Below are positions 1 to 64,000 of a DNA stretch of 64,000 bases, piece by piece (the stretch's first letter is position 1; each line of letters opens with the position of its first letter). Position numbers and translations under genes: made by a program. The stretch comes from Kaistella haifensis DSM 19056 (lineage in GTDB: Bacteria > Bacteroidota > Bacteroidia > Flavobacteriales > Weeksellaceae), in NCBI RefSeq assembly GCF_000735695.2, contig NZ_JASZ02000007.1, forward strand, positions 21,678 through 85,677, written 5' to 3'. The notes under the pieces were generated by a model. The model ran no database searches and was not told where the DNA came from. It was given only the letters and a program-made list of their open reading frames with translations.

Positions 1-2
1 AG

Positions 3-842
3 TTTGTCGGGATGGGGAAAGAATTATACGATTCCCGTAAAGACATCAAAGACCTGATGGAATCTGCCAATGATATTTTAGGTTTCGACATCGTTTCCAC
101 CATGTTTAAAGGAACGGATGAAGATCTGAAAAAAACTGAGGTTACCCAACCTTCTATTTTTATCCATTCAGTTGCCGTATTGAAAATCGTCAACGGACAA
201 GGCGCACAAATGGTTGCAGGACATTCTCTTGGTGAATTTTCTGCTTTGGTTGCCAATGGAGTTTTGTCTTTTGAAGATGGTTTAAGATTGGTTGCTGCGC
301 GTGCAAATGCGATGCAGGAAGCATGTGACGCACACCCAAGTTCTATGGCTGCTATTTTAGGCCTTCCAGACGAAAAAGTAGAAGAAATTTGCCAATCCAT
401 CAATGGAATTGTGGTTCCTGCAAATTATAACTGTCCGGGACAATTGGTAATTTCCGGAGAAACTGCAGCAGTTGAAGAAGCTTGCGTAAAATTGAAAGAA
501 GCGGGTGCGAAACGCGCTTTGATGCTACCAGTAAACGGAGCGTTCCATTCCCCATTGATGCAGCCAGCCCAAGAAAAACTGGCCGCGGCGATTGAAAAAA
601 CCAAATTCCGAAATCCTACCATTCCGGTTTATCAAAATATTACCACAACTGCCGTATCGGATCCGGAGGAAATTAAACAAAATTTGATCAAACAACTTAC
701 AGGGCCTGTAAAATGGACCCAGTCTGTTCAAAATATGATCAAAGACGGAGCTACCACTTTCATCGAAGTAGGTCCTGGAAAAACTTTGCAAGGTTTGATT
801 AAGAAAATCAACAGCGAAGTAGGCGCTTCAACCGCAATTTAA
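3..842 (+). CDS. fabD: Malonyl-CoA:ACP transacylase, 5'-truncated by window edge
   Basis: FabD moves the malonyl group from CoA to acyl carrier protein, supplying the extender unit for cytoplasmic type II fatty acid synthesis. The frame is open to the window edge and reads FVGMGKELYD at the start, which matches the usual N-terminal QFVGMG stretch of FabD, so roughly ten residues are missing upstream. The nucleophile motif GHSLGEFSAL is at about 220-249, and the catalytic histidine region NGAFHSPLM is at about 535-560. The C-terminal EVGPGKTLQGLIKKI is also typical. The next gene begins 10 bp downstream on the same strand and is probably co-transcribed. The identification is secure; only the true start is not visible. 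Confidence 0.95.
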   Translation, partial: FVGMGKELYDSRKDIKDLMESANDILGFDIVSTMFKGTDEDLKKTEVTQPSIFIHSVAVLKIVNGQGAQMVAGHSLGEFSALVANGVLSFEDGLRLVAARANAMQEACDAHPSSMAAILGLPDEKVEEICQSINGIVVPANYNCPGQLVISGETAAVEEACVKLKEAGAKRALMLPVNGAFHSPLMQPAQEKLAAAIEKTKFRNPTIPVYQNITTTAVSDPEEIKQNLIKQLTGPVKWTQSVQNMIKDGATTFIEVGPGKTLQGLIKKINSEVGASTAI

Positions 843-852
843 TTAAAAAAGA

Positions 853-1758
853 ATGGGTCAACTATTTTCACCAGGAAAATTATTGCTCACTTCCGAATAT
901 ACCGTTTTAGACGGAGCTTTAGCTCTTGCCGTACCTACAAAATGGGGGCAAGAGTTTTTTTTTGAATCCAGTGATGATGTAAAATCTGAAGTGGTTTGGG
1001 AAGCTTATCACCAAGATCAATTGTGGCTTTATGCCAAGATCAATTATCAAACCTGGGAAATTCTCGATAGCAATTTGGAGCAACCGGCAACATTCGTGGT
1101 AAAAGTTCTTCAGAACGTTCAGCGCCTTTCTGCGAAGGTTTTTCAAGGAGATGAATCGTATTTTTTGAAAACCAATCTTCAATTTCCTGCAGATTATGGT
1201 TTAGGAAGCAGCTCAACTTTGATGAATAATCTTGCCGAATGGGCAGAAATCGATGCTTATACACTCAACGAACTGAGTTTGGGAGGAAGCGGTTACGATA
1301 TCGCTGTTGCCAAAGAAAAATCTGCGCTTCTTTATCAAATTACCGGTCAACAGCGTCTTGTACGAACTATTCACTTTTCCCCTTCTTTCAAAGATGATCT
1401 CATATTTATTCATCTCAATCATAAGCAAGACAGCCGAAAAGGTATTCAACATTATCGTTCGAAGCAAAAATCGCAACAACTTATTGATGAATTTTCTGAG
1501 CTGACAAAGGCCGTAATTAAAGCACAAGATTTAGAAAATTTTTCACAATTGATGACCTTGCACGAAGAAAAACTTTCAGATTTTCTCGGAATTCAAACGG
1601 TGAAAGAAAAATATTTCGAAAACTGTCCTGTTTTTGTCAAAAGTTTGGGCGCATGGGGTGGCGATTTCGTGATGAGTACTAAATTTTCGTGTTTTGAGGA
1701 CTATTTTTCGGGAAAAGGTTTTAACAGTATTTTTTCTTGGTCAGATTTAATTTTTTGA
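853..1758 (+). CDS. GYDIA-type GHMP family kinase
   Basis: This is a 301-residue protein of the GHMP (galacto-, homoserine, mevalonate, phosphomevalonate) kinase superfamily. Near the N-terminus it has PGKLLLTSEYTVLDGALALA, the usual substrate-side opening. A glycine/serine-rich phosphate loop, YGLGSSSTL, is at about residues 116-124, and the SGYDIA motif that names the subgroup follows at about 145-150. Bacteroidota carry such proteins as mevalonate-kinase-like enzymes, but the substrate cannot be read from the sequence. It starts 10 bp after fabD, which suggests a shared transcript. It is shorter than many mevalonate kinases but looks intact. Confidence 0.85.
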   Translation: MGQLFSPGKLLLTSEYTVLDGALALAVPTKWGQEFFFESSDDVKSEVVWEAYHQDQLWLYAKINYQTWEILDSNLEQPATFVVKVLQNVQRLSAKVFQGDESYFLKTNLQFPADYGLGSSSTLMNNLAEWAEIDAYTLNELSLGGSGYDIAVAKEKSALLYQITGQQRLVRTIHFSPSFKDDLIFIHLNHKQDSRKGIQHYRSKQKSQQLIDEFSELTKAVIKAQDLENFSQLMTLHEEKLSDFLGIQTVKEKYFENCPVFVKSLGAWGGDFVMSTKFSCFEDYFSGKGFNSIFSWSDLIF

Positions 1759-1823
1759 TAATCAGTATTTTACAACTTTTTATTTTTCTTGCGAATTCTG
1801 ATGAATATCACTATTTTTAAAAC

Positions 1824-1853
1824 ATCATTAATGATCATTAATGATTAAATTTG
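1824..1853 (+). promoter_or_regulatory. pckA promoter -7 element abutting a 22-bp palindrome
   Basis: A perfect 22-bp palindrome (ATCATTAATGA and its mirror half) occupies 1824-1845. It is directly followed by TAAATTTG at 1846-1853, a match to the Bacteroidota -7 element TAnnTTTG. No clear TTTG -33 element is visible, because the palindrome fills that spacer. The pckA start codon is 43 bp downstream. The placement suggests an operator overlapping the promoter; the regulator is unknown. Confidence 0.5.
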
Positions 1854-1896
1854 TTTTTCAATGAAAAAATCAGAAAATCAGAAATAAAAAGTCGTT

Positions 1897-3501
1897 ATGA
1901 AGAATATTAAAATTATTCAACAATTAGATGGTTTAGGAATTACAGGTTACCAAGAAGTAGTGTATAATCCTACTTACGAGCAGCTATTCAAAGCCGAAAT
2001 GTCCACCAAAAATAAAGGCTACGAAAAAGGAGCTTTAACAGAATCAGGAGCAGTAGCGGTAAAAACAGGTATTTTCACCGGTAGATCTCCAAAGGATCGG
2101 TATATCGTAAAGGATGAGGTGACCAAAGACACCATTTATTGGGACGGTAAAGTTAATCAACCTACGACTCCTGAAATCTTCGAAAGCTGCAAAGAATTGG
2201 TTTTGAAACAGCTTTCTACTTCCAAGAAAATATATGTGGTAGATGCTTTCTGCGGAACCAACCCAGATACTAGGCTGAAAGTTCGTTTCGTGATGGAAGT
2301 TGCTTGGCAAGCTCATTTCGTTACCAATATGTTTATTCGTCCTTCAAATTATGAATTAGAAAACTTCGGTGAACCAGATTTCATCGTGATGAACGGATCA
2401 AAAACCACTAATCCAAACTGGAAAGAGCAAGGTCTAAACTCGGAGAACTTCGTGATGTTTAACCTAACCCAAAAAATCCAAATCATTGGAGGAACTTGGT
2501 ACGGTGGAGAAATGAAAAAAGGAATGTTTGCGATGATGAACTATTACCTTCCATTGAGAGGTATGGCATCCATGCACTGTTCTGCAAACGTAGGTGAAGA
2601 AGGTGATGTTGCTTTGTTTTTCGGACTTTCCGGAACCGGTAAAACTACGCTCTCTGCTGATCCAAAAAGATATTTGATAGGTGATGATGAGCACGGTTGG
2701 GACAATAATGGTGTTTTCAACTTCGAAGGCGGTTGTTATGCTAAAGTAATCGATCTAACTGAAGAGAAAGAACCGGACATTTTTAAAGCAATCCGTCGTG
2801 ATTCCCTTTTAGAAAACGTTGTAGTGAACGAATATGGAGAACCCGATTATACCGATAATTCCATTACCGAAAATACCCGAGTTTCTTATCCGATTTATCA
2901 TATTAATAAAATCGTGTTACCTTCGAAAGCTGGTCACGCGAAAAAAATCGTTTATTTATCGGCGGATGCATTTGGAGTTCTGCCTCCTGTTTCTATTCTT
3001 GACGAAGATCAGGCGCAGTACCACTTCCTTTGCGGTTATACCTCTAAATTGGCAGGAACCGAAAGAGGAATCACTGAACCAGAACCATCATTCTCTCCTG
3101 CATTTGGGGAAGCATTTTTAACATTGCACCCAACCATGTATTCCAAAACATTAATCGGGAAGATGAAAGAGCACGGTGCGAAAGCATATCTAGTTAATAC
3201 CGGATGGAACGGTACCGGAAAAAGAATTTCATTGAAAGATACCCGTGCGATTATCGATGCAATTATTGATGGATCAATCGATCAAGCAGAAAGAACGACG
3301 GTTCCGATTATGAACCTTGAAATTCCGAAATCTTTAGCCAATGTAACGGAAGGAATCCTTGATCCAAGAGATACTTACGATAATGTTTCAGATTGGGAAA
3401 CAAAAGCAAAAGATCTGGCCGGACGTTATATTAAAAACTTCGAACAATACTGCAATACAGAAGAAGGGAACAGGTTGGTTGCTGCAGGCCCACAACTTTA
3501 A
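1897..3501 (+). CDS. pckA: Phosphoenolpyruvate carboxykinase (ATP)
   Basis: PckA converts oxaloacetate and ATP to phosphoenolpyruvate, CO2 and ADP, the first committed step of gluconeogenesis, in the cytoplasm. The 534-residue length is normal for the ATP-dependent family. The kinase-1a loop [13 protein letters not shown] lies at about residues 242-254. The metal-binding kinase-2 region GDDEHGWD follows at about 262-269. The substrate region [10 protein letters not shown] is at about residue 60. The C-terminal [13 protein letters not shown] is also typical. It stands alone, preceded by a palindromic regulatory candidate and followed by a strong terminator. The call is secure. Confidence 0.97.
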
Positions 3502-3523
3502 TTTTTAATTGTTTTGTACAAAG

Positions 3524-3557
3524 ATTCCCCTAGTTATCGTAGCTAGGGGAATTTTTT
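3524..3557 (+). terminator. Intrinsic terminator after pckA
   Basis: A 10-bp perfect stem (ATTCCCCTAG pairing with CTAGGGGAAT) with a 9-nt loop is followed by a T run. It lies 22 bp after the pckA stop codon. Confidence 0.9.
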
Positions 3558-3634
3558 GATGATTTTTATTCAGCTAAAAGAGCGGTAAAAATAAACATAG
3601 TAAAGTCCATAAAAAACGTGCCTATTTTTACAGA

Positions 3635-3698
3635 GTTTCATGCCTATGAAACTGCAGTATCAGTCTGAAGAAACTTGTGTTTCATGCCTATGAAACTG
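3635..3698. repeat. Two identical 20-bp palindromic repeats in an intergenic region
   Basis: The 20-mer GTTTCATGCCTATGAAACTG occurs at 3635-3654 and again at 3679-3698, separated by 24 bp. Each copy contains a perfect inverted repeat, GTTTCAT and ATGAAAC, around a 4-nt centre. The rest of the 3560-4117 interval is AT-rich and holds no gene that I can support. Confidence 0.7.
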
Positions 3699-4117
3699 AA
3701 CCTAAAATTTAAGGAAGAATGAAAGCAATAAGAACAAGAAAAATTTTGTAAAGAGATGGTAAGAAATCTTGTCCTTTACCACTCAAAAATACTGCTTTAT
3801 TGGAATAATGATACTAATATAGGAATTATTTTTGGGATGGCAAAATGTTTTTTGAAATAATAGAGCAATAATTAAAACTAATTCATTTATATGTTGTTCG
3901 GTGAAAGTTCAATAAGGAATTTATGATTCTACCATCAGATTCTACTTCCCCGTAAAATTACCTTATTTACTAAACGTTGATACCTCCAACAATTAATAAA
4001 ACCAAATGTTATCACCATTAAATAGTTTTTGTTTATAACATTCCTCAGAAATATTCTTATAAAATAGTATTACCAAAAATTGTGTGTGTAAAACATCTTT
4101 ATTAATATTGCGTTAGT

Positions 4118-6883
4118 ATGTCGAAAAAAAAAGATTTCAATAAGTTAGGGTTGGGAAAAATTTTCCGAGTGATATTTCTTTTGCTTTTTCTGATGACGGC
4201 GTGTAAAGAGGAGGGTAGAAACAATTCGGATAAGATTGTAATCGGTTTTTCACAAGGGTTGGGCAACCATCCATGGCGGGAAGCTATGAACCATTCTATG
4301 GAAATTCAAGCCTCTCTACACTCTAATGTAAGTTTAAAGATATCCAAAGCTGAAAATTCTGTAAAAAAACAGATTGCGGATATTCAGAAAATGATAAATG
4401 ATAATGTGGATGCCATTATTATTTCTCCAATCGAACCTGATTCGATTGTTCCCATTGTTAAAAAAGCCCACGCTAGAAAAATACCGGTAATTCTAGTGGA
4501 TAGAAAAATAAATTCTTCAAGTTACACTACCTATATTGGCGCTGACAATGAGGAAATTGGAAAAGAAGCAGCCAATTATATTCTTTCTGATTCGAAAATC
4601 GAAAAAAAGGTTATTGAAATCAAAGGTGATGATAACTCCTCTCCAACGGTAGAAAGAAGTAGAGGCTTTCAAAATACTATTAGAAATAATCCCAATACTC
4701 ATCTTATAAAATCTTTCAAAGGACTTCCTGTAGACTCATTCAGAAAAACGCTGGATTCCTTAGGGAATCAAAGTTTATATGTTTTTGCTTTTAATGATGA
4801 ACTTGCAGCTATTGCATGGCAGGTTGCTCGGAGTGCAGGCTTAGAAAATCAGATTAAGTTTATTGGTGTCGATGGGCTCAATACTAAGGACGGAGGCATA
4901 CAGATGGTTTTGGATGGAAAATTCAACGTAACTATTTTATATCCGACTGGAGGACCAGAAGCTATTGAAACCGCAATAAAAATCTTTGATGGACAAATAC
5001 CTCCCAAAAGAATCAAACTTAACTCGACCGTAATTGACAGGTTCAATGCAGAGATTATGCGTAATCAGTTTGACAAGATTATTGAACAACAAGGGGTGAT
5101 CGAAAACCAAGTGAATGCTGTAAAAAAACAGACACAACTATATTCTTCGCAAAAAGAATTGTTTCGGTGGTCGGTAATTTTGTTGACTTTGATGTTTTGT
5201 CTTATCGCTTATGCAATCTATCTAATCCACGCCATTAAAATTAAAAATAAGCAACTTATTTTAACCAATGAGAGGGTTACCATACAACGTAATCAGATTG
5301 AAAAAATTGCAGATGAACTGAAGGAAAGCAACGATGCAAGAGTGAACTTCTTCACCGGGATGTCCCACGAATTCAAAACACCTTTAACGCTGATTTTGAG
5401 CTCTTTGGAATCTTTAAAAGAAAACATTATCCAAAAAGGATCCAAACCATCCTACGAAATAGAACTCATCAGTAAAAATTCTAATAGATTGCTTCGTTTG
5501 ATCGATAATCTTTTGGATTTTAGAAAAATAGAAAACAAAACTTTTAATCTTCGGGTTTCAAAAACCAATGTTTATGATTTTACCTTTGGTATTTTTAGGG
5601 ATTTTGAGAATGAAGCCAAAAAACGAAATATCAAGTTTGAAATTCACGCTTCCAATAAAAAAATAGAGCTCTATATCGATCGCAATTTGATGGATAAGGT
5701 TTATTTCAACCTTTTATCCAACGCCTTTAAATTTACGCCAGACAACGGAAAAATTGAAATATCCATTCAGGAGAAGGGAAATCAGGTGGTCATTATCTTT
5801 AAAGATAACGGCATAGGAATTCCGGAAAAAGAAATTGGCAGTGTATTCGAGCCCTATTTTAAAGGATCGAATAACCGAAAAAACAGTTCGGGAATCGGGT
5901 TGCACCTTAGTCGTCAGTTTATTGATTTACATCTCGGAAAAATCGAAGTTCACTCTTTTCAGGGAACTGAGTTTGTTATAAGTCTTTTCAAAGGAAATAA
6001 GCATTTCAATGAAGACCAAATGATAAAAGAAGCCAGCGTTATAAATGCCGAATTACTTGCGAAAGATTCTGGTTTTACGGGATTGGAAGAAGAGGTCTTT
6101 GAGTCAGTGCAGGATAATGGAGAGCGTTATTCATTGCTATTAATAGAAGATAATACTGATTTGTCATTTTTCTTGGGTAATAAACTGAAAACAGAATTTG
6201 ATGTCAGTACATCCGACGGAACAGATGCTGTTGAAAAAGCCGTCGGAGAAATTCCAGATATTATTGTATGCGATGTGAATCTCCCGGATAAAAATGGATT
6301 TGAAATCTGCGAAATTCTTAAAAACGATTTAAGGACATCGCATATTCCGATTATTTTACTCACCGCACTTGATAATAAAGAATCTTATCTTCAGGGTCTG
6401 AAATCAGGAGTTGATCTTTATCTTACCAAACCTTTCAGCTATCCAATTTTAGTACAATCTCTTCGAGGTATGCTCTACAACCGTGAAAAATTGCGCTATT
6501 ATTATACTCATCATATTGGAAATATTATCGACAGGAAGTCTTTTGGAAGTATCGAACAGAATTTTGTTAATAAATTAAATCAAATCATAAAAGACAACAT
6601 TGATAATGCTGATTTTTCAGTAGAAGACCTAGCAGATTATCTCAATATATCCAGAATCCAGCTCTACAGAAAGATCAAGGCGATTTTTGATGTGAATGTA
6701 AGTGATTATATTAACAATATCCGTTTGGAACAGGCTAGATCGATGTTGCAAAATTCTGAACTTACGATTTCGGAAGTAGCCTATAAGAACGGCTTCTCAT
6801 CACCAAATTATTTTTCAACTGTATTTAAGAATAAGTTTGGATTGTCGCCGAATGCTTTCAGGAAAAGTATGGGTAAGGAGTAG
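4118..6883 (+). CDS. Hybrid two-component system regulator with periplasmic sugar-binding domain
   Basis: This 921-residue one-protein signalling system probably senses fructose or short fructans and activates the operon downstream. Domains in order: an N-terminal hydrophobic signal with a lipobox-like TAC (Cys29); a LacI/ribose-type periplasmic binding domain at about 38-320; one membrane helix at about 351-372; a histidine kinase with MSHEFKTPL (His417) and an ATPase domain with DNGIGIPE and SGIGLHLSRQ (about 525-625); a receiver domain with the phospho-acceptor Asp719 in VCDVNLPD and the conserved TKPF lysine near 771; and a C-terminal AraC-type HTH at about 820-921. This architecture is that of BT1754 of Bacteroides thetaiotaomicron, the known fructose-sensing fructan regulator. 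The ligand here is inferred from that and from the neighbouring GH32 and fructokinase genes. Confidence 0.93.
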   Translation: MSKKKDFNKLGLGKIFRVIFLLLFLMTACKEEGRNNSDKIVIGFSQGLGNHPWREAMNHSMEIQASLHSNVSLKISKAENSVKKQIADIQKMINDNVDAIIISPIEPDSIVPIVKKAHARKIPVILVDRKINSSSYTTYIGADNEEIGKEAANYILSDSKIEKKVIEIKGDDNSSPTVERSRGFQNTIRNNPNTHLIKSFKGLPVDSFRKTLDSLGNQSLYVFAFNDELAAIAWQVARSAGLENQIKFIGVDGLNTKDGGIQMVLDGKFNVTILYPTGGPEAIETAIKIFDGQIPPKRIKLNSTVIDRFNAEIMRNQFDKIIEQQGVIENQVNAVKKQTQLYSSQKELFRWSVILLTLMFCLIAYAIYLIHAIKIKNKQLILTNERVTIQRNQIEKIADELKESNDARVNFFTGMSHEFKTPLTLILSSLESLKENIIQKGSKPSYEIELISKNSNRLLRLIDNLLDFRKIENKTFNLRVSKTNVYDFTFGIFRDFENEAKKRNIKFEIHASNKKIELYIDRNLMDKVYFNLLSNAFKFTPDNGKIEISIQEKGNQVVIIFKDNGIGIPEKEIGSVFEPYFKGSNNRKNSSGIGLHLSRQFIDLHLGKIEVHSFQGTEFVISLFKGNKHFNEDQMIKEASVINAELLAKDSGFTGLEEEVFESVQDNGERYSLLLIEDNTDLSFFLGNKLKTEFDVSTSDGTDAVEKAVGEIPDIIVCDVNLPDKNGFEICEILKNDLRTSHIPIILLTALDNKESYLQGLKSGVDLYLTKPFSYPILVQSLRGMLYNREKLRYYYTHHIGNIIDRKSFGSIEQNFVNKLNQIIKDNIDNADFSVEDLADYLNISRIQLYRKIKAIFDVNVSDYINNIRLEQARSMLQNSELTISEVAYKNGFSSPNYFSTVFKNKFGLSPNAFRKSMGKE

Positions 6884-7365
6884 TTTACTAACTACTTTAA
6901 AGCCGATTTTATACTTTTAAAAAAATCGAAAACAGATATTCTTCTTTCTTAACTATCATCATTTCTTCGATGGTAATTAACTTTAACTATATCATCATTT
7001 ACGAAATCTCCGATGTAATCTTTCTTGATTTTGAATTGTTTCTTACAAGTTTAAAAAAAATGTATACTTCTAATACATTCAAATTAAGCAGCTGTATATC
7101 AATTCAGGGATAAGTTGTTAGAATATTATTCTTAAATCTACCTAATTGCACCCGAAAACCTGTAACAATTTTATATGATGATGTTACATTTTCGAAATAC
7201 AATCAAAATTTTCATTAACGATTGTTTATTTAAGTATTTGATTTTAAGGTAATTGAATTTATTTAATAAATAATTAACGGTCTCTTAATCTTTTGTTACA
7301 TAATTAGATACCTGAATTGCCATCTAAGAATATATTAGCCACAAACAAATACATATTTTTAACAG
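6884..7365 (+). promoter_or_regulatory. Regulatory gap between sensor gene and fructan operon
   Basis: This 482-bp AT-rich interval has no gene I can support and must hold the promoter of the operon starting at 7366. Three copies of TGTTACA stand out: reversed at 7161-7167, forward at 7182-7188 and forward at 7294-7300. They are candidate binding sites for the AraC domain of the upstream regulator, by position only. No full TTTG / TAnnTTTG promoter pair is clear. Confidence 0.35.
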
Positions 7366-8676
7366 ATGAGCAAAATAATGATGTGGGCTATTACTGCAGC
7401 TTTGGCCGGATTTCTATTCGGATTCGATGTTGTGGTAATTTCCGGAGCCGACAAAAAACTACAGTTGTTATGGAATAGTTCGGATGCCTTCCACGGAGCA
7501 GTAGTGATGGGAATGGCATTGTGGGGAACCGTAATTGGGGCCATCTTCGGTGGCATACCTACCAACAAATGGGGTAGGAAAAAAACACTCCTTGCAATAG
7601 GGATTCTATATACACTTTCCGCAATCGGTTCGGCACTTTCAAATGATCCTTATTTTTTTGCATTTTTCAGGTTTATGGGAGGTCTGGGTGTAGGTGCTTC
7701 TACGATTGCTGCACCAGCGTACATTTCAGAGATCGCACCTGCAAAAGACAGAGGAAGGCTTGTTTCATTATATCAATTTAATATAGTTCTGGGAATTTTG
7801 GTCGCATTTTTTTCTAATTATTTATTAAGCGGAATTGGCGATAATGACTGGCGTTGGATGTTGGGAGTACAAGCAATTCCGGCGATAATCTACACGCTTT
7901 TTGTCATCACCATTCCGGAAAGTCCAAGGTGGTTGATTTCACAATCCAGAGTGGAAGAAGCCAAAAAAGTAATGAAGATTATAAGCCCGGATCAGGATTC
8001 AGAATTGCTGGCCACACAAATGGAGGAAGATTATGCAGACGCACCAAAGGAAAATATTTTTATGAAAAAATATCGCTTTCCTTTAACGCTGGCGTTTCTT
8101 GTGGCGTTCTTTAATCAAATGTCGGGAATTAATGCCTTTTTGTATTATGCACCGAGGATTTTTGGTGAAGCAGGTCTAGGTGAGAAAACGGCACTTCTCA
8201 GTAGTATCGGAATAGGTGTTGTAAATATGGTATTTACTCTGGTTGGCGTGAATCTGATTGACAAAGTAGGGAGAAAAAAACTAATGTTTATTGGATCCAT
8301 AGGATATATTATTTCTCTGGGATTAGTGTCTATGGCATTTTACTTTCATTGGACCGGTTTGGCGATTCCAATCTTCCTTTTCCTGTTCATTGCATCTCAC
8401 GCAATTGGTCAGGGAACTATAATTTGGGTGTTTATATCGGAGATTTTCCCGAATCATCTCCGCGCATCAGGACAGTCTTTTGGTAGCTCTACGCACTGGG
8501 TACTCGCTGCAATTATCCCTTCGCTTATCCCAACCCTATTTTCTACCATTGGGCCAGGAACAGTGTTCCTTGTGTTTACTATCGCTATGGTTTTCCAGTT
8601 GCTTTTCGTCATTTTCATGATGCCAGAAACAAAAGGTACTACCCTTGAAAAATTAAGTAAATCATTATCAAAATAG
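7366..8676 (+). CDS. MFS sugar porter (probable fructose transporter)
   Basis: This is a 436-residue, twelve-helix inner-membrane transporter of the sugar porter branch of the major facilitator superfamily. Family marks are the loop NKWGRKKTL at about residues 67-75, PESPRWL at about 184-190 after helix 6, the second-half repeat DKVGRKKLMF near 305, and PETKGTTLE near the C-terminus. Its place as first gene of a fructan operon, ahead of two GH32 enzymes and a fructokinase, indicates it carries free fructose from periplasm to cytoplasm. Substrate is inferred from context. The next gene begins 53 bp later. Confidence 0.9.
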   Translation: MSKIMMWAITAALAGFLFGFDVVVISGADKKLQLLWNSSDAFHGAVVMGMALWGTVIGAIFGGIPTNKWGRKKTLLAIGILYTLSAIGSALSNDPYFFAFFRFMGGLGVGASTIAAPAYISEIAPAKDRGRLVSLYQFNIVLGILVAFFSNYLLSGIGDNDWRWMLGVQAIPAIIYTLFVITIPESPRWLISQSRVEEAKKVMKIISPDQDSELLATQMEEDYADAPKENIFMKKYRFPLTLAFLVAFFNQMSGINAFLYYAPRIFGEAGLGEKTALLSSIGIGVVNMVFTLVGVNLIDKVGRKKLMFIGSIGYIISLGLVSMAFYFHWTGLAIPIFLFLFIASHAIGQGTIIWVFISEIFPNHLRASGQSFGSSTHWVLAAIIPSLIPTLFSTIGPGTVFLVFTIAMVFQLLFVIFMMPETKGTTLEKLSKSLSK

Positions 8677-8729
8677 TCGGACGTTACATATGGTCTAATA
8701 GTCCAGAAAACAACAACAAAATAATTTCA

Positions 8730-10286
8730 ATGAAAAAATATATTTCAACACTCGTCGTAGCGCTGATTTGCAATTCGGCAATCTATGCTCAGTCGATAGC
8801 TCAACCTTCTGAGGAGCAACTTTACCGACCGAACTTCCATTTCACTCCGAAAACCGGTTGGATGAATGATCCGAATGGACTTTATTACAAAGATGGTGTT
8901 TACCACCTGTTTTTCCAGTATTATCCGCACGGAAACAAATGGGGACCGATGCATTGGGGACATGCTACAAGCAAAGATCTCATCAAATGGGATGAGCAAC
9001 CTATTGCCCTCTATCCTGATGAGTTAGGATACATTTTCTCCGGAAGTGCAGTGGTTGATGTGAATAATACCTCGGGTTTCGGAGATGCCAAAAATAAACC
9101 TGTTGTTGCAATTTTTACTTATCATAATATGGATAAGGAAAAAGCAAAGCAAATAGATGTGGAAACCCAAGGAATTGCTTATTCTTTAGACAACAGCAAA
9201 ATATGGACAAAATATAGCGCAAACCCAGTTCTGAAAAACCCAGGAATCCGAGATTTTCGTGATCCGAAAGTATTTAGAGATCAAAAAAGACAACAATGGA
9301 TCATGGTTTTGGCTGCACAGGATAGAGTTCATATCTACCAATCGAAAGACCTTAAAGAATGGAAATTTCAATCCGAATTCGGAAAAGATTTGGGCGGTCA
9401 CGGTGGCGTTTGGGAATGCCCCGATTTGTTTCCGCTAAAAGTAGAAGGTTCGAAGGAAGAAAAATGGGTGATGATTGTCAATATCAATCCGGGAGGTCCC
9501 AATAAAGGTTCTGCAGGACAATATTTCGTCGGAGATTTCGACGGGAAGACCTTCACTGTAGATGAACATTTTAGCCAACAAATTAAAAGAGAAAAGGCTG
9601 CTTGGTTAGATTGGGGCAAAGACAACTATGCAAGTATTTCTTTTGATAATGTTCCAAAGGAAAAACGGGTTATTATCGGTTGGATGAGCAACTGGGACTA
9701 TGCGCAGGAAGTTCCTACACAAGCGTGGAGAAGCAGTATGACTGTGGCGAGAGAAGTTTCACTCAAAAAAACAAAAGATGGATACATTCTCAAAAATATT
9801 CCTGTTGCCCAACTGAAAAAATATCAAGGAATATCTACCAGAAAAACAATTAAGGTAAAAGCGCAAAATCAACTGATTGCAAAATCTCAACTAGATCTTA
9901 CTAAGGCAGTTGTAGATTTAGATTTGAAAAAAATGACTTCCGGAAAATATACTTTCGCGCTGAAAAATGATTTGGGAGAAGAACTGATATTCGGGATTGA
10001 TAATAAAACGAAAGAACTATTTATCGACCGTTCCAAATCAGGCAAAATAAGTTTTGGCAACAATTACGCAACCGCCGTTACCAAAGCACCTCTGCACAAG
10101 GTTTATTCTAATGTGAAGATGAAATTGGTCATCGATAAAACTTCCATCGAAATCTTCTTTAATGATGGAGAAAAAGTACTGACCGAAATTTTCTTTCCTA
10201 GCGAACATTTCTCGGAACTTTACTTATCAACGGATACGAAAGGAAGTACCTTGAACATCCGTGGTCATCAGCTTAATATTAAATAA
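8730..10286 (+). CDS. GH32 fructan hydrolase, exported (levanase/inulinase/invertase type)
   Basis: This 518-residue glycoside hydrolase family 32 enzyme releases fructose from beta-fructans or sucrose. It begins with a cleavable signal peptide ending near AIYAQ (residue 21) and has no lipobox, so it should be soluble in the periplasm. All three catalytic motifs are present: WMNDPNG with nucleophile Asp47, FRDPKVF with the transition-state stabiliser Asp178, and WECPDLF with acid/base Glu229. A C-terminal beta-sandwich follows from about residue 370. It lies between the MFS porter and the SusC gene, so trimming imported oligosaccharides is its likely job. Linkage preference cannot be told from sequence. 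Confidence 0.95.
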   Translation: MKKYISTLVVALICNSAIYAQSIAQPSEEQLYRPNFHFTPKTGWMNDPNGLYYKDGVYHLFFQYYPHGNKWGPMHWGHATSKDLIKWDEQPIALYPDELGYIFSGSAVVDVNNTSGFGDAKNKPVVAIFTYHNMDKEKAKQIDVETQGIAYSLDNSKIWTKYSANPVLKNPGIRDFRDPKVFRDQKRQQWIMVLAAQDRVHIYQSKDLKEWKFQSEFGKDLGGHGGVWECPDLFPLKVEGSKEEKWVMIVNINPGGPNKGSAGQYFVGDFDGKTFTVDEHFSQQIKREKAAWLDWGKDNYASISFDNVPKEKRVIIGWMSNWDYAQEVPTQAWRSSMTVAREVSLKKTKDGYILKNIPVAQLKKYQGISTRKTIKVKAQNQLIAKSQLDLTKAVVDLDLKKMTSGKYTFALKNDLGEELIFGIDNKTKELFIDRSKSGKISFGNNYATAVTKAPLHKVYSNVKMKLVIDKTSIEIFFNDGEKVLTEIFFPSEHFSELYLSTDTKGSTLNIRGHQLNIK

Positions 10287-10299
10287 AAAACTCTATTTT

Positions 10300-13200
10300 A
10301 TGAAAAGATATAAAATTGCAGTAGCCTTTTGTCTTCTTCCGTTTTCCTATATTTTCGCTCAGGAAACCATCAAAGGAAAGGTACTGTCTCCCGACCAAAA
10401 GCCGTTAAGCGGCGTTACTGTTACCGTTTCAGAAACCGGTGCTAGCACGACCACGGATCAAGATGGTACGTTTCAAATGAATGATTTAAACAAAGGAAAT
10501 ACACTTATTTTCAATTATCCTGATTATTCTACGCAGGAAATTATTGTCGATGAAAAAACAGTTCTCAACATTATTTTGGCTGGTGAAAAAGTGAAGAATA
10601 TTGATGAGATTGTAATGACCGGTTACACGAAGCAGAAAAAAGCCGATATCACAGGTGCGGTGTCTATCGTTGAGATGAAAGAACTTAACAAACAAGGAGA
10701 ACCAAATCCCGTAAAATCTTTACAAGGTAGAGTTGCGGGGGTGAATATTTCAACTGATGGTTCGCCTTCTGGAGGGAATACCAAAGTTTTGATTCGTGGG
10801 GTGGGAACGCTTAATAATACCGACCCACTTTATGTCATAGACGGTGTGCCTACAAAAGCTGGCATGCATGAATTAAACCCAAGCGATATTGAATCTATGC
10901 AAGTGCTAAAAGATGCATCCTCGGCAAGTATATATGGGTCCAGAGCGGCAAACGGTGTAATTATCATTACCACTAAGAAAGGGAAAAAAGGCAGAATGAG
11001 AATCGACCTGAATTATTATACAGCCTATTCGCAATATGCTAAGAAAACTGAAGTTCTCAACGCAAAACAATTTGGGCAAGTACTTTGGCAAGCCAATATT
11101 AATGATGGTTTGAATCCGAATGCTAATAATCTTAGTTATAACTTCGATTGGGGCGTTGAGAATGGTGTTCCGACTTTGTACAACATCTACGTGCCGGAAT
11201 ATTTAGATGCAGCGAAAACCATTAAGTCTGCCGATACCAATTGGTATGACGAAGTGTCTCAAACTGGCGTGGCTAATTCACTAGATGTTTCTGCATCAAG
11301 TGCTTCAGATAAAGGATCTTATTTCTTTTCAATGGGTTATTATGACAATGAGGGAATTGTGAAACTGACCAATTTCAAAAGATTATCTGCCCGTGTAAAT
11401 ACCTCTTACAATTTTTTCGATGGTAAATTAAAAATAGGGGAAAATTTTACGTACAATAAAACTAACGAATTGATGGATCCTGGTGTTCTTGATCCGGCAT
11501 TGAGGGCACTGCCGATTATACCGGTTCATACAGTGGACGGAATCGGGTGGGGTGGTCCGGTTGGAGGAATGAATGATCGGCAGAATCCTGTTCGGCTTTT
11601 GGAATATAATAAAGATAATGGATACGAATACGAACGGTTTTTCGGAAATATTTTTGCTGAATTACAGCTTGTAAAAAACCTTACTTTAAAATCAAGTTTT
11701 GGTATTGATTTTTCCAATTATTACAAAAGAATTCTTCAAAGAAGTTATGTTTCAGGGTATTTGCAGAATAATAAGAATGCTGTAAATATTGATCAGTCCG
11801 ATACTGAAAAATGGACATGGACCAATACTGCTCATTATACCGCCAAAGCAGGAAATCACCATTTCGATTTGCTGGGAGGAATGGAAATGTATCAAGATAC
11901 GTACAACAATACTTGGCTGAGAAAAGAAGGTTTCCTGATTGAAGATCCAGATTATATGTATCCAGATGCCGGAACCGGCGATGCCTTCAACGGCGGTAGT
12001 TCAACCTATTATAGTTTGTTATCGTACTTCGGAAAACTCTCGTATGATTATGACAATCGTTATCTGTTTTCTGCAACGCTTCGTTATGATGGCTCTTCAA
12101 GATTCGGTAAAAACAACCGTTTCGGAACATTCCCAGCTTTTTCACTAGGTTGGAGAATTAACAAGGAAGATTTTGCAGAACAAGTGATTCCATTTTTCTC
12201 AGATTTAAGGTTAAGAGCAGGTTGGGGACAAACCGGAAACCAAGAAATCAGTAATTCTGCTGTTTACTCGCTTTACATCGCCAATTATGCAGGAGGTAAT
12301 CCCACTTGGGCTACTTCATACGGAACGGCTTACGATATTTCAGGTGTAGGAAGTGGTCTGCTTCCATCCGGATTTATCGCTACTCAATCAAAAAATGATG
12401 ATCTAAAATGGGAAACCACTACACAAACTAACCTAGGTTTGGATTTTGGGTTTTTTAATCAAAAATTGACAGGTAGTGTGGATGTTTATCAAAAGGATAC
12501 AAAGGATATTCTTGTATTGCCTCCTTATCTAGGAGTCATCGGCGAAGGCGGAAACCGTTGGATCAATGGTGCTTCAATGGAGAACAAAGGAATAGAGGTA
12601 GCATTAGGCTATCAGAATAAAACAACAGGTGGTTTTGGATATGAAATTTCAGGAAATTTTTCGATGAACCGAAATAAAATAACGGAATTACCTAAATCAG
12701 TTGTCAATAATTATGGTGGAAACGGAACTACCGATAATATTCTGGGAAGACCGATCAATTCGATGTATGGCTATGTTGCCGACGGACTTTTCAGAACTCA
12801 GGCGGAAGTAGATAATTCTGCCGCACAGCCAGGTAAAGGTTTGGGAAGAATCCGTTATGCTGATTTAAACTCGGACGGAATTATCAATGACAAAGACAGA
12901 ACATGGATCGGAAATCCTAACCCAGGCTTTATGTATGGTGTAAATCTCAATTTTTCCTACAAAAATTTTGATTTATCTGCTTTCTGGCAAGGTATCGGCG
13001 ATGTGGATGTAATTAATTCAAAAAAATATCAAACCGATTTCTGGAGCGTGGATGATGTAGGTTCCAATAAAGGAACAAGACTTTTAAATGCGTGGTCTCC
13101 TCAGAATCCGAACTCTGATATTCCGTCACTAACTACAGTGGATAGCAATGCAGAATCAAGGTTTTCTACTTACTATATAGAAACCGGAAGTTATTTGAAA

Positions 13201-13401
13201 TTGAGGGTTTTACAACTTGGTTACACCCTTCCTAAAGATATTCTTGAACAATACAAGATTTCCAATTTCAGAATCTATGTGAGTGGGCAGAATCTTTTGA
13301 CCATAAAATCCAAAAGCTTTACAGGCGTCGATCCGGAAACCCCTGCTTATGGCTATCCGCTTCCTCTGACTTTCAATTTTGGAGTTAATTTATCCCTTTA
13401 A
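10300..13401 (+). CDS. SusC-like TonB-dependent outer-membrane transporter
   Basis: This is a SusC/RagA-family importer of 1033 residues. I choose ATG 10300 rather than the in-frame GTG at 10261, because the former starts directly with a signal peptide (MKRYKIAVAFCLLPF, ending IFAQ) and the latter lies within the end of the GH32 gene. After the signal comes a carboxypeptidase-regulatory-like domain (about 22-100), then the plug with DEIVMTGYTKQKKADITGAV and the SIYGSRAANGVIIITTKKG stretch, then a 22-strand barrel ending in a terminal aromatic-rich strand. It works with the SusD gene 19 bp downstream and needs energy from a TonB complex such as the one at 51-54 kb. Substrate inferred: fructan oligosaccharides. 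Confidence 0.95.
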   Translation: MKRYKIAVAFCLLPFSYIFAQETIKGKVLSPDQKPLSGVTVTVSETGASTTTDQDGTFQMNDLNKGNTLIFNYPDYSTQEIIVDEKTVLNIILAGEKVKNIDEIVMTGYTKQKKADITGAVSIVEMKELNKQGEPNPVKSLQGRVAGVNISTDGSPSGGNTKVLIRGVGTLNNTDPLYVIDGVPTKAGMHELNPSDIESMQVLKDASSASIYGSRAANGVIIITTKKGKKGRMRIDLNYYTAYSQYAKKTEVLNAKQFGQVLWQANINDGLNPNANNLSYNFDWGVENGVPTLYNIYVPEYLDAAKTIKSADTNWYDEVSQTGVANSLDVSASSASDKGSYFFSMGYYDNEGIVKLTNFKRLSARVNTSYNFFDGKLKIGENFTYNKTNELMDPGVLDPALRALPIIPVHTVDGIGWGGPVGGMNDRQNPVRLLEYNKDNGYEYERFFGNIFAELQLVKNLTLKSSFGIDFSNYYKRILQRSYVSGYLQNNKNAVNIDQSDTEKWTWTNTAHYTAKAGNHHFDLLGGMEMYQDTYNNTWLRKEGFLIEDPDYMYPDAGTGDAFNGGSSTYYSLLSYFGKLSYDYDNRYLFSATLRYDGSSRFGKNNRFGTFPAFSLGWRINKEDFAEQVIPFFSDLRLRAGWGQTGNQEISNSAVYSLYIANYAGGNPTWATSYGTAYDISGVGSGLLPSGFIATQSKNDDLKWETTTQTNLGLDFGFFNQKLTGSVDVYQKDTKDILVLPPYLGVIGEGGNRWINGASMENKGIEVALGYQNKTTGGFGYEISGNFSMNRNKITELPKSVVNNYGGNGTTDNILGRPINSMYGYVADGLFRTQAEVDNSAAQPGKGLGRIRYADLNSDGIINDKDRTWIGNPNPGFMYGVNLNFSYKNFDLSAFWQGIGDVDVINSKKYQTDFWSVDDVGSNKGTRLLNAWSPQNPNSDIPSLTTVDSNAESRFSTYYIETGSYLKLRVLQLGYTLPKDILEQYKISNFRIYVSGQNLLTIKSKSFTGVDPETPAYGYPLPLTFNFGVNLSL

Positions 13402-13420
13402 AATTTTAAATATTAAAACA

Positions 13421-15118
13421 ATGAAAAAGAATATATTATTTACAATCGCCTTTGCTTTTTTACTTGGAACAACTTCCTGCAATGATTTTCTGGATAATGA
13501 GCCAAGAGGCGTACTTTCCGAAACCGATGTGGTAACACCCCAGAATGTGGATGGATTTGTGATAGCGGCTTATGCAGCACTTGGAAATGATCATTATGAT
13601 ACTCCTTTCAGTCTTTGGCCTTATGGAAATGTTCGTTCAGACGATGCATACAAAGGAGGCAGTGGGACAAATGATATCCAAACTTTCCACTTCTTTGAAA
13701 TTTCTAATAATATTCGCCCAGATTTTGGTGAATTAGACGGTCTTTGGTATTTGAATTATGTAGGAATTGGTAGATGTAATAAAGCGATTGCTGCACTTAA
13801 CCAACTTTCCGAAACTGCGTATCCGAATAAGCAGAAACGAATTGCCGAGATGAAATTCGTGAGAGGTCATTTTTATTTTATGTTGAAAACCCTCTTCAAG
13901 TATGTTCCTTATGTCGACGAAAATACACCAATAGAAGAGTATCCAAACATCTCAAACAGAGCTAAAACCGACCAACAATTGTGGGATGCCATCGCTTCTG
14001 ATTTTGAATTTGCCGCAGCCAATTTGCCGGCAATACAGCCAGAAGTTGGAAGACCAAAGAAAAGTGCTGCATTTGCTTATTTGGCAAAAGTAAGATTGTA
14101 CCAAGCGTATGAACAAGATGATAATTATACCGTTACACAAATTAATCCAGTAACACTTCAGAAATCGATTGATGCTGCTAATCAGGTAATTGGGAATTAT
14201 ACTTTGGAATCCGATTTCGGGTACAATTTCCTTCCGGGTACGTACGAAAATGGTCCGGAAGCTGTTTTCTCCATTCAATATTCCGACAATGACGGAACGC
14301 TTTTCGGAAGGCTGAACTACGGTGATGTACTTTCTTTGCCACAAGGTTTGGGATGTTGTGATTTCCATAAACCAAGTCAAAATCTGGTCAATGCTTTCAA
14401 AACGAACGCCCAAGGTTTGCCAATGTTTGATACTTACAATGATGCGGATTTAGATTATAAGCAACTCAACAATTATAAAGTGGATCCAAGGCTTTACCAT
14501 ACAGTTGCGATGCCGGGACTGCCATGGAAATATGAAGAAGACAAAATCTATCAGGAAAGCTGGGTCAGAAGTCCGGGAACCTATGGCTATTATGCTTCAC
14601 TAAAAGAAAATGTTCCTGTAGGATGTGGCTGTACGGTCAATATAGATCCATTTTATGGCAATTCTAAAAACAGAATTATCATCCGTTATTCCGATGTTTT
14701 GCTGATGAAAGCAGAAGCGCTGATCGAATTGGGACAGGCAAGTCAAGCATTGCCATTAATCAACCAAGTAAGACAAAGAGCAGCAAACAGTACTGTTTTG
14801 ACGGGAAGTTATACCTCAAACAATCTTATTAGCAAATATGAACCAGGCGTGAACTGTACTTGGAACCAAGATTTTGCAAGAAAAGCCCTAAGATGGGAGC
14901 GAAGAATGGAGTTTGCAATGGAAGGCAGCCGTTTCTTTGATCTTGTGAGATGGGGAGTTGCTGCCGGAACGATGAATACCTACTACTCCGGTGAAAAAAC
15001 GAAAAGAACTTACTATTCTCAAGCAGGATTTGACCACGGAATTGAAGAATATTGCCCGATACCATTAGCTCAAATCAACTTTAGCCAAGGATTGTACAAA
15101 CAAAATAATGGTTACTAA
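13421..15118 (+). CDS. SusD-like surface glycan-binding lipoprotein
   Basis: This is a 565-residue SusD/RagB-family lipoprotein that caps the preceding SusC barrel on the cell surface and captures glycan. ATG 13421 is chosen because it begins a lipoprotein signal (MKKNILFTIAFAFLLGTTSC, lipid-bearing Cys20), while the longer in-frame version overlaps the susC end. The mature start CNDFLDNEPRGVLSE and the C-terminal region ERRMEFAMEGSRFFDLVRWG are hallmarks of the family. Helical TPR-like segments lie between. It is followed 12 bp later by another surface lipoprotein. Confidence 0.95.
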   Translation: MKKNILFTIAFAFLLGTTSCNDFLDNEPRGVLSETDVVTPQNVDGFVIAAYAALGNDHYDTPFSLWPYGNVRSDDAYKGGSGTNDIQTFHFFEISNNIRPDFGELDGLWYLNYVGIGRCNKAIAALNQLSETAYPNKQKRIAEMKFVRGHFYFMLKTLFKYVPYVDENTPIEEYPNISNRAKTDQQLWDAIASDFEFAAANLPAIQPEVGRPKKSAAFAYLAKVRLYQAYEQDDNYTVTQINPVTLQKSIDAANQVIGNYTLESDFGYNFLPGTYENGPEAVFSIQYSDNDGTLFGRLNYGDVLSLPQGLGCCDFHKPSQNLVNAFKTNAQGLPMFDTYNDADLDYKQLNNYKVDPRLYHTVAMPGLPWKYEEDKIYQESWVRSPGTYGYYASLKENVPVGCGCTVNIDPFYGNSKNRIIIRYSDVLLMKAEALIELGQASQALPLINQVRQRAANSTVLTGSYTSNNLISKYEPGVNCTWNQDFARKALRWERRMEFAMEGSRFFDLVRWGVAAGTMNTYYSGEKTKRTYYSQAGFDHGIEEYCPIPLAQINFSQGLYKQNNGY

Positions 15119-15130
15119 AATTTAAGATTT

Positions 15131-16525
15131 ATGAAAACAATATTTAATAAATTTCAAACCGTCCTTCTATTGGCGATGCTTGCAATCGTTTGGTCTTGCG
15201 ACAGACAAAACGAAGATGGCGGACTTATTACGAATGTTTCTGTAAACATTTCTTCCTTTCAAGTGAATGGAGTTGCAGGAGAAATTGATAATAAGGCAGA
15301 CAAAATAACGGTAACACTACCTTACGGAACAAGTGTGAATGCATTATCACCTTCCATTGAAATTCCGCAGGGAGCAACGGTTTCTCCTGCTTCCGGTACA
15401 ACGGTGGATTTTTCACAACCCGTTAAATTCAGAGCGAAGAATGGGAATATTTATAAAGATTACCAGGTGATTGTTCAGGCTCAGGCTCCAATTATCAGCT
15501 TTAAAATCAACGGATTGTCTGCAACTATTAATCATTCCAGCAAAACCATTTCACTCGTGATGCCGGAAGGAACCGATCTTACTGCATTGCAGCCTGTCAT
15601 TGAAATGGCAAGCGGTGTTAGCATCAGTCCGGCATCAGGAACAACGATTAATTTCAGCGCTCCTGTTCAGTTTATAGTTTCCAATGCTAATCTTACCGAA
15701 ATCTATACTGCTAAAGTGAATACTCCTGTTTCAGGACCTACAGTTGCTTTCCTGGGAACCGCGGCAACCAGAACAAGCCTTACAAATCCTGATGAAATAG
15801 CAGCTTCTGATTGGCTTTTCGGAAACTTCTCCGGAGCAGTCTATGTTTCCATGGCTGATGTGGCGAGTGGTGCTGCAAATTTAACTGGGATCGATGTTCT
15901 TTGGTGGCATTTTGATTCCGCTGTTGCACTTCCGGGTGAGGCGCTGACTGCCAATGTTACCTCAAAAATTAAAACTTATCTCGATGCAGGTGGAAATATA
16001 CTATTAACAGGATTCGCATCGCAATATGTTGATGCATTGGGTATTGTTCCAGCTGGAAAAGGACCTAACAATGTATTTGGAGATTTCCTTCCTAATGGAT
16101 TTGTAGATTCAGGAAGTGATTGGGGAATTTCCTTTAAAGGTCATGAAAATCATCCTGTTTTTGATGGACTTCAAACCTACGAATCAGGAAAAGCTAATCT
16201 TCTTCAGAAAGGAACTTTCAGACTCAATCATACTGCTTGGTGGTTTTTACCGGAATGGGGTGGCTATGTAGATGGCGCAGGTTGGAGAAATCAAACGGGA
16301 GGAACTAATCTGGCAAGTGAAGCTTGGGATGATAACCTGAACGGTAGAGTTACCATCGCGGAATTCCCAGGCGGAACAGCCAATAAAAAATGTGTCGTAA
16401 TTTCAATGGGTGCTTATGATTGGTATAACGAAACAGTGAACGGTAATGCGAGCCAGCCTAATGGCTTTTTGGATAACATCAAAAAACTGACAGAGAACAG
16501 TCTCAATTACCTTGTAACCAACTAA
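15131..16525 (+). CDS. Surface lipoprotein of the fructan locus (DUF4960-like glycan-binding candidate)
   Basis: This 464-residue lipoprotein has a signal ending IVWSC (Cys23). Two tandem, similar immunoglobulin-like units of about 75 residues follow (about 37-112 and 118-195). Each has the pattern ISxFxING, then PxGT, then VSPASGTTVDFS or ISPASGTTINFS. The remaining 265 residues form a separate domain rich in Trp and Gly, with WWHFDSA and GHENHPVFDG. Its position directly after SusD is that of SusE/F or the DUF4960 protein of known Bacteroides fructan loci. Fructan binding is therefore inferred, not shown. It is probably an accessory surface-binding protein rather than an enzyme. Confidence 0.7.
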   Translation: MKTIFNKFQTVLLLAMLAIVWSCDRQNEDGGLITNVSVNISSFQVNGVAGEIDNKADKITVTLPYGTSVNALSPSIEIPQGATVSPASGTTVDFSQPVKFRAKNGNIYKDYQVIVQAQAPIISFKINGLSATINHSSKTISLVMPEGTDLTALQPVIEMASGVSISPASGTTINFSAPVQFIVSNANLTEIYTAKVNTPVSGPTVAFLGTAATRTSLTNPDEIAASDWLFGNFSGAVYVSMADVASGAANLTGIDVLWWHFDSAVALPGEALTANVTSKIKTYLDAGGNILLTGFASQYVDALGIVPAGKGPNNVFGDFLPNGFVDSGSDWGISFKGHENHPVFDGLQTYESGKANLLQKGTFRLNHTAWWFLPEWGGYVDGAGWRNQTGGTNLASEAWDDNLNGRVTIAEFPGGTANKKCVVISMGAYDWYNETVNGNASQPNGFLDNIKKLTENSLNYLVTN

Positions 16526-16536
16526 TATCAGAAATC

Positions 16537-18078
16537 ATGACAATTAGAAAAATATATTTAGCATCTATATTGGCTTTGGCAACTATTTCTTGCCAGAATT
16601 CTGATACGATTGCAGATGTGAGTCCGGATGAAATTTTCAGACAGACCAACATCTATCCGCAACCTCCTAACCAATGGATGGGAACAGGTAATTCGTATTA
16701 TACTGCCGGCTATGTGGGCGATGTGATGCCTTATTATGAAAATGGATTATTTCATCTTTTCTTCCTACACGATGCCAAAACAAAACCGGCAGGTGAAGGT
16801 TTTCACGACATTCACAGCTTTGAAACGACTGATTTTAAAGACTTCACTTATCAAGGAAGACAAATTCCTTACGGAACCTCTTCTGAACCTGATTTTGGAG
16901 TGGGAACTGGAAGTTTGGTAAAGGTTGGAAATACCTATTATTACTATTATACTGGGCACAATGCGAACGCTGCGTTTCTATCAAGCAATCCGCGGGAGAG
17001 TGTTCTACTAGCAACCAGTACGGATATGAAAAACTGGACGAAGGTCAAGGATTTTAAAATTACCGCACCGGTCGGCTATTATGACTACGAATTCCGCGAT
17101 CCGCATGTGTTCTATAATTCTGAGGACGCTAAATACTGGATGTTAGTGTCTGCACAGACTTCAGATAAAAAAGCGGTGGTGCTGAAATTTACTTCTATTA
17201 ACCCTGCAAGTGGCAATTGGACTGTGGAAAACCCAATTTATACGACCACTTCATCAGAAAATTACATTATGCTGGAATGTCCGGATCTTTTCAAAATGGG
17301 AAATTATTGGTATCTGCTATTTTCTGAAAACTGGAGCGGAAATACCGGAACCCACTACCGAATGGCCACATCGCCAAACGGTCCATGGATTACTCCTTCG
17401 AATGACCGATTAGATGGCTCTTATTTGTACGCAGCAAAAACTGTTTCAGATAATACCAATCGTTACCTAGTAGGTTGGACTGCCAGAAAAGTTCCTGAAA
17501 GCAATATTGGAGGAAAAGATTGGGCCGGAAATTTAGTAGCTCATCAATTAAGCCAGAACTCAGACGGAACTTTAGCTGTACGACCAATTTCCGCTGCACA
17601 ATCTGTATTTGGTCAAAGTACCGAACTTTCCATAGATAAAATTACCGGAAATGTTTCCCATACTGGGAATAACTTTAATCTTTCAGGTGATTCAAAGGTG
17701 ATGTTCGGGAAACTCCAAAAAGCCAATCAAATTAGTTTTTCCATTACTGCTTCAGGAAGTGGAAGATCGGGTTTGATATTGGCACAAGATCAAGAAGAGA
17801 ATAGTGGATTCAAGATTTCTTTTGAACCATCTGCCAACCGAATTGCAAGTTACGTGTTAAGCAACGGAAGTGAAGATTTTGCCAATGCTTATCCTTTAAC
17901 AGGGATTGCTGGAACCAATTATGATGTAACCATTCAAATGAGTAATGATGTCTGTGTGGTATATGTAAATGACAAAATCGCATTCAGTAACCGTATTTAT
18001 GATGTAGTGAACAGAAAATGGAGTATTTTTGGAACTTCAGGCGGTAAATTTAGTAATATTAAAATCAAAAATCCATAG
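16537..18078 (+). CDS. Divergent GH32 lipoprotein (surface endo-fructanase candidate)
   Basis: This is a 513-residue lipoprotein (signal ending ATISC, Cys19) with a GH32/GH43-type five-bladed propeller fold and a C-terminal beta-sandwich from about residue 375. The nucleophile motif differs from the usual WMNDPNG: here it is VGDVMPYYENG with Asp62. The other two motifs are conserved: EFRDPHVF (Asp188) and MLECPDLF (Glu247). A lipid anchor and a partner SusCD pair suggest it cuts fructan at the cell surface, while the signal-peptide GH32 at 8730 works in the periplasm. Specificity is inference. The next gene starts 3 bp after its stop. Confidence 0.85.
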   Translation: MTIRKIYLASILALATISCQNSDTIADVSPDEIFRQTNIYPQPPNQWMGTGNSYYTAGYVGDVMPYYENGLFHLFFLHDAKTKPAGEGFHDIHSFETTDFKDFTYQGRQIPYGTSSEPDFGVGTGSLVKVGNTYYYYYTGHNANAAFLSSNPRESVLLATSTDMKNWTKVKDFKITAPVGYYDYEFRDPHVFYNSEDAKYWMLVSAQTSDKKAVVLKFTSINPASGNWTVENPIYTTTSSENYIMLECPDLFKMGNYWYLLFSENWSGNTGTHYRMATSPNGPWITPSNDRLDGSYLYAAKTVSDNTNRYLVGWTARKVPESNIGGKDWAGNLVAHQLSQNSDGTLAVRPISAAQSVFGQSTELSIDKITGNVSHTGNNFNLSGDSKVMFGKLQKANQISFSITASGSGRSGLILAQDQEENSGFKISFEPSANRIASYVLSNGSEDFANAYPLTGIAGTNYDVTIQMSNDVCVVYVNDKIAFSNRIYDVVNRKWSIFGTSGGKFSNIKIKNP

Positions 18079-18081
18079 TTC

Positions 18082-18999
18082 ATGTTTCTTAATAAAAAAA
18101 TAAATGTAGTATGTTTCGGAGAGGTGCTCTTCGATGTTTTTGGTACGGAAAAGAAAATCGGTGGCGCACCGCTTAATCTCGCTCTTAGAACTGCTTCTTT
18201 CGGATTTCCGGTAGCGATGATCAGTTCGGTAGGCAACGATGAAGATGGAAAAGTGATTTGCGATTATACAAAAGAAAATAAATTGGATACCAGCGGAATC
18301 CTTACGACGCCTGATTACGAAACAGGAATTGTTAAGGTAACTCTTAATGAACGCGGCTCGGCAACTTATGAGATCAAATTTCCATCAGCTTGGGATTTTA
18401 TTGAGGCCAATGAAAAGACCGATAGCATCGTAAAAAATGCCGACGTTTTTTTCTATGGAAGTCTTATTTGCAGAAATGAGGTTTCACAAAAAACACTTTT
18501 TACTTTGCTTGAAAACAACAACAAAATGTTCAAAGTTTTTGATGTGAACTTAAGAAAACCGTTTTATGATATTGCGCTTCTTGAAAGATTAATGAATAAA
18601 GCCGATTTTATTAAATTCAACGATGAAGAAATTCTGGAAATAGCGTCCGGATTAGGGTTCAATTCAGATGATCTCGAAGAAAATATTCATTTTATTTCAC
18701 AAAAAACCCAAACGCCTTCGATCTGTGTGACTTTGGGAAAACATGGTTCTATAATGATATGGGAAGGAAAAATTTATCGCCATTCAGGATATCCTGTGGA
18801 AGTATCTGATACTGTTGGTGCTGGTGATTCATTTTTGGCAAGTCTCATTGTTCAATTATTATCCAAAAATAAACCAGAAGAAGCGATGGATTTTGCAAGT
18901 GCCGTAGGTGCCATTGTTGCAAGCAAGCCAGGAGCAAACCCCTTAATTAGTTCAACCGAAATCGAGCAATTCCTAGGAACGGCTTTTTCAGGCTTGTAA
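18082..18999 (+). CDS. Fructokinase, PfkB family
   Basis: This is a 305-residue cytoplasmic sugar kinase of the PfkB/ribokinase family. It has the substrate-side motif KIGGAPLNLA at about residues 26-35 and the anion-hole and catalytic-base motif DTVGAGDSF at 243-251 (Asp249). Opening with CFGEVLFDVF is characteristic of bacterial fructokinases. As last gene of the fructan operon it would phosphorylate imported fructose to fructose 6-phosphate. A strong terminator follows within 25 bp, closing the operon. Confidence 0.92.
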   Translation: MFLNKKINVVCFGEVLFDVFGTEKKIGGAPLNLALRTASFGFPVAMISSVGNDEDGKVICDYTKENKLDTSGILTTPDYETGIVKVTLNERGSATYEIKFPSAWDFIEANEKTDSIVKNADVFFYGSLICRNEVSQKTLFTLLENNNKMFKVFDVNLRKPFYDIALLERLMNKADFIKFNDEEILEIASGLGFNSDDLEENIHFISQKTQTPSICVTLGKHGSIMIWEGKIYRHSGYPVEVSDTVGAGDSFLASLIVQLLSKNKPEEAMDFASAVGAIVASKPGANPLISSTEIEQFLGTAFSGL

Positions 19000-19021
19000 T
19001 CGATTGACCAAAATATTATTT

Positions 19022-19059
19022 AAAAAAAATCCATCTCGGTTGTGAGATGGATTTTTTTT
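19022..19059 (+). terminator. Terminator closing the fructan operon
   Basis: A run of A followed by TCCATCTC pairs with GAGATGGA and a run of T around a 6-nt loop. Because both flanks are homopolymeric, it may also serve the minus strand. Confidence 0.9.
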
Positions 19060-19164
19060 AAGTTGGTACTGATTGGGATTCATAATCAATGTTTTACAAT
19101 CATCTAAAAATGAATGTTCACCAAATTTGTTCCCAATTTTAATTGAGATAGGGTAAAGTTTATT

Positions 19165-20622
19165 TTAAACCGCAGTTACATTGCTTTTGCTAGTCAAAGT
19201 ATTGACCCCAACATTAAAAGCATAAAGTGAGGAGGGAATAAAAGAAATTGCCTTCTCATTATAAAAATTCTGGCCAAGTTTTTCAATTGTAGTCACTACG
19301 GCTTTGTCAAAATGATTAGCTTCGGTGAATTTCAATAAACTTTTTAGTTCTGCAGGTTTTGAAAAATACCGGTCACTCCATTTTATTTCAACTGCCCAAA
19401 CAGGTTTGAAATGCTTGTTATCTACCAAAATCAAATCAACTTCGCCTTCGTATTTGCCATTTTTCCAGCGTGCATAATTGAGATCGAGGTTGTCGCGGTG
19501 CATCCATTGTGAAAGTATCGCGGTTTCCACCATGTTGCCCATTTCAGCATCGGTTTCCGAAACGGGAGAAAACAATGCAGTTCGCAGTGATGGATTGGTG
19601 AGATAAACCTTGAAACTGGTGATGCGCTTCAATCTTTTTGCATTTATATCTACCTTGTTCAGAACTTTTATGAGAAATGCAGATTCTAGATATTCCAGAT
19701 ATTTCTTAATGACATCTTTGGAAATCCCACTATCGCTGGACATGTTTTCGTAAGTAAATTCCATTCCGGTGTTATAGGCAATGTAGGTGAAAAAACGGTT
19801 CAGTTCCTGCACATCCCGAATTCCGTATAGGCTCGGCAAGTCGCGAAGCAAAACCTTGTCCACGATGTCGCTTTTCACAAACCGTCCCATATCTCCCTGA
19901 ATTTTCTCGGAAAGTACAACTTCCGGATACCCGCCAAAATTGATATAGTGCAAAAACTCCTTATTGAGTGCCTTAATGTCCCGAGCAATCATGTAAGGTA
20001 CTTTTATGTTTCCATATTCTATTTCTGATTGCGCTAATAGATGATTTTGATTTTTTAGGTGAATGTATTCCTGGAATGTCAGCGGAGGAAGCAGAAAATC
20101 CGTAAAACGACCTGCGCCACTCTCCGAACTGTGCCAGCGAAGCGCAGCCGCGGCAGAGCCCGAGACGATGAATTTAGTTTTTGGATAGGCGTCCACCAAA
20201 ACTTTTAAATGCCGTTCCCAATCTTTTAAATATTGAATTTCATCGAAAAAAATGAAACAACCATCCGGATTATCAATTTTTACTGCGTCCATACAAAGGT
20301 TCACCACATCTTGCAGAGAGCGGTGGATATAGATCGGATTATCAATTCCGGCAAAGAAAATTTTATGTGCTTTTACGCCATCTTCCAAAAGTTGACCGAT
20401 GGCATGAAACATCATTACCGTTTTCCCGACACGCCGAGGTCCCATGAGAACAACAGCCCGCCGAACCTCTTGCTCCGTAACAAAAGGGTAGAACAAATCG
20501 AAATACAGCCGGCGGTCCATCGCGGCGAAATGTTCGGGAATATTCCCAGTGAGCCACCACGGATTTTCGTATTGTAATCTTTCAGTAATTTTATTGGTAG
20601 GAATAAGACCTGTATTTGTCAT
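19165..20622 (-). CDS. AAA ATPase with C-terminal DUF4143-type nuclease-like domain
   Basis: This 485-residue protein belongs to the family of stand-alone ATPases with an AAA_14 domain and a DUF4143 C-terminus, common in Bacteroidota genomes and of unclear function. The Walker A motif GPRRVGKT is at residues 61-68 and Walker B FIFFDEIQY at about 123-131. The C-terminal part (about 360-450) has GEVDLILVDN followed by WAVEIKWSD, a pattern of PD-(D/E)XK-like folds. It is transcribed toward the fructan operon and has no operon partners. The start ATG at 20622 is the first in frame, and a gap with gene remnants follows upstream of it. Confidence 0.85.
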   Translation of the reverse strand: MTNTGLIPTNKITERLQYENPWWLTGNIPEHFAAMDRRLYFDLFYPFVTEQEVRRAVVLMGPRRVGKTVMMFHAIGQLLEDGVKAHKIFFAGIDNPIYIHRSLQDVVNLCMDAVKIDNPDGCFIFFDEIQYLKDWERHLKVLVDAYPKTKFIVSGSAAAALRWHSSESGAGRFTDFLLPPLTFQEYIHLKNQNHLLAQSEIEYGNIKVPYMIARDIKALNKEFLHYINFGGYPEVVLSEKIQGDMGRFVKSDIVDKVLLRDLPSLYGIRDVQELNRFFTYIAYNTGMEFTYENMSSDSGISKDVIKKYLEYLESAFLIKVLNKVDINAKRLKRITSFKVYLTNPSLRTALFSPVSETDAEMGNMVETAILSQWMHRDNLDLNYARWKNGKYEGEVDLILVDNKHFKPVWAVEIKWSDRYFSKPAELKSLLKFTEANHFDKAVVTTIEKLGQNFYNEKAISFIPSSLYAFNVGVNTLTSKSNVTAV

Positions 20623-20639
20623 AAAATTTCTTATTTCAA

Positions 20640-20932
20640 TACAAATGTATGAAATAAGAAGATTGTAATATGCTTATTTGTGTAAAAAAATTAAAATAGA
20701 GCTTAAAAATTGATGTTTTTATTTTATTTAAACTATTTTATCAACATTTCCAAATGAGCTTCATCATTCAAGCCAAAGCCTAAAAGTTCAACTTTACCAA
20801 GAGTTTCGCTTACAATTGGTAATGGAATATATTACATTTTGGAAAAAACTCCTTTAACTTTTACAACAAAGAAAATAACAGGTTTACGGAAGCAGGAAAG
20901 ATAAAATAATCTATTGAGTATAATTTAAAATA
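20640..20932. other. Interval with small gene remnants, no intact gene
   Basis: On the minus strand, 20733-20831 is open and ends in a stop, reading ...VSETLGKVELLGFGLNDEAHL..., protein-like but without a start. On the plus strand, 20847-20904 reads ...NSFNFYNKENNRFTEAGKIK and a stop. Both look like short decayed coding pieces beside the integration site. I cannot assign them to a family. Confidence 0.35.
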
Positions 20933-20967
20933 AAACCTCACACAACGATATGGATTGTATGAGGTTT
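20933..20967 (-). terminator. Hairpin just outside attL, probable original ssrA terminator
   Basis: AAACCTCA pairs with TGAGGTTT, with further partial pairing inside. Read on the minus strand it is followed by TTTTATTTT. It directly borders the copy of the ssrA 3' end at 20970, so it probably terminated ssrA before the element inserted. Confidence 0.6.
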
Positions 20968-20969
20968 AA

Positions 20970-20984
20970 GTGGAGTTGGAGGGA
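20970..20984. repeat. attL core: 15-bp copy of the ssrA 3' end
   Basis: GTGGAGTTGGAGGGA is identical to 34094-34108, where it forms the 3' end of the tmRNA gene. A shared GAACC follows two or three bases later in both copies. This marks the left boundary of the integrated element. Confidence 0.85.
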
Positions 20985-21101
20985 AATGAACCTATTGCAA
21001 CTCAATATATCTTAAAATAAATAAATACACTATTAATCAATATTTTGCCTATATTTGTATATGTGAATATAGGTATTTTTTATATCTAAATATAGAAGTT
21101 G

Positions 21102-21120
21102 TAGCACCCAAACTAGCACC
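21102..21120 (+). repeat. Left paired TAGCACC repeats, candidate integrase arm sites
   Basis: TAGCACC occurs twice with a 5-bp spacer (21102-21108 and 21114-21120), right before the integrase start codon. The same pair, with one base change, lies at 34031-34049 near the other end. The location suggests arm-type integrase or excisionase sites, and possibly autoregulation. Confidence 0.55.
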
Positions 21121-21121
21121 T

Positions 21122-22363
21122 ATGAATTATACTTTCAAATTAAAGCAACCTTCTTCAGATAACGAAACTTTGATTTATTTTCGGTCTTATTTTGTAAACG
21201 AAAATAAAAATTTTATCTATTCTACAGGCGAAAAAATAACACCATCTGAATGGGATTTTGTAAACAGGCAACCAAATGATTTAAACGGACGAACAAAAAG
21301 GGCAGAGAATCATAGAAGCATTAAAAAACAATTAGATAGATACAGTGGTTATTTTACAGAAATTGTAAACCGTTATAAAAATATAAATGAGGAATTGACT
21401 TTAAATCTTTTGCGACAAAGATTTGATGAAGAATTCAAAAAAACAAAATCGAAAAATGATTTTTTTAGAATTTATGACGAATTTATTGAGGAAAAAGAAA
21501 ATGATTACTCTGGAAATTCAATATCAAATTCAACGCTTAAACGCTACAAATGCAATAAAACTTTGTTGGAAGATTTTGAATCCAAAGCAAATCATAAATT
21601 ATCACTTGGCAAATTCAATGATAACACATTCAATAAATTTTTAAAATTTTGCATTGAAGACAGAAAACATTCAGCAAATACCGTTCATAGAAATGTAGGG
21701 TTATTGAAAACTTTTTTACTTTGGGCTTTAAACAAAAAGTATAGTTATAATAATGATTTTATCAGTTTTAAGAAACCACCTAAATTCAGGACTGATGAAA
21801 TTGCCTTGAATTACGAACAGGTTGAAACTATTTACAATCACGATTTTACGAAAAACAAAAGATTGGAAAGAGTTCGTGATTTATTTGTTTTTGGCTGTAC
21901 TACGGGAATGAGATATGGTAATTACAGTACAATTTCCAAAAGTGATATTGATGGCGACTTTATCCGAGTAATTGATTTGAAAAGTAAATCTAAAAACTTA
22001 GCAATTCCTTTAAACAGCATCTCTAAATCTATTCTTGAAAAGTACGACTACAATTTGCCCAATATTACGAACCAAAAAATGAATGAGTACATTAAAGAAG
22101 TATTTCAAGAATTGGAGTTTACGGATGAAATCAAAAAAACAATGAAATACGGTGATGAATTAGTGGAAATGAAGTCTGAATTTTGGGAAAGAATTTCTTC
22201 CCATACCGCCAGAAGAAGTTTTATAACGATAATGAAAAATAAAAGAGTTCCAGATAAAGTGATTATGAGTTATACAGGACACACAAGTTTAGAAGTTTTC
22301 AACGCTTATTATAGACCAAGTGAAGAAGATAAAGTTAATTATATGAATGAAGTTTTTAAATAA
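21122..22363 (+). CDS. Tyrosine recombinase/integrase of the element
   Basis: This is a 413-residue site-specific recombinase responsible for integration at ssrA. It has an N-terminal arm-binding-like domain (about 1-100), a SAM-like core-binding domain (about 110-205) and a C-terminal catalytic domain. Catalytic residues are visible: Arg264 in TTGMRYGNY, His361 and Arg364 in SSHTARRSF, His387 in YTGHTS, and the nucleophile Tyr396 or Tyr397 in FNAYYRP. The size and the phage_int_SAM_5-like layout match integrases of Bacteroidota elements. It lies 138 bp from attL and reads inward. Confidence 0.93.
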   Translation: MNYTFKLKQPSSDNETLIYFRSYFVNENKNFIYSTGEKITPSEWDFVNRQPNDLNGRTKRAENHRSIKKQLDRYSGYFTEIVNRYKNINEELTLNLLRQRFDEEFKKTKSKNDFFRIYDEFIEEKENDYSGNSISNSTLKRYKCNKTLLEDFESKANHKLSLGKFNDNTFNKFLKFCIEDRKHSANTVHRNVGLLKTFLLWALNKKYSYNNDFISFKKPPKFRTDEIALNYEQVETIYNHDFTKNKRLERVRDLFVFGCTTGMRYGNYSTISKSDIDGDFIRVIDLKSKSKNLAIPLNSISKSILEKYDYNLPNITNQKMNEYIKEVFQELEFTDEIKKTMKYGDELVEMKSEFWERISSHTARRSFITIMKNKRVPDKVIMSYTGHTSLEVFNAYYRPSEEDKVNYMNEVFK

Positions 22364-22377
22364 TCACTGTTTTAAGA

Positions 22378-23106
22378 ATGAATGAAAAGAAACTATACGG
22401 ACGTTGGTACATTTGGGAGGAGCTTGTGGGCTACCCAATGATGCTTTATTATTGGATTAAAGGAGATAGAATTAAAAAATTACTTTCCGAAAGAATTAGA
22501 AAAGCAAAACATAGAGCTGAACAGGAAGTATTAACAGAAAAAACAAAGAACGAATTCCTGATTGAATATGAAAAACTGGATAATTTTTTCAGTCAACACT
22601 TTAATGAAATCAGCCAATTTAACAGCCACAATTTTCAAGATAAGATTAACTATTGTCTACAGCAGTACAGAAAGGAATCAGCAAAAAAGTTGACTTCCTC
22701 AAATCTAATGAAATTACAGGGCAATTTTTTGACTGGTGCCGAAAAAACCCTATACCTGTACTTCCTTTTATATGGAGAAAGAAAAGCAAGTAATACTTTT
22801 ATGTCGGTATTTTCAAGTGAAGAAAATTACAGTAAATTCATCTCCGTAATGAAGAATAATTCTTATCTGGATGAAAACAACAAGTTTGATATAAAAAAAA
22901 TCTTCCTTGCAGGTGTTTTAACGTTTCTGCGAAACAAAGGCATTATAAAAAATGTAGATAATATTGAAATTGTGAAAGTCTTGAAAGCGGACTTTGATTT
23001 TGAAATTTCAACCCCTTCGTTTTCAAATGGAATACCCTATCCAACCAAAGATGAAGAAAAAAAGCTGTTTGATGATTTATCAATGGAATTTATGATTAAG
23101 TATTAA
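22378..23106 (+). CDS. Element protein of unknown function
   Basis: I do not recognise this 242-residue protein. It starts 14 bp after the integrase stop and is probably co-transcribed with it. It has one short hydrophobic patch near residues 17-28 (GYPMMLYYWIKG), is rich in Lys, Glu and Phe, and is predicted largely helical. There is no signal peptide, Cys cluster or nucleotide-binding motif. Position suggests a role in element maintenance, but nothing in the sequence demonstrates it. Confidence 0.75.
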   Translation: MNEKKLYGRWYIWEELVGYPMMLYYWIKGDRIKKLLSERIRKAKHRAEQEVLTEKTKNEFLIEYEKLDNFFSQHFNEISQFNSHNFQDKINYCLQQYRKESAKKLTSSNLMKLQGNFLTGAEKTLYLYFLLYGERKASNTFMSVFSSEENYSKFISVMKNNSYLDENNKFDIKKIFLAGVLTFLRNKGIIKNVDNIEIVKVLKADFDFEISTPSFSNGIPYPTKDEEKKLFDDLSMEFMIKY

Positions 23107-23184
23107 ATTTTACTGAATTTACCATAATTCATAGATTAAAAACGCAAACAAGGAATATTTGTATAGAATTTTAAAACAAATGCT

Positions 23185-23463
23185 ATGCAAACAACCAATC
23201 CATTTCAACCTATTATGGACGGATTAGAAGAGTTAAAAGAACTTATCCATTCCATAAAGAAAGAACCTGAAATCGAACTGAAAAAGAAATTTTATTCCTT
23301 TAAAGAGGCATCGGAAATTTTAAAGTTGGATTATCAGACCGTTCGCTCCCACGTTCTTAAGGGAAATATCAAAGCCGAAAAAATAGGCAGGTTTTACCGT
23401 ATCAAGCATTTGGATTTGATGAATGCTTTAAATGAAGTGAAATCATTGAAGTATCGAAGATAA
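23185..23463 (+). CDS. HTH_17/excisionase-family DNA-binding protein
   Basis: This small 92-residue protein has a helix-turn-helix of the excisionase/MerR-like type at about residues 37-85: YSFKEASEILKLDYQTVRSHV, then GNIKAEKIGRFYRI. The N-terminal 30 residues form a charged helix. Proteins of this kind in Bacteroidota mobile elements act as excisionases or regulators of replication genes. It sits between the integrase pair and the helicase-like gene, which fits either role. Function by family only. Confidence 0.85.
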   Translation: MQTTNPFQPIMDGLEELKELIHSIKKEPEIELKKKFYSFKEASEILKLDYQTVRSHVLKGNIKAEKIGRFYRIKHLDLMNALNEVKSLKYRR

Positions 23464-23538
23464 ATCAGCTTGTTTGTTTATCCGAACCATCATTCTCTAA
23501 CCTTCCGTATCTATTACGGAGTAAAAATCCATACAAAA

Positions 23539-24777
23539 ATGCCCGAGAAAATTCCCTATTTACGAGTAGGCACGACCTATTATAAAACCATAGAAAAGCC
23601 GTTGATATCAGGAGATAAGATTTCAATATTGGTTCGCTGGAATCGGGAAACCATTATCAGCGATTATGGAAAAGTCTATGTTTCAAAAATTCCGAAATAT
23701 GACGGTTTTTGTTGTATTCCTTCACATTTGGATTATCAGCAAATCATTGACGGATTCTACAATATGTACAATGAAATTCCATTTCAACCAAGTGAGGAAA
23801 ACATAAATTCTGAAGCTTTAAAAGAAAAAATCCCATTTTCATTAAATTTTATGGAACATATTTTCGGAGAACAGCTGGAACTTGGATTGGATTATATCAA
23901 AATTTTGCTTCAATATCCTATCCAAATGCTTCCGATTCTTTGCCTTGTAAGCAAAGAACGCTCTACAGGAAAATCTACCTTTATCAAATGGCTGAAATCC
24001 ATTTTCGGACTTAATATGACCTACATTAAAGGAGATTCTTTTAGTAGCCAATTTAACTCAGATTGGACTTCGATGCTCGTTGTTGCGATTGATGAAGTAT
24101 TCTTTGACAGGAAAGAAATCACAGAACGTTTAAAATACCTTTCCACCACCAATAAAGATAAAATGGAAGCCAAAGGAAAAGATAGAGAAGAAGTAGATTT
24201 CTTTGCCAAATTCATCTTATGTTCCAACAATGAAGACAATTTTATTCAAATTGATGAAAACGAGATTCGTTTCTGGATACTGAAAGTAAAACCGATAAAA
24301 ACGGAAAATACAGATTTTTTGAATCGCTTAATTGCTGAAATTCCCTATTTATTGCGATTTCTGATTAAAAGACCTTTTCATTCCCATAAAAAGACAAGAA
24401 TGTGGTTTTCGGCTACGGAAATCAGAACCAAAGCTTTGCAAAAACTCGTTTGGAAAAATAACAATCAATTGGAATCTAAAATGCTGGAGCTTTTCTACGA
24501 GTTTTTTGAAAGCCGTGAAGAATTGGAAATTCAGGTTGTTCCGCAGGATGTTCTCAATATGGTGAACAAAATGTTCAAGCCTTATTTCTGGACAAGGAAC
24601 GATATCAGAAAATTGCTGAAAGACATCTGGAATTTAGAACCGCAGACCAATGGCTTAGCCTATATAAGATATGACATTGATTATGCCGGAATTTTCTATC
24701 AGAACAATTCCATTGGCAGATATTACACCATTAAAAAAGATTTTATCCTTGAAAAATATGTTGATTTGTTGAATTGA
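23539..24777 (+). CDS. Replication-type NTPase/helicase (SF3-like, DUF5906 type)
   Basis: This is a roughly 412-residue protein. ATG 23539 is preferred over an in-frame TTG at 23470 because it gives a sensible cytoplasmic start (MPEKIPYLRVGTTYY). The central NTPase domain has a P-loop SKERSTGKSTFI at about residues 144-155, an acidic Walker B stretch VVAIDEVF at about 184-191 and a sensor-like FILCSNNED near 236. This resembles the virus- and plasmid-type helicase domain of primase-helicase proteins in mobile elements. It probably unwinds the element's origin together with the toprim primase downstream; an iteron cluster lies between the two genes. Confidence 0.8.
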   Translation: MPEKIPYLRVGTTYYKTIEKPLISGDKISILVRWNRETIISDYGKVYVSKIPKYDGFCCIPSHLDYQQIIDGFYNMYNEIPFQPSEENINSEALKEKIPFSLNFMEHIFGEQLELGLDYIKILLQYPIQMLPILCLVSKERSTGKSTFIKWLKSIFGLNMTYIKGDSFSSQFNSDWTSMLVVAIDEVFFDRKEITERLKYLSTTNKDKMEAKGKDREEVDFFAKFILCSNNEDNFIQIDENEIRFWILKVKPIKTENTDFLNRLIAEIPYLLRFLIKRPFHSHKKTRMWFSATEIRTKALQKLVWKNNNQLESKMLELFYEFFESREELEIQVVPQDVLNMVNKMFKPYFWTRNDIRKLLKDIWNLEPQTNGLAYIRYDIDYAGIFYQNNSIGRYYTIKKDFILEKYVDLLN

Positions 24778-24810
24778 AGGCTAATGAAAATAAAATCAAT
24801 TACTTATCAT

Positions 24811-24962
24811 TCAACAAAGTATTCAACAAACTTTTAAGACGTGATTTTTGTTGAGCGTTTGTTGAGAGAATAAAATCAAGTTTGTTGAAACGTTGAGAGT
24901 TTGTTGAGAGCATATCTATTTGTTTGATAAATGATTATGGCTTTTTCTCAACAATTCAACAA
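24811..24962. repeat. Iteron-like cluster, eight copies of TTGTTGA/TCAACAA
   Basis: In 152 bp the heptamer occurs four times forward (24848, 24859, 24882, 24901) and four times reversed (24811, 24823, 24948, 24956), with one partial CGTTGA near 24891. It lies between the helicase and primase genes. The reversed copies flank the forward block on both sides. Best guess: origin of replication or initiator-binding region of the element. Confidence 0.65.
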
Positions 24963-25047
24963 AAATTTCACAAAATCAAATCCGACCAACTGAACCTTTC
25001 AAACACATCATTAAAATTCAGAAAATAATTAGAAAACTTATTACATT

Positions 25048-26013
25048 ATGAACTGTAAACAATTTAACAGCATATCGTTGGAAGAAGTACTCCAAAATCT
25101 CGGACACCTTCCCACGAAACAAAATGAAAAAGAAGCCTGGTATCTTAATCCTTTCGGAGCAGAAAACCACGCCTCTTTTAAGCTCGATAAAAGACAGAAC
25201 CTCTGGTTTCTGCATTCGGAAGGAATTGGCGGAACCAATACCGATTTTATGCAAAAATATCTGAACGCTTCTGTAAAAGAGGTTTTGGAGTGGGCGGAGA
25301 AACAACATTTTTCTTCTTTTCAATCGCAAAACAAAATCCAAGCTCCAAACCAAAACCCTAAACAAGAACCCTCAAATTATCAAATCAGGGAAATCAAAGA
25401 GCTTCAAAATGAAAGTTTAAAAAATTATCTACATGAAAGAGGACTTTCGCACAATATCTATCCGTTAGTTAAAGAAGTGCATTTTAAAATGGAAGATAAA
25501 AGCTTTTATGCCATCGGCTTTGAAAATCTTTCCAAAGGCTGGGAACTGCGAAACCAATATTACAAAGGTGCAATTTTGAAAAAGGATATTTCCATTATCA
25601 GTTTGAAAGATAAAAGCGATTTTAAGAATCAAAACGAAAACAGGAAAGACAGAAAAAACGTTGCCGTTTTCGAGGGTTTTATTGATGCTTTGTCGTTTAT
25701 CGAGTTGCGAAAATCCTATTCAGGAGATTTGTTGGTAATGAATTCCGTTGCTTTGCTAAACAAGACCAAAGAAAACTTGAAAAGCTATTCGGAAATCAAT
25801 CTTTTTCTGGACAATGACAATGCAGGAAAGAAATGCAGAAATGAGATTTTGCAATCCTTTCACAACGCTAAAGATTTTTCGGAAATCTACCACAATCACA
25901 AAGATTTGAACGAATTTTTGATTGAACGAATCAAAAGAGAAACCGAAATCCGACATCAAAAAGAACAGGAAGAACAACAGCAGAATGTTCAGGGTTTTAG
26001 ACGAAGAAGATAA
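25048..26013 (+). CDS. Toprim-domain primase of the element
   Basis: This 321-residue primase-like protein has an N-terminal CHC2-type fold that has lost its zinc cysteines (YLNPFGAENHASFKLDKRQ followed by WFLHSEGIGGTNTDFM). A C-terminal toprim domain has VAVFEGFIDALSF (acidic Glu and Asp) at about 207-219 and NLFLDNDNAGKK at about 249-260, the metal-binding DxD. The last 25 residues are Gln- and Glu-rich. This combination is common in Bacteroidota integrative elements, next to a relaxase. It would prime replication or strand synthesis after transfer. Confidence 0.85.
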   Translation: MNCKQFNSISLEEVLQNLGHLPTKQNEKEAWYLNPFGAENHASFKLDKRQNLWFLHSEGIGGTNTDFMQKYLNASVKEVLEWAEKQHFSSFQSQNKIQAPNQNPKQEPSNYQIREIKELQNESLKNYLHERGLSHNIYPLVKEVHFKMEDKSFYAIGFENLSKGWELRNQYYKGAILKKDISIISLKDKSDFKNQNENRKDRKNVAVFEGFIDALSFIELRKSYSGDLLVMNSVALLNKTKENLKSYSEINLFLDNDNAGKKCRNEILQSFHNAKDFSEIYHNHKDLNEFLIERIKRETEIRHQKEQEEQQQNVQGFRRRR

Positions 26014-26040
26014 AAAAAATCCCAACATACTAAGTTATTA

Positions 26041-26182
26041 AAAATAATGCAGGGTGTATATTTTTTTACCAACTGTATGCAAAAGTTAGGAGCGCATTCG
26101 CAACTTTGAAGGTCGTTACTCTCCCAACAAAGTTTCTTCTGCGCTCTGCGAGGCTTTTAACCTGTAAAAAATAATGCAGGGT
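26041..26182. repeat. 15-bp direct repeats and inverted repeat upstream of the relaxase (oriT candidate)
   Basis: AAAATAATGCAGGGT occurs at 26041-26055 and 26168-26182. Between the copies, AACTTTG and CAAAGTT form an inverted repeat at about 26111-26143. The 238-bp gap ends 70 bp before the relaxase gene, the usual place for an origin of transfer. No nick site can be identified by eye. Confidence 0.4.
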
Positions 26183-26251
26183 TCAGGAATTAAAACAAAT
26201 GAAGCTGTATCATCATGCGAATATACATTGATATAAATAATAAATACATAA

Positions 26252-27412
26252 ATGAAAACATCGATTAATTTCAAAGCGGTGCAATCCGATTCTGAAACTC
26301 ATAATTTTAGGAAGAAAACTTTTGATTATGTCCGCAAAGATTTGACCAAAAACAACGAATCTTGGATTGAAGAAAAAATAGCAGACCGAATCCAAAAAAT
26401 CGAAAATTACTGCAAAGAAAAATCGGGCAGAAAATTACAGAAAAACGCAATGCCGATTCGGGAAGCAGTCGTTTTGATAAAAGAAAATACCACGATGCAA
26501 GACCTGCATAACTTGTCAAAAAGGTTGGAGGAAGAATTGGGAATCCGTATTTTCCAGATTGCCATTCATAAAGATGAGGGGCATTACGATAAAGACACCA
26601 ATGAATGGAAGCCAAATCTTCACGCTCATTTGGTCGCAGATTGGCAGGATTTGCAAACTGGAAAAACCTTAAAACATCAATCTTTTCATTATTCCAAAAT
26701 GCAGGATTTAGCTGCGGAATGTTTAGAAATGGAAAGAGGTGTTTCAGGTTCATTAGCAAGATTGGAGACGGTAGAATTTAAAATCAAGAAAAAGGAAGAA
26801 GATTTGAAAATTTTGGAAGAACGATACAGTCAAATGCAACAAGAGATGGAATCTAAAAAAGCAGAAGATTTGATTATAAAGGAAACTGATTTTTTGGGTT
26901 TTCAGAAAATAAAAACGGACAAAACGATTGAAAACTACAAAAAGGCAATCAAAACTAATAATATCCTACTTCTAAAAAACAAAACAGAGCTGGACTCCAA
27001 AGAGAAACAGATAGCAGAACTCAATAACAAGATTGAAAGTCTGAAAAAAGAAGTTTTATTTTTCAAAAGCAAAAACTCCACGCTTCTAACCAATGAAACC
27101 GTTTTTGCTGTTGAAAAGAAAAAATACTTGGATTCTGTAGAGCATACACTTAAAAAAGCCATTTTGCAAGAAAGTATAAAAATCCCGAATCTGCAAAATC
27201 TAAATGACACTGAGCTAAAAGATAAAATGTTTGAAATATTGGAAAAAACTTCAAAAGAAAACCAAATACCAGTTTCTGCTTTTGAGGAGATTTTCGAAGA
27301 TAAAGAGAAAATTTTTCGTGTGTTCAATCTGATGCAATTCAGATATATGGAAGACGATCGAATAAAAAAAGTTGAGGACGATATAACAAAGAAGAGCGGA
27401 TTGAGAAGGTAA
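26252..27412 (+). CDS. Relaxase / mobilization protein, HUH type (MobV-like)
   Basis: This 386-residue protein would nick the element at oriT and pilot the single strand during conjugative mobilization. The N-terminal domain (about 1-170) carries AIHKDEGHYDKD followed by WKPNLHAHLV. The histidines at 106, 111, 124 and 126 and Glu109 match the metal-binding motif of Pre/Mob-like relaxases. From about 174 to 295 there is a long coiled coil rich in Glu, Lys and Leu. No coupling protein or secretion genes accompany it, so transfer would need a helper system. MobV assignment is by motif, not by search. Confidence 0.82.
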   Translation: MKTSINFKAVQSDSETHNFRKKTFDYVRKDLTKNNESWIEEKIADRIQKIENYCKEKSGRKLQKNAMPIREAVVLIKENTTMQDLHNLSKRLEEELGIRIFQIAIHKDEGHYDKDTNEWKPNLHAHLVADWQDLQTGKTLKHQSFHYSKMQDLAAECLEMERGVSGSLARLETVEFKIKKKEEDLKILEERYSQMQQEMESKKAEDLIIKETDFLGFQKIKTDKTIENYKKAIKTNNILLLKNKTELDSKEKQIAELNNKIESLKKEVLFFKSKNSTLLTNETVFAVEKKKYLDSVEHTLKKAILQESIKIPNLQNLNDTELKDKMFEILEKTSKENQIPVSAFEEIFEDKEKIFRVFNLMQFRYMEDDRIKKVEDDITKKSGLRR

Positions 27413-27480
27413 TTGAAAAATAAAATTAGTAATTTTGACTATTTTTATATAGAATATAATAAGGGGGTAGTTGTTTGTAT

Positions 27481-28248
27481 ATGAAATACTTAATTTTTAT
27501 ATTTTTTAGTATCATAACTTATGGGCAAAATATAGTTTCGGGGAATGTTTCATCGGAGAATGGCTTTATAATACAAAATGTATTAGTAATCAACATAAAA
27601 ACAGGAAGTAAAACATATACTAATAATGAAGGGAGCTTTAAAATTAAAGCCAATGTAAATGACGAGCTACGATTTATAATAGAAAATTATGAGAGAGGTT
27701 CAAAAGTTGTTAAAAATAATGACTTCTTAAACTCCATATCTATTCAGCTTGTTAGAGTTCCTATTGAGATTCAAGAAGTAAAAGTAGTTGCTAAACCCAC
27801 AGGGGATTTAGAAAAAGATTCTAAAAAATTTAGTGTTGATAAAAAAACAACAGAGTTAAATGTTGCAATGAACAAATATATGAAGGAAAAACTTACTGAA
27901 GTACTACCTAAAAATAGTATTCCATCTTCCTTTGCACCTCCAAACTTATATGCTGGTCAAGTGAATTTACTAAGTATTTTAGGGTTCATTATTAATCCAA
28001 AAGAATCTTTAGGAATTAAAAATGATAAAATATTAAATTTTAGTGAAACTAACGAATTTTATAAAAAAGTGAAAGAAAGCTTTTATGGAAAATACTATAT
28101 AGATTATGGGCTTGATGAATTTGAATTTGAAGCATATATTATTTATTTAGATAAAAAATATAAACTAGCAGAAAGGTATTATAATAATTTTAATAAAGTT
28201 GAAATTGAAAGAGTATTAAAAAATTCATTGAAAGAATTTGTTAAATAG
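27481..28248 (+). CDS. Secreted carboxypeptidase-regulatory-like domain protein, element copy
   Basis: This 255-residue exported protein is the first cargo gene. ATG 27481 is used; an in-frame TTG at 27475 only adds two residues ahead of the signal peptide (MKYLIFIFFSIITYGQ). A beta-sandwich of the CarboxypepD_reg type (about 20-95) is followed by a mostly helical C-terminus. It is clearly related to the chromosomal gene at 34849: both share TGxLxKDxK, then YMK-x-LTEVxPK, then PSxFAxPNxxAGQ, then an ETxEFY stretch. Its role is unknown. Possibilities are an accessory or immunity factor for the neighbouring peptide. Strongly AT-rich codon use. Confidence 0.8.
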   Translation: MKYLIFIFFSIITYGQNIVSGNVSSENGFIIQNVLVINIKTGSKTYTNNEGSFKIKANVNDELRFIIENYERGSKVVKNNDFLNSISIQLVRVPIEIQEVKVVAKPTGDLEKDSKKFSVDKKTTELNVAMNKYMKEKLTEVLPKNSIPSSFAPPNLYAGQVNLLSILGFIINPKESLGIKNDKILNFSETNEFYKKVKESFYGKYYIDYGLDEFEFEAYIIYLDKKYKLAERYYNNFNKVEIERVLKNSLKEFVK

Positions 28249-28331
28249 GACAATCAGAGACCTTATTTTAAAAGTGAAACTGATAGTATATATGTCTTTT
28301 ATGAATTTATATGTGCTAATAAAAAATATTT

Positions 28332-28362
28332 TTTGCAGTATTAAATTATTTTCATACTTTAG
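28332..28362 (+). promoter_or_regulatory. Promoter of the leader-peptide gene
   Basis: TTTG at 28332-28335, a 19-bp spacer, then TACTTTAG at 28355-28362 match the Bacteroidota promoter consensus with one mismatch. Transcription would begin about 25 bp before the start codon at 28394. Confidence 0.7.
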
Positions 28363-28393
28363 CAAAGTATAACAAAATAAAAATATTTATTCT

Positions 28394-28576
28394 ATGAAAA
28401 ATTTACAAGATTTACAAAACAAAGGAACAAAACTGTCTAAATCAAAAATGAGAAAAATTGGTGGTGGCTTATTTGGTATTTTCTGTATAACAGGTATTCT
28501 TGATGGAATTCCAGGAAATACACACTTTAGTTGGGGTTCTTGTCCAAAATCAGTTCAACCAATGGGACAAAATTAA
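28394..28576 (+). CDS. Double-glycine leader peptide precursor (bacteriocin/pheromone candidate)
   Basis: This 60-residue precursor has a classical leader: a charged amphipathic segment with LSKSKMRKIGGG, in which Leu14, Met19 and Ile22 occupy the spaced hydrophobic positions and cleavage is expected after Gly24 (or Gly23). The core of about 36 residues is hydrophobic and Gly-rich, with only two cysteines, Cys31 and Cys50, so one disulfide is possible. It ends SVQPMGQN. The gene has its own promoter and terminator, and an exporter with a C39 leader peptidase lies 2.7 kb downstream. A bacteriocin, a toxin or a signalling peptide are all possible. I recognise no known bacteriocin in the core. 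Confidence 0.8.
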   Translation: MKNLQDLQNKGTKLSKSKMRKIGGGLFGIFCITGILDGIPGNTHFSWGSCPKSVQPMGQN

Positions 28577-28594
28577 GATTGGTGAAAATCTAAT

Positions 28595-28624
28595 AATATG
28601 CCCTTAATTGGGCATATTTTTTTT
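28595..28624 (+). terminator. Terminator after the leader-peptide gene
   Basis: AATATGCCC pairs with GGGCATATT around a 6-nt loop and runs into T residues, 18 bp after the peptide stop. It would separate a short abundant peptide transcript from the downstream genes, whose first ATG is at 28636. Confidence 0.88.
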
Positions 28625-28635
28625 ATACTATTAGC

Positions 28636-29691
28636 ATGAAGAAATACCTTATTATAATTTGTAGTTTTTTTTACATAATATTCAGCTCTCAAGTTGTTAT
28701 TAATAGTAAAAACAAACAACCTATATCAAATGTTGCTACTTTATCAAAAAATGGACAGATTCTTGGAGTATCTGATAAGGATGGAAAAATAACTATTTCT
28801 ACCAAAGAAAATGAGTATAGAGTATTAGACTCCGATACCATTGAATTAACTCATACAAATTTTGAAACACAGAGAATGATTTGGAAAAAATTCAAAAGCC
28901 AAGCTACATTTTCATTAAATCCTGTTGAGAATATTGAAGAAGTAGTGGTTTATGCTCAAAATCCTAATTATCTCGTTCTTAGAGCTTATTTTATTTCATA
29001 CCAACTAATAGATGATACTCCTCAATCTTTTTCTGATGGCATTATTGAATACTATATTTCATTATCAAAAAATAAAATAATCAATTATAATATTCTTGAA
29101 ACTCGAATTTATAAAAACACTGCATTTATCTATGATTTTTACAAAAAAATGGGTAATACAACATTAAGCATGGGTTCACAAATTCTACCATTTAGTTTTA
29201 ACGAAGAAGTGCTTTTGAATCGTTGGAATGATTTTAACATAACTCAAAACGATGAAATAAAATTAAAAGATAAAATCATAGGTAACATTGAAAAAAATAA
29301 TAACAGTTCAAATATTTTCATTGAATACTATACCCCTTCAAGAATTCGAGAACAGTCTTTGTTAGGAATGTCCTCTAAAGTTGTAAATTATAACATTTCA
29401 GAAAGTTTTTATTCTGATGACCCATCAATCAAAAACATTCAAACTATCTCAAAATACTATAAAAGTTTTATTACACAGAAAAAAAATAGTTTTAAATATG
29501 AATTGATTCAAAATGTTCAGATTTTGGGAAGGAAATTTTTATCAAAAAACGATTTTGAAAAGCTTAAAACAAATCTCAATCATTCTGAGAAAACAAAATA
29601 TATAAATAATTATTGGGAACAAGAAGAGTTAATGAAAATACCATTATCTATAAAAAATCTTTTAAATAATAAACTTGAAATGGTAAAATAA
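28636..29691 (+). CDS. Exported protein with carboxypeptidase-regulatory-like N-terminus, peptide-cluster accessory
   Basis: This 351-residue protein has a signal peptide (MKKYLIIICSFFYIIF, ending near SSQ). A short CarboxypepD_reg-like beta-sandwich follows (about 20-100), containing NKQPISNVATLSKNGQILGVSDKDGKI and ending in IEEVVVYAQNP, the hinge that joins such domains to a second module. The rest (about 110-351) is unique, with no cysteine pair or catalytic motif visible. It follows the peptide gene and its terminator and is 27 bp from the VKOR gene, so it should belong to the export operon. It could be an outer-membrane or periplasmic accessory, or an immunity protein. Confidence 0.75.
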   Translation: MKKYLIIICSFFYIIFSSQVVINSKNKQPISNVATLSKNGQILGVSDKDGKITISTKENEYRVLDSDTIELTHTNFETQRMIWKKFKSQATFSLNPVENIEEVVVYAQNPNYLVLRAYFISYQLIDDTPQSFSDGIIEYYISLSKNKIINYNILETRIYKNTAFIYDFYKKMGNTTLSMGSQILPFSFNEEVLLNRWNDFNITQNDEIKLKDKIIGNIEKNNNSSNIFIEYYTPSRIREQSLLGMSSKVVNYNISESFYSDDPSIKNIQTISKYYKSFITQKKNSFKYELIQNVQILGRKFLSKNDFEKLKTNLNHSEKTKYINNYWEQEELMKIPLSIKNLLNNKLEMVK

Positions 29692-29718
29692 ATTACCTAA
29701 ATGTAAACTAAGACATTT

Positions 29719-31263
29719 ATGACAGAATTTTTACTAAATGAGCTTATTCGTTTAAATGGCTATATAGTTAATGGAAAACGATTTAATGAATATTTTTTAT
29801 CTCATCCTGATTATCCTAGTTTGTCAGCCATTGAAAATACTTTTGATACCTTTCATATAGAAAATGTCATATCCAAATTTGAAAATGAGCATTTTGAAGA
29901 TTTGCCTGAAGTATTTATTTCTTCATTGAAGAACCATTTTTCTGATTTGGTTTTAATAATAAAAAAAGATTCAGAGGTACTTGTAATTGATAAGCAAAAT
30001 AAATCATTTACATTTGGTTTTGATGAATTTTTAAAACAATGGACAGGAATAGTAGTAGCTATTGAAAAGAAAGAAGAACCTACCCATATTGATACACCAT
30101 CTGATAAAAATCAATTCAAGCAATCGCTTAAATTTATCGCATTGGGGATTATTGGTCTTATCTTGGGTTATTCTTTGTGGAAATTCAGTATTTCAGAAGT
30201 TGCCTATATTGTAATATCCCTTGTAGGGCTATATTATTGTTTTGAGATTTACAAAAATAAGCATGGCGAAAAATCCATTATTGTAGATAAAATCTGCAAT
30301 GATGAAAAAGAGGAAAGCTCATGCCAACAACTCATGCAATCAGACCAAATAAGCATTTTTGGATTAAAGCTCTCTGATATTGCCTTGTTTTACCTTCTTA
30401 CAACAAACATTCTGGGGTTATTCATTAATACTACTCAATTTCTAATCATCATATTATCTGTTGTAAACTTCCCTGTAATAGCTTATTCCTTATACATTCA
30501 GCTAGTTAAAGAGAAAAAGCTATGTAAAGTATGCCTGATATTAATTTTTATTCTACTTATTCAGTCAGGAATAAGTTTGTTTTATTTTAATTATTCTTTT
30601 TCGGTAGAGGTTTTGATATTGGGTGCTATATATTTTCTTTCAATCCTTCCTTTATACATTTTTATTAACAAAACAATTGATGAAAAGAACAAACTGAAAA
30701 ATGAAAATACCATCAATCTCAGATTTAAAAGGAATTATGATATTTTTAAAAGAGAATTACTTACAACATCAAAAATTGGATTTGAGTATCAAAACTTATT
30801 CTTTTTAGGAAATAAGGATGCAAAAGTTCATTTTACACTTATCTCCAATCTTGAATGTAAATTTTGTGGAGAGGCACATAAGATTCTAAAAAAGCTCTAT
30901 TTAGAAAATGGAAATGATAAATCTTTTCAAATCAGATTTAATTATTCTGATGAAAAAATGTCTATTCAAATTGAGAACATCTTTAAAACATTGCTTCATT
31001 TATATTCATCAACTGAAAAGCAATTTTTAGAAGCATTGGATTTTTGGTATAAAGAAAGAAATTATAATGCTTTTATAAAGAAATTTGGGTTATATAATAA
31101 TCAAAGTATAGACCTCATTCAGAAAATAAGGAATGAGAACTTGAACAAAGGACTTAATTTTACTCCAGCTTTTTTAGTTAATGGATTTATATTTCCTGAA
31201 AAATATGAGAAAGAAGATATTTTGTATTTCGCACAGGATTTAGTAGATGATGAAGAAATTTAA
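29719..31263 (+). CDS. Membrane protein with C39-like, VKOR and thioredoxin domains
   Basis: This 514-residue protein appears to be a dedicated disulfide-forming enzyme. The first ~115 residues resemble a C39 peptidase fold (HPDYPSLSAI, then SDLVLIIKKD) but have no cysteine and so no protease activity. From about 135 come membrane helices with the VKOR signature: an external pair Cys193 and Cys202, and the redox-active CKVC (269-272). The C-terminal thioredoxin/DsbA-like domain has CKFC (380-383). This allows electron flow from substrate thiols to the quinone pool. It lies 3 bp before the exporter gene, so oxidation of the two-cysteine peptide is a natural inference. Confidence 0.87.
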   Translation: MTEFLLNELIRLNGYIVNGKRFNEYFLSHPDYPSLSAIENTFDTFHIENVISKFENEHFEDLPEVFISSLKNHFSDLVLIIKKDSEVLVIDKQNKSFTFGFDEFLKQWTGIVVAIEKKEEPTHIDTPSDKNQFKQSLKFIALGIIGLILGYSLWKFSISEVAYIVISLVGLYYCFEIYKNKHGEKSIIVDKICNDEKEESSCQQLMQSDQISIFGLKLSDIALFYLLTTNILGLFINTTQFLIIILSVVNFPVIAYSLYIQLVKEKKLCKVCLILIFILLIQSGISLFYFNYSFSVEVLILGAIYFLSILPLYIFINKTIDEKNKLKNENTINLRFKRNYDIFKRELLTTSKIGFEYQNLFFLGNKDAKVHFTLISNLECKFCGEAHKILKKLYLENGNDKSFQIRFNYSDEKMSIQIENIFKTLLHLYSSTEKQFLEALDFWYKERNYNAFIKKFGLYNNQSIDLIQKIRNENLNKGLNFTPAFLVNGFIFPEKYEKEDILYFAQDLVDDEEI

Positions 31264-31266
31264 AAA

Positions 31267-33468
31267 ATGAAATCAAAAAATTTCCCTTTCTATAAACAAC
31301 CTGATGCTAAAGATTGTGGGCCTAGTTGCTTACGAATTATCTGTAAACACTATGGTAAAACAGTACCCTTACAACATATAAGAAAATTAGCTGAAACCAC
31401 AAGGGAAGGCAGTAATTTATCAGGATTGAGCGAAGCTGCTGAAAGTTTAGGCTTTGATACTCTTGGAATGAAAATCAATTTTGAGGTATTAAAAAATGAT
31501 ACTCCACTACCATGTATTGTACATTGGAAAAAAGTACATTATGTGGTTGTTTATGAAATTGATAACAAAGATAATACTGTTTATGTTTCAGACCCTGCTT
31601 ATGGTTTAATATCTTATTCTAAAGAAGATTTTATCAAATCTTGGATTGGAGAAGAAGCAGACGAAACTACTGAAGAAGGTATTATTTTGGCTTTGGAAGC
31701 CACGCCAAAATTCTTTCAAACCAAATTTAAAGATAGTGAAAATAAAGCCAGTATTTCATTTCTTTTAAAATACCTGATAAAATATAAAAGGCTCGTAATA
31801 CAGCTAATTATTGGGCTTTTGATAGGAAGTTTATTAACCCTAGTATTTCCATTTCTTACTCAAAGTATTGTAGATATTGGAATAAAAAGTCAGGATTTAA
31901 ACATTATATATCTTATTCTTTTAGCACAAGTAATGTTATTTATAGGAAAGATGGGTTTTGATATAGTGAGAAGCTGGATTTTACTGCATCTTTCTACAAG
32001 AATTAATATATCCATCGTTTCAGATTTTTTCATTAAACTGATGAAACTTCCCATTAGTTGCTTTGATACGAGAATGACAGGAGATATATTACAAAGAATA
32101 GACGACCATCATAGAATTGAGCAGTTATTAACCAATACTTCTCTGAATATTTTGTTTTCATTGGTTAATCTTGTTGTTTTTAGTGCTGTACTGTTTTTCT
32201 ACGACTACAGACTATTTCTTGTATTTCTTTTAGGAGCTGTTCTGTATATGGCTTGGGTTTTATTCTTTTTCAAAAAGAGGAAACTATTAGATTATGAGAA
32301 ATTTGGTCAGATGTCTCAGGAGAGAAGCAAAGTAATAGAGCTGATTAATGGAATGCAGGACATCAAACTGCATAATGCTGAAAGGAAAAAAAGATGGGCT
32401 TGGGAATCCATACAGTTGGAACTGTTCAAAATTAAAATAAAGTCTCTTTCTTTAGAACAATGGCAGTCTGTGGGTGGAAATTTTATCAATCAAATGAAAG
32501 ATGTTTTTGTGAGCTTTCTTTCTGCTAAATTGGTTTTAAGTGGTAATCTTACTTTAGGGATGATGCTTTCTGTTCAGTATATCATTGGGCAGTTAAACAG
32601 CCCTCTGTTACAGCTAATTGAATTTATTAAGCAATCACAGGATGCCAAAATATCTTTAGAGCGATTGGGAGAAATCCATGATAAAGAAGACGAGGAAAAC
32701 AAAGATGAGCAATATACTACTGAAATTCCTAAAAAAGACATTCAAATAAAAGATGTTTCTTTCAGATATATAGGTTCAGAGGATTTTATTTTTGAAAATC
32801 TTAATCTGAATATTCCTTATCAAAAAACTACTGCTATTGTTGGTGCAAGTGGGAGTGGGAAAACTACATTACTGAAATTGTTACTGAAATTCTATGAACC
32901 TGTTAATGGAGAAATAAAAATAGGAAATACCAATATCAATACAATTTCTCCAAAATTCTGGAGGGAACATTGTGGCGTAGTGATGCAGGAGGGTTATGTT
33001 TTTAATGATACCATTGCTGAAAATATTGTAGTTGGCGATGATAATATAGATGAAGAGAAATTAAAAAAATCAATTGAAATAGCTAATATTAAAGATTTTG
33101 TTGATGGTTTACCCCTCCATCAAAATACACAAATTGGAAATGAAGGTATAGGAATGAGTGGAGGACAAAAGCAAAGATTGTTTATTGCAAGGGCTGTATA
33201 TAAATCCCCTGAATATATCTTTTTTGATGAAGCTACAAGCTCTTTAGATGCCAAAAATGAAAGAGTTATCATGCAAAATCTAAAACAATTTTTTGAAGGT
33301 AAAACAGCCATTGTAATTGCTCATAGATTATCTACTGTTAAAAATGCAGATAAAATTATTGTGTTGGATAAAGGAAAAGTAGTGGAAGAAGGTACACATA
33401 ATGAATTAGTAACAATGCAAGGAGAATATTATCGTTTAATTAAAGACCAGTTAGAACTTGGAAACTAA
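31267..33468 (+). CDS. Peptidase-containing ABC exporter (C39 leader peptidase, bacteriocin type)
   Basis: This 733-residue protein cleaves the leader at the double glycine and exports the core peptide through the inner membrane. The C39 peptidase domain (about 1-140) has catalytic Cys17 in DCGPSCL, the His in HWKKVHYVVVYEI and the Asp in SDPAYG. A six-helix ABC transmembrane domain spans about 165-450. The nucleotide-binding domain (about 490-725) has Walker A GASGSGKTT, signature MSGGQKQR, Walker B YIFFDEATS and the switch histidine in IAHRLST. All catalytic residues appear intact. The next gene overlaps its end by 11 bp. Confidence 0.95.
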   Translation: MKSKNFPFYKQPDAKDCGPSCLRIICKHYGKTVPLQHIRKLAETTREGSNLSGLSEAAESLGFDTLGMKINFEVLKNDTPLPCIVHWKKVHYVVVYEIDNKDNTVYVSDPAYGLISYSKEDFIKSWIGEEADETTEEGIILALEATPKFFQTKFKDSENKASISFLLKYLIKYKRLVIQLIIGLLIGSLLTLVFPFLTQSIVDIGIKSQDLNIIYLILLAQVMLFIGKMGFDIVRSWILLHLSTRINISIVSDFFIKLMKLPISCFDTRMTGDILQRIDDHHRIEQLLTNTSLNILFSLVNLVVFSAVLFFYDYRLFLVFLLGAVLYMAWVLFFFKKRKLLDYEKFGQMSQERSKVIELINGMQDIKLHNAERKKRWAWESIQLELFKIKIKSLSLEQWQSVGGNFINQMKDVFVSFLSAKLVLSGNLTLGMMLSVQYIIGQLNSPLLQLIEFIKQSQDAKISLERLGEIHDKEDEENKDEQYTTEIPKKDIQIKDVSFRYIGSEDFIFENLNLNIPYQKTTAIVGASGSGKTTLLKLLLKFYEPVNGEIKIGNTNINTISPKFWREHCGVVMQEGYVFNDTIAENIVVGDDNIDEEKLKKSIEIANIKDFVDGLPLHQNTQIGNEGIGMSGGQKQRLFIARAVYKSPEYIFFDEATSSLDAKNERVIMQNLKQFFEGKTAIVIAHRLSTVKNADKIIVLDKGKVVEEGTHNELVTMQGEYYRLIKDQLELGN

Positions 33469-33994
33469 AATAGAAAGAGAAAATCTCAATGATTCAGAAT
33501 TGCGTTCAACAGGTGTGCAAAATCTATTGAATAAACTTCCTTATTGGCTAATCTTAAAGGGAAACTTTTTAATTTCTGTAATATTGATTATTTTTTTATT
33601 ATTCATAGGATATTCTGTAAAATATCCTGAATTTGTTAATTCTAAAATAACTATTATTCCTCAAAATATTCAAAATAATAACCAGAAAAATAAGACTATA
33701 GCAGGATTGCTTACAGTTTCTAAAAGTGATTCAAAAAAAATAAAAATAGGTCAAAAGGTTATTATTAAATTGTATGACTTCCCCTATCAGGAATATGGAG
33801 TACTGGAAGGACAAGTACATAATACATCACTTATTCCTAACGGAAAAAATGACTTTTATGTAAATGTATATTTTCCTAAAGGCTTAAAAACTTCTTTTGC
33901 TAAAAACATTCCTTCTAACAAAGAACTTAAAGGAAGTGCTGAAATTGTTATTAATACAGAATTAATTAAAAAACTTTTCAATCAAATCAAATAA
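33458..33994 (+). CDS. Short HlyD-like membrane-fusion protein lacking the coiled-coil middle
   Basis: This 178-residue protein would link the exporter to the outer membrane. The N-terminal part (about 15-68) matches HlyD-family adaptors: cytoplasmic tail, one membrane helix at about 33-54, then VKYPEFVNSKITI. It then jumps directly to the beta-barrel part seen at the C-terminus of full-length adaptors (LLTVSKSDSKKIKIGQKV and GVLEGQVHNTSLIP). The coiled-coil hairpin and lipoyl halves, about 200 residues, are absent. Translation appears to start at TTG 33458, overlapping the exporter stop; no upstream ATG is in frame. Either an in-frame deletion or a genuine minimal adaptor. Confidence 0.8.
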   Translation: METKIERENLNDSELRSTGVQNLLNKLPYWLILKGNFLISVILIIFLLFIGYSVKYPEFVNSKITIIPQNIQNNNQKNKTIAGLLTVSKSDSKKIKIGQKVIIKLYDFPYQEYGVLEGQVHNTSLIPNGKNDFYVNVYFPKGLKTSFAKNIPSNKELKGSAEIVINTELIKKLFNQIK

Positions 33995-34030
33995 AGTAAG
34001 CGATACGAGATAAACTTTCAAATGATATAT

Positions 34031-34049
34031 TAGCACCTTAAATAGCGCC
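34031..34049 (+). repeat. Right paired TAGCACC repeats, candidate integrase arm sites
   Basis: TAGCACC (34031-34037), 5 bp, then TAGCGCC (34043-34049) copy the spacing and orientation of the pair at 21102-21120 at the other end of the element. Confidence 0.55.
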
Positions 34050-34090
34050 TGAAAATAAAAAACCCTGTAAATCAATATTTTACAGGGATT
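34050..34090 (-). terminator. tmRNA terminator supplied by the element
   Basis: CCCTGTAAA (34063-34071) pairs with TTTACAGGG (34079-34087). On the minus strand the stem is followed by a T-rich run. It lies just downstream of the ssrA 3' end, inside the element boundary, replacing the hairpin now left at 20933-20967. Confidence 0.75.
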
Positions 34091-34093
34091 TTC

Positions 34094-34108
34094 GTGGAGT
34101 TGGAGGGA
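34094..34108. repeat. attR core within the ssrA 3' end
   Basis: GTGGAGTTGGAGGGA is identical to the copy at 20970-20984. Here it forms the last bases of a functional tmRNA gene, so integration keeps ssrA intact. Confidence 0.85.
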
Positions 34109-34491
34109 TTCGAACCCTCGTCCAAACAAGCAACACGTAAGCTTTCTACATGCTTATTCTGTGTTTGGTTTTCGATCGTAAACAGAGCACAGACACCCAA
34201 TTTACGACTTATCTTCTTTAGTTTTCGTGCTTTGGCCGAAGTTTCCAAAACCTTATTTCCGCATTGCTATACCCCGGAATCAGACGTCGCGAAACAGAAC
34301 TTCTGCGGGATATCTTGCTTCCTTACTATACTTCGGGAAAACGCTGAATCCTACTGTAATTCGGATTAAGCTGCAAGAGCAAACTCTTGGTCGCCAGTTA
34401 AAATTGTGTAGCAAGGGATTAAAGAGATCGCGCTACGGTTCTCTGCATGCTTACTTACCCATTGATCTTGCTGTCGAAACCAGTCAACCCC
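34095..34491 (-). ncRNA. ssrA: Transfer-messenger RNA (tmRNA)
   Basis: This 397-nt tmRNA rescues stalled ribosomes by tagging incomplete proteins. On the minus strand it opens GGGGTTGACTGGTTTCGACA, the conserved 5' end of tmRNA, and closes with GGTTCGAATCCC and CTCCAACTCCA, giving the tRNA-like T arm and an encoded CCA. The tag reading frame starts at the GGC codon 34393-34395 and stops with TAA at 34366-34368. The predicted tag is GDQEFALAA, ending in the LAA degron recognised by ClpXP-type proteases. The 3' end hosts the integrated element. Confidence 0.95.
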
Positions 34492-34544
34492 AATTTTTTG
34501 TAAGAGTGCAAAGATAAACAAAAATTATTCCTAACTGCAAAAAA

Positions 34545-34745
34545 TTAGGGCGTGTCCTTCCGTCGGTCATTTTGCCGCGCCCGCCTTCGGCGGGCGCGGC
34601 GTCATTTCCTCCTTCAGGCCGGGCTTTCCGCTATATCTTTTTCAGTAGCGGCGGCGGAGCCGCCGCTACTGAAAAAGGATGCCGCTTCTATCCCTCACGC
34701 GAGAGCAGTGTTTCCCGATCACCCGGATTCCCAAAATATTTAACG
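34545..34745. repeat. GC-rich structured intergenic element with two perfect hairpins
   Basis: Composition jumps from AT-rich to GC-rich. Hairpin 1 (34574-34600) has a perfect 12-bp stem, GCCGCGCCCGCC, with a TTC loop. Hairpin 2 (34638-34676) has a perfect 18-bp stem with a GGA loop. Conserved-looking single-stranded blocks surround them: GGGCTTTCCGCTATATC before and AGGATGCCGCTTCTATCCC after. No coding potential is convincing. It resembles a dispersed intergenic repeat that I recall from other flavobacterial genomes. Confidence 0.6.
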
Positions 34746-34848
34746 TTTAAGCGAAGAGAACTTTCTAAAAAAATTCATAAAAGCGTTAACGGAGGTTAAA
34801 CTTTAAAAAGTGTAGTTAAAAAAAATTACTTTTAATAAAAATTTGCCA

Positions 34849-35646
34849 ATGAAACCAAAATTACTCCTTCTATTTCTGCTAGTTTGCTCGTCTCTTTTGT
34901 TTTCTCAGGAATATATTTTTGGGAAAGTTTCTACCGACTTGGGGGACAAACTTCCCGATGCTGTGGTGATCAATATGAGAACCGATGAGAAAATTGTTTC
35001 AGATCGAGATGGAAACTTTATGATAGCAGCCAAAAATGGCGATGAAATTCGTGTTTTGAAAAATACTTACGAAAGATTTGTACAAAAAGTTTCGAGCGAA
35101 AATTTCTTAAAACCATTGAATGTTACATTGTCCAAAGCGCCTTATTTAATTGAAGAAATCGAATTGGCATTTCAAGCCACGGGAAATCTGAAAAAAGATG
35201 TGAAATCCCTAGATCCACCGAAAAGGGTAGTTGCGTTAAATTCCTCGATGGATTTTTATATGAAGTCACCGTTAACCGAAGTGGTACCGAAACTTTCAAC
35301 GCCTTCCGCATTTGCTCAACCGAATTATAATGCAGGCCAAGCTGACCTTCTGAAACTGGCTTCTGCTTTGTCAGGTTTGTTTAATAAAGCCACACAACAA
35401 CCGCTTACGAAAGCCAACTATGCCGAAACCCAGGAGTTTTACCGCAGAATTAAAACTACGATGGATTTGAGTTTTTATACCAATCAAGGTTGGGATGAGG
35501 AGGAAATCGACCGTTTCTTGATTTATGCAGATCGTTCGTATGAATTGGCCAAAAAGTACCGAAAATCATTTGATGTTGCACAAATCAGTGCGGAGATGAA
35601 AATGGCTTACGCGGAATACATTAAAACCAGAAAAATTGGCTCTTGA
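34849..35646 (+). CDS. Secreted carboxypeptidase-regulatory-like domain protein (chromosomal relative 1)
   Basis: This 265-residue exported protein starts at ATG 34849; an in-frame TTG two codons upstream is less likely. Signal peptide: MKPKLLLLFLLVCSSLLFSQ. A CarboxypepD_reg-like domain (about 20-95) has DKLPDAVVINMRTDEKIVSDRDGNF. A helical C-terminal part contains MDFYMKSPLTEVVPK, then PSAFAQPNYNAGQADLL. The same pattern is found in the mobile-element gene at 27481. Its stop overlaps the next start (ATGA), so the two chromosomal relatives are translationally coupled. Function unknown; probably periplasmic or outer-membrane associated. Confidence 0.8.
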   Translation: MKPKLLLLFLLVCSSLLFSQEYIFGKVSTDLGDKLPDAVVINMRTDEKIVSDRDGNFMIAAKNGDEIRVLKNTYERFVQKVSSENFLKPLNVTLSKAPYLIEEIELAFQATGNLKKDVKSLDPPKRVVALNSSMDFYMKSPLTEVVPKLSTPSAFAQPNYNAGQADLLKLASALSGLFNKATQQPLTKANYAETQEFYRRIKTTMDLSFYTNQGWDEEEIDRFLIYADRSYELAKKYRKSFDVAQISAEMKMAYAEYIKTRKIGS

Positions 35647-36407
35647 TGACCCGGTTTCTTGTGCTGATTATGATTTATTTTTCGCAGCATGTTTTCTCTC
35701 AAATTGTTTCAGGCATTGTTACTGATGAAGATGGACGTCCATTACCTGCGGTTTTGGTGATTAATGTCTCAACCAATCAGAAAACTACAACCAATCTTAA
35801 TGGTGAATTTTCAATAGAGGCTTCACCGCAAAACGAATTAAGATTTGTGCGAAATGGTTTTGAGCGGAATTCACACATTATCAAAGAAATTGATTTTAAT
35901 AATCCTGTTAAAGTTTCCCTTTTAAGAATGATTGAAGAAATTGAAGAGGTAAAAGTTTCTTCGTTGAAATTAACCGGTGATTTGAATAAAGATTCCAAAA
36001 GCTTAACTAAAATAGACAAAACTGCACAAGTTGAGAAAGCAGTTGGAATTCCGGGACCACCAGAAAAACCTCGAGAAAAACCTGCGGAATTTAAAAAAGA
36101 TGTACTGTATTCATTACTTTCTTTAAGCGTTAAACCGCAGGCGATTTATGATTTAATTAGCGGTGATGCAAGACGCATGAAGGCAGAATATCGCTATGAA
36201 GATCTACAAGAAAATATAAGCTGGATACGACAACGTATCGACGATGATTATTTTGTCAAAATGGGGATTCCTCAGGGAAAAATTTCCGAATTTCTGCAAT
36301 TTTCAATTGGATTAAAGCCTGAAATTAATCAGTTCATTAAAGCAAAAAATCTGTCGAAAATACTTTTCATTTTAGAAGATACTTTACCAGTTTACCTGCA
36401 TAAATAA
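35646..36407 (+). CDS. Secreted carboxypeptidase-regulatory-like domain protein (chromosomal relative 2)
   Basis: This 253-residue exported protein starts at ATG 35646, overlapping the preceding stop by one base. A signal peptide (MTRFLVLIMIYFSQHVFSQ) leads into a CarboxypepD_reg-like domain: SGIVTDEDGRPLPAVLVINV followed by NLNGEFSIEA, and an IEEIEEVKVSSLKLTGDLNKD linker also found in its neighbour. The C-terminal half is shorter and more diverged than in the other two family members, with a proline-rich PGPPEKPREKP stretch at about 138-148. Function unknown. Confidence 0.8.
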   Translation: MTRFLVLIMIYFSQHVFSQIVSGIVTDEDGRPLPAVLVINVSTNQKTTTNLNGEFSIEASPQNELRFVRNGFERNSHIIKEIDFNNPVKVSLLRMIEEIEEVKVSSLKLTGDLNKDSKSLTKIDKTAQVEKAVGIPGPPEKPREKPAEFKKDVLYSLLSLSVKPQAIYDLISGDARRMKAEYRYEDLQENISWIRQRIDDDYFVKMGIPQGKISEFLQFSIGLKPEINQFIKAKNLSKILFILEDTLPVYLHK

Positions 36408-36466
36408 TCCGATTTCTAAAGAAGAAGGAATACTTTTTGTTACTCATTTTGAAATAATTATAAATC

Positions 36467-37198
36467 ATGAACAGAAATATCATTGCCATCGCCATTGCTT
36501 CTTTAGGTTTCGTTATTGGGTTAGCCTTGTTGGGAAACGCCATTAAAAATCGAAATAAATCTGAAAATACCATTTCTGTAACGGGATTGGGAACCAAGAA
36601 ATTTACTTCAGATTTAATCGCGTGGAGCGGGAATTTCTCGAGAAACAGTTTTGAACTGAAATCTGCTTACGACGAATTGGCCAACGATAAAAAAATTATT
36701 GAAAATTATTTGGTTTCAAAAGGAATTCCGAAGAATGAAATGGTTTTTTCGGCGGTAGATATTCAGAAGCAATTTAATTATTCCACCGATGTCAATGGTA
36801 GAAGTCAACAAACTTTTGCGGGATATCAACTTTCTCAAACCGTTTCTATTGAAAGTAAAAACGTGGCTAAAATTGAGAATTTGTCCAGAAATATCACTGA
36901 AATCATTAATTTAGGCATTGAGTTTACTTCTTCGCCACCGAATTATTTTTATACCAAATTGGCAGATGTGAAGCAACAAATGATCGCTGATGCCACCAAA
37001 GATGCGAAACAACGCGCCGAGAAAATCGCTGAAAATGCAGGGAGTTCCTTAGGCAATTTGAAAAAAGCTACTATGGGAGTTACGCAAATTACCGCACCTA
37101 ATTCTACTGAAGAATATTCGTACGGAGGTACTTTCAACACAGCTTCCAAAGATAAAGAAGCAAGTATTACGATTAAACTCGAGTATGAGGTGGATTAA
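36467..37198 (+). CDS. SIMPL-domain (DUF541) protein
   Basis: This 243-residue protein has an N-terminal membrane anchor or uncleaved signal (about 4-24) followed by a SIMPL/DUF541 domain, recognised from ENTISVTGLGTKKFTSDLI near the start of the domain and DATKDAKQRAEKIAENAGSSLG toward the end. Family members are periplasmic or membrane-anchored and are linked to envelope or oxidative stress in a few species, with no known reaction. It stands alone, 59 bp after the preceding gene and convergent with the GNAT gene. Confidence 0.88.
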   Translation: MNRNIIAIAIASLGFVIGLALLGNAIKNRNKSENTISVTGLGTKKFTSDLIAWSGNFSRNSFELKSAYDELANDKKIIENYLVSKGIPKNEMVFSAVDIQKQFNYSTDVNGRSQQTFAGYQLSQTVSIESKNVAKIENLSRNITEIINLGIEFTSSPPNYFYTKLADVKQQMIADATKDAKQRAEKIAENAGSSLGNLKKATMGVTQITAPNSTEEYSYGGTFNTASKDKEASITIKLEYEVD

Positions 37199-37201
37199 TT
37201 G

Positions 37202-37726
37202 CTAAAGTTTTCGATAGACGATATCGTAGATTTCCTCTTTGATCCATTCTAGTTTTTCGGGTTGCCAATTGGCCAATAACCAAAGGTTTAATGGGGATTT
37301 TCCTTCGCCATAACTCGGTTGGATGTACTGTTCATCAATGATTCTGAATCCGTTTCTTTTGTAAAATTCGATTCGGCGTTGCGCATCGTCGTTCAACGTT
37401 TCCGGTTCTGCTTCGAGGATGATATGGGAATAATCTCTGAACAAATCGGCAATAATTTCTGAACCATATTTTAAACTACGGTATTCTGAAAAAATCTCGA
37501 AATGCTCCACAAATACCGAATTGCTGAGTTCCCAAACGATGAGGTAACCAATATTTTTGAGGTCTTTCAGTACAGAAAAAACTTTTACATTCGGATTAGA
37601 AAATAAGGATTGAAATTGTTTTTCGCTGCGTCTTTCATCTTCGGGAAAGGTTTCGCAATAAGATTGGAAAATCTGTTGAGCTCGAAAATCATCAAAAGAA
37701 TGCACCTGTAAATATTCCATTACCAT
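37202..37726 (-). CDS. GNAT-family N-acetyltransferase
   Basis: This is a 174-residue cytoplasmic acetyltransferase of the GNAT fold. The central EYRSLKYGSEIIADLF, with an R/Q-x-x-G-x-G/S-like turn, binds the acetyl-CoA pyrophosphate. RRIEFYKRNGFRI near residue 126-138 is the typical C-terminal GNAT motif. Substrate cannot be inferred. An alternative ATG lies two codons downstream (37720). Its 3' end is 3 bp from the end of the SIMPL gene on the other strand. Confidence 0.87.
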   Translation of the reverse strand: MVMEYLQVHSFDDFRAQQIFQSYCETFPEDERRSEKQFQSLFSNPNVKVFSVLKDLKNIGYLIVWELSNSVFVEHFEIFSEYRSLKYGSEIIADLFRDYSHIILEAEPETLNDDAQRRIEFYKRNGFRIIDEQYIQPSYGEGKSPLNLWLLANWQPEKLEWIKEEIYDIVYRKL

Positions 37727-37746
37727 AAAATCATTAACTTATCAAG

Positions 37747-37968
37747 TTATAAATCGAAAACGCTTGGTCGGCGGGTGATAAACATATCTTTGATCCACAA
37801 AGTGAAAGCCAAACCCAGATAAATCAGAAAAAAAACTCCGGCAGTAGCAAAAGTCGAATAGATAAAAAATACCCGAAGTTTAGAAACCGGAATTCCCAGT
37901 TTTGCGCCCATTCTGGTGAGAACACCGAACCACTGACGCTCCATTTTGTGTCGTAGATTGCTGAACAT
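37747..37968 (-). CDS. PspC-domain small membrane protein
   Basis: This 73-residue protein has the PspC layout: a short N-terminal helix (MGAKLGIPVSKLRVFFIYS), then a hydrophobic segment at about 38-60 (FATAGVFFLIYLGLAFTLW) and a basic tail. PspC proteins are envelope-stress sensors or membrane regulators. It lies 20 bp upstream of the GNAT gene on the same strand and may be co-transcribed. It is shorter than multi-domain PspC proteins but equals the domain itself. The 278 bp upstream show no further gene. Confidence 0.8.
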   Translation of the reverse strand: MFSNLRHKMERQWFGVLTRMGAKLGIPVSKLRVFFIYSTFATAGVFFLIYLGLAFTLWIKDMFITRRPSVFDL

Positions 37969-38246
37969 TTATTTTTTTTTCTCTTCCAAAGATAAGGATT
38001 TTACTTAGGAAAGAGCGTCGAAAACTTTAGCGTCGAAATCTTAATTCTGACATCTTGTTTAAATCTCGTGAAAATGGGGAAATCTGGCTCATTATCGGCA
38101 AAAGCAATATGGCTTCAGGAGAATCTAAGGGCAAATTTTCGGTAAGCATCAGGTAAATATTTTAATAACCGGCATAGTTAATCTTCTGTTAATTAACATA
38201 GTTGGTATAATTTCTGAATGAAACGCTTCATATTAAATTTACTATT

Positions 38247-38756
38247 ATGAAAAATTTATTTTTATCAGCCGTGGTTGCCACTGCAACATTAGCAAGTTGC
38301 TCCACCGTTTCTTCAATCTTAAAAATACATTTACGTACAACGCAACAGTGATCGTTACTTCAGGATCTCCTGCCAATACCTACTTTGTCGAGTGTTTCCG
38401 CTGCGCAAAGTATCAACCAATTGACTGGAGCCGGAGCAAATGTGAAAGACATCCGGGTATCGAACGTGACGATGTCGGTAGGTAATGATACGAGTATGGG
38501 CGTTTTCAAATCGGTGCAGGTTTATCTTTCAAATAATGGCGCGAATGAAGTTTTGGTTGCCTCCAGAGATGCAATTGCCGACAATGTAGGAACTACACTT
38601 TCTTTAGATGCAAATACGACCAAAACTTTGGATAATTTAATGAAATCCGGTGCCGTTCAGGCAAGAATCGTTTATGTTTTGAAACAATCTCCAACTTCCG
38701 ATATTTCGCTGAAAACTTCAATTGGATTCAGCAGTGTTCCGGTAACAAATCCTTAA
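38247..38756 (+). pseudogene. Small lipoprotein gene with two compensating frameshifts
   Basis: ATG 38247 begins a lipoprotein signal (MKNLFLSAVVATATLASC) but hits TGA at 38349. From about 38310 to 38380 the protein-like sequence is in another frame (FNLKNTFTYNATVIVTSGSPANT). It returns to the first frame from about 38383 to the stop at 38756 (LSSVSAAQSINQLTGAGANV onward). Joined, the pieces make one plausible protein of about 165 residues. Two opposite single-base indels would explain it: recent decay or assembly errors. No known family; the second half may resemble outer-surface beta domains. A bidirectional terminator follows. Confidence 0.65.
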
Positions 38757-38776
38757 TTAAGCATTTCAGATATAAA

Positions 38777-38808
38777 AAAATGTCCGCACTTTCTGGAGCG
38801 GACATTTT
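38777..38808. terminator. Bidirectional terminator between convergent genes
   Basis: AAAATGTCCGC pairs with GCGGACATTTT around a 10-nt loop, with A run on one side and T run on the other. It serves both the lipoprotein gene and the DsbD gene. Confidence 0.9.
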
Positions 38809-38825
38809 CTATTTTAAGTGGAATT

Positions 38826-40907
38826 CTATTTGTTTTTCTTGAAAAATTCAATTCCACAATTCAGAAAGTTTTTAAAATCTTCTTTCGGCATGTAACCGGA
38901 AACCGGGGTGTTGATTACTTTTCCATCCGGCGAAACCAACACATAATGCGGTTGGGAATTATTGTTGAAATTCACCTGTTGAAACATCGACCATTTGTCG
39001 CCGATAGTTTTGATTTTTTTCATTTGTCCATTTCCCATATCGATTTTGGTTTGCTCGTTTTCCGGCAGTTCTTCTTTATCATCCACATATAATGAAGCTA
39101 AAACCACATCGTTCTGAAGAATCGGTAAAATATCGGGTTCGCTCCACACAAATTCCTCCATTTTTCGGCAATTTTCGCAACCATAACCTGTGAAATCGAT
39201 GAGTACAGGTTTGTTTTCTTTTTTTGCTAATTCAATGGCTTTGAAATAATCATGTTCCGGATGCATTCCCAAAATTCCGTCTTCTTCTTTGTGAAGATAA
39301 CTTACATTTATCGGAGGCAAAATCCCGGAAAGCATTTGCAGCTTTGGTCTTTCGGCAGGAATTAAACCTTGAATTAAATACACTATAAAACCAATCCCTA
39401 GTAACCCGAATATTTTTCTGGTTAATGAGATTTTTTGTTTTTTGTCATCATGTGGGAATTTAATTTTACCAAATAAGTACAATACCAATCCGATAGTAAT
39501 AAGGATCCAAAGTACGATGAACAACTCTCTTTTCAGGAAGAAGGTCTTTGAAACCAAATCTGCTTTCGACAAAAATTTCAATGCCAATCCAAGTTCGATG
39601 AATCCTAAAACTACTTTCACGGTGTTCATCCAACCGCCGGATTTCGGTAAACTCTGCAAAGCCTGCGGGAACAATGCCAAAAGTCCGAAAACGATCGCCC
39701 AGCTCAGTCCGAAACCTGCCAAAGCAAAAGTGAGCAACATCGGAACATTCGCTGAACCGGTCACCGCGCTTCCGAGCAAACTTCCCAAAATAGGTCCGGT
39801 ACAAGAGAAAGAAACAATCACCAAAGTGAGCGCCATAAAGAAAATTCCGATGATTCCGCCTGCATCTTCCGCTTTCGAAGATTTATTGGCAATGGAACTC
39901 GGTAAAGTGATGTCGTAATATCCGAAGAAGCTTCCAGCAAAGAAAATGAAAATGATGAAAAAAGCGATATTCAGCCAAACACTGGTTGAAATTTGGTTGA
40001 AAATATTCCCCGCGATTCCATCAATAATATGGAAAGGCACACTCAACAAAACAAAAATCAGCAGGATGAAAAATCCGTAAATAAAAGCATCGCGCTTGCC
40101 TTTCGCTTGATCTTTTGAACCTTTCGTGAAGAAGGAAACGGTCAGCGGAATCATCGGAAATACGCATGGAGTAAGCAATGCGATGAGCCCACCGAAAAAT
40201 CCAAGAAGCAAATAAGTCCAGAAATTTTCGTTGTTTTCTTGTTTTTCCATTCCGCAATCGGTCAAAGGATTTTGGAAATCTATGGAAGAAACTTTCAACC
40301 CTTTTTGTTCCGGAGCAACCGTTGATGTAGGAGTTGCTACAGCAGTTTGCGTTGCGGTAATTTCTGTTACGGAATCTTTTGCGACAGCGTTTTCAATAGG
40401 TGTTTCGGTTTCAACTTTGGTTTCTGTTACCGTATTTTCCGTTGCTGTTGCCGCGATTTTTTGTTCAAATTCTAAAGTATTTGGAGCCAGGCAAACGCGG
40501 TCGTTGCAGGTTTGGTAGGTAATTTCTGCAGCAACTGTTGCTGGTTTTGCAGGATTTTTAAGTTTAATTTTTTGCTTAAAAAGCACCAAATCCGAGAAAT
40601 AAACGATTTGCGCGCCGAACGCTTCCGAAAATTCGTCGTGTTTTTTTCCCACTTCTACCACTCCTCCAATCAATTGAATTCCTTCTTTTGAAGAAAGTTT
40701 CATTTCGGTAGGAATCCCGGAATCCGGCGGTAAATCTTTGGAATATATATGCCAGTTTTTTTCGATGGTTGCGGTAAGAACCGCTTCGTAAACTCCGTTG
40801 GGAAGCGGATTGATGTTGTATTTGAATTTTACAGGATCTTTAATCTGAGCAGAAATTCCCTGAAAAAAGAAAAGAATGATGAGGACGATCCAATTTTTGA
40901 ATTTCAT
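38826..40907 (-). CDS. dsbD: Thiol:disulfide interchange protein DsbD
   Basis: This 693-residue inner-membrane protein carries reducing power from cytoplasmic thioredoxin to the periplasm. Order: signal peptide ending ISAQ; N-terminal DsbD-alpha domain (about 25-160) with the redox pair Cys134 and Cys139 in TCNDRVC; a low-complexity Thr/Val/Glu linker (about 160-205); an eight-helix beta domain with LTPCVFPMIPLTV and FSCTGPILGS, each holding one of its cysteines; and a C-terminal thioredoxin domain with YGCENCRKM. All three redox pairs are intact. The linker is unusually long. The next gene upstream, tilS, is 33 bp away on the same strand. Confidence 0.95.
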   Translation of the reverse strand: MKFKNWIVLIILFFFQGISAQIKDPVKFKYNINPLPNGVYEAVLTATIEKNWHIYSKDLPPDSGIPTEMKLSSKEGIQLIGGVVEVGKKHDEFSEAFGAQIVYFSDLVLFKQKIKLKNPAKPATVAAEITYQTCNDRVCLAPNTLEFEQKIAATATENTVTETKVETETPIENAVAKDSVTEITATQTAVATPTSTVAPEQKGLKVSSIDFQNPLTDCGMEKQENNENFWTYLLLGFFGGLIALLTPCVFPMIPLTVSFFTKGSKDQAKGKRDAFIYGFFILLIFVLLSVPFHIIDGIAGNIFNQISTSVWLNIAFFIIFIFFAGSFFGYYDITLPSSIANKSSKAEDAGGIIGIFFMALTLVIVSFSCTGPILGSLLGSAVTGSANVPMLLTFALAGFGLSWAIVFGLLALFPQALQSLPKSGGWMNTVKVVLGFIELGLALKFLSKADLVSKTFFLKRELFIVLWILITIGLVLYLFGKIKFPHDDKKQKISLTRKIFGLLGIGFIVYLIQGLIPAERPKLQMLSGILPPINVSYLHKEEDGILGMHPEHDYFKAIELAKKENKPVLIDFTGYGCENCRKMEEFVWSEPDILPILQNDVVLASLYVDDKEELPENEQTKIDMGNGQMKKIKTIGDKWSMFQQVNFNNNSQPHYVLVSPDGKVINTPVSGYMPKEDFKNFLNCGIEFFKKNK

Positions 40908-40940
40908 TTTTACATTTGTTTTAAACCTCGATAAATAAGG

Positions 40941-42245
40941 TTAAAATTTGATTTTTATTGTACTTTTAGTATCTTGATTAGCGGAAAATCTACGGTCTTG
41001 ACGATGCGGGAGAATTCCCATTACTTCATCATTTCCATTGCACAAAAGCCAGATTTTCTGCCGGGCTAAAATAGGGATTTTTTCATCCTTAAAAAACTTC
41101 GAAACGGTCTTTTTGCCTATCATCCCGATTGGGAGAATCAAATCGCCACGTTTTTTCTTTCTTAATTTTAAAGGAAAAATCAGCTTTTCTTCATCATAAA
41201 CCCAATGCGTTTCGTTTTCATTAATGATCCATTTTGAAAGAGAAATGTCACGATTATTAATGCTTGAAAGACTTTCTGCGATAATGATTTCTTCTGAATT
41301 TTCAGTTGAATTTTGGTTAGAAGTATTTTCAATAAAAACGAAATTCTCGCGATCGACCAGCAATTGAAATTCTGCGGAATTGAAGGTTTTTCCTTTGTCT
41401 GCATTGAAGATTTTTGCAATTTCTTTTTCATCTTGAAAACCAAATTTCCTCAGGATTTCAAATTTCGTCAGATCGTCTTGTTCCGCAAATTTCGCTTTGT
41501 TAAGGTATAAAACATGATCTTTCTCCGAGACCAGTTCGCGTTCGATTTGCTGAATTTTTTCTTCTACAAATCGTTTGGTTTGGTTGAGAAAATTTAAACT
41601 TTTAGCAAAATTCTGTAGAAAATTTTCGTTGGTTTCGAAGAGTTTCGGTGCAATTTCATTTCGGATAAAATTCCTTAAATATTCATTCTTTTGATTGGAA
41701 ACATCTTCCCGAAATTCCAAATTATTGGCTTCGGCAAACGCATAAATTTCATCTTTTGTAAAATTCAAAAGTGGTCGTAAAATTTGGTTTTCATTAGCAG
41801 GAATTCCACTTAAACCATGAATTCCAGATGCTTTTGATAGATTAATGAGAAAAGTTTCCAACTGATCGTTGAGGTGATGCGCAGTGACCAAATAATCGAG
41901 ATTTTCTGTTTTTTGAATTTTTCTAAAAAAATCATATCGAAGATTTCTTGCCCAATTCTGGATGGAATTTTCGGGCTTTTGATCTTTGTCGCTTACTTCA
42001 TAAAGATGAAACGGAATGTTGTTTTCCGAGCAAAAATCCTGCACCAATTGCTGGTCAGCATCGGAGTCTGCTCCTCTTAAATGATAATTTACATGCGCTA
42101 CTTGCAATTTCAATTCTAAAGAATAGAACAGTTGCAAAAGCGCCATCGAATCTGCGCCACCGCTTACCGCAAGCAAAAAATTGCTGCTTTCTGGGTTTTG
42201 AAGCAAATTTCGGAGCGCGTGATTAAATGTTTCTTTGGTCAGCAA
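40941..42245 (-). CDS. tilS: tRNA(Ile)-lysidine synthase
   Basis: TilS modifies the wobble cytidine of the CAU tRNA-Ile to lysidine, using ATP and lysine, so that AUA codons are read correctly. The 434-residue protein has the PP-loop SGGADS at residues 28-33, followed by AHVNYHLRGADSDAD and TAHHLNDQLETFLINL in the N-terminal catalytic domain. The C-terminal TilS domain (about 350-420) contains PIGMIGKKTVSKFFKDEKIP, a segment typical of the family. It appears complete and essential. Confidence 0.96.
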   Translation of the reverse strand: MLTKETFNHALRNLLQNPESSNFLLAVSGGADSMALLQLFYSLELKLQVAHVNYHLRGADSDADQQLVQDFCSENNIPFHLYEVSDKDQKPENSIQNWARNLRYDFFRKIQKTENLDYLVTAHHLNDQLETFLINLSKASGIHGLSGIPANENQILRPLLNFTKDEIYAFAEANNLEFREDVSNQKNEYLRNFIRNEIAPKLFETNENFLQNFAKSLNFLNQTKRFVEEKIQQIERELVSEKDHVLYLNKAKFAEQDDLTKFEILRKFGFQDEKEIAKIFNADKGKTFNSAEFQLLVDRENFVFIENTSNQNSTENSEEIIIAESLSSINNRDISLSKWIINENETHWVYDEEKLIFPLKLRKKKRGDLILPIGMIGKKTVSKFFKDEKIPILARQKIWLLCNGNDEVMGILPHRQDRRFSANQDTKSTIKIKF

Positions 42246-42323
42246 TTTTAAGAATTATTTGGCAAAGATAATTCTTCTGTTTCAATCGATTTCTCTATTT
42301 TTGGCTTAAATAAATCTATTTTT

Positions 42324-43160
42324 ATGAGAACAGGAACCCTTTTAGCCATTGCAATAATGGCACTTACGCTCACCTCGTGTGTAAGCAAAAAGCAATTTGA
42401 TGCTTTAAATTTAAATTATAATCAATGCATCACCAATATCGGCGAACGACAAAGAGAAATTCAGGATTTGAAAGCGACCAATTCCGGTTTGTCGAGTGAA
42501 AATAATTTGTTGAGAGACCAAAATAATGCGTTGAAAACATCATTGGATGCATGTTTGGCGAATTCAGGAAAAGGATCTGCGAATATCGACAAACTTATCA
42601 GTGAGATCAATTCTTCGAATAAATATATCAAGCAATTGATTTCTACCAATTCGAAAAACGACAGTTTGAATCTCGCACTTTCCAACAAATTGAAAAGATC
42701 GCTGGATGATGTTGCGGACAAAGACGTTCAGGTGAAAGTTTTAAAAGGCGTGGTAATGATTTCACTTTCCGATCAAATGTTGTACAAAACCGGCGATTAC
42801 AATGTTTTGCCGGCTGCGCAAGATGTTCTGGGTAAAGTAGCTCAGGTGATTAATGATTACGATACTTATTCCGTTTTAATTGAAGGAAATACCGATAATG
42901 TTCCGTTAAATTCAGCCAATCTACCGAAAGATAACTGGGATTTATCCGCTTTACGGGCAACTTCAATGGCGAAAATCCTTCAGACGAAATTCGGTGTAAA
43001 TCCTGCCAGAATTACAGCGGGCGGACGTAGCGAATACAACCCGAAAACTACGAATGCATCAGTTTCCGGAAGAGCAGAAAACCGCAGAACTGAAATTATC
43101 ATCATGCCGAAACTCGACGAGTTTATGAAATTGATGGATATCGCGCCTGTGAAAAATTAA
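42324..43160 (+). CDS. OmpA-family peptidoglycan-associated lipoprotein
   Basis: This 278-residue lipoprotein (lipobox LTSC, Cys19) has a coiled-coil stretch at about 24-110, with heptad-like repeats of Leu, Asn and Gln, followed by a C-terminal OmpA domain (about 145-270). Characteristic OmpA-domain pieces are IEGNTDNVPL, LSALRATSMAKIL and AENRRTEIIIMP. It probably ties the outer membrane to peptidoglycan. It is divergent from tilS (78 bp between starts) and ends in a strong terminator. Confidence 0.92.
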   Translation: MRTGTLLAIAIMALTLTSCVSKKQFDALNLNYNQCITNIGERQREIQDLKATNSGLSSENNLLRDQNNALKTSLDACLANSGKGSANIDKLISEINSSNKYIKQLISTNSKNDSLNLALSNKLKRSLDDVADKDVQVKVLKGVVMISLSDQMLYKTGDYNVLPAAQDVLGKVAQVINDYDTYSVLIEGNTDNVPLNSANLPKDNWDLSALRATSMAKILQTKFGVNPARITAGGRSEYNPKTTNASVSGRAENRRTEIIIMPKLDEFMKLMDIAPVKN

Positions 43161-43180
43161 AATCAACCCAAAAGATGAGA

Positions 43181-43208
43181 AATCCCGAGTATTTTCGGGA
43201 TTTTTTTA
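43181..43208 (+). terminator. Terminator after the OmpA-family gene
   Basis: AATCCCGA pairs with TCGGGATT around a 6-nt loop and continues into a run of seven T. Confidence 0.88.
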
Positions 43209-43235
43209 TTTCCTTAAATTTGAAAAAAAATTACC

Positions 43236-43883
43236 ATGAGTTTTTTTGAAGAAAACTGTCCGGAAATGGACCGATATTTAGAAAATCATGCTTCTGCGGA
43301 ACCTGCGATTTTGAAAAAGTTGAGAAAAGAAACTTACCAAAAAACCACGCAACCGCACATGATTTCCGGTTATCAACAAGGAAGATTGCTTTCTATTCTT
43401 TCTAAAATGATGCAGCCGAAAAGCGTGCTCGAGATCGGGACTTTCACGGGTTATGCGACTTTATGTTTGGCGGAAGGTTTAGCAAAAGAAGGAAAGATCA
43501 CCACTTTGGATGTGAACGAAGATCTGGCGTATTTACCTCAAAAGTACTTTAATGAAAGTGAATATTCAGCGCAAATAGACTTTAAAATTCAAGATGCGAA
43601 AGTATTTTTGAAAGAAACCAACGAAATTTTTGATCTCGTTTTCATCGATGCAGATAAAGAAAATTATGTGGAATATTTCAAGCTCATCAAACCGCAGTTG
43701 AAATCGGGTTCGGTGGTGATGTTTGATAATGTACTTTGGTACGGAAAAGTTTTGGAGGAAAATCCGAAGACGAAAGCTACGCAAAATATCAAAGAGCTGA
43801 ATGATTTGGTTGCTCAGGACGAAGATTTTGAAAATCTTATTTTACCTTTGCGCGACGGGGTGAATTTAATGAGAAAAATTTAG
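43236..43883 (+). CDS. SAM-dependent O-methyltransferase (family 3)
   Basis: This is a 215-residue class I methyltransferase of the catechol/caffeoyl-CoA O-methyltransferase family. The SAM-binding motif VLEIGTFTGYATL is at about 67-79. The downstream motif FDLVFIDADKENYVEYF (about 131-147) holds the metal-binding Asp. Bacterial members methylate small phenolic compounds or unknown acceptors; the substrate here is not known. It begins 28 bp after the terminator of the previous gene, so it should have its own promoter. Confidence 0.92.
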   Translation: MSFFEENCPEMDRYLENHASAEPAILKKLRKETYQKTTQPHMISGYQQGRLLSILSKMMQPKSVLEIGTFTGYATLCLAEGLAKEGKITTLDVNEDLAYLPQKYFNESEYSAQIDFKIQDAKVFLKETNEIFDLVFIDADKENYVEYFKLIKPQLKSGSVVMFDNVLWYGKVLEENPKTKATQNIKELNDLVAQDEDFENLILPLRDGVNLMRKI

Positions 43884-43938
43884 AGTACTCTCGCAGATCG
43901 AGGGGATTTTACAGATTTTTAATTGAAATTGTATCATT

Positions 43939-44322
43939 ATGACTGAAAATGAAATCTCATATCAAATAAGAAAAGCGATTTTTAATGTCTATAATGGTTT
44001 AGGCCCAGGTTTATTGGAATCAATATACCAAAAAGTTTTGATTTATGAACTAGAAGATTTGGGATTACAAGTGAAATACGAGGTTCCTTTTCCTATTGTT
44101 TATAATGATATTGTTTTTGATTGTATTTTTAGAATTGATATTTTAGTCGAAGATTCAGTAATAATTGAATTGAAGTCGGTAAAGAATTTAGAAGACATTC
44201 ATTATAAACAATTATCTACCTACTTGAAATTGGCAGATAAAAGGTTAGGAATTTTAGTAAATTTTAATACAGTTAATATATTGGATTCGATCAAAAGAGT
44301 AGTATATAAATTTGAAGACTAA
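43939..44322 (+). CDS. GxxExxY protein
   Basis: This 127-residue protein belongs to the GxxExxY family, named after the motif seen here as GPGLLESIY (about residues 23-31). The remaining core, FDCIFRIDILVEDSVIIELKSV at about 59-80, is a PD-(D/E)XK-like nuclease-fold pattern. Function is unknown. It is common and often multi-copy in Bacteroidota genomes. Base composition is slightly more AT-rich than its neighbours, and it stands between the methyltransferase and a cell-wall peptidase gene with no evident link to either. Confidence 0.9.
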   Translation: MTENEISYQIRKAIFNVYNGLGPGLLESIYQKVLIYELEDLGLQVKYEVPFPIVYNDIVFDCIFRIDILVEDSVIIELKSVKNLEDIHYKQLSTYLKLADKRLGILVNFNTVNILDSIKRVVYKFED

Positions 44323-44415
44323 TCATCTGCTGAATCAGTTTAATCAGCGAGAGTATAATACTTTTTAGCATAATTAAATAATTAGCAAAATCGGTTCACC
44401 AGCGAGAAATAATTT

Positions 44416-45129
44416 ATGGAAAAAGGAATTTGCAATGTTTCGGTAGCGCCACTTCGGGCAGAAAACTCGCATCAGTCGGAGATGGTTTCCCAACTTCTCT
44501 ATGGCGAAAAGGTGGAAATTATCGAAGAAAACGGGAGCTTTTCAAAAATAAAAATGGATTTTGATGACTACGAGGGTTGGGTTGATGCAAAGCAAATTTC
44601 CAAAATTCCCGAGGAAGATTTTGCCCAAAAAACCGCGCAAATTCTTACCGAAGATTTTAAAGTTTTTAATTTTAAGGAAGGTAAAATCTTGCTTTCTATA
44701 GGAAGTGAAATAGTTTCTGATGAAGAACAAACTTTGCGGGAAGCAACCGGGAAATCACTTTCTGAAACCGCGCAACGCTTTTTAAATGTCCCATATTTGT
44801 GGAGCGGACGAAGTTTTTTCGGGATTGATTGCAGCGGATTTACACAATTGGTTTTCAAAGTTCACGGAATTCAGCTGCCTAGAGATGCTTACCAGCAGGC
44901 GGAAGTGGGAAATTTTTTAGATTTTGTGGAAGAAAGTGAACCCGGAGATTTGGCATTTTTTGAAAATCTGGAAGGCAAAATTTCCCATGTGGGAATCCTG
45001 TTGGAAGATCAAAAAATTATTCACGCTTACGGAAAAGTAAGAATCGATTTGCTGGATTCTACAGGAATTTTCAATAAAGATTTAGCAAAGCACACCCACA
45101 AATTGCGGTTTGTGAAACGAATTTTATAA
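44416..45129 (+). CDS. C40 peptidase (NlpC/P60) with SH3-type domain
   Basis: This is a 237-residue cell-wall hydrolase that cuts peptide stems of peptidoglycan. The N-terminal bacterial SH3 domain (about 5-65) has VSQLLYGEKVEIIEENG. The C-terminal NlpC/P60 domain (about 110-235) has catalytic Cys139 in FGIDCSGFTQL, His191 in KISHVGILL and a third polar residue at His203 in IIHAYG. No signal peptide is visible, as in other short Bacteroidota members of this family, so the export route is unclear. About 200 bp with no gene follow. Confidence 0.92.
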   Translation: MEKGICNVSVAPLRAENSHQSEMVSQLLYGEKVEIIEENGSFSKIKMDFDDYEGWVDAKQISKIPEEDFAQKTAQILTEDFKVFNFKEGKILLSIGSEIVSDEEQTLREATGKSLSETAQRFLNVPYLWSGRSFFGIDCSGFTQLVFKVHGIQLPRDAYQQAEVGNFLDFVEESEPGDLAFFENLEGKISHVGILLEDQKIIHAYGKVRIDLLDSTGIFNKDLAKHTHKLRFVKRIL

Positions 45130-45325
45130 AAATAGATTAGAAATAACAAAACTTCTGAACATGGTTTTTTGTAGAGAATTGTTAAAGTCGCATTTTGTAA
45201 AACGCTGATAATTTGATCATTCTGAAATGAAAAATAAGTTTTTCCATTTTATTTTTTTATCTTTTGAATAACTTCAGAGAAACAAAAAAACTTTTGCAAC
45301 TTTTGCGGTTTAAATTGCATTATTA

Positions 45326-46561
45326 ATGAAATTCATCTACAACATATTCGTCTCCTTGCTGATTTTCTCGATGAAAATCGGGGCGATTTTTAATTATAAA
45401 TTAAAAAAAGGTTTGGCTGGAAGAAGGCAATCTTGCGATACCGTGAAATCGAAATTTTCAGCCGAAGATCAAGTGATTTGGATGCACGCAGCGAGTTTGG
45501 GCGAATATGAACAAGGGCTTCCTGTTTTGGAAAAATTGAAAGAAAAACTTCCTCATCACAAAATTCTCATTACTTTTTTTTCACCTTCCGGATACGAAAA
45601 TGTGATTCATAAAAATACCATTGCAGATGCGATTTGCTATTTGCCTTTCGATAAAAAAATCTGGATAGACGAATTTACATCTCATTTTAAAACCGATATA
45701 TTTTTCACTGTAAAATATGATTATTGGTATAATCTGTTGGATGAATTAAAAAAGCAAGGCGCGAAAGTTTTTGTGGTTTCTGCACTTTTTTATGAAACTC
45801 AGGTTTTTTTCAAAGCTTACGGGAACTGGTTTGTGGAACAACTTTCGAAGAATGTAGATTGGTTTTTTCATCAAACCACACATTCAACTGCTTTGGCGAA
45901 AAGCATTGGCCTTTCGAACTCTTCTACCGCAGGAGATACGAGATTTGACCGCGTAAAAAAGTTGAGAGAAAGAGATAATTTTGTGGAATATATCGACGAA
46001 TTTAAACAAAATAAAAAGACCATCGTTTTCGGAAGTTCGTGGGAATCCGAGGAACGATTAGCAGAAATTGTCGCCTCGAAAAATCGCGATTTGAAAATCA
46101 TTATTGCGCCACATGATTTGAAAAGAGTTGCCAATTTGAAGGAGATTTTCCCCAATGCGATGCTCTATTCGCAATTGACGAATTCGCAGGTTTTTAATTC
46201 GTCCAATTCCCAAGTTCTTATTATCGATTGCATTGGCATACTTTCCAAACTATATTCTTATGGTGATCTGGCGGTTGTTGGCGGTGGTTTTCATTCCAAA
46301 GGACTTCATAATATTTTAGAGGCAGCAACATTTGGCATTCCAGTTCTTTTTGGTGATCATTACCAGAAAAATCCGGAAGCAGATGAGCTGATTCCGCAAC
46401 ACGGAGGCAAATCCTTTGAGGATGAATTTTTCGCAGCGCCTTATATTCTAAACCTTTTAAATGATGAGGAATCCATGAAAAAAATGAGCGAAAATGCTAG
46501 AAATTTCATCGATTCGCAACCGAATGCTTCGGATATTATTTTGAAGAAAATTTTATCGTAA
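45326..46561 (+). CDS. waaA: 3-deoxy-D-manno-octulosonic acid transferase
   Basis: WaaA (KdtA) transfers Kdo from CMP-Kdo to lipid A precursor at the cytoplasmic face of the inner membrane. The 411-residue protein starts with a hydrophobic anchor (about 5-25). It has the acceptor-side ASLGEYEQGLP motif (about 58-68), whose Glu is the proposed catalytic base, and the GT-B donor-site stretch GGGFHSKGLHNILEAATFG at about 316-334, followed by VLFGDHYQKNPEA. Its 3' end overlaps by 9 bp the convergent gene on the other strand. Confidence 0.93.
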   Translation: MKFIYNIFVSLLIFSMKIGAIFNYKLKKGLAGRRQSCDTVKSKFSAEDQVIWMHAASLGEYEQGLPVLEKLKEKLPHHKILITFFSPSGYENVIHKNTIADAICYLPFDKKIWIDEFTSHFKTDIFFTVKYDYWYNLLDELKKQGAKVFVVSALFYETQVFFKAYGNWFVEQLSKNVDWFFHQTTHSTALAKSIGLSNSSTAGDTRFDRVKKLRERDNFVEYIDEFKQNKKTIVFGSSWESEERLAEIVASKNRDLKIIIAPHDLKRVANLKEIFPNAMLYSQLTNSQVFNSSNSQVLIIDCIGILSKLYSYGDLAVVGGGFHSKGLHNILEAATFGIPVLFGDHYQKNPEADELIPQHGGKSFEDEFFAAPYILNLLNDEESMKKMSENARNFIDSQPNASDIILKKILS

Positions 46562-47179
46562 AAATCCTTGGTTTTTAATGTTTTTTATGATTAAATCTAA
46601 GTTTTCCGGAAGGTTTTCAGATTGCAACCAATTGAAATCGATCCCGTTATCGATGAATAATTTTTCCAAATAGCTGTTTTGATGAACTTTGTGGTCTATT
46701 TTTCCTAAAATCTCATCAAATTCCATCCAATAATCTTCATCAATTTTCTTTATGAACAACAAAGCGCGAACGACTTTATTGATTAAATAAATGTAGAGTT
46801 TATAGACGTTGTCGAATCTTTGCTTCGCAAAAGAATCATTGTTTTCCAAGATTTCATGAACCAAAAAAAGATTCAGATAAACCTCGCCGAATTTGTCGGT
46901 CGTTACTTTCACATGTTCGGTAATTTCAGCGCTGATTCTTCGGATGATCACCAGGTAATATTTCGGATTTGCAATGTATTTTGCGGCCAACATGGTTTTT
47001 TCACGAATATTTTCTTCCATTTGATTTCTTTTTTGATCGGTCGTTTCGGGATCAATCAGTTCAAAATAGAGTTTCTTCGAGAGTAATTTGTCCTTTTTCA
47101 ACAAACGGAAAATCAATCGATCTTTTTCTATCGACGAAAATTCGCTTAAAGCCTGTTTGAATTCTTTTGAATATTCCAT
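46553..47179 (-). CDS. Conserved hypothetical helical protein
   Basis: I do not recognise this 208-residue protein. It has no signal peptide and no cysteine. It is strongly helical and charged, with many Lys, Glu and Ile, and a more hydrophobic stretch around YIYLINKVVRALLFIKK (about 128-145). Its start codon overlaps the stop of the glycosyltransferase gene upstream (TAATG), so it is translationally coupled to it. That is the only clue to its role. It overlaps the waaA end by 9 bp tail to tail. Confidence 0.8.
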   Translation of the reverse strand: MEYSKEFKQALSEFSSIEKDRLIFRLLKKDKLLSKKLYFELIDPETTDQKRNQMEENIREKTMLAAKYIANPKYYLVIIRRISAEITEHVKVTTDKFGEVYLNLFLVHEILENNDSFAKQRFDNVYKLYIYLINKVVRALLFIKKIDEDYWMEFDEILGKIDHKVHQNSYLEKLFIDNGIDFNWLQSENLPENLDLIIKNIKNQGFLR

Positions 47180-47931
47180 TAATTAAAAAGTTTTGAGTAT
47201 TTCATAAATCCGTTCAAAGCCCAATTGGCAGTGTAATACAATGATTTTGCGGTTGAAAATTTCATGAAGTCTTTGTATACTAAATATTGGTCTTTCATGA
47301 TGTTTGTTTTTTTTCGGGAAATGCTGGTTGCGTGCATTCGGTATTTCGCCATCGTTTTGGGAAGCGGTTTCCCAACGGAGATTTTCTTGAGCAAATTCAA
47401 CCACATTACATGATCTTCACGCTTGCTTGCTTCCGGGAAAAATTCAATTCCAACTCTTTGAGAATCATACATGGAACTTAATAAAGAAAGTCTGCAGGTT
47501 TTCAATAAATTACCGAAAGTTACTTCTTTATCAGCTTTGAAATCTTCGATTTTTGGGCTCAGATTTTCGTCGCATCTCGCGTAATTGGAGTAGGCGAGTT
47601 CGGCATTTTCTTTTTTCATAAAAGCGACCATTTCTTCAAGGAAATTCGGTTCCCAGTAATCATCGGCATCTAAAAAAGTGATGAATCTTCCGGTGGCTTT
47701 TTCTAAAGATAAATTCCGGGCATGTCCAGCGCCACCATTTTTCTCGGAAATTGTGAGTTTTATCCGATGGTCATTGAGTTCCTGAATCATCTTCACAGAA
47801 TCGTCTGTAGATTGATCATCCGTAATCAGCCACTCCCAATCGGTGAAAGTTTGTGCAAATACCGATTCGATCGTTTGGGCTAAAAATTTTGAAGAATTAT
47901 AGACGGGAGTGATGATGGAAACTTCGGGCAT
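47179..47931 (-). CDS. Family 2 glycosyltransferase
   Basis: This is a roughly 250-residue GT-A glycosyltransferase. I choose ATG 47931 rather than GTG 47955, because it gives the standard start MPEVSIITPVYNS and because a TAAATTTG -7 element on this strand ends exactly at the GTG. Visible motifs are the nucleotide-binding VYNSSKFLAQTIESV, the acidic DDQSTDDS, and the metal-binding FLDADDYWEPNFL (DxD). A Glu-Asp pair (SKREDHVMWL) near residue 175 is a likely catalytic base region. It probably acts in lipopolysaccharide or other surface glycan synthesis, near waaA. Donor and acceptor are unknown. Confidence 0.9.
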   Translation of the reverse strand: MPEVSIITPVYNSSKFLAQTIESVFAQTFTDWEWLITDDQSTDDSVKMIQELNDHRIKLTISEKNGGAGHARNLSLEKATGRFITFLDADDYWEPNFLEEMVAFMKKENAELAYSNYARCDENLSPKIEDFKADKEVTFGNLLKTCRLSLLSSMYDSQRVGIEFFPEASKREDHVMWLNLLKKISVGKPLPKTMAKYRMHATSISRKKTNIMKDQYLVYKDFMKFSTAKSLYYTANWALNGFMKYSKLFN

Positions 47932-47954
47932 CGAATTTTTATCTAAAGTTTTCA

Positions 47955-48007
47955 CAAATTTACAATTATTAGTTTGATTTAAAATCCATTGTAAAATCTT
48001 AAATTTG
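47955..48007. promoter_or_regulatory. Divergent promoter region, glycosyltransferase and leuS
   Basis: CAAATTTA at 47955-47962 is a TAAATTTG -7 element on the minus strand, and TAAATTTG at 48000-48007 is one on the plus strand. The two are mirror images 37 bp apart. The -33 position reads ATTT on each strand, a weak match, though a TTTG lies at 47973-47976 on the plus strand. The minus-strand element supports the ATG 47931 start. Confidence 0.45.
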
Positions 48008-48028
48008 TGACTTATTTAAAATTAGAAC

Positions 48029-50842
48029 ATGTTTTACGACCATCAATCCATAGAAAAAAAGTGGCAGAAATTCTGGGAAGAAAATCAAACCTACAAAACC
48101 GATAATAAAACGGATAAACCTAAATTTTATGTTTTGGATATGTTTCCCTATCCTTCAGGAGCGGGTTTACACGTTGGTCATCCGCTTGGTTACATTGCTT
48201 CAGATATTTATGCAAGATTCAAAAGGCATCAAGGTTTTAATGTTTTGCATCCAATCGGTTATGATTCTTTTGGTTTGCCAGCGGAACAATATGCTATTCA
48301 AACAGGGCAACATCCGGCGATTACTACCGAGCAAAACATTAACCGCTACGAAGAACAATTAAGAAAAATAGGGTTCTCTTTCGATTGGAGCCGCGAGGTG
48401 AGAACTTCAGATGCATCTTATTATAAATGGACACAATGGATTTTTATAGAATTATTTCATTCTTGGTACAATAAATCTGCGGATAGAGCGGAATCTATCA
48501 AAACTTTGGTTGAACATTTTTCAAAATTCGGAACTGAAAATTTAAATGCAGTTCAAAATGATGAATTAAATTTCACCGCAGAAGAATGGAACTCAGCCGA
48601 TGATAACGAAAAACAAGATATTTTACTCAACTACAGATTGGCTTACAGAGCCGAAACTACAGTAAACTGGTGTCCAGCTTTGGGAACTGTTCTTGCGAAT
48701 GATGAGGTAAAAGATGGGAAATCTGAACGTGGCGGTTATCCTGTTTTTCAGAAAAAAATGATGCAGTGGAGCATGAGAATCACGGCGTATTCCGAAAGAT
48801 TGTTGCAAGGTCTGAAAACTTTAGATTGGCCACAACCATTGAAAGATTCTCAAGAATATTGGATTGGAAAATCGCAAGGAGCAGCTGTAAAATTCAATGT
48901 TTCTGGAATGGAAGAACAGATTGAAGTTTTCACCACTCGTCCTGATACTATTTTTGGAGCAACATTTATGGTTTTGGCGCCAGAAAATCCTTTGGTAGAG
49001 AAATTAACGACTCCAGAGCAAAAATCTGAAGTCGAAAATTATATTGAAGAAACTTCTAAAAAAACCGAACGTGATAGAATGGCAGACGTGAAAAACGTTT
49101 CCGGAGCGTTCACAGGAAGTTTTGCAATCAATCCTTTCACAGGGAAAAATATTCCGATTTATATTTCAGATTACGTGTTGATGGGTTATGGAACGGGTGC
49201 TGTAATGGCGGTTCCTGCGCATGATGAGCGCGATCACCGTTTTGCGAAAAAATTTGGTTTGGAAATCATTAATGTCATCGAAAATGATAAAGATGTTCAA
49301 GAAGAATCCTATGATTCTAAAGATTCGGTTTGTGTAAATTCTGAATTTCTAAACGGACTGAATTATAACGATGCGAAAGCAAAAATAATTTCAGAAATCG
49401 AAAAATTAGGAATCGGTCACGGTACTACTAATTACAGACAACGTGATGCGATTTTCTCTCGTCAAAGATATTGGGGAGAACCAGTTCCTGTGTATTATAA
49501 AGAAGGAATGCCTTATACTTTGCCTGTTTCTGCATTGCCATTAGAATTGCCAGAAGTTGAAAAATATTTGCCAACAGAAGATGGTGATCCACCATTAGGA
49601 AATGCGAAAAATTTCGCTTGGGATGAAGAGAATCAAAAAGTAGTTTCTGTTGATTTAATTGATGAAAAAACCGTTTTCCCGATTGAACTTTCTACGATGC
49701 CGGGTTGGGCAGGAAGTTCTTGGTATTTCTTAAGATATATGGATCCGAAAAATGACGGAGAATTCTGTGCAAAAGATTTATCGGATTATTGGGGACAAGT
49801 AGATTTATACATTGGTGGAAGCGAGCACGCAACTGGTCACTTGCTGTATTCCCGTTTTTGGAATATGTTTTTGAAAGACAGAGGTTACATTAACCAAAAT
49901 GAACCTTTCCAAAAATTGATTAATCAAGGAATGATTTTGGGAATGAGTGCGTTTGTTTTCAGAATTGACGGTACGAATCAGTTTGTTTCAAAAAATTTAG
50001 CAAAAGATTACCAAACTCAGAAAATCCACGTTGATGTTTCTTTATTAAAAGGAGCAACAGACGAATTAGATACTGAAGCTTTTAAAAATTGGAGAGCAGA
50101 ATATAAAGATGCTGAATTTATTTTAGAAGACGGAAAATACATCACCGAACGTGAAGTTGAAAAAATGTCCAAGTCTAAATACAACGTTGTCAATCCAGAT
50201 GATATTTGTGAAGAATACGGAGCGGATTGTTTAAGATTGTACGAAATGTTCCTTGGACCTTTAGAACAGTCAAAACCATGGAATACACAAGGTTTGAGCG
50301 GAGTTTACGGATTTTTGAAGAAATTCTATAACTTATATTATAATGGAGATGTTTTCGAGGTTTCGGATGAAGAGCCGACGAAAGAAGAATATAAAGTACT
50401 TCATACCTTAATAAAGAAAGTAATTTCCGATATTGATCAGTTCTCTTTCAATACTTCGGTTTCGTCATTTATGATTGCGGTAAATGAGTTCCAAAAACTT
50501 AAAACCAATAAAAGAAAAATTCTAGAAGCACTCGCGATCGTTGTTTCGCCTTATGCACCGCACATTTCTGAAGAACTTTGGCAAGGATTGGGGCATAAAA
50601 ATTCAATTGAGTTCGAGAAATTCCCGGAATTTGAAGAAAAATACTTGGTAGAAGATGAGATCGAGTATCCGGTGAGTTTTAATGGGAAGATGAGGTTCAA
50701 ATTGACTTTGCCTGCAGATTTATCAGCACCACAAATTGAAGAATTGGCTTTGAAAGATGAACGCGTTTTGCAACAATTGGCTGGAAATAATCCAAAAAAG
50801 ATAATTATCGTACCAAAAAAAATCATTAATATTGTTCTGTAA
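48029..50842 (+). CDS. leuS: Leucyl-tRNA synthetase
   Basis: LeuS charges tRNA-Leu with leucine. The 937-residue protein has the class I HIGH motif as HVGH (residues 48-51), a large CP1 editing domain with TTRPDTIFGATFMV and the conserved Asp-rich MAVPAHDERDHRF near 390-402, and the KMSKS loop at about 712-716 followed by YNVVNPDD. The anticodon-binding domain follows from about 770. It is complete and typical in length. A 258-bp AT-rich gap without a gene comes after it. Confidence 0.97.
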   Translation: MFYDHQSIEKKWQKFWEENQTYKTDNKTDKPKFYVLDMFPYPSGAGLHVGHPLGYIASDIYARFKRHQGFNVLHPIGYDSFGLPAEQYAIQTGQHPAITTEQNINRYEEQLRKIGFSFDWSREVRTSDASYYKWTQWIFIELFHSWYNKSADRAESIKTLVEHFSKFGTENLNAVQNDELNFTAEEWNSADDNEKQDILLNYRLAYRAETTVNWCPALGTVLANDEVKDGKSERGGYPVFQKKMMQWSMRITAYSERLLQGLKTLDWPQPLKDSQEYWIGKSQGAAVKFNVSGMEEQIEVFTTRPDTIFGATFMVLAPENPLVEKLTTPEQKSEVENYIEETSKKTERDRMADVKNVSGAFTGSFAINPFTGKNIPIYISDYVLMGYGTGAVMAVPAHDERDHRFAKKFGLEIINVIENDKDVQEESYDSKDSVCVNSEFLNGLNYNDAKAKIISEIEKLGIGHGTTNYRQRDAIFSRQRYWGEPVPVYYKEGMPYTLPVSALPLELPEVEKYLPTEDGDPPLGNAKNFAWDEENQKVVSVDLIDEKTVFPIELSTMPGWAGSSWYFLRYMDPKNDGEFCAKDLSDYWGQVDLYIGGSEHATGHLLYSRFWNMFLKDRGYINQNEPFQKLINQGMILGMSAFVFRIDGTNQFVSKNLAKDYQTQKIHVDVSLLKGATDELDTEAFKNWRAEYKDAEFILEDGKYITEREVEKMSKSKYNVVNPDDICEEYGADCLRLYEMFLGPLEQSKPWNTQGLSGVYGFLKKFYNLYYNGDVFEVSDEEPTKEEYKVLHTLIKKVISDIDQFSFNTSVSSFMIAVNEFQKLKTNKRKILEALAIVVSPYAPHISEELWQGLGHKNSIEFEKFPEFEEKYLVEDEIEYPVSFNGKMRFKLTLPADLSAPQIEELALKDERVLQQLAGNNPKKIIIVPKKIINIVL

Positions 50843-51100
50843 TTGAAAACCTGTAAAAAAAAGTTCATGGAACAATCGTAAAAAAAAAGGTTGAAATCTT
50901 GTTAATTTTTAATAGTATTTTTAAAATTGAAAATTATCAACAATAATTAAAATAAAAATTGCAAATAATGCAATGTTAATGATTGTTAACCTACAAAAAA
51001 AATAATTTTAATGAGGGTAAATCCTTGCATTATTAAATATTTTGACTTTATTTTACACTCGAAAAATTTAAAAAAAATAACAATTATAATTTAGTTTAGT

Positions 51101-51967
51101 ATGGAAATGAATGTTTCAAACAACGAGGAGCAAGTAGTTGCTAAAAAGTTAGGGGGATTAAATCCTGCGTTAATTATTCCTATTCTTATCGCTATAGGAA
51201 TTTGTATTTATGTCTTTGTTTTAGGTAATCCAGGGAACTTTAAAGCTGATCCCAGATTGGAAGGGCTTTCTTCAGTTGCTTTCTCTGATTTAGAATCTAA
51301 AGAATTACATCCAAGCGGATTTATGGGGATTATATATATGGGTGGAGTTATCGTTCCTATTCTAATCTCTTTCATGATTATCGTAATCGTGTTCTCTATC
51401 GAGCGTGCATTAGTTCTTAGAAAAGCTGCTGGTAAAGGAAATGTTGACAACTTTGTTTTAAATGTAAGAAGATTGCTTAACCAAAACAAAATAGATGAAG
51501 CTTTAGAAGAGTGCGACAGACAGGAAGGTTCTGTAGGAAACGTAGTAAAAGAAGGTTTAACTACCTACAAAGCTTTGGCTCATGATAATACAATGAACAA
51601 AGAACAAAAAATGGTAGCGCTTAACAAATCTATCGAAGAAGCTACAACTCTTGAAATGCCAATGCTAGAGAAAAACATGATGATTCTTTCCACCTTAGGT
51701 ACAGTAGCAACGTTAGTAGCACTGTTGGGTACAGTAATCGGGATGATCAAGGCGTTTAGTGCATTAGGATCAGGCGGTGGTACTCCGGATTCAGCAGCAT
51801 TATCAATTGGTATCTCTGAAGCACTTGTAAATACCGCTTTAGGTATTGGTACTTCTGCAGTTGCGATTATTCTTTATAACTATTTTACTTCTAAGATCGA
51901 CGAACTTACTTTCAAAATTGACGAAATTGCAATGTCAATTCAGCAGTCTTTCGCAGAATTTCACTAA
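51101..51967 (+). CDS. exbB: ExbB-like proton-channel protein (MotA/TolQ/ExbB)
   Basis: This 288-residue inner-membrane protein forms the proton channel that powers TonB. An extra N-terminal helix is at about 25-45 and a second at about 83-105 (VIVPILISFMIIVIVFSIERAL). After a long cytoplasmic loop come two core helices in the C-terminal third, with MMILSTLGTVATLVALLGTVIGM and SEALVNTALGIGTSAVAII. The Gly-rich GSGGGTPD between them is typical. First gene of a four-gene operon ending in TonB. Confidence 0.93.
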   Translation: MEMNVSNNEEQVVAKKLGGLNPALIIPILIAIGICIYVFVLGNPGNFKADPRLEGLSSVAFSDLESKELHPSGFMGIIYMGGVIVPILISFMIIVIVFSIERALVLRKAAGKGNVDNFVLNVRRLLNQNKIDEALEECDRQEGSVGNVVKEGLTTYKALAHDNTMNKEQKMVALNKSIEEATTLEMPMLEKNMMILSTLGTVATLVALLGTVIGMIKAFSALGSGGGTPDSAALSIGISEALVNTALGIGTSAVAIILYNYFTSKIDELTFKIDEIAMSIQQSFAEFH

Positions 51968-52048
51968 GAAATTCCAAATCGATGTTAATAGATTCGGTTT
52001 TTTGAAGCCAATCTAAAACAAGAAGTTTAATAATAAAATATAATAATA

Positions 52049-52651
52049 ATGGCGAGAGTCAAACCAAAAAGACATAACATTAGGGTAGATATGACGGCGA
52101 TGACCGATGTATCCTTCCTACTCCTTACGTTCTTTATCCTTACGGCTCAGTTTGCAAAACCTGATATTGAGACGGTCACAACGCCATCTTCTATTTCTGA
52201 AAAGCTCCTTCCGGATGCGAGTTTAATGACTGTGCTTAGTACAACCGACGGCAAATTCTATTTTACTCCCGTTGAGAACGGTACCGAAAGAATGGCATTG
52301 CTAGATAAAATGGGGGCGAAATATGGAATAAAATTTACTGATGCCGAGAAAGTTGCTTTCACTAAAGTGCAATCAGTAGGTGTTCCGATGAATCAATTGA
52401 AAGGATATTTGAATCTTTCCGATGATGACCGTAAAGCTTTCAAAAGCCAAACCGGAATTCCATTGGACAGTACTAATAAGCAATTAATCGATTGGGTAGA
52501 ACAAAGTTTAGCCGTAAACCCTGATTACAAATTGGCAATCAAAGGTGATGTGCAAACAAAATATCCAAAAGTAAAAGCTTTATTTGAAGGATTAAGAGAT
52601 ATCGATTTCTTAAAATTCTGGTTAATAACAAGTCAGGAAGTGGCGCAATAA
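52049..52651 (+). CDS. exbD: ExbD-like biopolymer transport protein, first copy
   Basis: This 200-residue single-pass inner-membrane protein partners with ExbB. The N-terminal cytoplasmic tail is basic (RVKPKRHNIRVDMTAMTD), followed by a membrane helix VSFLLLTFFILTAQF at about 26-40. Its essential Asp lies in MTDVSF. The periplasmic part is longer than that of classical ExbD (about 140 residues), with an insertion between the helix and the terminal fold, as often seen in Bacteroidota paralogues. It precedes a second ExbD by 7 bp. Confidence 0.9.
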   Translation: MARVKPKRHNIRVDMTAMTDVSFLLLTFFILTAQFAKPDIETVTTPSSISEKLLPDASLMTVLSTTDGKFYFTPVENGTERMALLDKMGAKYGIKFTDAEKVAFTKVQSVGVPMNQLKGYLNLSDDDRKAFKSQTGIPLDSTNKQLIDWVEQSLAVNPDYKLAIKGDVQTKYPKVKALFEGLRDIDFLKFWLITSQEVAQ

Positions 52652-52658
52652 TATAGAA

Positions 52659-53237
52659 ATGGCAGAAGTACAAGTAAAAGACAACAGCGGGAAAGGCGGT
52701 AAGGTACGCTCGAAGAAGCAAGCCCCACACGTAGATTTAACCCCAATGGTGGATTTGGCGTTCCTTTTGATTACATTCTTTATGTTGGTAACTACTTTCA
52801 ACAAACCGAATGTGATGGATCTAGGTCTTCCGGCAAAACCAAAACCGGATGCACCAAAACCCCCTCCAACGGAAATTGATTTATCCAATTCAATTTCTCT
52901 AATTATAGGAAAAGACAATAGAATTTTCTATCACCAGTTAGACCAAGCGGGACTCAATGAGCAAACGCTTCAGGAAACATCTTTTGATAGAGAAGGGATT
53001 ACTAAAGTAATAGAGCAAGCAAAAGCCAGAGCGAAGGATCAAAGTAAATTTACAGTGATCATTAAGCCAACGGACGATGCAGTATATAAGAATTTTGTAG
53101 ATATTCTAGATGAAATGGCGATTACCAAAAACGAAATATACGGTATTACCGATGTGAAAAGTTGGGAACAAGCTGTTTATGACAAAAAAGTGGGTGCTTC
53201 TTCAGCACCGGCAGCTCCAGCAGCTGACGCTAACTAG
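52659..53237 (+). CDS. exbD: ExbD-like biopolymer transport protein, second copy
   Basis: This 192-residue ExbD relative begins with a charged tail, then HVDLTPMVDLAFLLITFFML, which includes the essential Asp and the single membrane helix (about 33-50). The periplasmic domain begins KPNVMDLGLPAKPKPDAPKP and ends in an Ala/Pro-rich tail (SSAPAAPAADAN). Tandem, different ExbD genes between exbB and tonB are usual in this phylum. They may form a heteromeric stator. Confidence 0.92.
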   Translation: MAEVQVKDNSGKGGKVRSKKQAPHVDLTPMVDLAFLLITFFMLVTTFNKPNVMDLGLPAKPKPDAPKPPPTEIDLSNSISLIIGKDNRIFYHQLDQAGLNEQTLQETSFDREGITKVIEQAKARAKDQSKFTVIIKPTDDAVYKNFVDILDEMAITKNEIYGITDVKSWEQAVYDKKVGASSAPAAPAADAN

Positions 53238-53270
53238 AATGTTTTACTATAATATTTAAAGAAAGAATAA

Positions 53271-54110
53271 ATGGCAGAAGATAACACATACAACAGCAAT
53301 CTATCTTTAGATGAAATTGTATTTGAAAACAGAAATAAGGCCTATGGAGCTTATGATCTGAGAACCAACTACAGATCTGTTCTTACCAAGGCGTTTATTT
53401 TCGGTACCATTCTTTTTTGCGTTGCTGCATTTACACCATTTGTGATAATGAAAATTAAGCAAATGAATGCTAAAGAAACTCAGGAAGTTAATGCAAATTT
53501 GATTGAAATCATACCGGAAGAAACAATTATCGAGGAACCAGTTGAAGAAGAACCTCCTCCACCACCGCCACCAAAAGAAGAACCACCACAACAAGAGGTT
53601 ATTCAGAACGTGGTACCAGAGCCAGTGAAGGCACCAAAAGTGGAAACTCCACCGCCGCCAATCACTAAACAATTGGAGACAACTACTGGTTTGGCTAACC
53701 AAGAAGGGGTGAAAACGCCTTCTTACACACCACCGCCACCACCACCAGGTCCAAGTAAATCTACCACGGTGGAAGTAAAACCGCAAGTTTCAGAAAATCA
53801 GGTTTATACAGAGGTTGAGCAACTTGCTGAATTCCCTGGAGGTATCAACTCATTCAGAAGTAAGGTGCAAAACAGCTTCGACACTTCAGTAATGGATGGT
53901 GATGAAGGAACAGTAAAAACCGAAATTACTTTTGTAGTTGAGCGTGATGGTAGTATTACCGACGTTAAGGCTACGGGTCCTAACAAGGATTTCAATGCGG
54001 AAGCAATGAGAACAGTGAAATCTGTTAAAAACAAATGGGCTCCTGCTAAAATTAATGGTCAAGCCGTACGTTATCGTTACAGATTACCATTAACAATGCA
54101 GTTCGAATAA
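53271..54110 (+). CDS. tonB: TonB energy-transducing protein
   Basis: This 279-residue protein passes proton-motive energy to outer-membrane transporters such as the SusC at 10300. A cytoplasmic N-terminus with FENRNKAYGAYDLR (typical of Bacteroidota TonB) precedes one membrane helix at about 41-62. A Pro- and Glu-rich spanner with long Pro runs follows (about 85-175). The C-terminal TonB domain (about 190-279) starts near AEFPGGINSFR and ends RYRLPLTMQFE. It closes the exbB-exbD-exbD operon and is followed by a terminator. Confidence 0.95.
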   Translation: MAEDNTYNSNLSLDEIVFENRNKAYGAYDLRTNYRSVLTKAFIFGTILFCVAAFTPFVIMKIKQMNAKETQEVNANLIEIIPEETIIEEPVEEEPPPPPPPKEEPPQQEVIQNVVPEPVKAPKVETPPPPITKQLETTTGLANQEGVKTPSYTPPPPPPGPSKSTTVEVKPQVSENQVYTEVEQLAEFPGGINSFRSKVQNSFDTSVMDGDEGTVKTEITFVVERDGSITDVKATGPNKDFNAEAMRTVKSVKNKWAPAKINGQAVRYRYRLPLTMQFE

Positions 54111-54134
54111 TTCTCAGAAAGGATTTTGTATTAT

Positions 54135-54166
54135 AAAAGAGAAGCTTGTGCTTCTCTTTTTTTTAT
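54135..54166 (+). terminator. Terminator after tonB
   Basis: AAAAGAGAAGC pairs with GCTTCTCTTTT around a 4-nt loop and runs into T residues. Confidence 0.9.
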
Positions 54167-54184
54167 TTTTTGTATTTTTGATTT

Positions 54185-54382
54185 ATGATATTTAATTGGT
54201 TGTCACTTATCGCAGGATTCTTATACATCGTTTTAGGGATCGTTGTCATCATTTATAAATTTTTTATTATTTTCCTCGAACCAAACATTGCATATGCTAT
54301 GGGAGCATTGCTTATCCTTTACGGATTATTCAGAATTGGGCGAGTGGTTTATAGAATTCGACAAGAGAAAGATGAAGAATAG
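54185..54382 (+). CDS. Small two-helix membrane protein, unknown function
   Basis: This 65-residue protein consists of two hydrophobic segments (about 2-29 and 37-52) joined by FLEPNIAYA, with a basic and acidic C-terminal tail (RIRQEKDEE). It overlaps the following PstS-like gene by 11 bp, so the pair is translationally coupled. I recognise no family. It could help insert or support its lipoprotein neighbour, but that is a guess. Confidence 0.7.
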   Translation: MIFNWLSLIAGFLYIVLGIVVIIYKFFIIFLEPNIAYAMGALLILYGLFRIGRVVYRIRQEKDEE

Positions 54383-55244
54383 TTTTAAAATTTTCGCTTT
54401 AGTTTTTTTTACTCTGTTTATATCTTGTAAGAAAACGGATAGAGTGGTAGATGATCCTCAGCAGGGAACCATCACCATCGCTGCTGATGAATCTTTTCAA
54501 AGTGTTGCCCAAGCATTAACCGATAGATATATGGCCTTGAATCCTAATACTAAAATTAATCTAGAGATTAAGAAGGAGGATTTGGCGTTTCTGGATTTGT
54601 TGGATAATAAAGTTAGGGCTATTATTTTGTCAAGAGATTTAACAGAAGAAGAGAAAGCTGCTTACAAAAATAAAATCGACATGGATATGCTCCCCGCGAA
54701 GTTCGCAGTGGATGCGGTGGTTTTTGTAGCTTCGAAGAATTCTTCGAGATCATCAATTTCAATGGAAGAAATCCAAACGGAATTGCAATCTGAGGATAAA
54801 AAATTGATTTTCGATGGAACCAATTCTAGTAACTTGAATTTTGTAGCTCAGAAATTAAATAAAACTCCTTCCGAATTGAAATTTTCTGTCATTAGCGGGA
54901 ATAAAAATATCATCGAAGAAATTAACAAATTCCCTAATAAAATTGGAGTAATTAGTCTTAATACGATCAGCAGACCATATGATAAAGAGTCTGAAAATCT
55001 TAGAAATTCTGTGAAAATACTTCCGGTAGTTTCGAATAATAAGTCTTATACTCCAGACATCCAAAATCTCAGAACATTGAAGTATCCATTTGCCAGAGTT
55101 TTGTATTTCATTACCAATGAAGCTTACTATGGTTTAGCAAATGGACTGATTCGGTTTTCTTGTCAACAATTAGGACAAATAGTTGTCTCTAAAGAAGGTC
55201 TTCAGCCCTACAATATTTTCCAACGAGAGGTTCAGATGCGTTAA
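54372..55244 (+). CDS. PstS-like substrate-binding lipoprotein
   Basis: This 290-residue protein is of the phosphate-binding (PBP-like/PstS) family. ATG 54372 is chosen because it starts a lipoprotein signal (MKNSFKIFALVFFTLFISC, Cys19). It has TITIAADESFQSVAQALTD after the anchor and the C-terminal PFARVLYFITNEAYYGLANGLIRF characteristic of PstS. No phosphate transporter genes (pstC, pstA, pstB) are nearby. In this phylum such orphan proteins commonly sit between TonB and TPR genes, so a role outside phosphate uptake is likely. Confidence 0.85.
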   Translation: MKNSFKIFALVFFTLFISCKKTDRVVDDPQQGTITIAADESFQSVAQALTDRYMALNPNTKINLEIKKEDLAFLDLLDNKVRAIILSRDLTEEEKAAYKNKIDMDMLPAKFAVDAVVFVASKNSSRSSISMEEIQTELQSEDKKLIFDGTNSSNLNFVAQKLNKTPSELKFSVISGNKNIIEEINKFPNKIGVISLNTISRPYDKESENLRNSVKILPVVSNNKSYTPDIQNLRTLKYPFARVLYFITNEAYYGLANGLIRFSCQQLGQIVVSKEGLQPYNIFQREVQMR

Positions 55245-55337
55245 TTTTTATTAAAATTGAGTCTCAGAAGAAAATTTTTTACTTTTGGTATAAAAATTGG
55301 GATTAACTTGGCCTAATATTAATATTAAACAATTAAA

Positions 55338-57002
55338 ATGAAAGATATAATGAACGTAACAAAAAAAATTGCTTTAGGAGTTGCGGTTGGATTCATCTCC
55401 AACTTCGCATTTGCACAGACTTTACAAGATGGAATTGCAAGTGCTGATAGCCATAAGTACGCGAATGCGAAACAGGTATTCAAGCAAATGGTTACCAAAT
55501 CTCCAACAGCAGAAAATTATTTTTACTTAGGAAACTCTTATCTCACCCAATTTGAACCAAATTTCGAATTGGCACTAGAGAATTTCAATAAAGGTTTAGC
55601 AGCAGACAAAAAAAGTAATCTAAATAAATTAGGTTTGGCTTCTGTAAAACTAGCAAAAGGCGATAAATCTGCTGTCGCTGAAATCCAAAGGATTGTAAGT
55701 GATGCAAGAGATAAAGATCCTGAAGTTCTTTACAGAGCTGCGGAAGCACTAACGCTGTTCGGTGGAGCAAGCAATGCTGATTTAGCGATTGATTTCCTAA
55801 ATAGAGCGGTTGAAAAATCGCAAAAAAGTGGTACTCCAGCGTACTATTATTATACATTAGGAGATGCGTACCGTTTGAAATTGACGAATTCTCCGCAAGT
55901 TGCAGGTTCTGCGATGACAGCTTATGACAAAGCATTGCCTATTGCAAAGAATAAAGCATCAGTTTATACAAGAATTGGTACCCTTTGGATGCAAGCTCAG
56001 CAATGGCAAAAAGCAAAAGAAAGTATCGATAGAGCAATAGCTTCCGATCCAACTTATGCACCGGCTTATAAAGCAAAAGCGGCATACAATATCAAATATC
56101 AGAATAATGCTTTGGCAACTCAGGATTTGATGAACTATGCAAAATATGCTGATGAAGATCCGGATACTCAATTAGAAATTTCTAAATTATTCTTTACTAA
56201 TGAAGATTATGCAAATTCTAAAACTTATTTAGATAAAGTATTTGATAAAGTTAATGATCCTATCAAATATAAATTGAGAGCTTATCTTCAATATGCTGAC
56301 GGAGATTATGCTGCAGCAAAAACAAGTATGGATGAATTTATCGCTAAAGCTGAAAAATCTAGAATACAACCATCTGATCAAGGTTTATTAGGTTTGATCG
56401 CTGCAGGATTAGCCCATAAAGAAACCGATGCTGCTAAAAAGTCTGCCTTAACTACCGAAGCGCAACAGAAAATTGCAATAGCTAAAGCGGCTAAAGATGA
56501 AACGATGAATTGGGATGCGGAATTATTGAAGATTAAAGGCGGTGGCGGAATCAGTCAATCTGCAGTAGATTCGGGACCAACAACGCCCCAAATCGAAGAG
56601 TTGAAGAAGAAAGTAGTTGAAAATCCGCAAGATACAGATGCTTTATTTAAATTGGCCAATGCATATCAGGAAGCAAAAAACTGGAATGGAGCAATTCTTT
56701 CTTGGCAAAAAATGAGTGGTTTACTTCCTGATTGGGCACCAGCTTATTATAGCCAAGGTTATGCATACCAACAAGCAGGTAATAACGAATTGGCGAAAAT
56801 GGCGTATGAGAAGTTTATCGCTACTGTGAAGCCAGCTGATGTTGAAGCCAATAAAGAGACATTATCTTATGCATATTTTGCAGTGGCTTACTTAGTAAAA
56901 GACAGCGATATCGCAAAAGCTAAAGAATATGCAGCGAAATCGGTTCAGTTGAATCCTACTTATCAAGATGCTATCAACCTTAATAAAGCATTAAATAAGT
57001 AA
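55338..57002 (+). CDS. Exported tetratricopeptide-repeat protein
   Basis: This 554-residue protein has a signal peptide ending NFAFAQ. A start at the second ATG (55350, MNVTKKIALG) would give a tidier signal and is equally possible. It contains multiple TPR-like helical pairs, for example NYFYLGNSYLTQFEPNFELALENF, then AYYYYTLGDAYRL, then ALFKLANAYQEAKNWNGAILSW and PAYYSQGYAYQQAGNNELAKMAY. A proteolytic or binding partner is not evident. It follows the PstS-like gene by 93 bp, and its neighbours suggest an envelope-associated function tied to TonB transport. Confidence 0.88.
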   Translation: MKDIMNVTKKIALGVAVGFISNFAFAQTLQDGIASADSHKYANAKQVFKQMVTKSPTAENYFYLGNSYLTQFEPNFELALENFNKGLAADKKSNLNKLGLASVKLAKGDKSAVAEIQRIVSDARDKDPEVLYRAAEALTLFGGASNADLAIDFLNRAVEKSQKSGTPAYYYYTLGDAYRLKLTNSPQVAGSAMTAYDKALPIAKNKASVYTRIGTLWMQAQQWQKAKESIDRAIASDPTYAPAYKAKAAYNIKYQNNALATQDLMNYAKYADEDPDTQLEISKLFFTNEDYANSKTYLDKVFDKVNDPIKYKLRAYLQYADGDYAAAKTSMDEFIAKAEKSRIQPSDQGLLGLIAAGLAHKETDAAKKSALTTEAQQKIAIAKAAKDETMNWDAELLKIKGGGGISQSAVDSGPTTPQIEELKKKVVENPQDTDALFKLANAYQEAKNWNGAILSWQKMSGLLPDWAPAYYSQGYAYQQAGNNELAKMAYEKFIATVKPADVEANKETLSYAYFAVAYLVKDSDIAKAKEYAAKSVQLNPTYQDAINLNKALNK

Positions 57003-57022
57003 TTTACTCTTTTAATATTCCC

Positions 57023-57050
57023 AAATCCCACTCTTTTAAGTGGGATTTTT
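57023..57050 (+). terminator. Terminator after the TPR gene
   Basis: AAATCCCACT pairs with AGTGGGATTT around a 6-nt loop and continues into T residues, 20 bp after the stop. Confidence 0.88.
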
Positions 57051-57143
57051 ATGTTCTATAATAGGATATTTCATGAGTGGTTAATTTTTTCTCACAGATA
57101 TACAGTAAGTTGCGAATTTATTTGTAAAATAGGTTAGAAAAAA

Positions 57144-57174
57144 TTTGGAAAGGGAGAAAAAGTTGGTATCTTTG
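57144..57174 (+). promoter_or_regulatory. rRNA operon 1 promoter P1
   Basis: TTTG at 57144-57147, exactly 19 bp, then TATCTTTG at 57167-57174 is a full match to the Bacteroidota housekeeping promoter. Confidence 0.85.
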
Positions 57175-57291
57175 CAAACCCAAACAGAGAGATTTGTTAA
57201 AGGGGAGCGAAGTAGGGATTAGATTGAATTAGATAGTAATGGTGATTGATAAGGCTTACGAAAAAAAGTTTTAAAAATTATTCAAGAAATA

Positions 57292-57323
57292 TTTGGTCAA
57301 TTAAAAAATAGTTTATACTTTTG
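57292..57323 (+). promoter_or_regulatory. rRNA operon 1 promoter P2
   Basis: TTTG at 57292-57295, 20 bp, then TACTTTTG at 57316-57323 gives a second consensus promoter, 146 bp upstream of the 16S gene. Two tandem promoters suit high, growth-regulated rRNA expression. Confidence 0.8.
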
Positions 57324-57468
57324 CACACGCAAATCGGGGAACTGAACGACAGAACAAGTTCACTGAGATAAAAGCGGAAGAAGAGAGATCATTGAAAATA
57401 CAATAACAACCAAAAAAGTAAGGAAAAACTAAAGCGTCAATTTTTTTTTGAGTGAGTCAGACAAACAT

Positions 57469-58985
<1,517 letters not shown>

Positions 58986-59116
58986 TAGAGCGTCTTTAGA
59001 CGATAAACAAACAAGATACTTAAAGTATCACAAGCACTTACTCAAAAGATGCTTTAGTTTTTTTACTTTGGTTGGTATTAAAAAAAATACACCCACTAGA
59101 AATTAGTACAGGGAAG

Positions 59117-59180
59117 AGATACAAGAGCCAGGAGCCAAGAATCAAGACAGAATAAGTCTTGTATCTAGCATCTGGAATCT
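59117..59180. repeat. Imperfect hairpin in 16S-tRNA spacer
   Basis: Degenerate repeats AGAGCCAGGAGCCAAGAATCAAGAC face GTCTTGTATCTAGCATCTGG, giving an imperfect long inverted repeat. It is one of three such stem structures in this operon. Confidence 0.5.
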
Positions 59181-59196
59181 AATAGTCTAAAAAGAC

Positions 59197-59270
59197 AGTC
59201 TCGTAGCTCAGCTGGTTAGAGCGCTACACTGATAATGTAGAGGTCGGCAGTTCGAGCCTGCCCGAGACTA
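59197..59270 (+). tRNA. tRNA-Ile (GAT)
   Basis: This 74-nt tRNA in the ribosomal spacer has the acceptor stem AGTCTCG pairing with CGAGACT. The anticodon stem CTACA/TGTAG encloses loop CTGATAA with anticodon GAT at 59231-59233, and the T loop is TTCGAGC. CCA is not encoded. Confidence 0.95.
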
Positions 59271-59288
59271 CTAATTGAAAAGATGGAA

Positions 59289-59350
59289 AGACATCAGATA
59301 TGAGACATCAGACATTAAGTCTAAAGTCTGTAATCTGACATCTGAAGTCT
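59289..59350. repeat. Imperfect hairpin between the two spacer tRNAs
   Basis: AGACATCAGATATGAGACATCAGAC opposes GTCTGTAATCTGACATCTGAAGTCT. The GACATCAGA motif recurs at 62460-62529, before the 5S gene. Confidence 0.55.
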
Positions 59351-59356
59351 ACTAGC

Positions 59357-59430
59357 GGGGAATTAGCTCAGCTGGCTAGAGCGCCTGCCTTGCACGCAGG
59401 AGGTCAAGGGTTCGACTCCCTTATTCTCCA
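59357..59430 (+). tRNA. tRNA-Ala (TGC)
   Basis: This 74-nt tRNA has acceptor stem GGGGAAT/ATTCTCC, with the G3-U70 pair that identifies alanine tRNAs. The anticodon stem CCTGC/GCAGG has anticodon TGC at 59391-59393. Confidence 0.95.
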
Positions 59431-59644
59431 CAGTATTAAGATTTTGATTTAAAAGTTACGGATAGAGCCAAAAACAATATCTGTTCATCAGGGACTTAAT
59501 AAGAAATAAGATCATTGACATTAACGATAAGAACATCACAAAGAGAAAACCGAGCACTTACGGGTGCGGAGTTTACAAATAATAAGGTAACACGGTTGTG
59601 TTATCTGAACTAAAACTAAACTAATTTAACAATTAGGAAAGAAA

Positions 59645-62400
<2,756 letters not shown>

Positions 62401-62459
62401 TAAGGCGCACCGTAAGTGCATCAAAGGTTTACTCTTTGTGAAAGTTTTTATCGATAAAT

Positions 62460-62529
62460 AGACATCAGATGTAAGACATCAGAAATCAGACCATAAAGTC
62501 TGAAATCTCTTATCTGAAATCTGCCATCT
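62460..62529. repeat. Imperfect hairpin between 23S and 5S
   Basis: AGACATCAGATGTAAGACATCAG opposes CTGAAATCTCTTATCTGAAATCTG; it shares the GACATCAGA repeat with the tRNA spacer. Confidence 0.55.
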
Positions 62530-62539
62530 AAATACATAT

Positions 62540-62649
<110 letters not shown>

Positions 62650-62654
62650 TTTTT

Positions 62655-62688
62655 AAAGCTCAATCATTTTTTTGATTGAGCTTTTTTT
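62655..62688 (+). terminator. rRNA operon 1 terminator
   Basis: AAAGCTCAATC pairs with GATTGAGCTTT around a T-rich loop and continues into a T run. Confidence 0.9.
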
Positions 62689-62689
62689 A

Positions 62690-63371
62690 TTTATAAACTA
62701 ATAGCATTAGAAAATAATCGAATACAATAAATTGGAGGTGCAGTGTATTCTTTTTTTGTAGAAAATACGTCTATATAGTATTTAAAATTTACTCTTGGAA
62801 ATTAGACACTTGTTGAGAAAAACTAAGTCGTTATATCGCTTTTACCTCTATTGTCATCCGTGAAATTTGCTTTCTAAACATTTTAATGGAAGAGTATAAA
62901 AGAATCTTCTAGATCATCTTATTTTTAAACGAAAGCGCAACAAATAATCAAGATTGAACAATCAATCAAATGAATAATATTTGACATCTAATATTTTTTT
63001 TATTTTATAAAGATTATTAAAATTCAAGTTGAGTAGTGGTAAAATTTGACTTCGTCATTCATCTGCGTAGTTCCAGCTTATTCCTTCAACCCAATATTTT
63101 GTATTGATTCCAATCAATTTGATTTAATCATCAATTAACTTTTTAGTTTAATTATTAATTTAGAAAGTTTCGATATCATATTTCAACCCGTTATCAATGT
63201 TTTTTAATAGTGCTTGGACAACCTGCTGTTTTTAAGTAATATTTTCTAGAATTGATGACAGAATTAATATAAATATAATTCAGTTTTTCATTCTTGAACA
63301 AATAACATAACCCCGTAAGAATAATTTTTTCCTTCAGATATTCAGCAAGTTGAGTATGATTTAGAAAAATA
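62690..63371. other. Gene-free AT-rich interval between rRNA operons
   Basis: I see no gene or RNA in these 680 bp. From about 63336 the sequence becomes similar to the region before operon 1 (CAGATATNCAG), and from 63371 it is nearly identical to it with an offset of 6240 bp. Confidence 0.7.
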
Positions 63372-63383
63372 GGTTAGAAAAAA

Positions 63384-63414
63384 TTTGGAAAGGGAGAAAA
63401 AGTTGGTATCTTTG
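63384..63414 (+). promoter_or_regulatory. rRNA operon 2 promoter P1
   Basis: Same TTTG-N19-TATCTTTG arrangement as 57144-57174, identical in sequence. Confidence 0.85.
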
Positions 63415-63531
63415 CAAACCCAAACAGAGAGATTTGTTAAAGGGGAGCGAAGTAGGGATTAGATTGAATTAGATAGTAATGGTGATTGATAAGGCTTACG
63501 AAAAAAAGTTTTAAAAATTATTCAAGAAATA

Positions 63532-63563
63532 TTTGGTCAATTAAAAAATAGTTTATACTTTTG
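63532..63563 (+). promoter_or_regulatory. rRNA operon 2 promoter P2
   Basis: Same TTTG-N20-TACTTTTG arrangement as 57292-57323, identical in sequence. Confidence 0.8.
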
Positions 63564-63708
63564 CACACGCAAATCAGGGAACTGAACGACAGAACAAGTT
63601 CACTGAGATAAAAGCGGAAGAAGAGAGATCATTGAAAATACAATAACAACCAAAAAAGTAAGGAAAAACTAAAGCGTCAATTTTTTTTTGAGTGAGTCAG
63701 ACAAACAT

Positions 63709-64000
<292 letters not shown>

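Follow-up and report, generated by a model that had tools for sequence, protein, structure and literature searches.

An integrated element of about 13.1 kb in the window (the whole 64,000-nucleotide stretch of Kaistella haifensis DSM 19056 DNA analyzed here) carries six genes that, with a probability of roughly 40%, make a one-disulfide bacteriocin likely to act on BamA of related bacteria, with the producer protected by a 351-residue partner protein and a BamP-like plug. A relative of BamP occurs together with a two-cysteine peptide precursor and relatives of a peptide exporter and of a disulfide-forming enzyme, and the peptide is therefore likely to be a bacteriocin.

A six-gene cluster on a mobilizable element

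All six open reading frames listed in a preliminary description of this DNA were recovered in the same order, all on the + strand between 27481 and 33994, where the label "exported" reflects signal-peptide-like starts judged by eye. The element, its host surroundings, and the cluster are laid out as follows.

20970..20984, left att-like repeat of 15 bp, a copy of the ssrA 3' end, identical to 34094 to 34108
21122..22363, + strand, tyrosine integrase with an Arm-DNA-binding domain (PF00589, E 6e-13; PF17293, E 1e-5)
23470..24777, + strand, DUF5906/VapE-like replication protein of the element (PF19263, E 2e-19; TIGR01613, weak)
25048..26013, + strand, Toprim primase-like protein of the element (PF13155, E 3e-14)
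26252..27412, + strand, MobA/VirD2-like relaxase, weak match (PF03432, E 3e-4, 21.5 of 24.6 bits, below the Pfam cut-off)
27481..28248, + strand, BamP-like exported protein of 257 residues, with a signal-peptide-like start, CPD-type domain, long linker, and helical C-terminal domain (frame opening at TTG, 27475)
28394..28576, + strand, 60-residue precursor with a double-glycine leader and a two-cysteine core (Cys31, Cys50)
28595..28618, + strand, terminator-like hairpin directly 3' of the precursor gene
28636..29691, + strand, 351-residue exported protein with a weak CPD-type domain (PF13715, E 0.02 only), immunity candidate
29719..31263, + strand, C39-like domain lacking the catalytic Cys (PF03412, positions 46 to 132 only), VKOR (PF07884, E 4e-10), and thioredoxin (PF13462, E 9e-8)
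31267..33468, + strand, C39 peptidase-ABC exporter (PF03412, E 3e-34; PF00664, E 9e-28; PF00005, E 1e-29)
33458..33994, + strand, hairpin-less HlyD-type adaptor of 178 residues, TM segment and beta-barrel part only
34094..34491, - strand, ssrA (tmRNA), intact, its 3' end the insertion site and carrying the right repeat (34094 to 34108)
34843..36407, + strand, two BamP-like genes of the host, outside the element and adjoining ssrA

The earlier view that the cluster is element-borne was borne out by the integrase, the relaxase match (below the Pfam cut-off), and the flanking 15-bp repeats, identical copies of the ssrA 3' end that mark the element ends, enclose all six genes, and together with the two enzymes define an integrative mobilizable element. 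No exact empty site was found among three ssrA relatives (L224 to L226), though all three lack the element genes, and none is claimed because only L224 shares the far-left genes of the window and differs from it by roughly another 17 kb. The first host BamP-like gene adjoined ssrA in 29 of 29 same-genus loci. With adaptor, BamP, and precursor alignments as queries, no relative was found in viral contigs; plasmids yielded no BamP match and five partial HlyD matches, none of which spanned more than 42% of the query.

Related clusters were found in other genomes. The C. pennae locus (L010) has the same gene order, with a BamP-like gene, a two-Cys double-glycine precursor, a CPD protein, VKOR, C39-ABC, and short HlyD, while Chryseobacterium BLS98 (L011) encodes a BamP-like protein, another CPD protein, a two-Cys precursor, an ABC exporter, and a short HlyD, with a VKOR remnant 5' of the ABC gene. 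As the preliminary description would lead one to expect, these clusters retain a small double-glycine precursor whose core has one cysteine near its start and another towards its end.

The precursor and its partner

Among 245 open reading frames of 40 to 100 residues in the whole window, only the precursor fit a double-glycine leader expression. Both cysteines were correctly placed, being common to the core and its two relatives in the alignment. The core had been put at about 36 residues, which would hold for a cut one residue earlier; because the glycine pair aligns at residues 24 and 25, a 35-residue core from Leu26 is most likely. A protein search with the precursor gave two matches, one of them the precursor itself, and other cores were obtained by reading the loci because only one nonself match was available. 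The window precursor did not match NF047798 or the CCPGW model NF047792 at E ≤ 1. Hairpins were also seen by eye 3' of the precursors in L010, L011, and L106. A promoter-like TTTG-N19-TACTTTAG 5' of the precursor was discounted, being one of seven one-mismatch matches on the + strand of 6.7 kb.

The three aligned cores are almost invariant in their C-terminal part, as a single receptor would demand, and cores are neutral or acidic. Both features would suit a nontoxic, pheromone-like signal or envelope-modifying peptide, with the CPD and BamP-like proteins as periplasmic receptors or responders. However, Pfam found no regulator among the six cluster proteins, and cores are wholly different between clusters, a bacteriocin-like pattern, leaving a signaling role improbable and the bacteriocin reading preferred.

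The 351-residue protein is a partner of the precursor, the two being paired in two genomes. In L106, a homologue 64% identical lies 3' of a homologous precursor in a locus with a different VKOR, a long HlyD, and no element BamP. In the decayed copy L222, where the precursor and BamP genes are broken and the exporter is lost, the 351-residue homologue alone is still open, with a dN/dS of 0.32 against L010. This protein is a candidate cognate immunity protein, as its movement with the peptide suggests; its predicted structure (mean pLDDT 39.5, 19 sequences) was not used. The statement that no immunity gene was obvious is thus probably wrong, because a BamP paralogue is present and the 351-residue protein pairs with the peptide.

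The same two loci fit a somewhat unlikely alternative, an ordinary oxidized class II-type bacteriocin with the 351-residue protein as sole immunity, a target other than BamA, and BamP as a passenger or envelope helper. Standing against it, BamP comes first among the shared genes in each of the three loci whose context is long enough to judge, and between elements it has been kept at 47 to 50% identity with dN below dS (0.25 and 0.45, which are rough because dS is near or above 1).

Oxidase, exporter, and a hairpin-less adaptor

By homology, the VKOR-thioredoxin fusion is a predicted disulfide-forming enzyme. Its loop pair Cys193/Cys202, VKOR CxxC 269/272, and thioredoxin CxxC 380/383 were invariant across 23 aligned proteins (that of the window and 22 chosen from the 120 listed), in agreement with the earlier domain assignment. 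The match of its C39-like domain starts at profile position 46, and no Cys occurs in residues 1 to 33. The exporter is intact, as first described, with an open frame and Pfam matches to peptidase, transporter, and ATPase. Two-Cys double-glycine precursors in related clusters support the prediction that exporter and fusion serve a one-disulfide secreted peptide.

The adaptor had been recorded as short and HlyD-like, which it is; overlooked was its membership in a conserved hairpin-less family. It starts at TTG, and several relatives begin METK. Residues of about 1 to 70 and 80 to 178 align with long HlyDs, spanning the N-terminal TM and C-terminal beta-barrel parts, and about 260 residues containing the lipoyl domain and TolC-reaching hairpin are absent. 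Short HlyDs form one clade (UFBoot 98), and a second hairpin-less HlyD arose independently in L104. Among the matches listed (E ≤ 1e-30) from 395 genomes of the order and 395 of the class, no full-span short form was present beyond genomes G000 and G038; a few of these matches, with open frames of 182 to 284 residues and the host's among them, covered the barrel part only.

Decay of the cluster, with HlyD as a broken gene, would be in keeping with the state of L222 and with the long HlyD of the host, which is split over two frames. All six window genes are open, however, and of the 26 database members of the adaptor family, the window's included, 24 are 167 to 185 residues long. Together with the clade and a dN/dS of about 0.23 to 0.54 in three comparisons, this conserved length ruled out a broken-gene origin for the short HlyD and makes decay of the cluster scarcely credible.

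A BamP-like protein in the cluster

The first exported protein, previously given as of unknown role, belongs to a known kind, being a BamP homologue by profile match. The A3 profile aligned over its full length with BamP in the PDB (9n2d_E, positions 1 to 247 versus 1 to 233, E 6.4e-9), a match that surfaced only with profile search; phmmer against the PDB gave nothing useful for the element BamP-like, first host BamP-like, or 351-residue proteins. All 23 A3 members matched NF053692 at E ≤ 1e-3, and the element protein scored 40.8 bits, short of the 230-bit equivalog cut-off. In an AlphaFold2 model, the CPD domain (residues 19 to 98) had pLDDT mostly above 90, the linker was low, and helices fell within 189 to 256, the tripartite layout given for BamP in PMC12611786. 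Fold search matched only the N-domain of the model, and Foldseek ranked a SusC NTE (9hfj) just above BamP.

Element-type BamP occurred in 3 of 320 family genomes (431 to 477 bits; next score, 228), the same three genomes that supplied the search model. All three genes accompany a short-clade HlyD, and a scan of 69 HlyD loci, 37 of them at least 18 kb, gave no BamP-like frame above 30 bits in the remaining 67. The linker was the least similar part in three of three element pairs (30 to 45%, versus 43 to 66% for the folded domains). Host BamP showed the opposite trend, with its linker core (66%) better kept than its CPD domain (51%).

Because intact element-type BamP was found only with short-clade HlyD, it could be part of the export route, joining exporter and hairpin-less adaptor to the outer membrane in place of TolC. 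BamP is not known to have an export role, and L104 has its independent hairpin-less HlyD with no BamP-like gene in a 19.9-kb locus. Further, BamP is periplasmic and binds BamA and BamD (PMC12611786), so that this role is highly improbable. Protection of BamA remains the preferred reading for BamP. BamP was described in 2025 as a nonessential BAM subunit, and PMC12611786 reports that darobactin binds BamA, that the BamP proteins of F. johnsoniae protect against it, and that cells lacking all four homologues are darobactin sensitive in an outer-membrane-permeabilized background. In the literature searched, with preprints and most subscription papers outside its scope, none of the papers listed links BamP to a bacteriocin cluster.

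Proposed mechanism and implications

The precursor may be expressed from its own short unit ending at the terminator-like hairpin. Judging by domain matches, the exporter would use its C39 domain to remove the leader, which ends at Gly24-Gly25, and would export the core of about 35 residues, while the C39-like domain of the fusion, having no catalytic Cys, may dock the leader. From what is known of these families, the disulfide between Cys31 and Cys50 would be formed by the thioredoxin CxxC, with VKOR transferring the electrons on to quinone. Consistent with the preliminary description, no OEP/TolC gene adjoins the cluster; elsewhere in the genome, 10 OEP-type frames scored above the family cut-off. 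Since the adaptor lacks its TolC-reaching part, the likely fate of the peptide is transfer into the periplasm or passage to an outer-membrane channel by a different route. Peptide released into the periplasm would have access to the BamA of the producer itself, whose seam the BamP paralogue may occupy as BamP does against darobactin, and the 351-residue protein would provide cognate immunity. This full scheme, in which a hairpin-less adaptor frees a BamA-attacking one-disulfide peptide into the periplasm and protection comes in two layers, the peptide's partner and a linker-variable BamP plug, is rather unlikely to hold in every part.

If two-layer protection is true, mobile BamP paralogues would represent a new immunity principle. 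A mobile peptide cluster with its own BamP paralogue offers a natural reason for BamP proteins, namely, defense against BamA-targeting peptides of other Bacteroidota. The two independent losses of the hairpin call into question the rule that Gram-negative peptide ABC exporters need a TolC-reaching adaptor. A peptide cluster bearing BamP also permits a direct test of BamP protection and selection of bamA mutants.

Comparison with known systems

The nearest described peptides are the bacteroidetocins of Bacteroidota, cysteine-containing peptides with double-glycine leaders whose small locus also encodes a dedicated thiol oxidoreductase and a C39 ABC exporter (PMC6671954); their target is BamA (PMC8546649). 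Because they already combine these three components, the general idea is not new. Bacteroidetocins, whose genes have been expressed in E. coli BL21, have four cysteines in a 42-residue core, whereas the window peptide has two in about 35 residues. Their four-gene locus encodes a separate 5-TM protein and oxidoreductase, and neither an HlyD nor an immunity gene is named for it; here, a single C39-like/VKOR/thioredoxin fusion is accompanied by a BamP paralogue and a 351-residue partner. No separate five-TM protein gene lies by the precursor in the cluster, and the VKOR domain is itself multispanning.

The element protein resembles F. johnsoniae BamP (PDB 9n2d, PMC12611786) in remote full-length homology, CPD N-domain, long linker, and helical C-domain, and differs in being element-borne within a peptide-export cluster, far below the NCBIfam equivalog cut-off, and variable between elements in its linker.

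Class II microcins are exported by a C39-ABC exporter with an HlyD-type partner acting on a double-glycine leader substrate. The window cluster shares this arrangement with them and with HlyB-HlyD-TolC type I export, except that its adaptor is missing the lipoyl and hairpin segment, the region in which a motif of E. coli HlyD binds TolC (PMC3391258). BesA of Borrelia (PMC4446572) is likewise a periplasmic adaptor without an alpha-hairpin; BesA serves RND efflux, whereas here the partner is a peptide ABC exporter and the hairpin was lost twice independently in one bacterial family. Putative Chryseobacterium bacteriocins with double-glycine leaders (NCBIfam NF047798; CCPGW, NF047792) have the same kind of leader and the same export backbone, and L106 encodes two NF047798-leader precursors in the same locus as its homologous peptide.

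Gene content of the cluster and its mobile element

The preliminary description had placed six ORFs in a fixed order on a single strand, and analysis of the window ORFs confirmed both points, with all six genes open. By Pfam, the claimed VKOR-thioredoxin protein (514 aa) contains a C39-like domain, VKOR, and thioredoxin, and the claimed C39 exporter (733 aa) contains C39, ABC membrane, and ABC ATPase domains. C39 peptidases cleave double-glycine (GG) leaders, and disulfides are formed by VKOR-thioredoxin pairs. Among 245 window ORFs of 40 to 100 aa, the precursor was the sole match to a GG leader expression. A check on homologous clusters elsewhere found the arrangement kept in related clusters, and hairpins judged by eye to be similar to that after the window precursor lie 3' of the precursors at L010 (Chryseobacterium pennae), L011 (Chryseobacterium BLS98), and L106 (probably Chryseobacterium piscicola).

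Features of the element and its flank
20970-20984 and 34094-34108, 15-bp direct repeat, a copy of the ssrA 3' end
28595-28618, terminator-like hairpin directly after the precursor
34094-34491, intact ssrA gene
34613-34705, minus strand, Flavo-1 RNA (Rfam RF01705, 52.5 bits), separating ssrA from the BamP-like genes of the host

Between the repeats lie genes for a tyrosine integrase, a DUF5906/VapE-like protein, a Toprim protein, and a MobA-type relaxase (weak match), followed by the cluster, and we take this DNA to be a mobilizable element of ~13.1 kb. The host genome is 2.85 Mb, and its GTDB family includes C. pennae, Chryseobacterium BLS98, and a Cloacibacterium MAG. Because a chromosomal BamP-like gene adjoins ssrA in all 29 loci examined from the same genus, the ssrA and BamP-like neighborhood is the host's.

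Precursors and the 351-aa partner

Relatives of the window core were found in database protein P0148 and at L106, all three having CIxGxLDGIPGNTxxxWGxCPKSxQPMGQ in common. The L010 and L011 cores are unrelated to it but again have two Cys, the first at six or seven residues into the core and the second near the C-terminal end. Only 2 of 320 family genomes matched the window precursor over its whole length; 17 more had weak matches, mostly to the leader. L011 also encodes, in a row upstream of its BamP/short-HlyD cluster (425-5258), a Cys-rich GG precursor, a VKOR-thioredoxin protein, and a 980-aa protein carrying a domain for thiopeptide-type bacteriocin biosynthesis (TIGR03891), and a 45-aa VKOR remnant precedes its ABC gene. 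Another VKOR protein (P0027), 88% identical to the window's, is labeled Aliarcobacter in one source, perhaps from a mis-binned MAG.

At L106, a homolog of the 351-aa protein (64%) follows the homologous precursor, but identity falls to 38% for the next VKOR, and the HlyD is of the long form: precursor and partner have moved jointly between backbones. Directly behind each of two further GG precursors at L106 (986-3390) is a gene of the GLPGLI family; thus, the general unit may be a GG precursor plus an exported partner of its own, and GLPGLI proteins may be cognate partners of GG peptides in Chryseobacterium.

Locus L222 (genome G049) has a 2,010-bp stretch 92% identical to L010. At positions 8700-11200 the C. 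pennae cluster is present in decayed form: stops and frame changes interrupt both precursor and BamP, no exporter is left, and only the 351-aa homolog is still open (dN/dS of 0.32 versus L010). This single case fits an orphan immunity gene, though it may be due to chance. Among 170 genomes from the genus of G100, close 351-aa homologs (443 to 614 bits) were found in three, two of which are sources of the search model; the N-terminal part of the protein resembles a common family of ~340 aa, and 153 of the 170 have some match.

The hairpin-less HlyD adaptor

Alignment of the short form to long HlyDs shows the membrane segment retained at the N-terminus and the barrel part at the C-terminus, with the ~260 residues in between, the lipoyl and hairpin part, absent. 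Length is 167 to 185 aa in 24 of 26 database proteins, the window's included; the others have 109 and 135 aa. A 101-protein tree (27 short and 74 long, some rows dropped) grouped 26 short forms into one clade (UFBoot 98) and placed the short form of genome G038 (L078/L104) among long HlyDs (nodes 99, 97, 75, and 81), so the lipoyl and hairpin part was lost twice. At L104 (9164-9727), this independent hairpin-less HlyD (187 aa) lies beside a C39-ABC gene; the locus also contains a GLPGLI gene and a small ORF of GG type. Short-form dN/dS values of 0.23 to 0.54 in three comparisons indicate constraint. A TolC-binding motif of E. coli HlyD falls in the region that the short form misses (PMC3391258). 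The genome has 10 OEP-type ORFs outside the cluster. In the same genome, a host long HlyD at a contig edge (L118, 150-1575) is split over two frames, and the exporter belonging to it is presumably beyond the end of that contig.

A possible shield for BamA

BamA is the bacteroidetocin target (PMC8546649), and darobactin binds the BamA seam, with BamP homologs guarding against it in a permeabilized background (PMC12611786). On these grounds, a BamP paralog within a peptide-export cluster would most simply be a BamA shield. Weak points for the shield reading are that L106 is without an element BamP, that BamP tracks the adaptor rather than one peptide, and that bacteroidetocin resistance maps to outer loops and not to the seam. 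To reconcile these points, we propose that a hairpin-less adaptor would expose the producer's periplasm to peptide, so that a BamP shield would be needed exactly where the adaptor is hairpin-less.

Comparison with known systems

A literature search, in part of which BamP itself was a term, found no paper on the combination of BamP with a hairpin-less adaptor. The general kind of this cluster is already known: to obtain active bacteroidetocin in E. coli, it is enough to have the Bacteroidota GG peptide together with a thiol oxidoreductase, a 5-TM protein, and a C39 ABC protein, and an immunity gene is not needed (PMC6671954). The new parts are the BamP paralog and the hairpin-less adaptor. BesA of Borrelia, the sole hairpin-less adaptor met in the literature read, lacks the hairpin as the window's adaptor does (PMC4446572).
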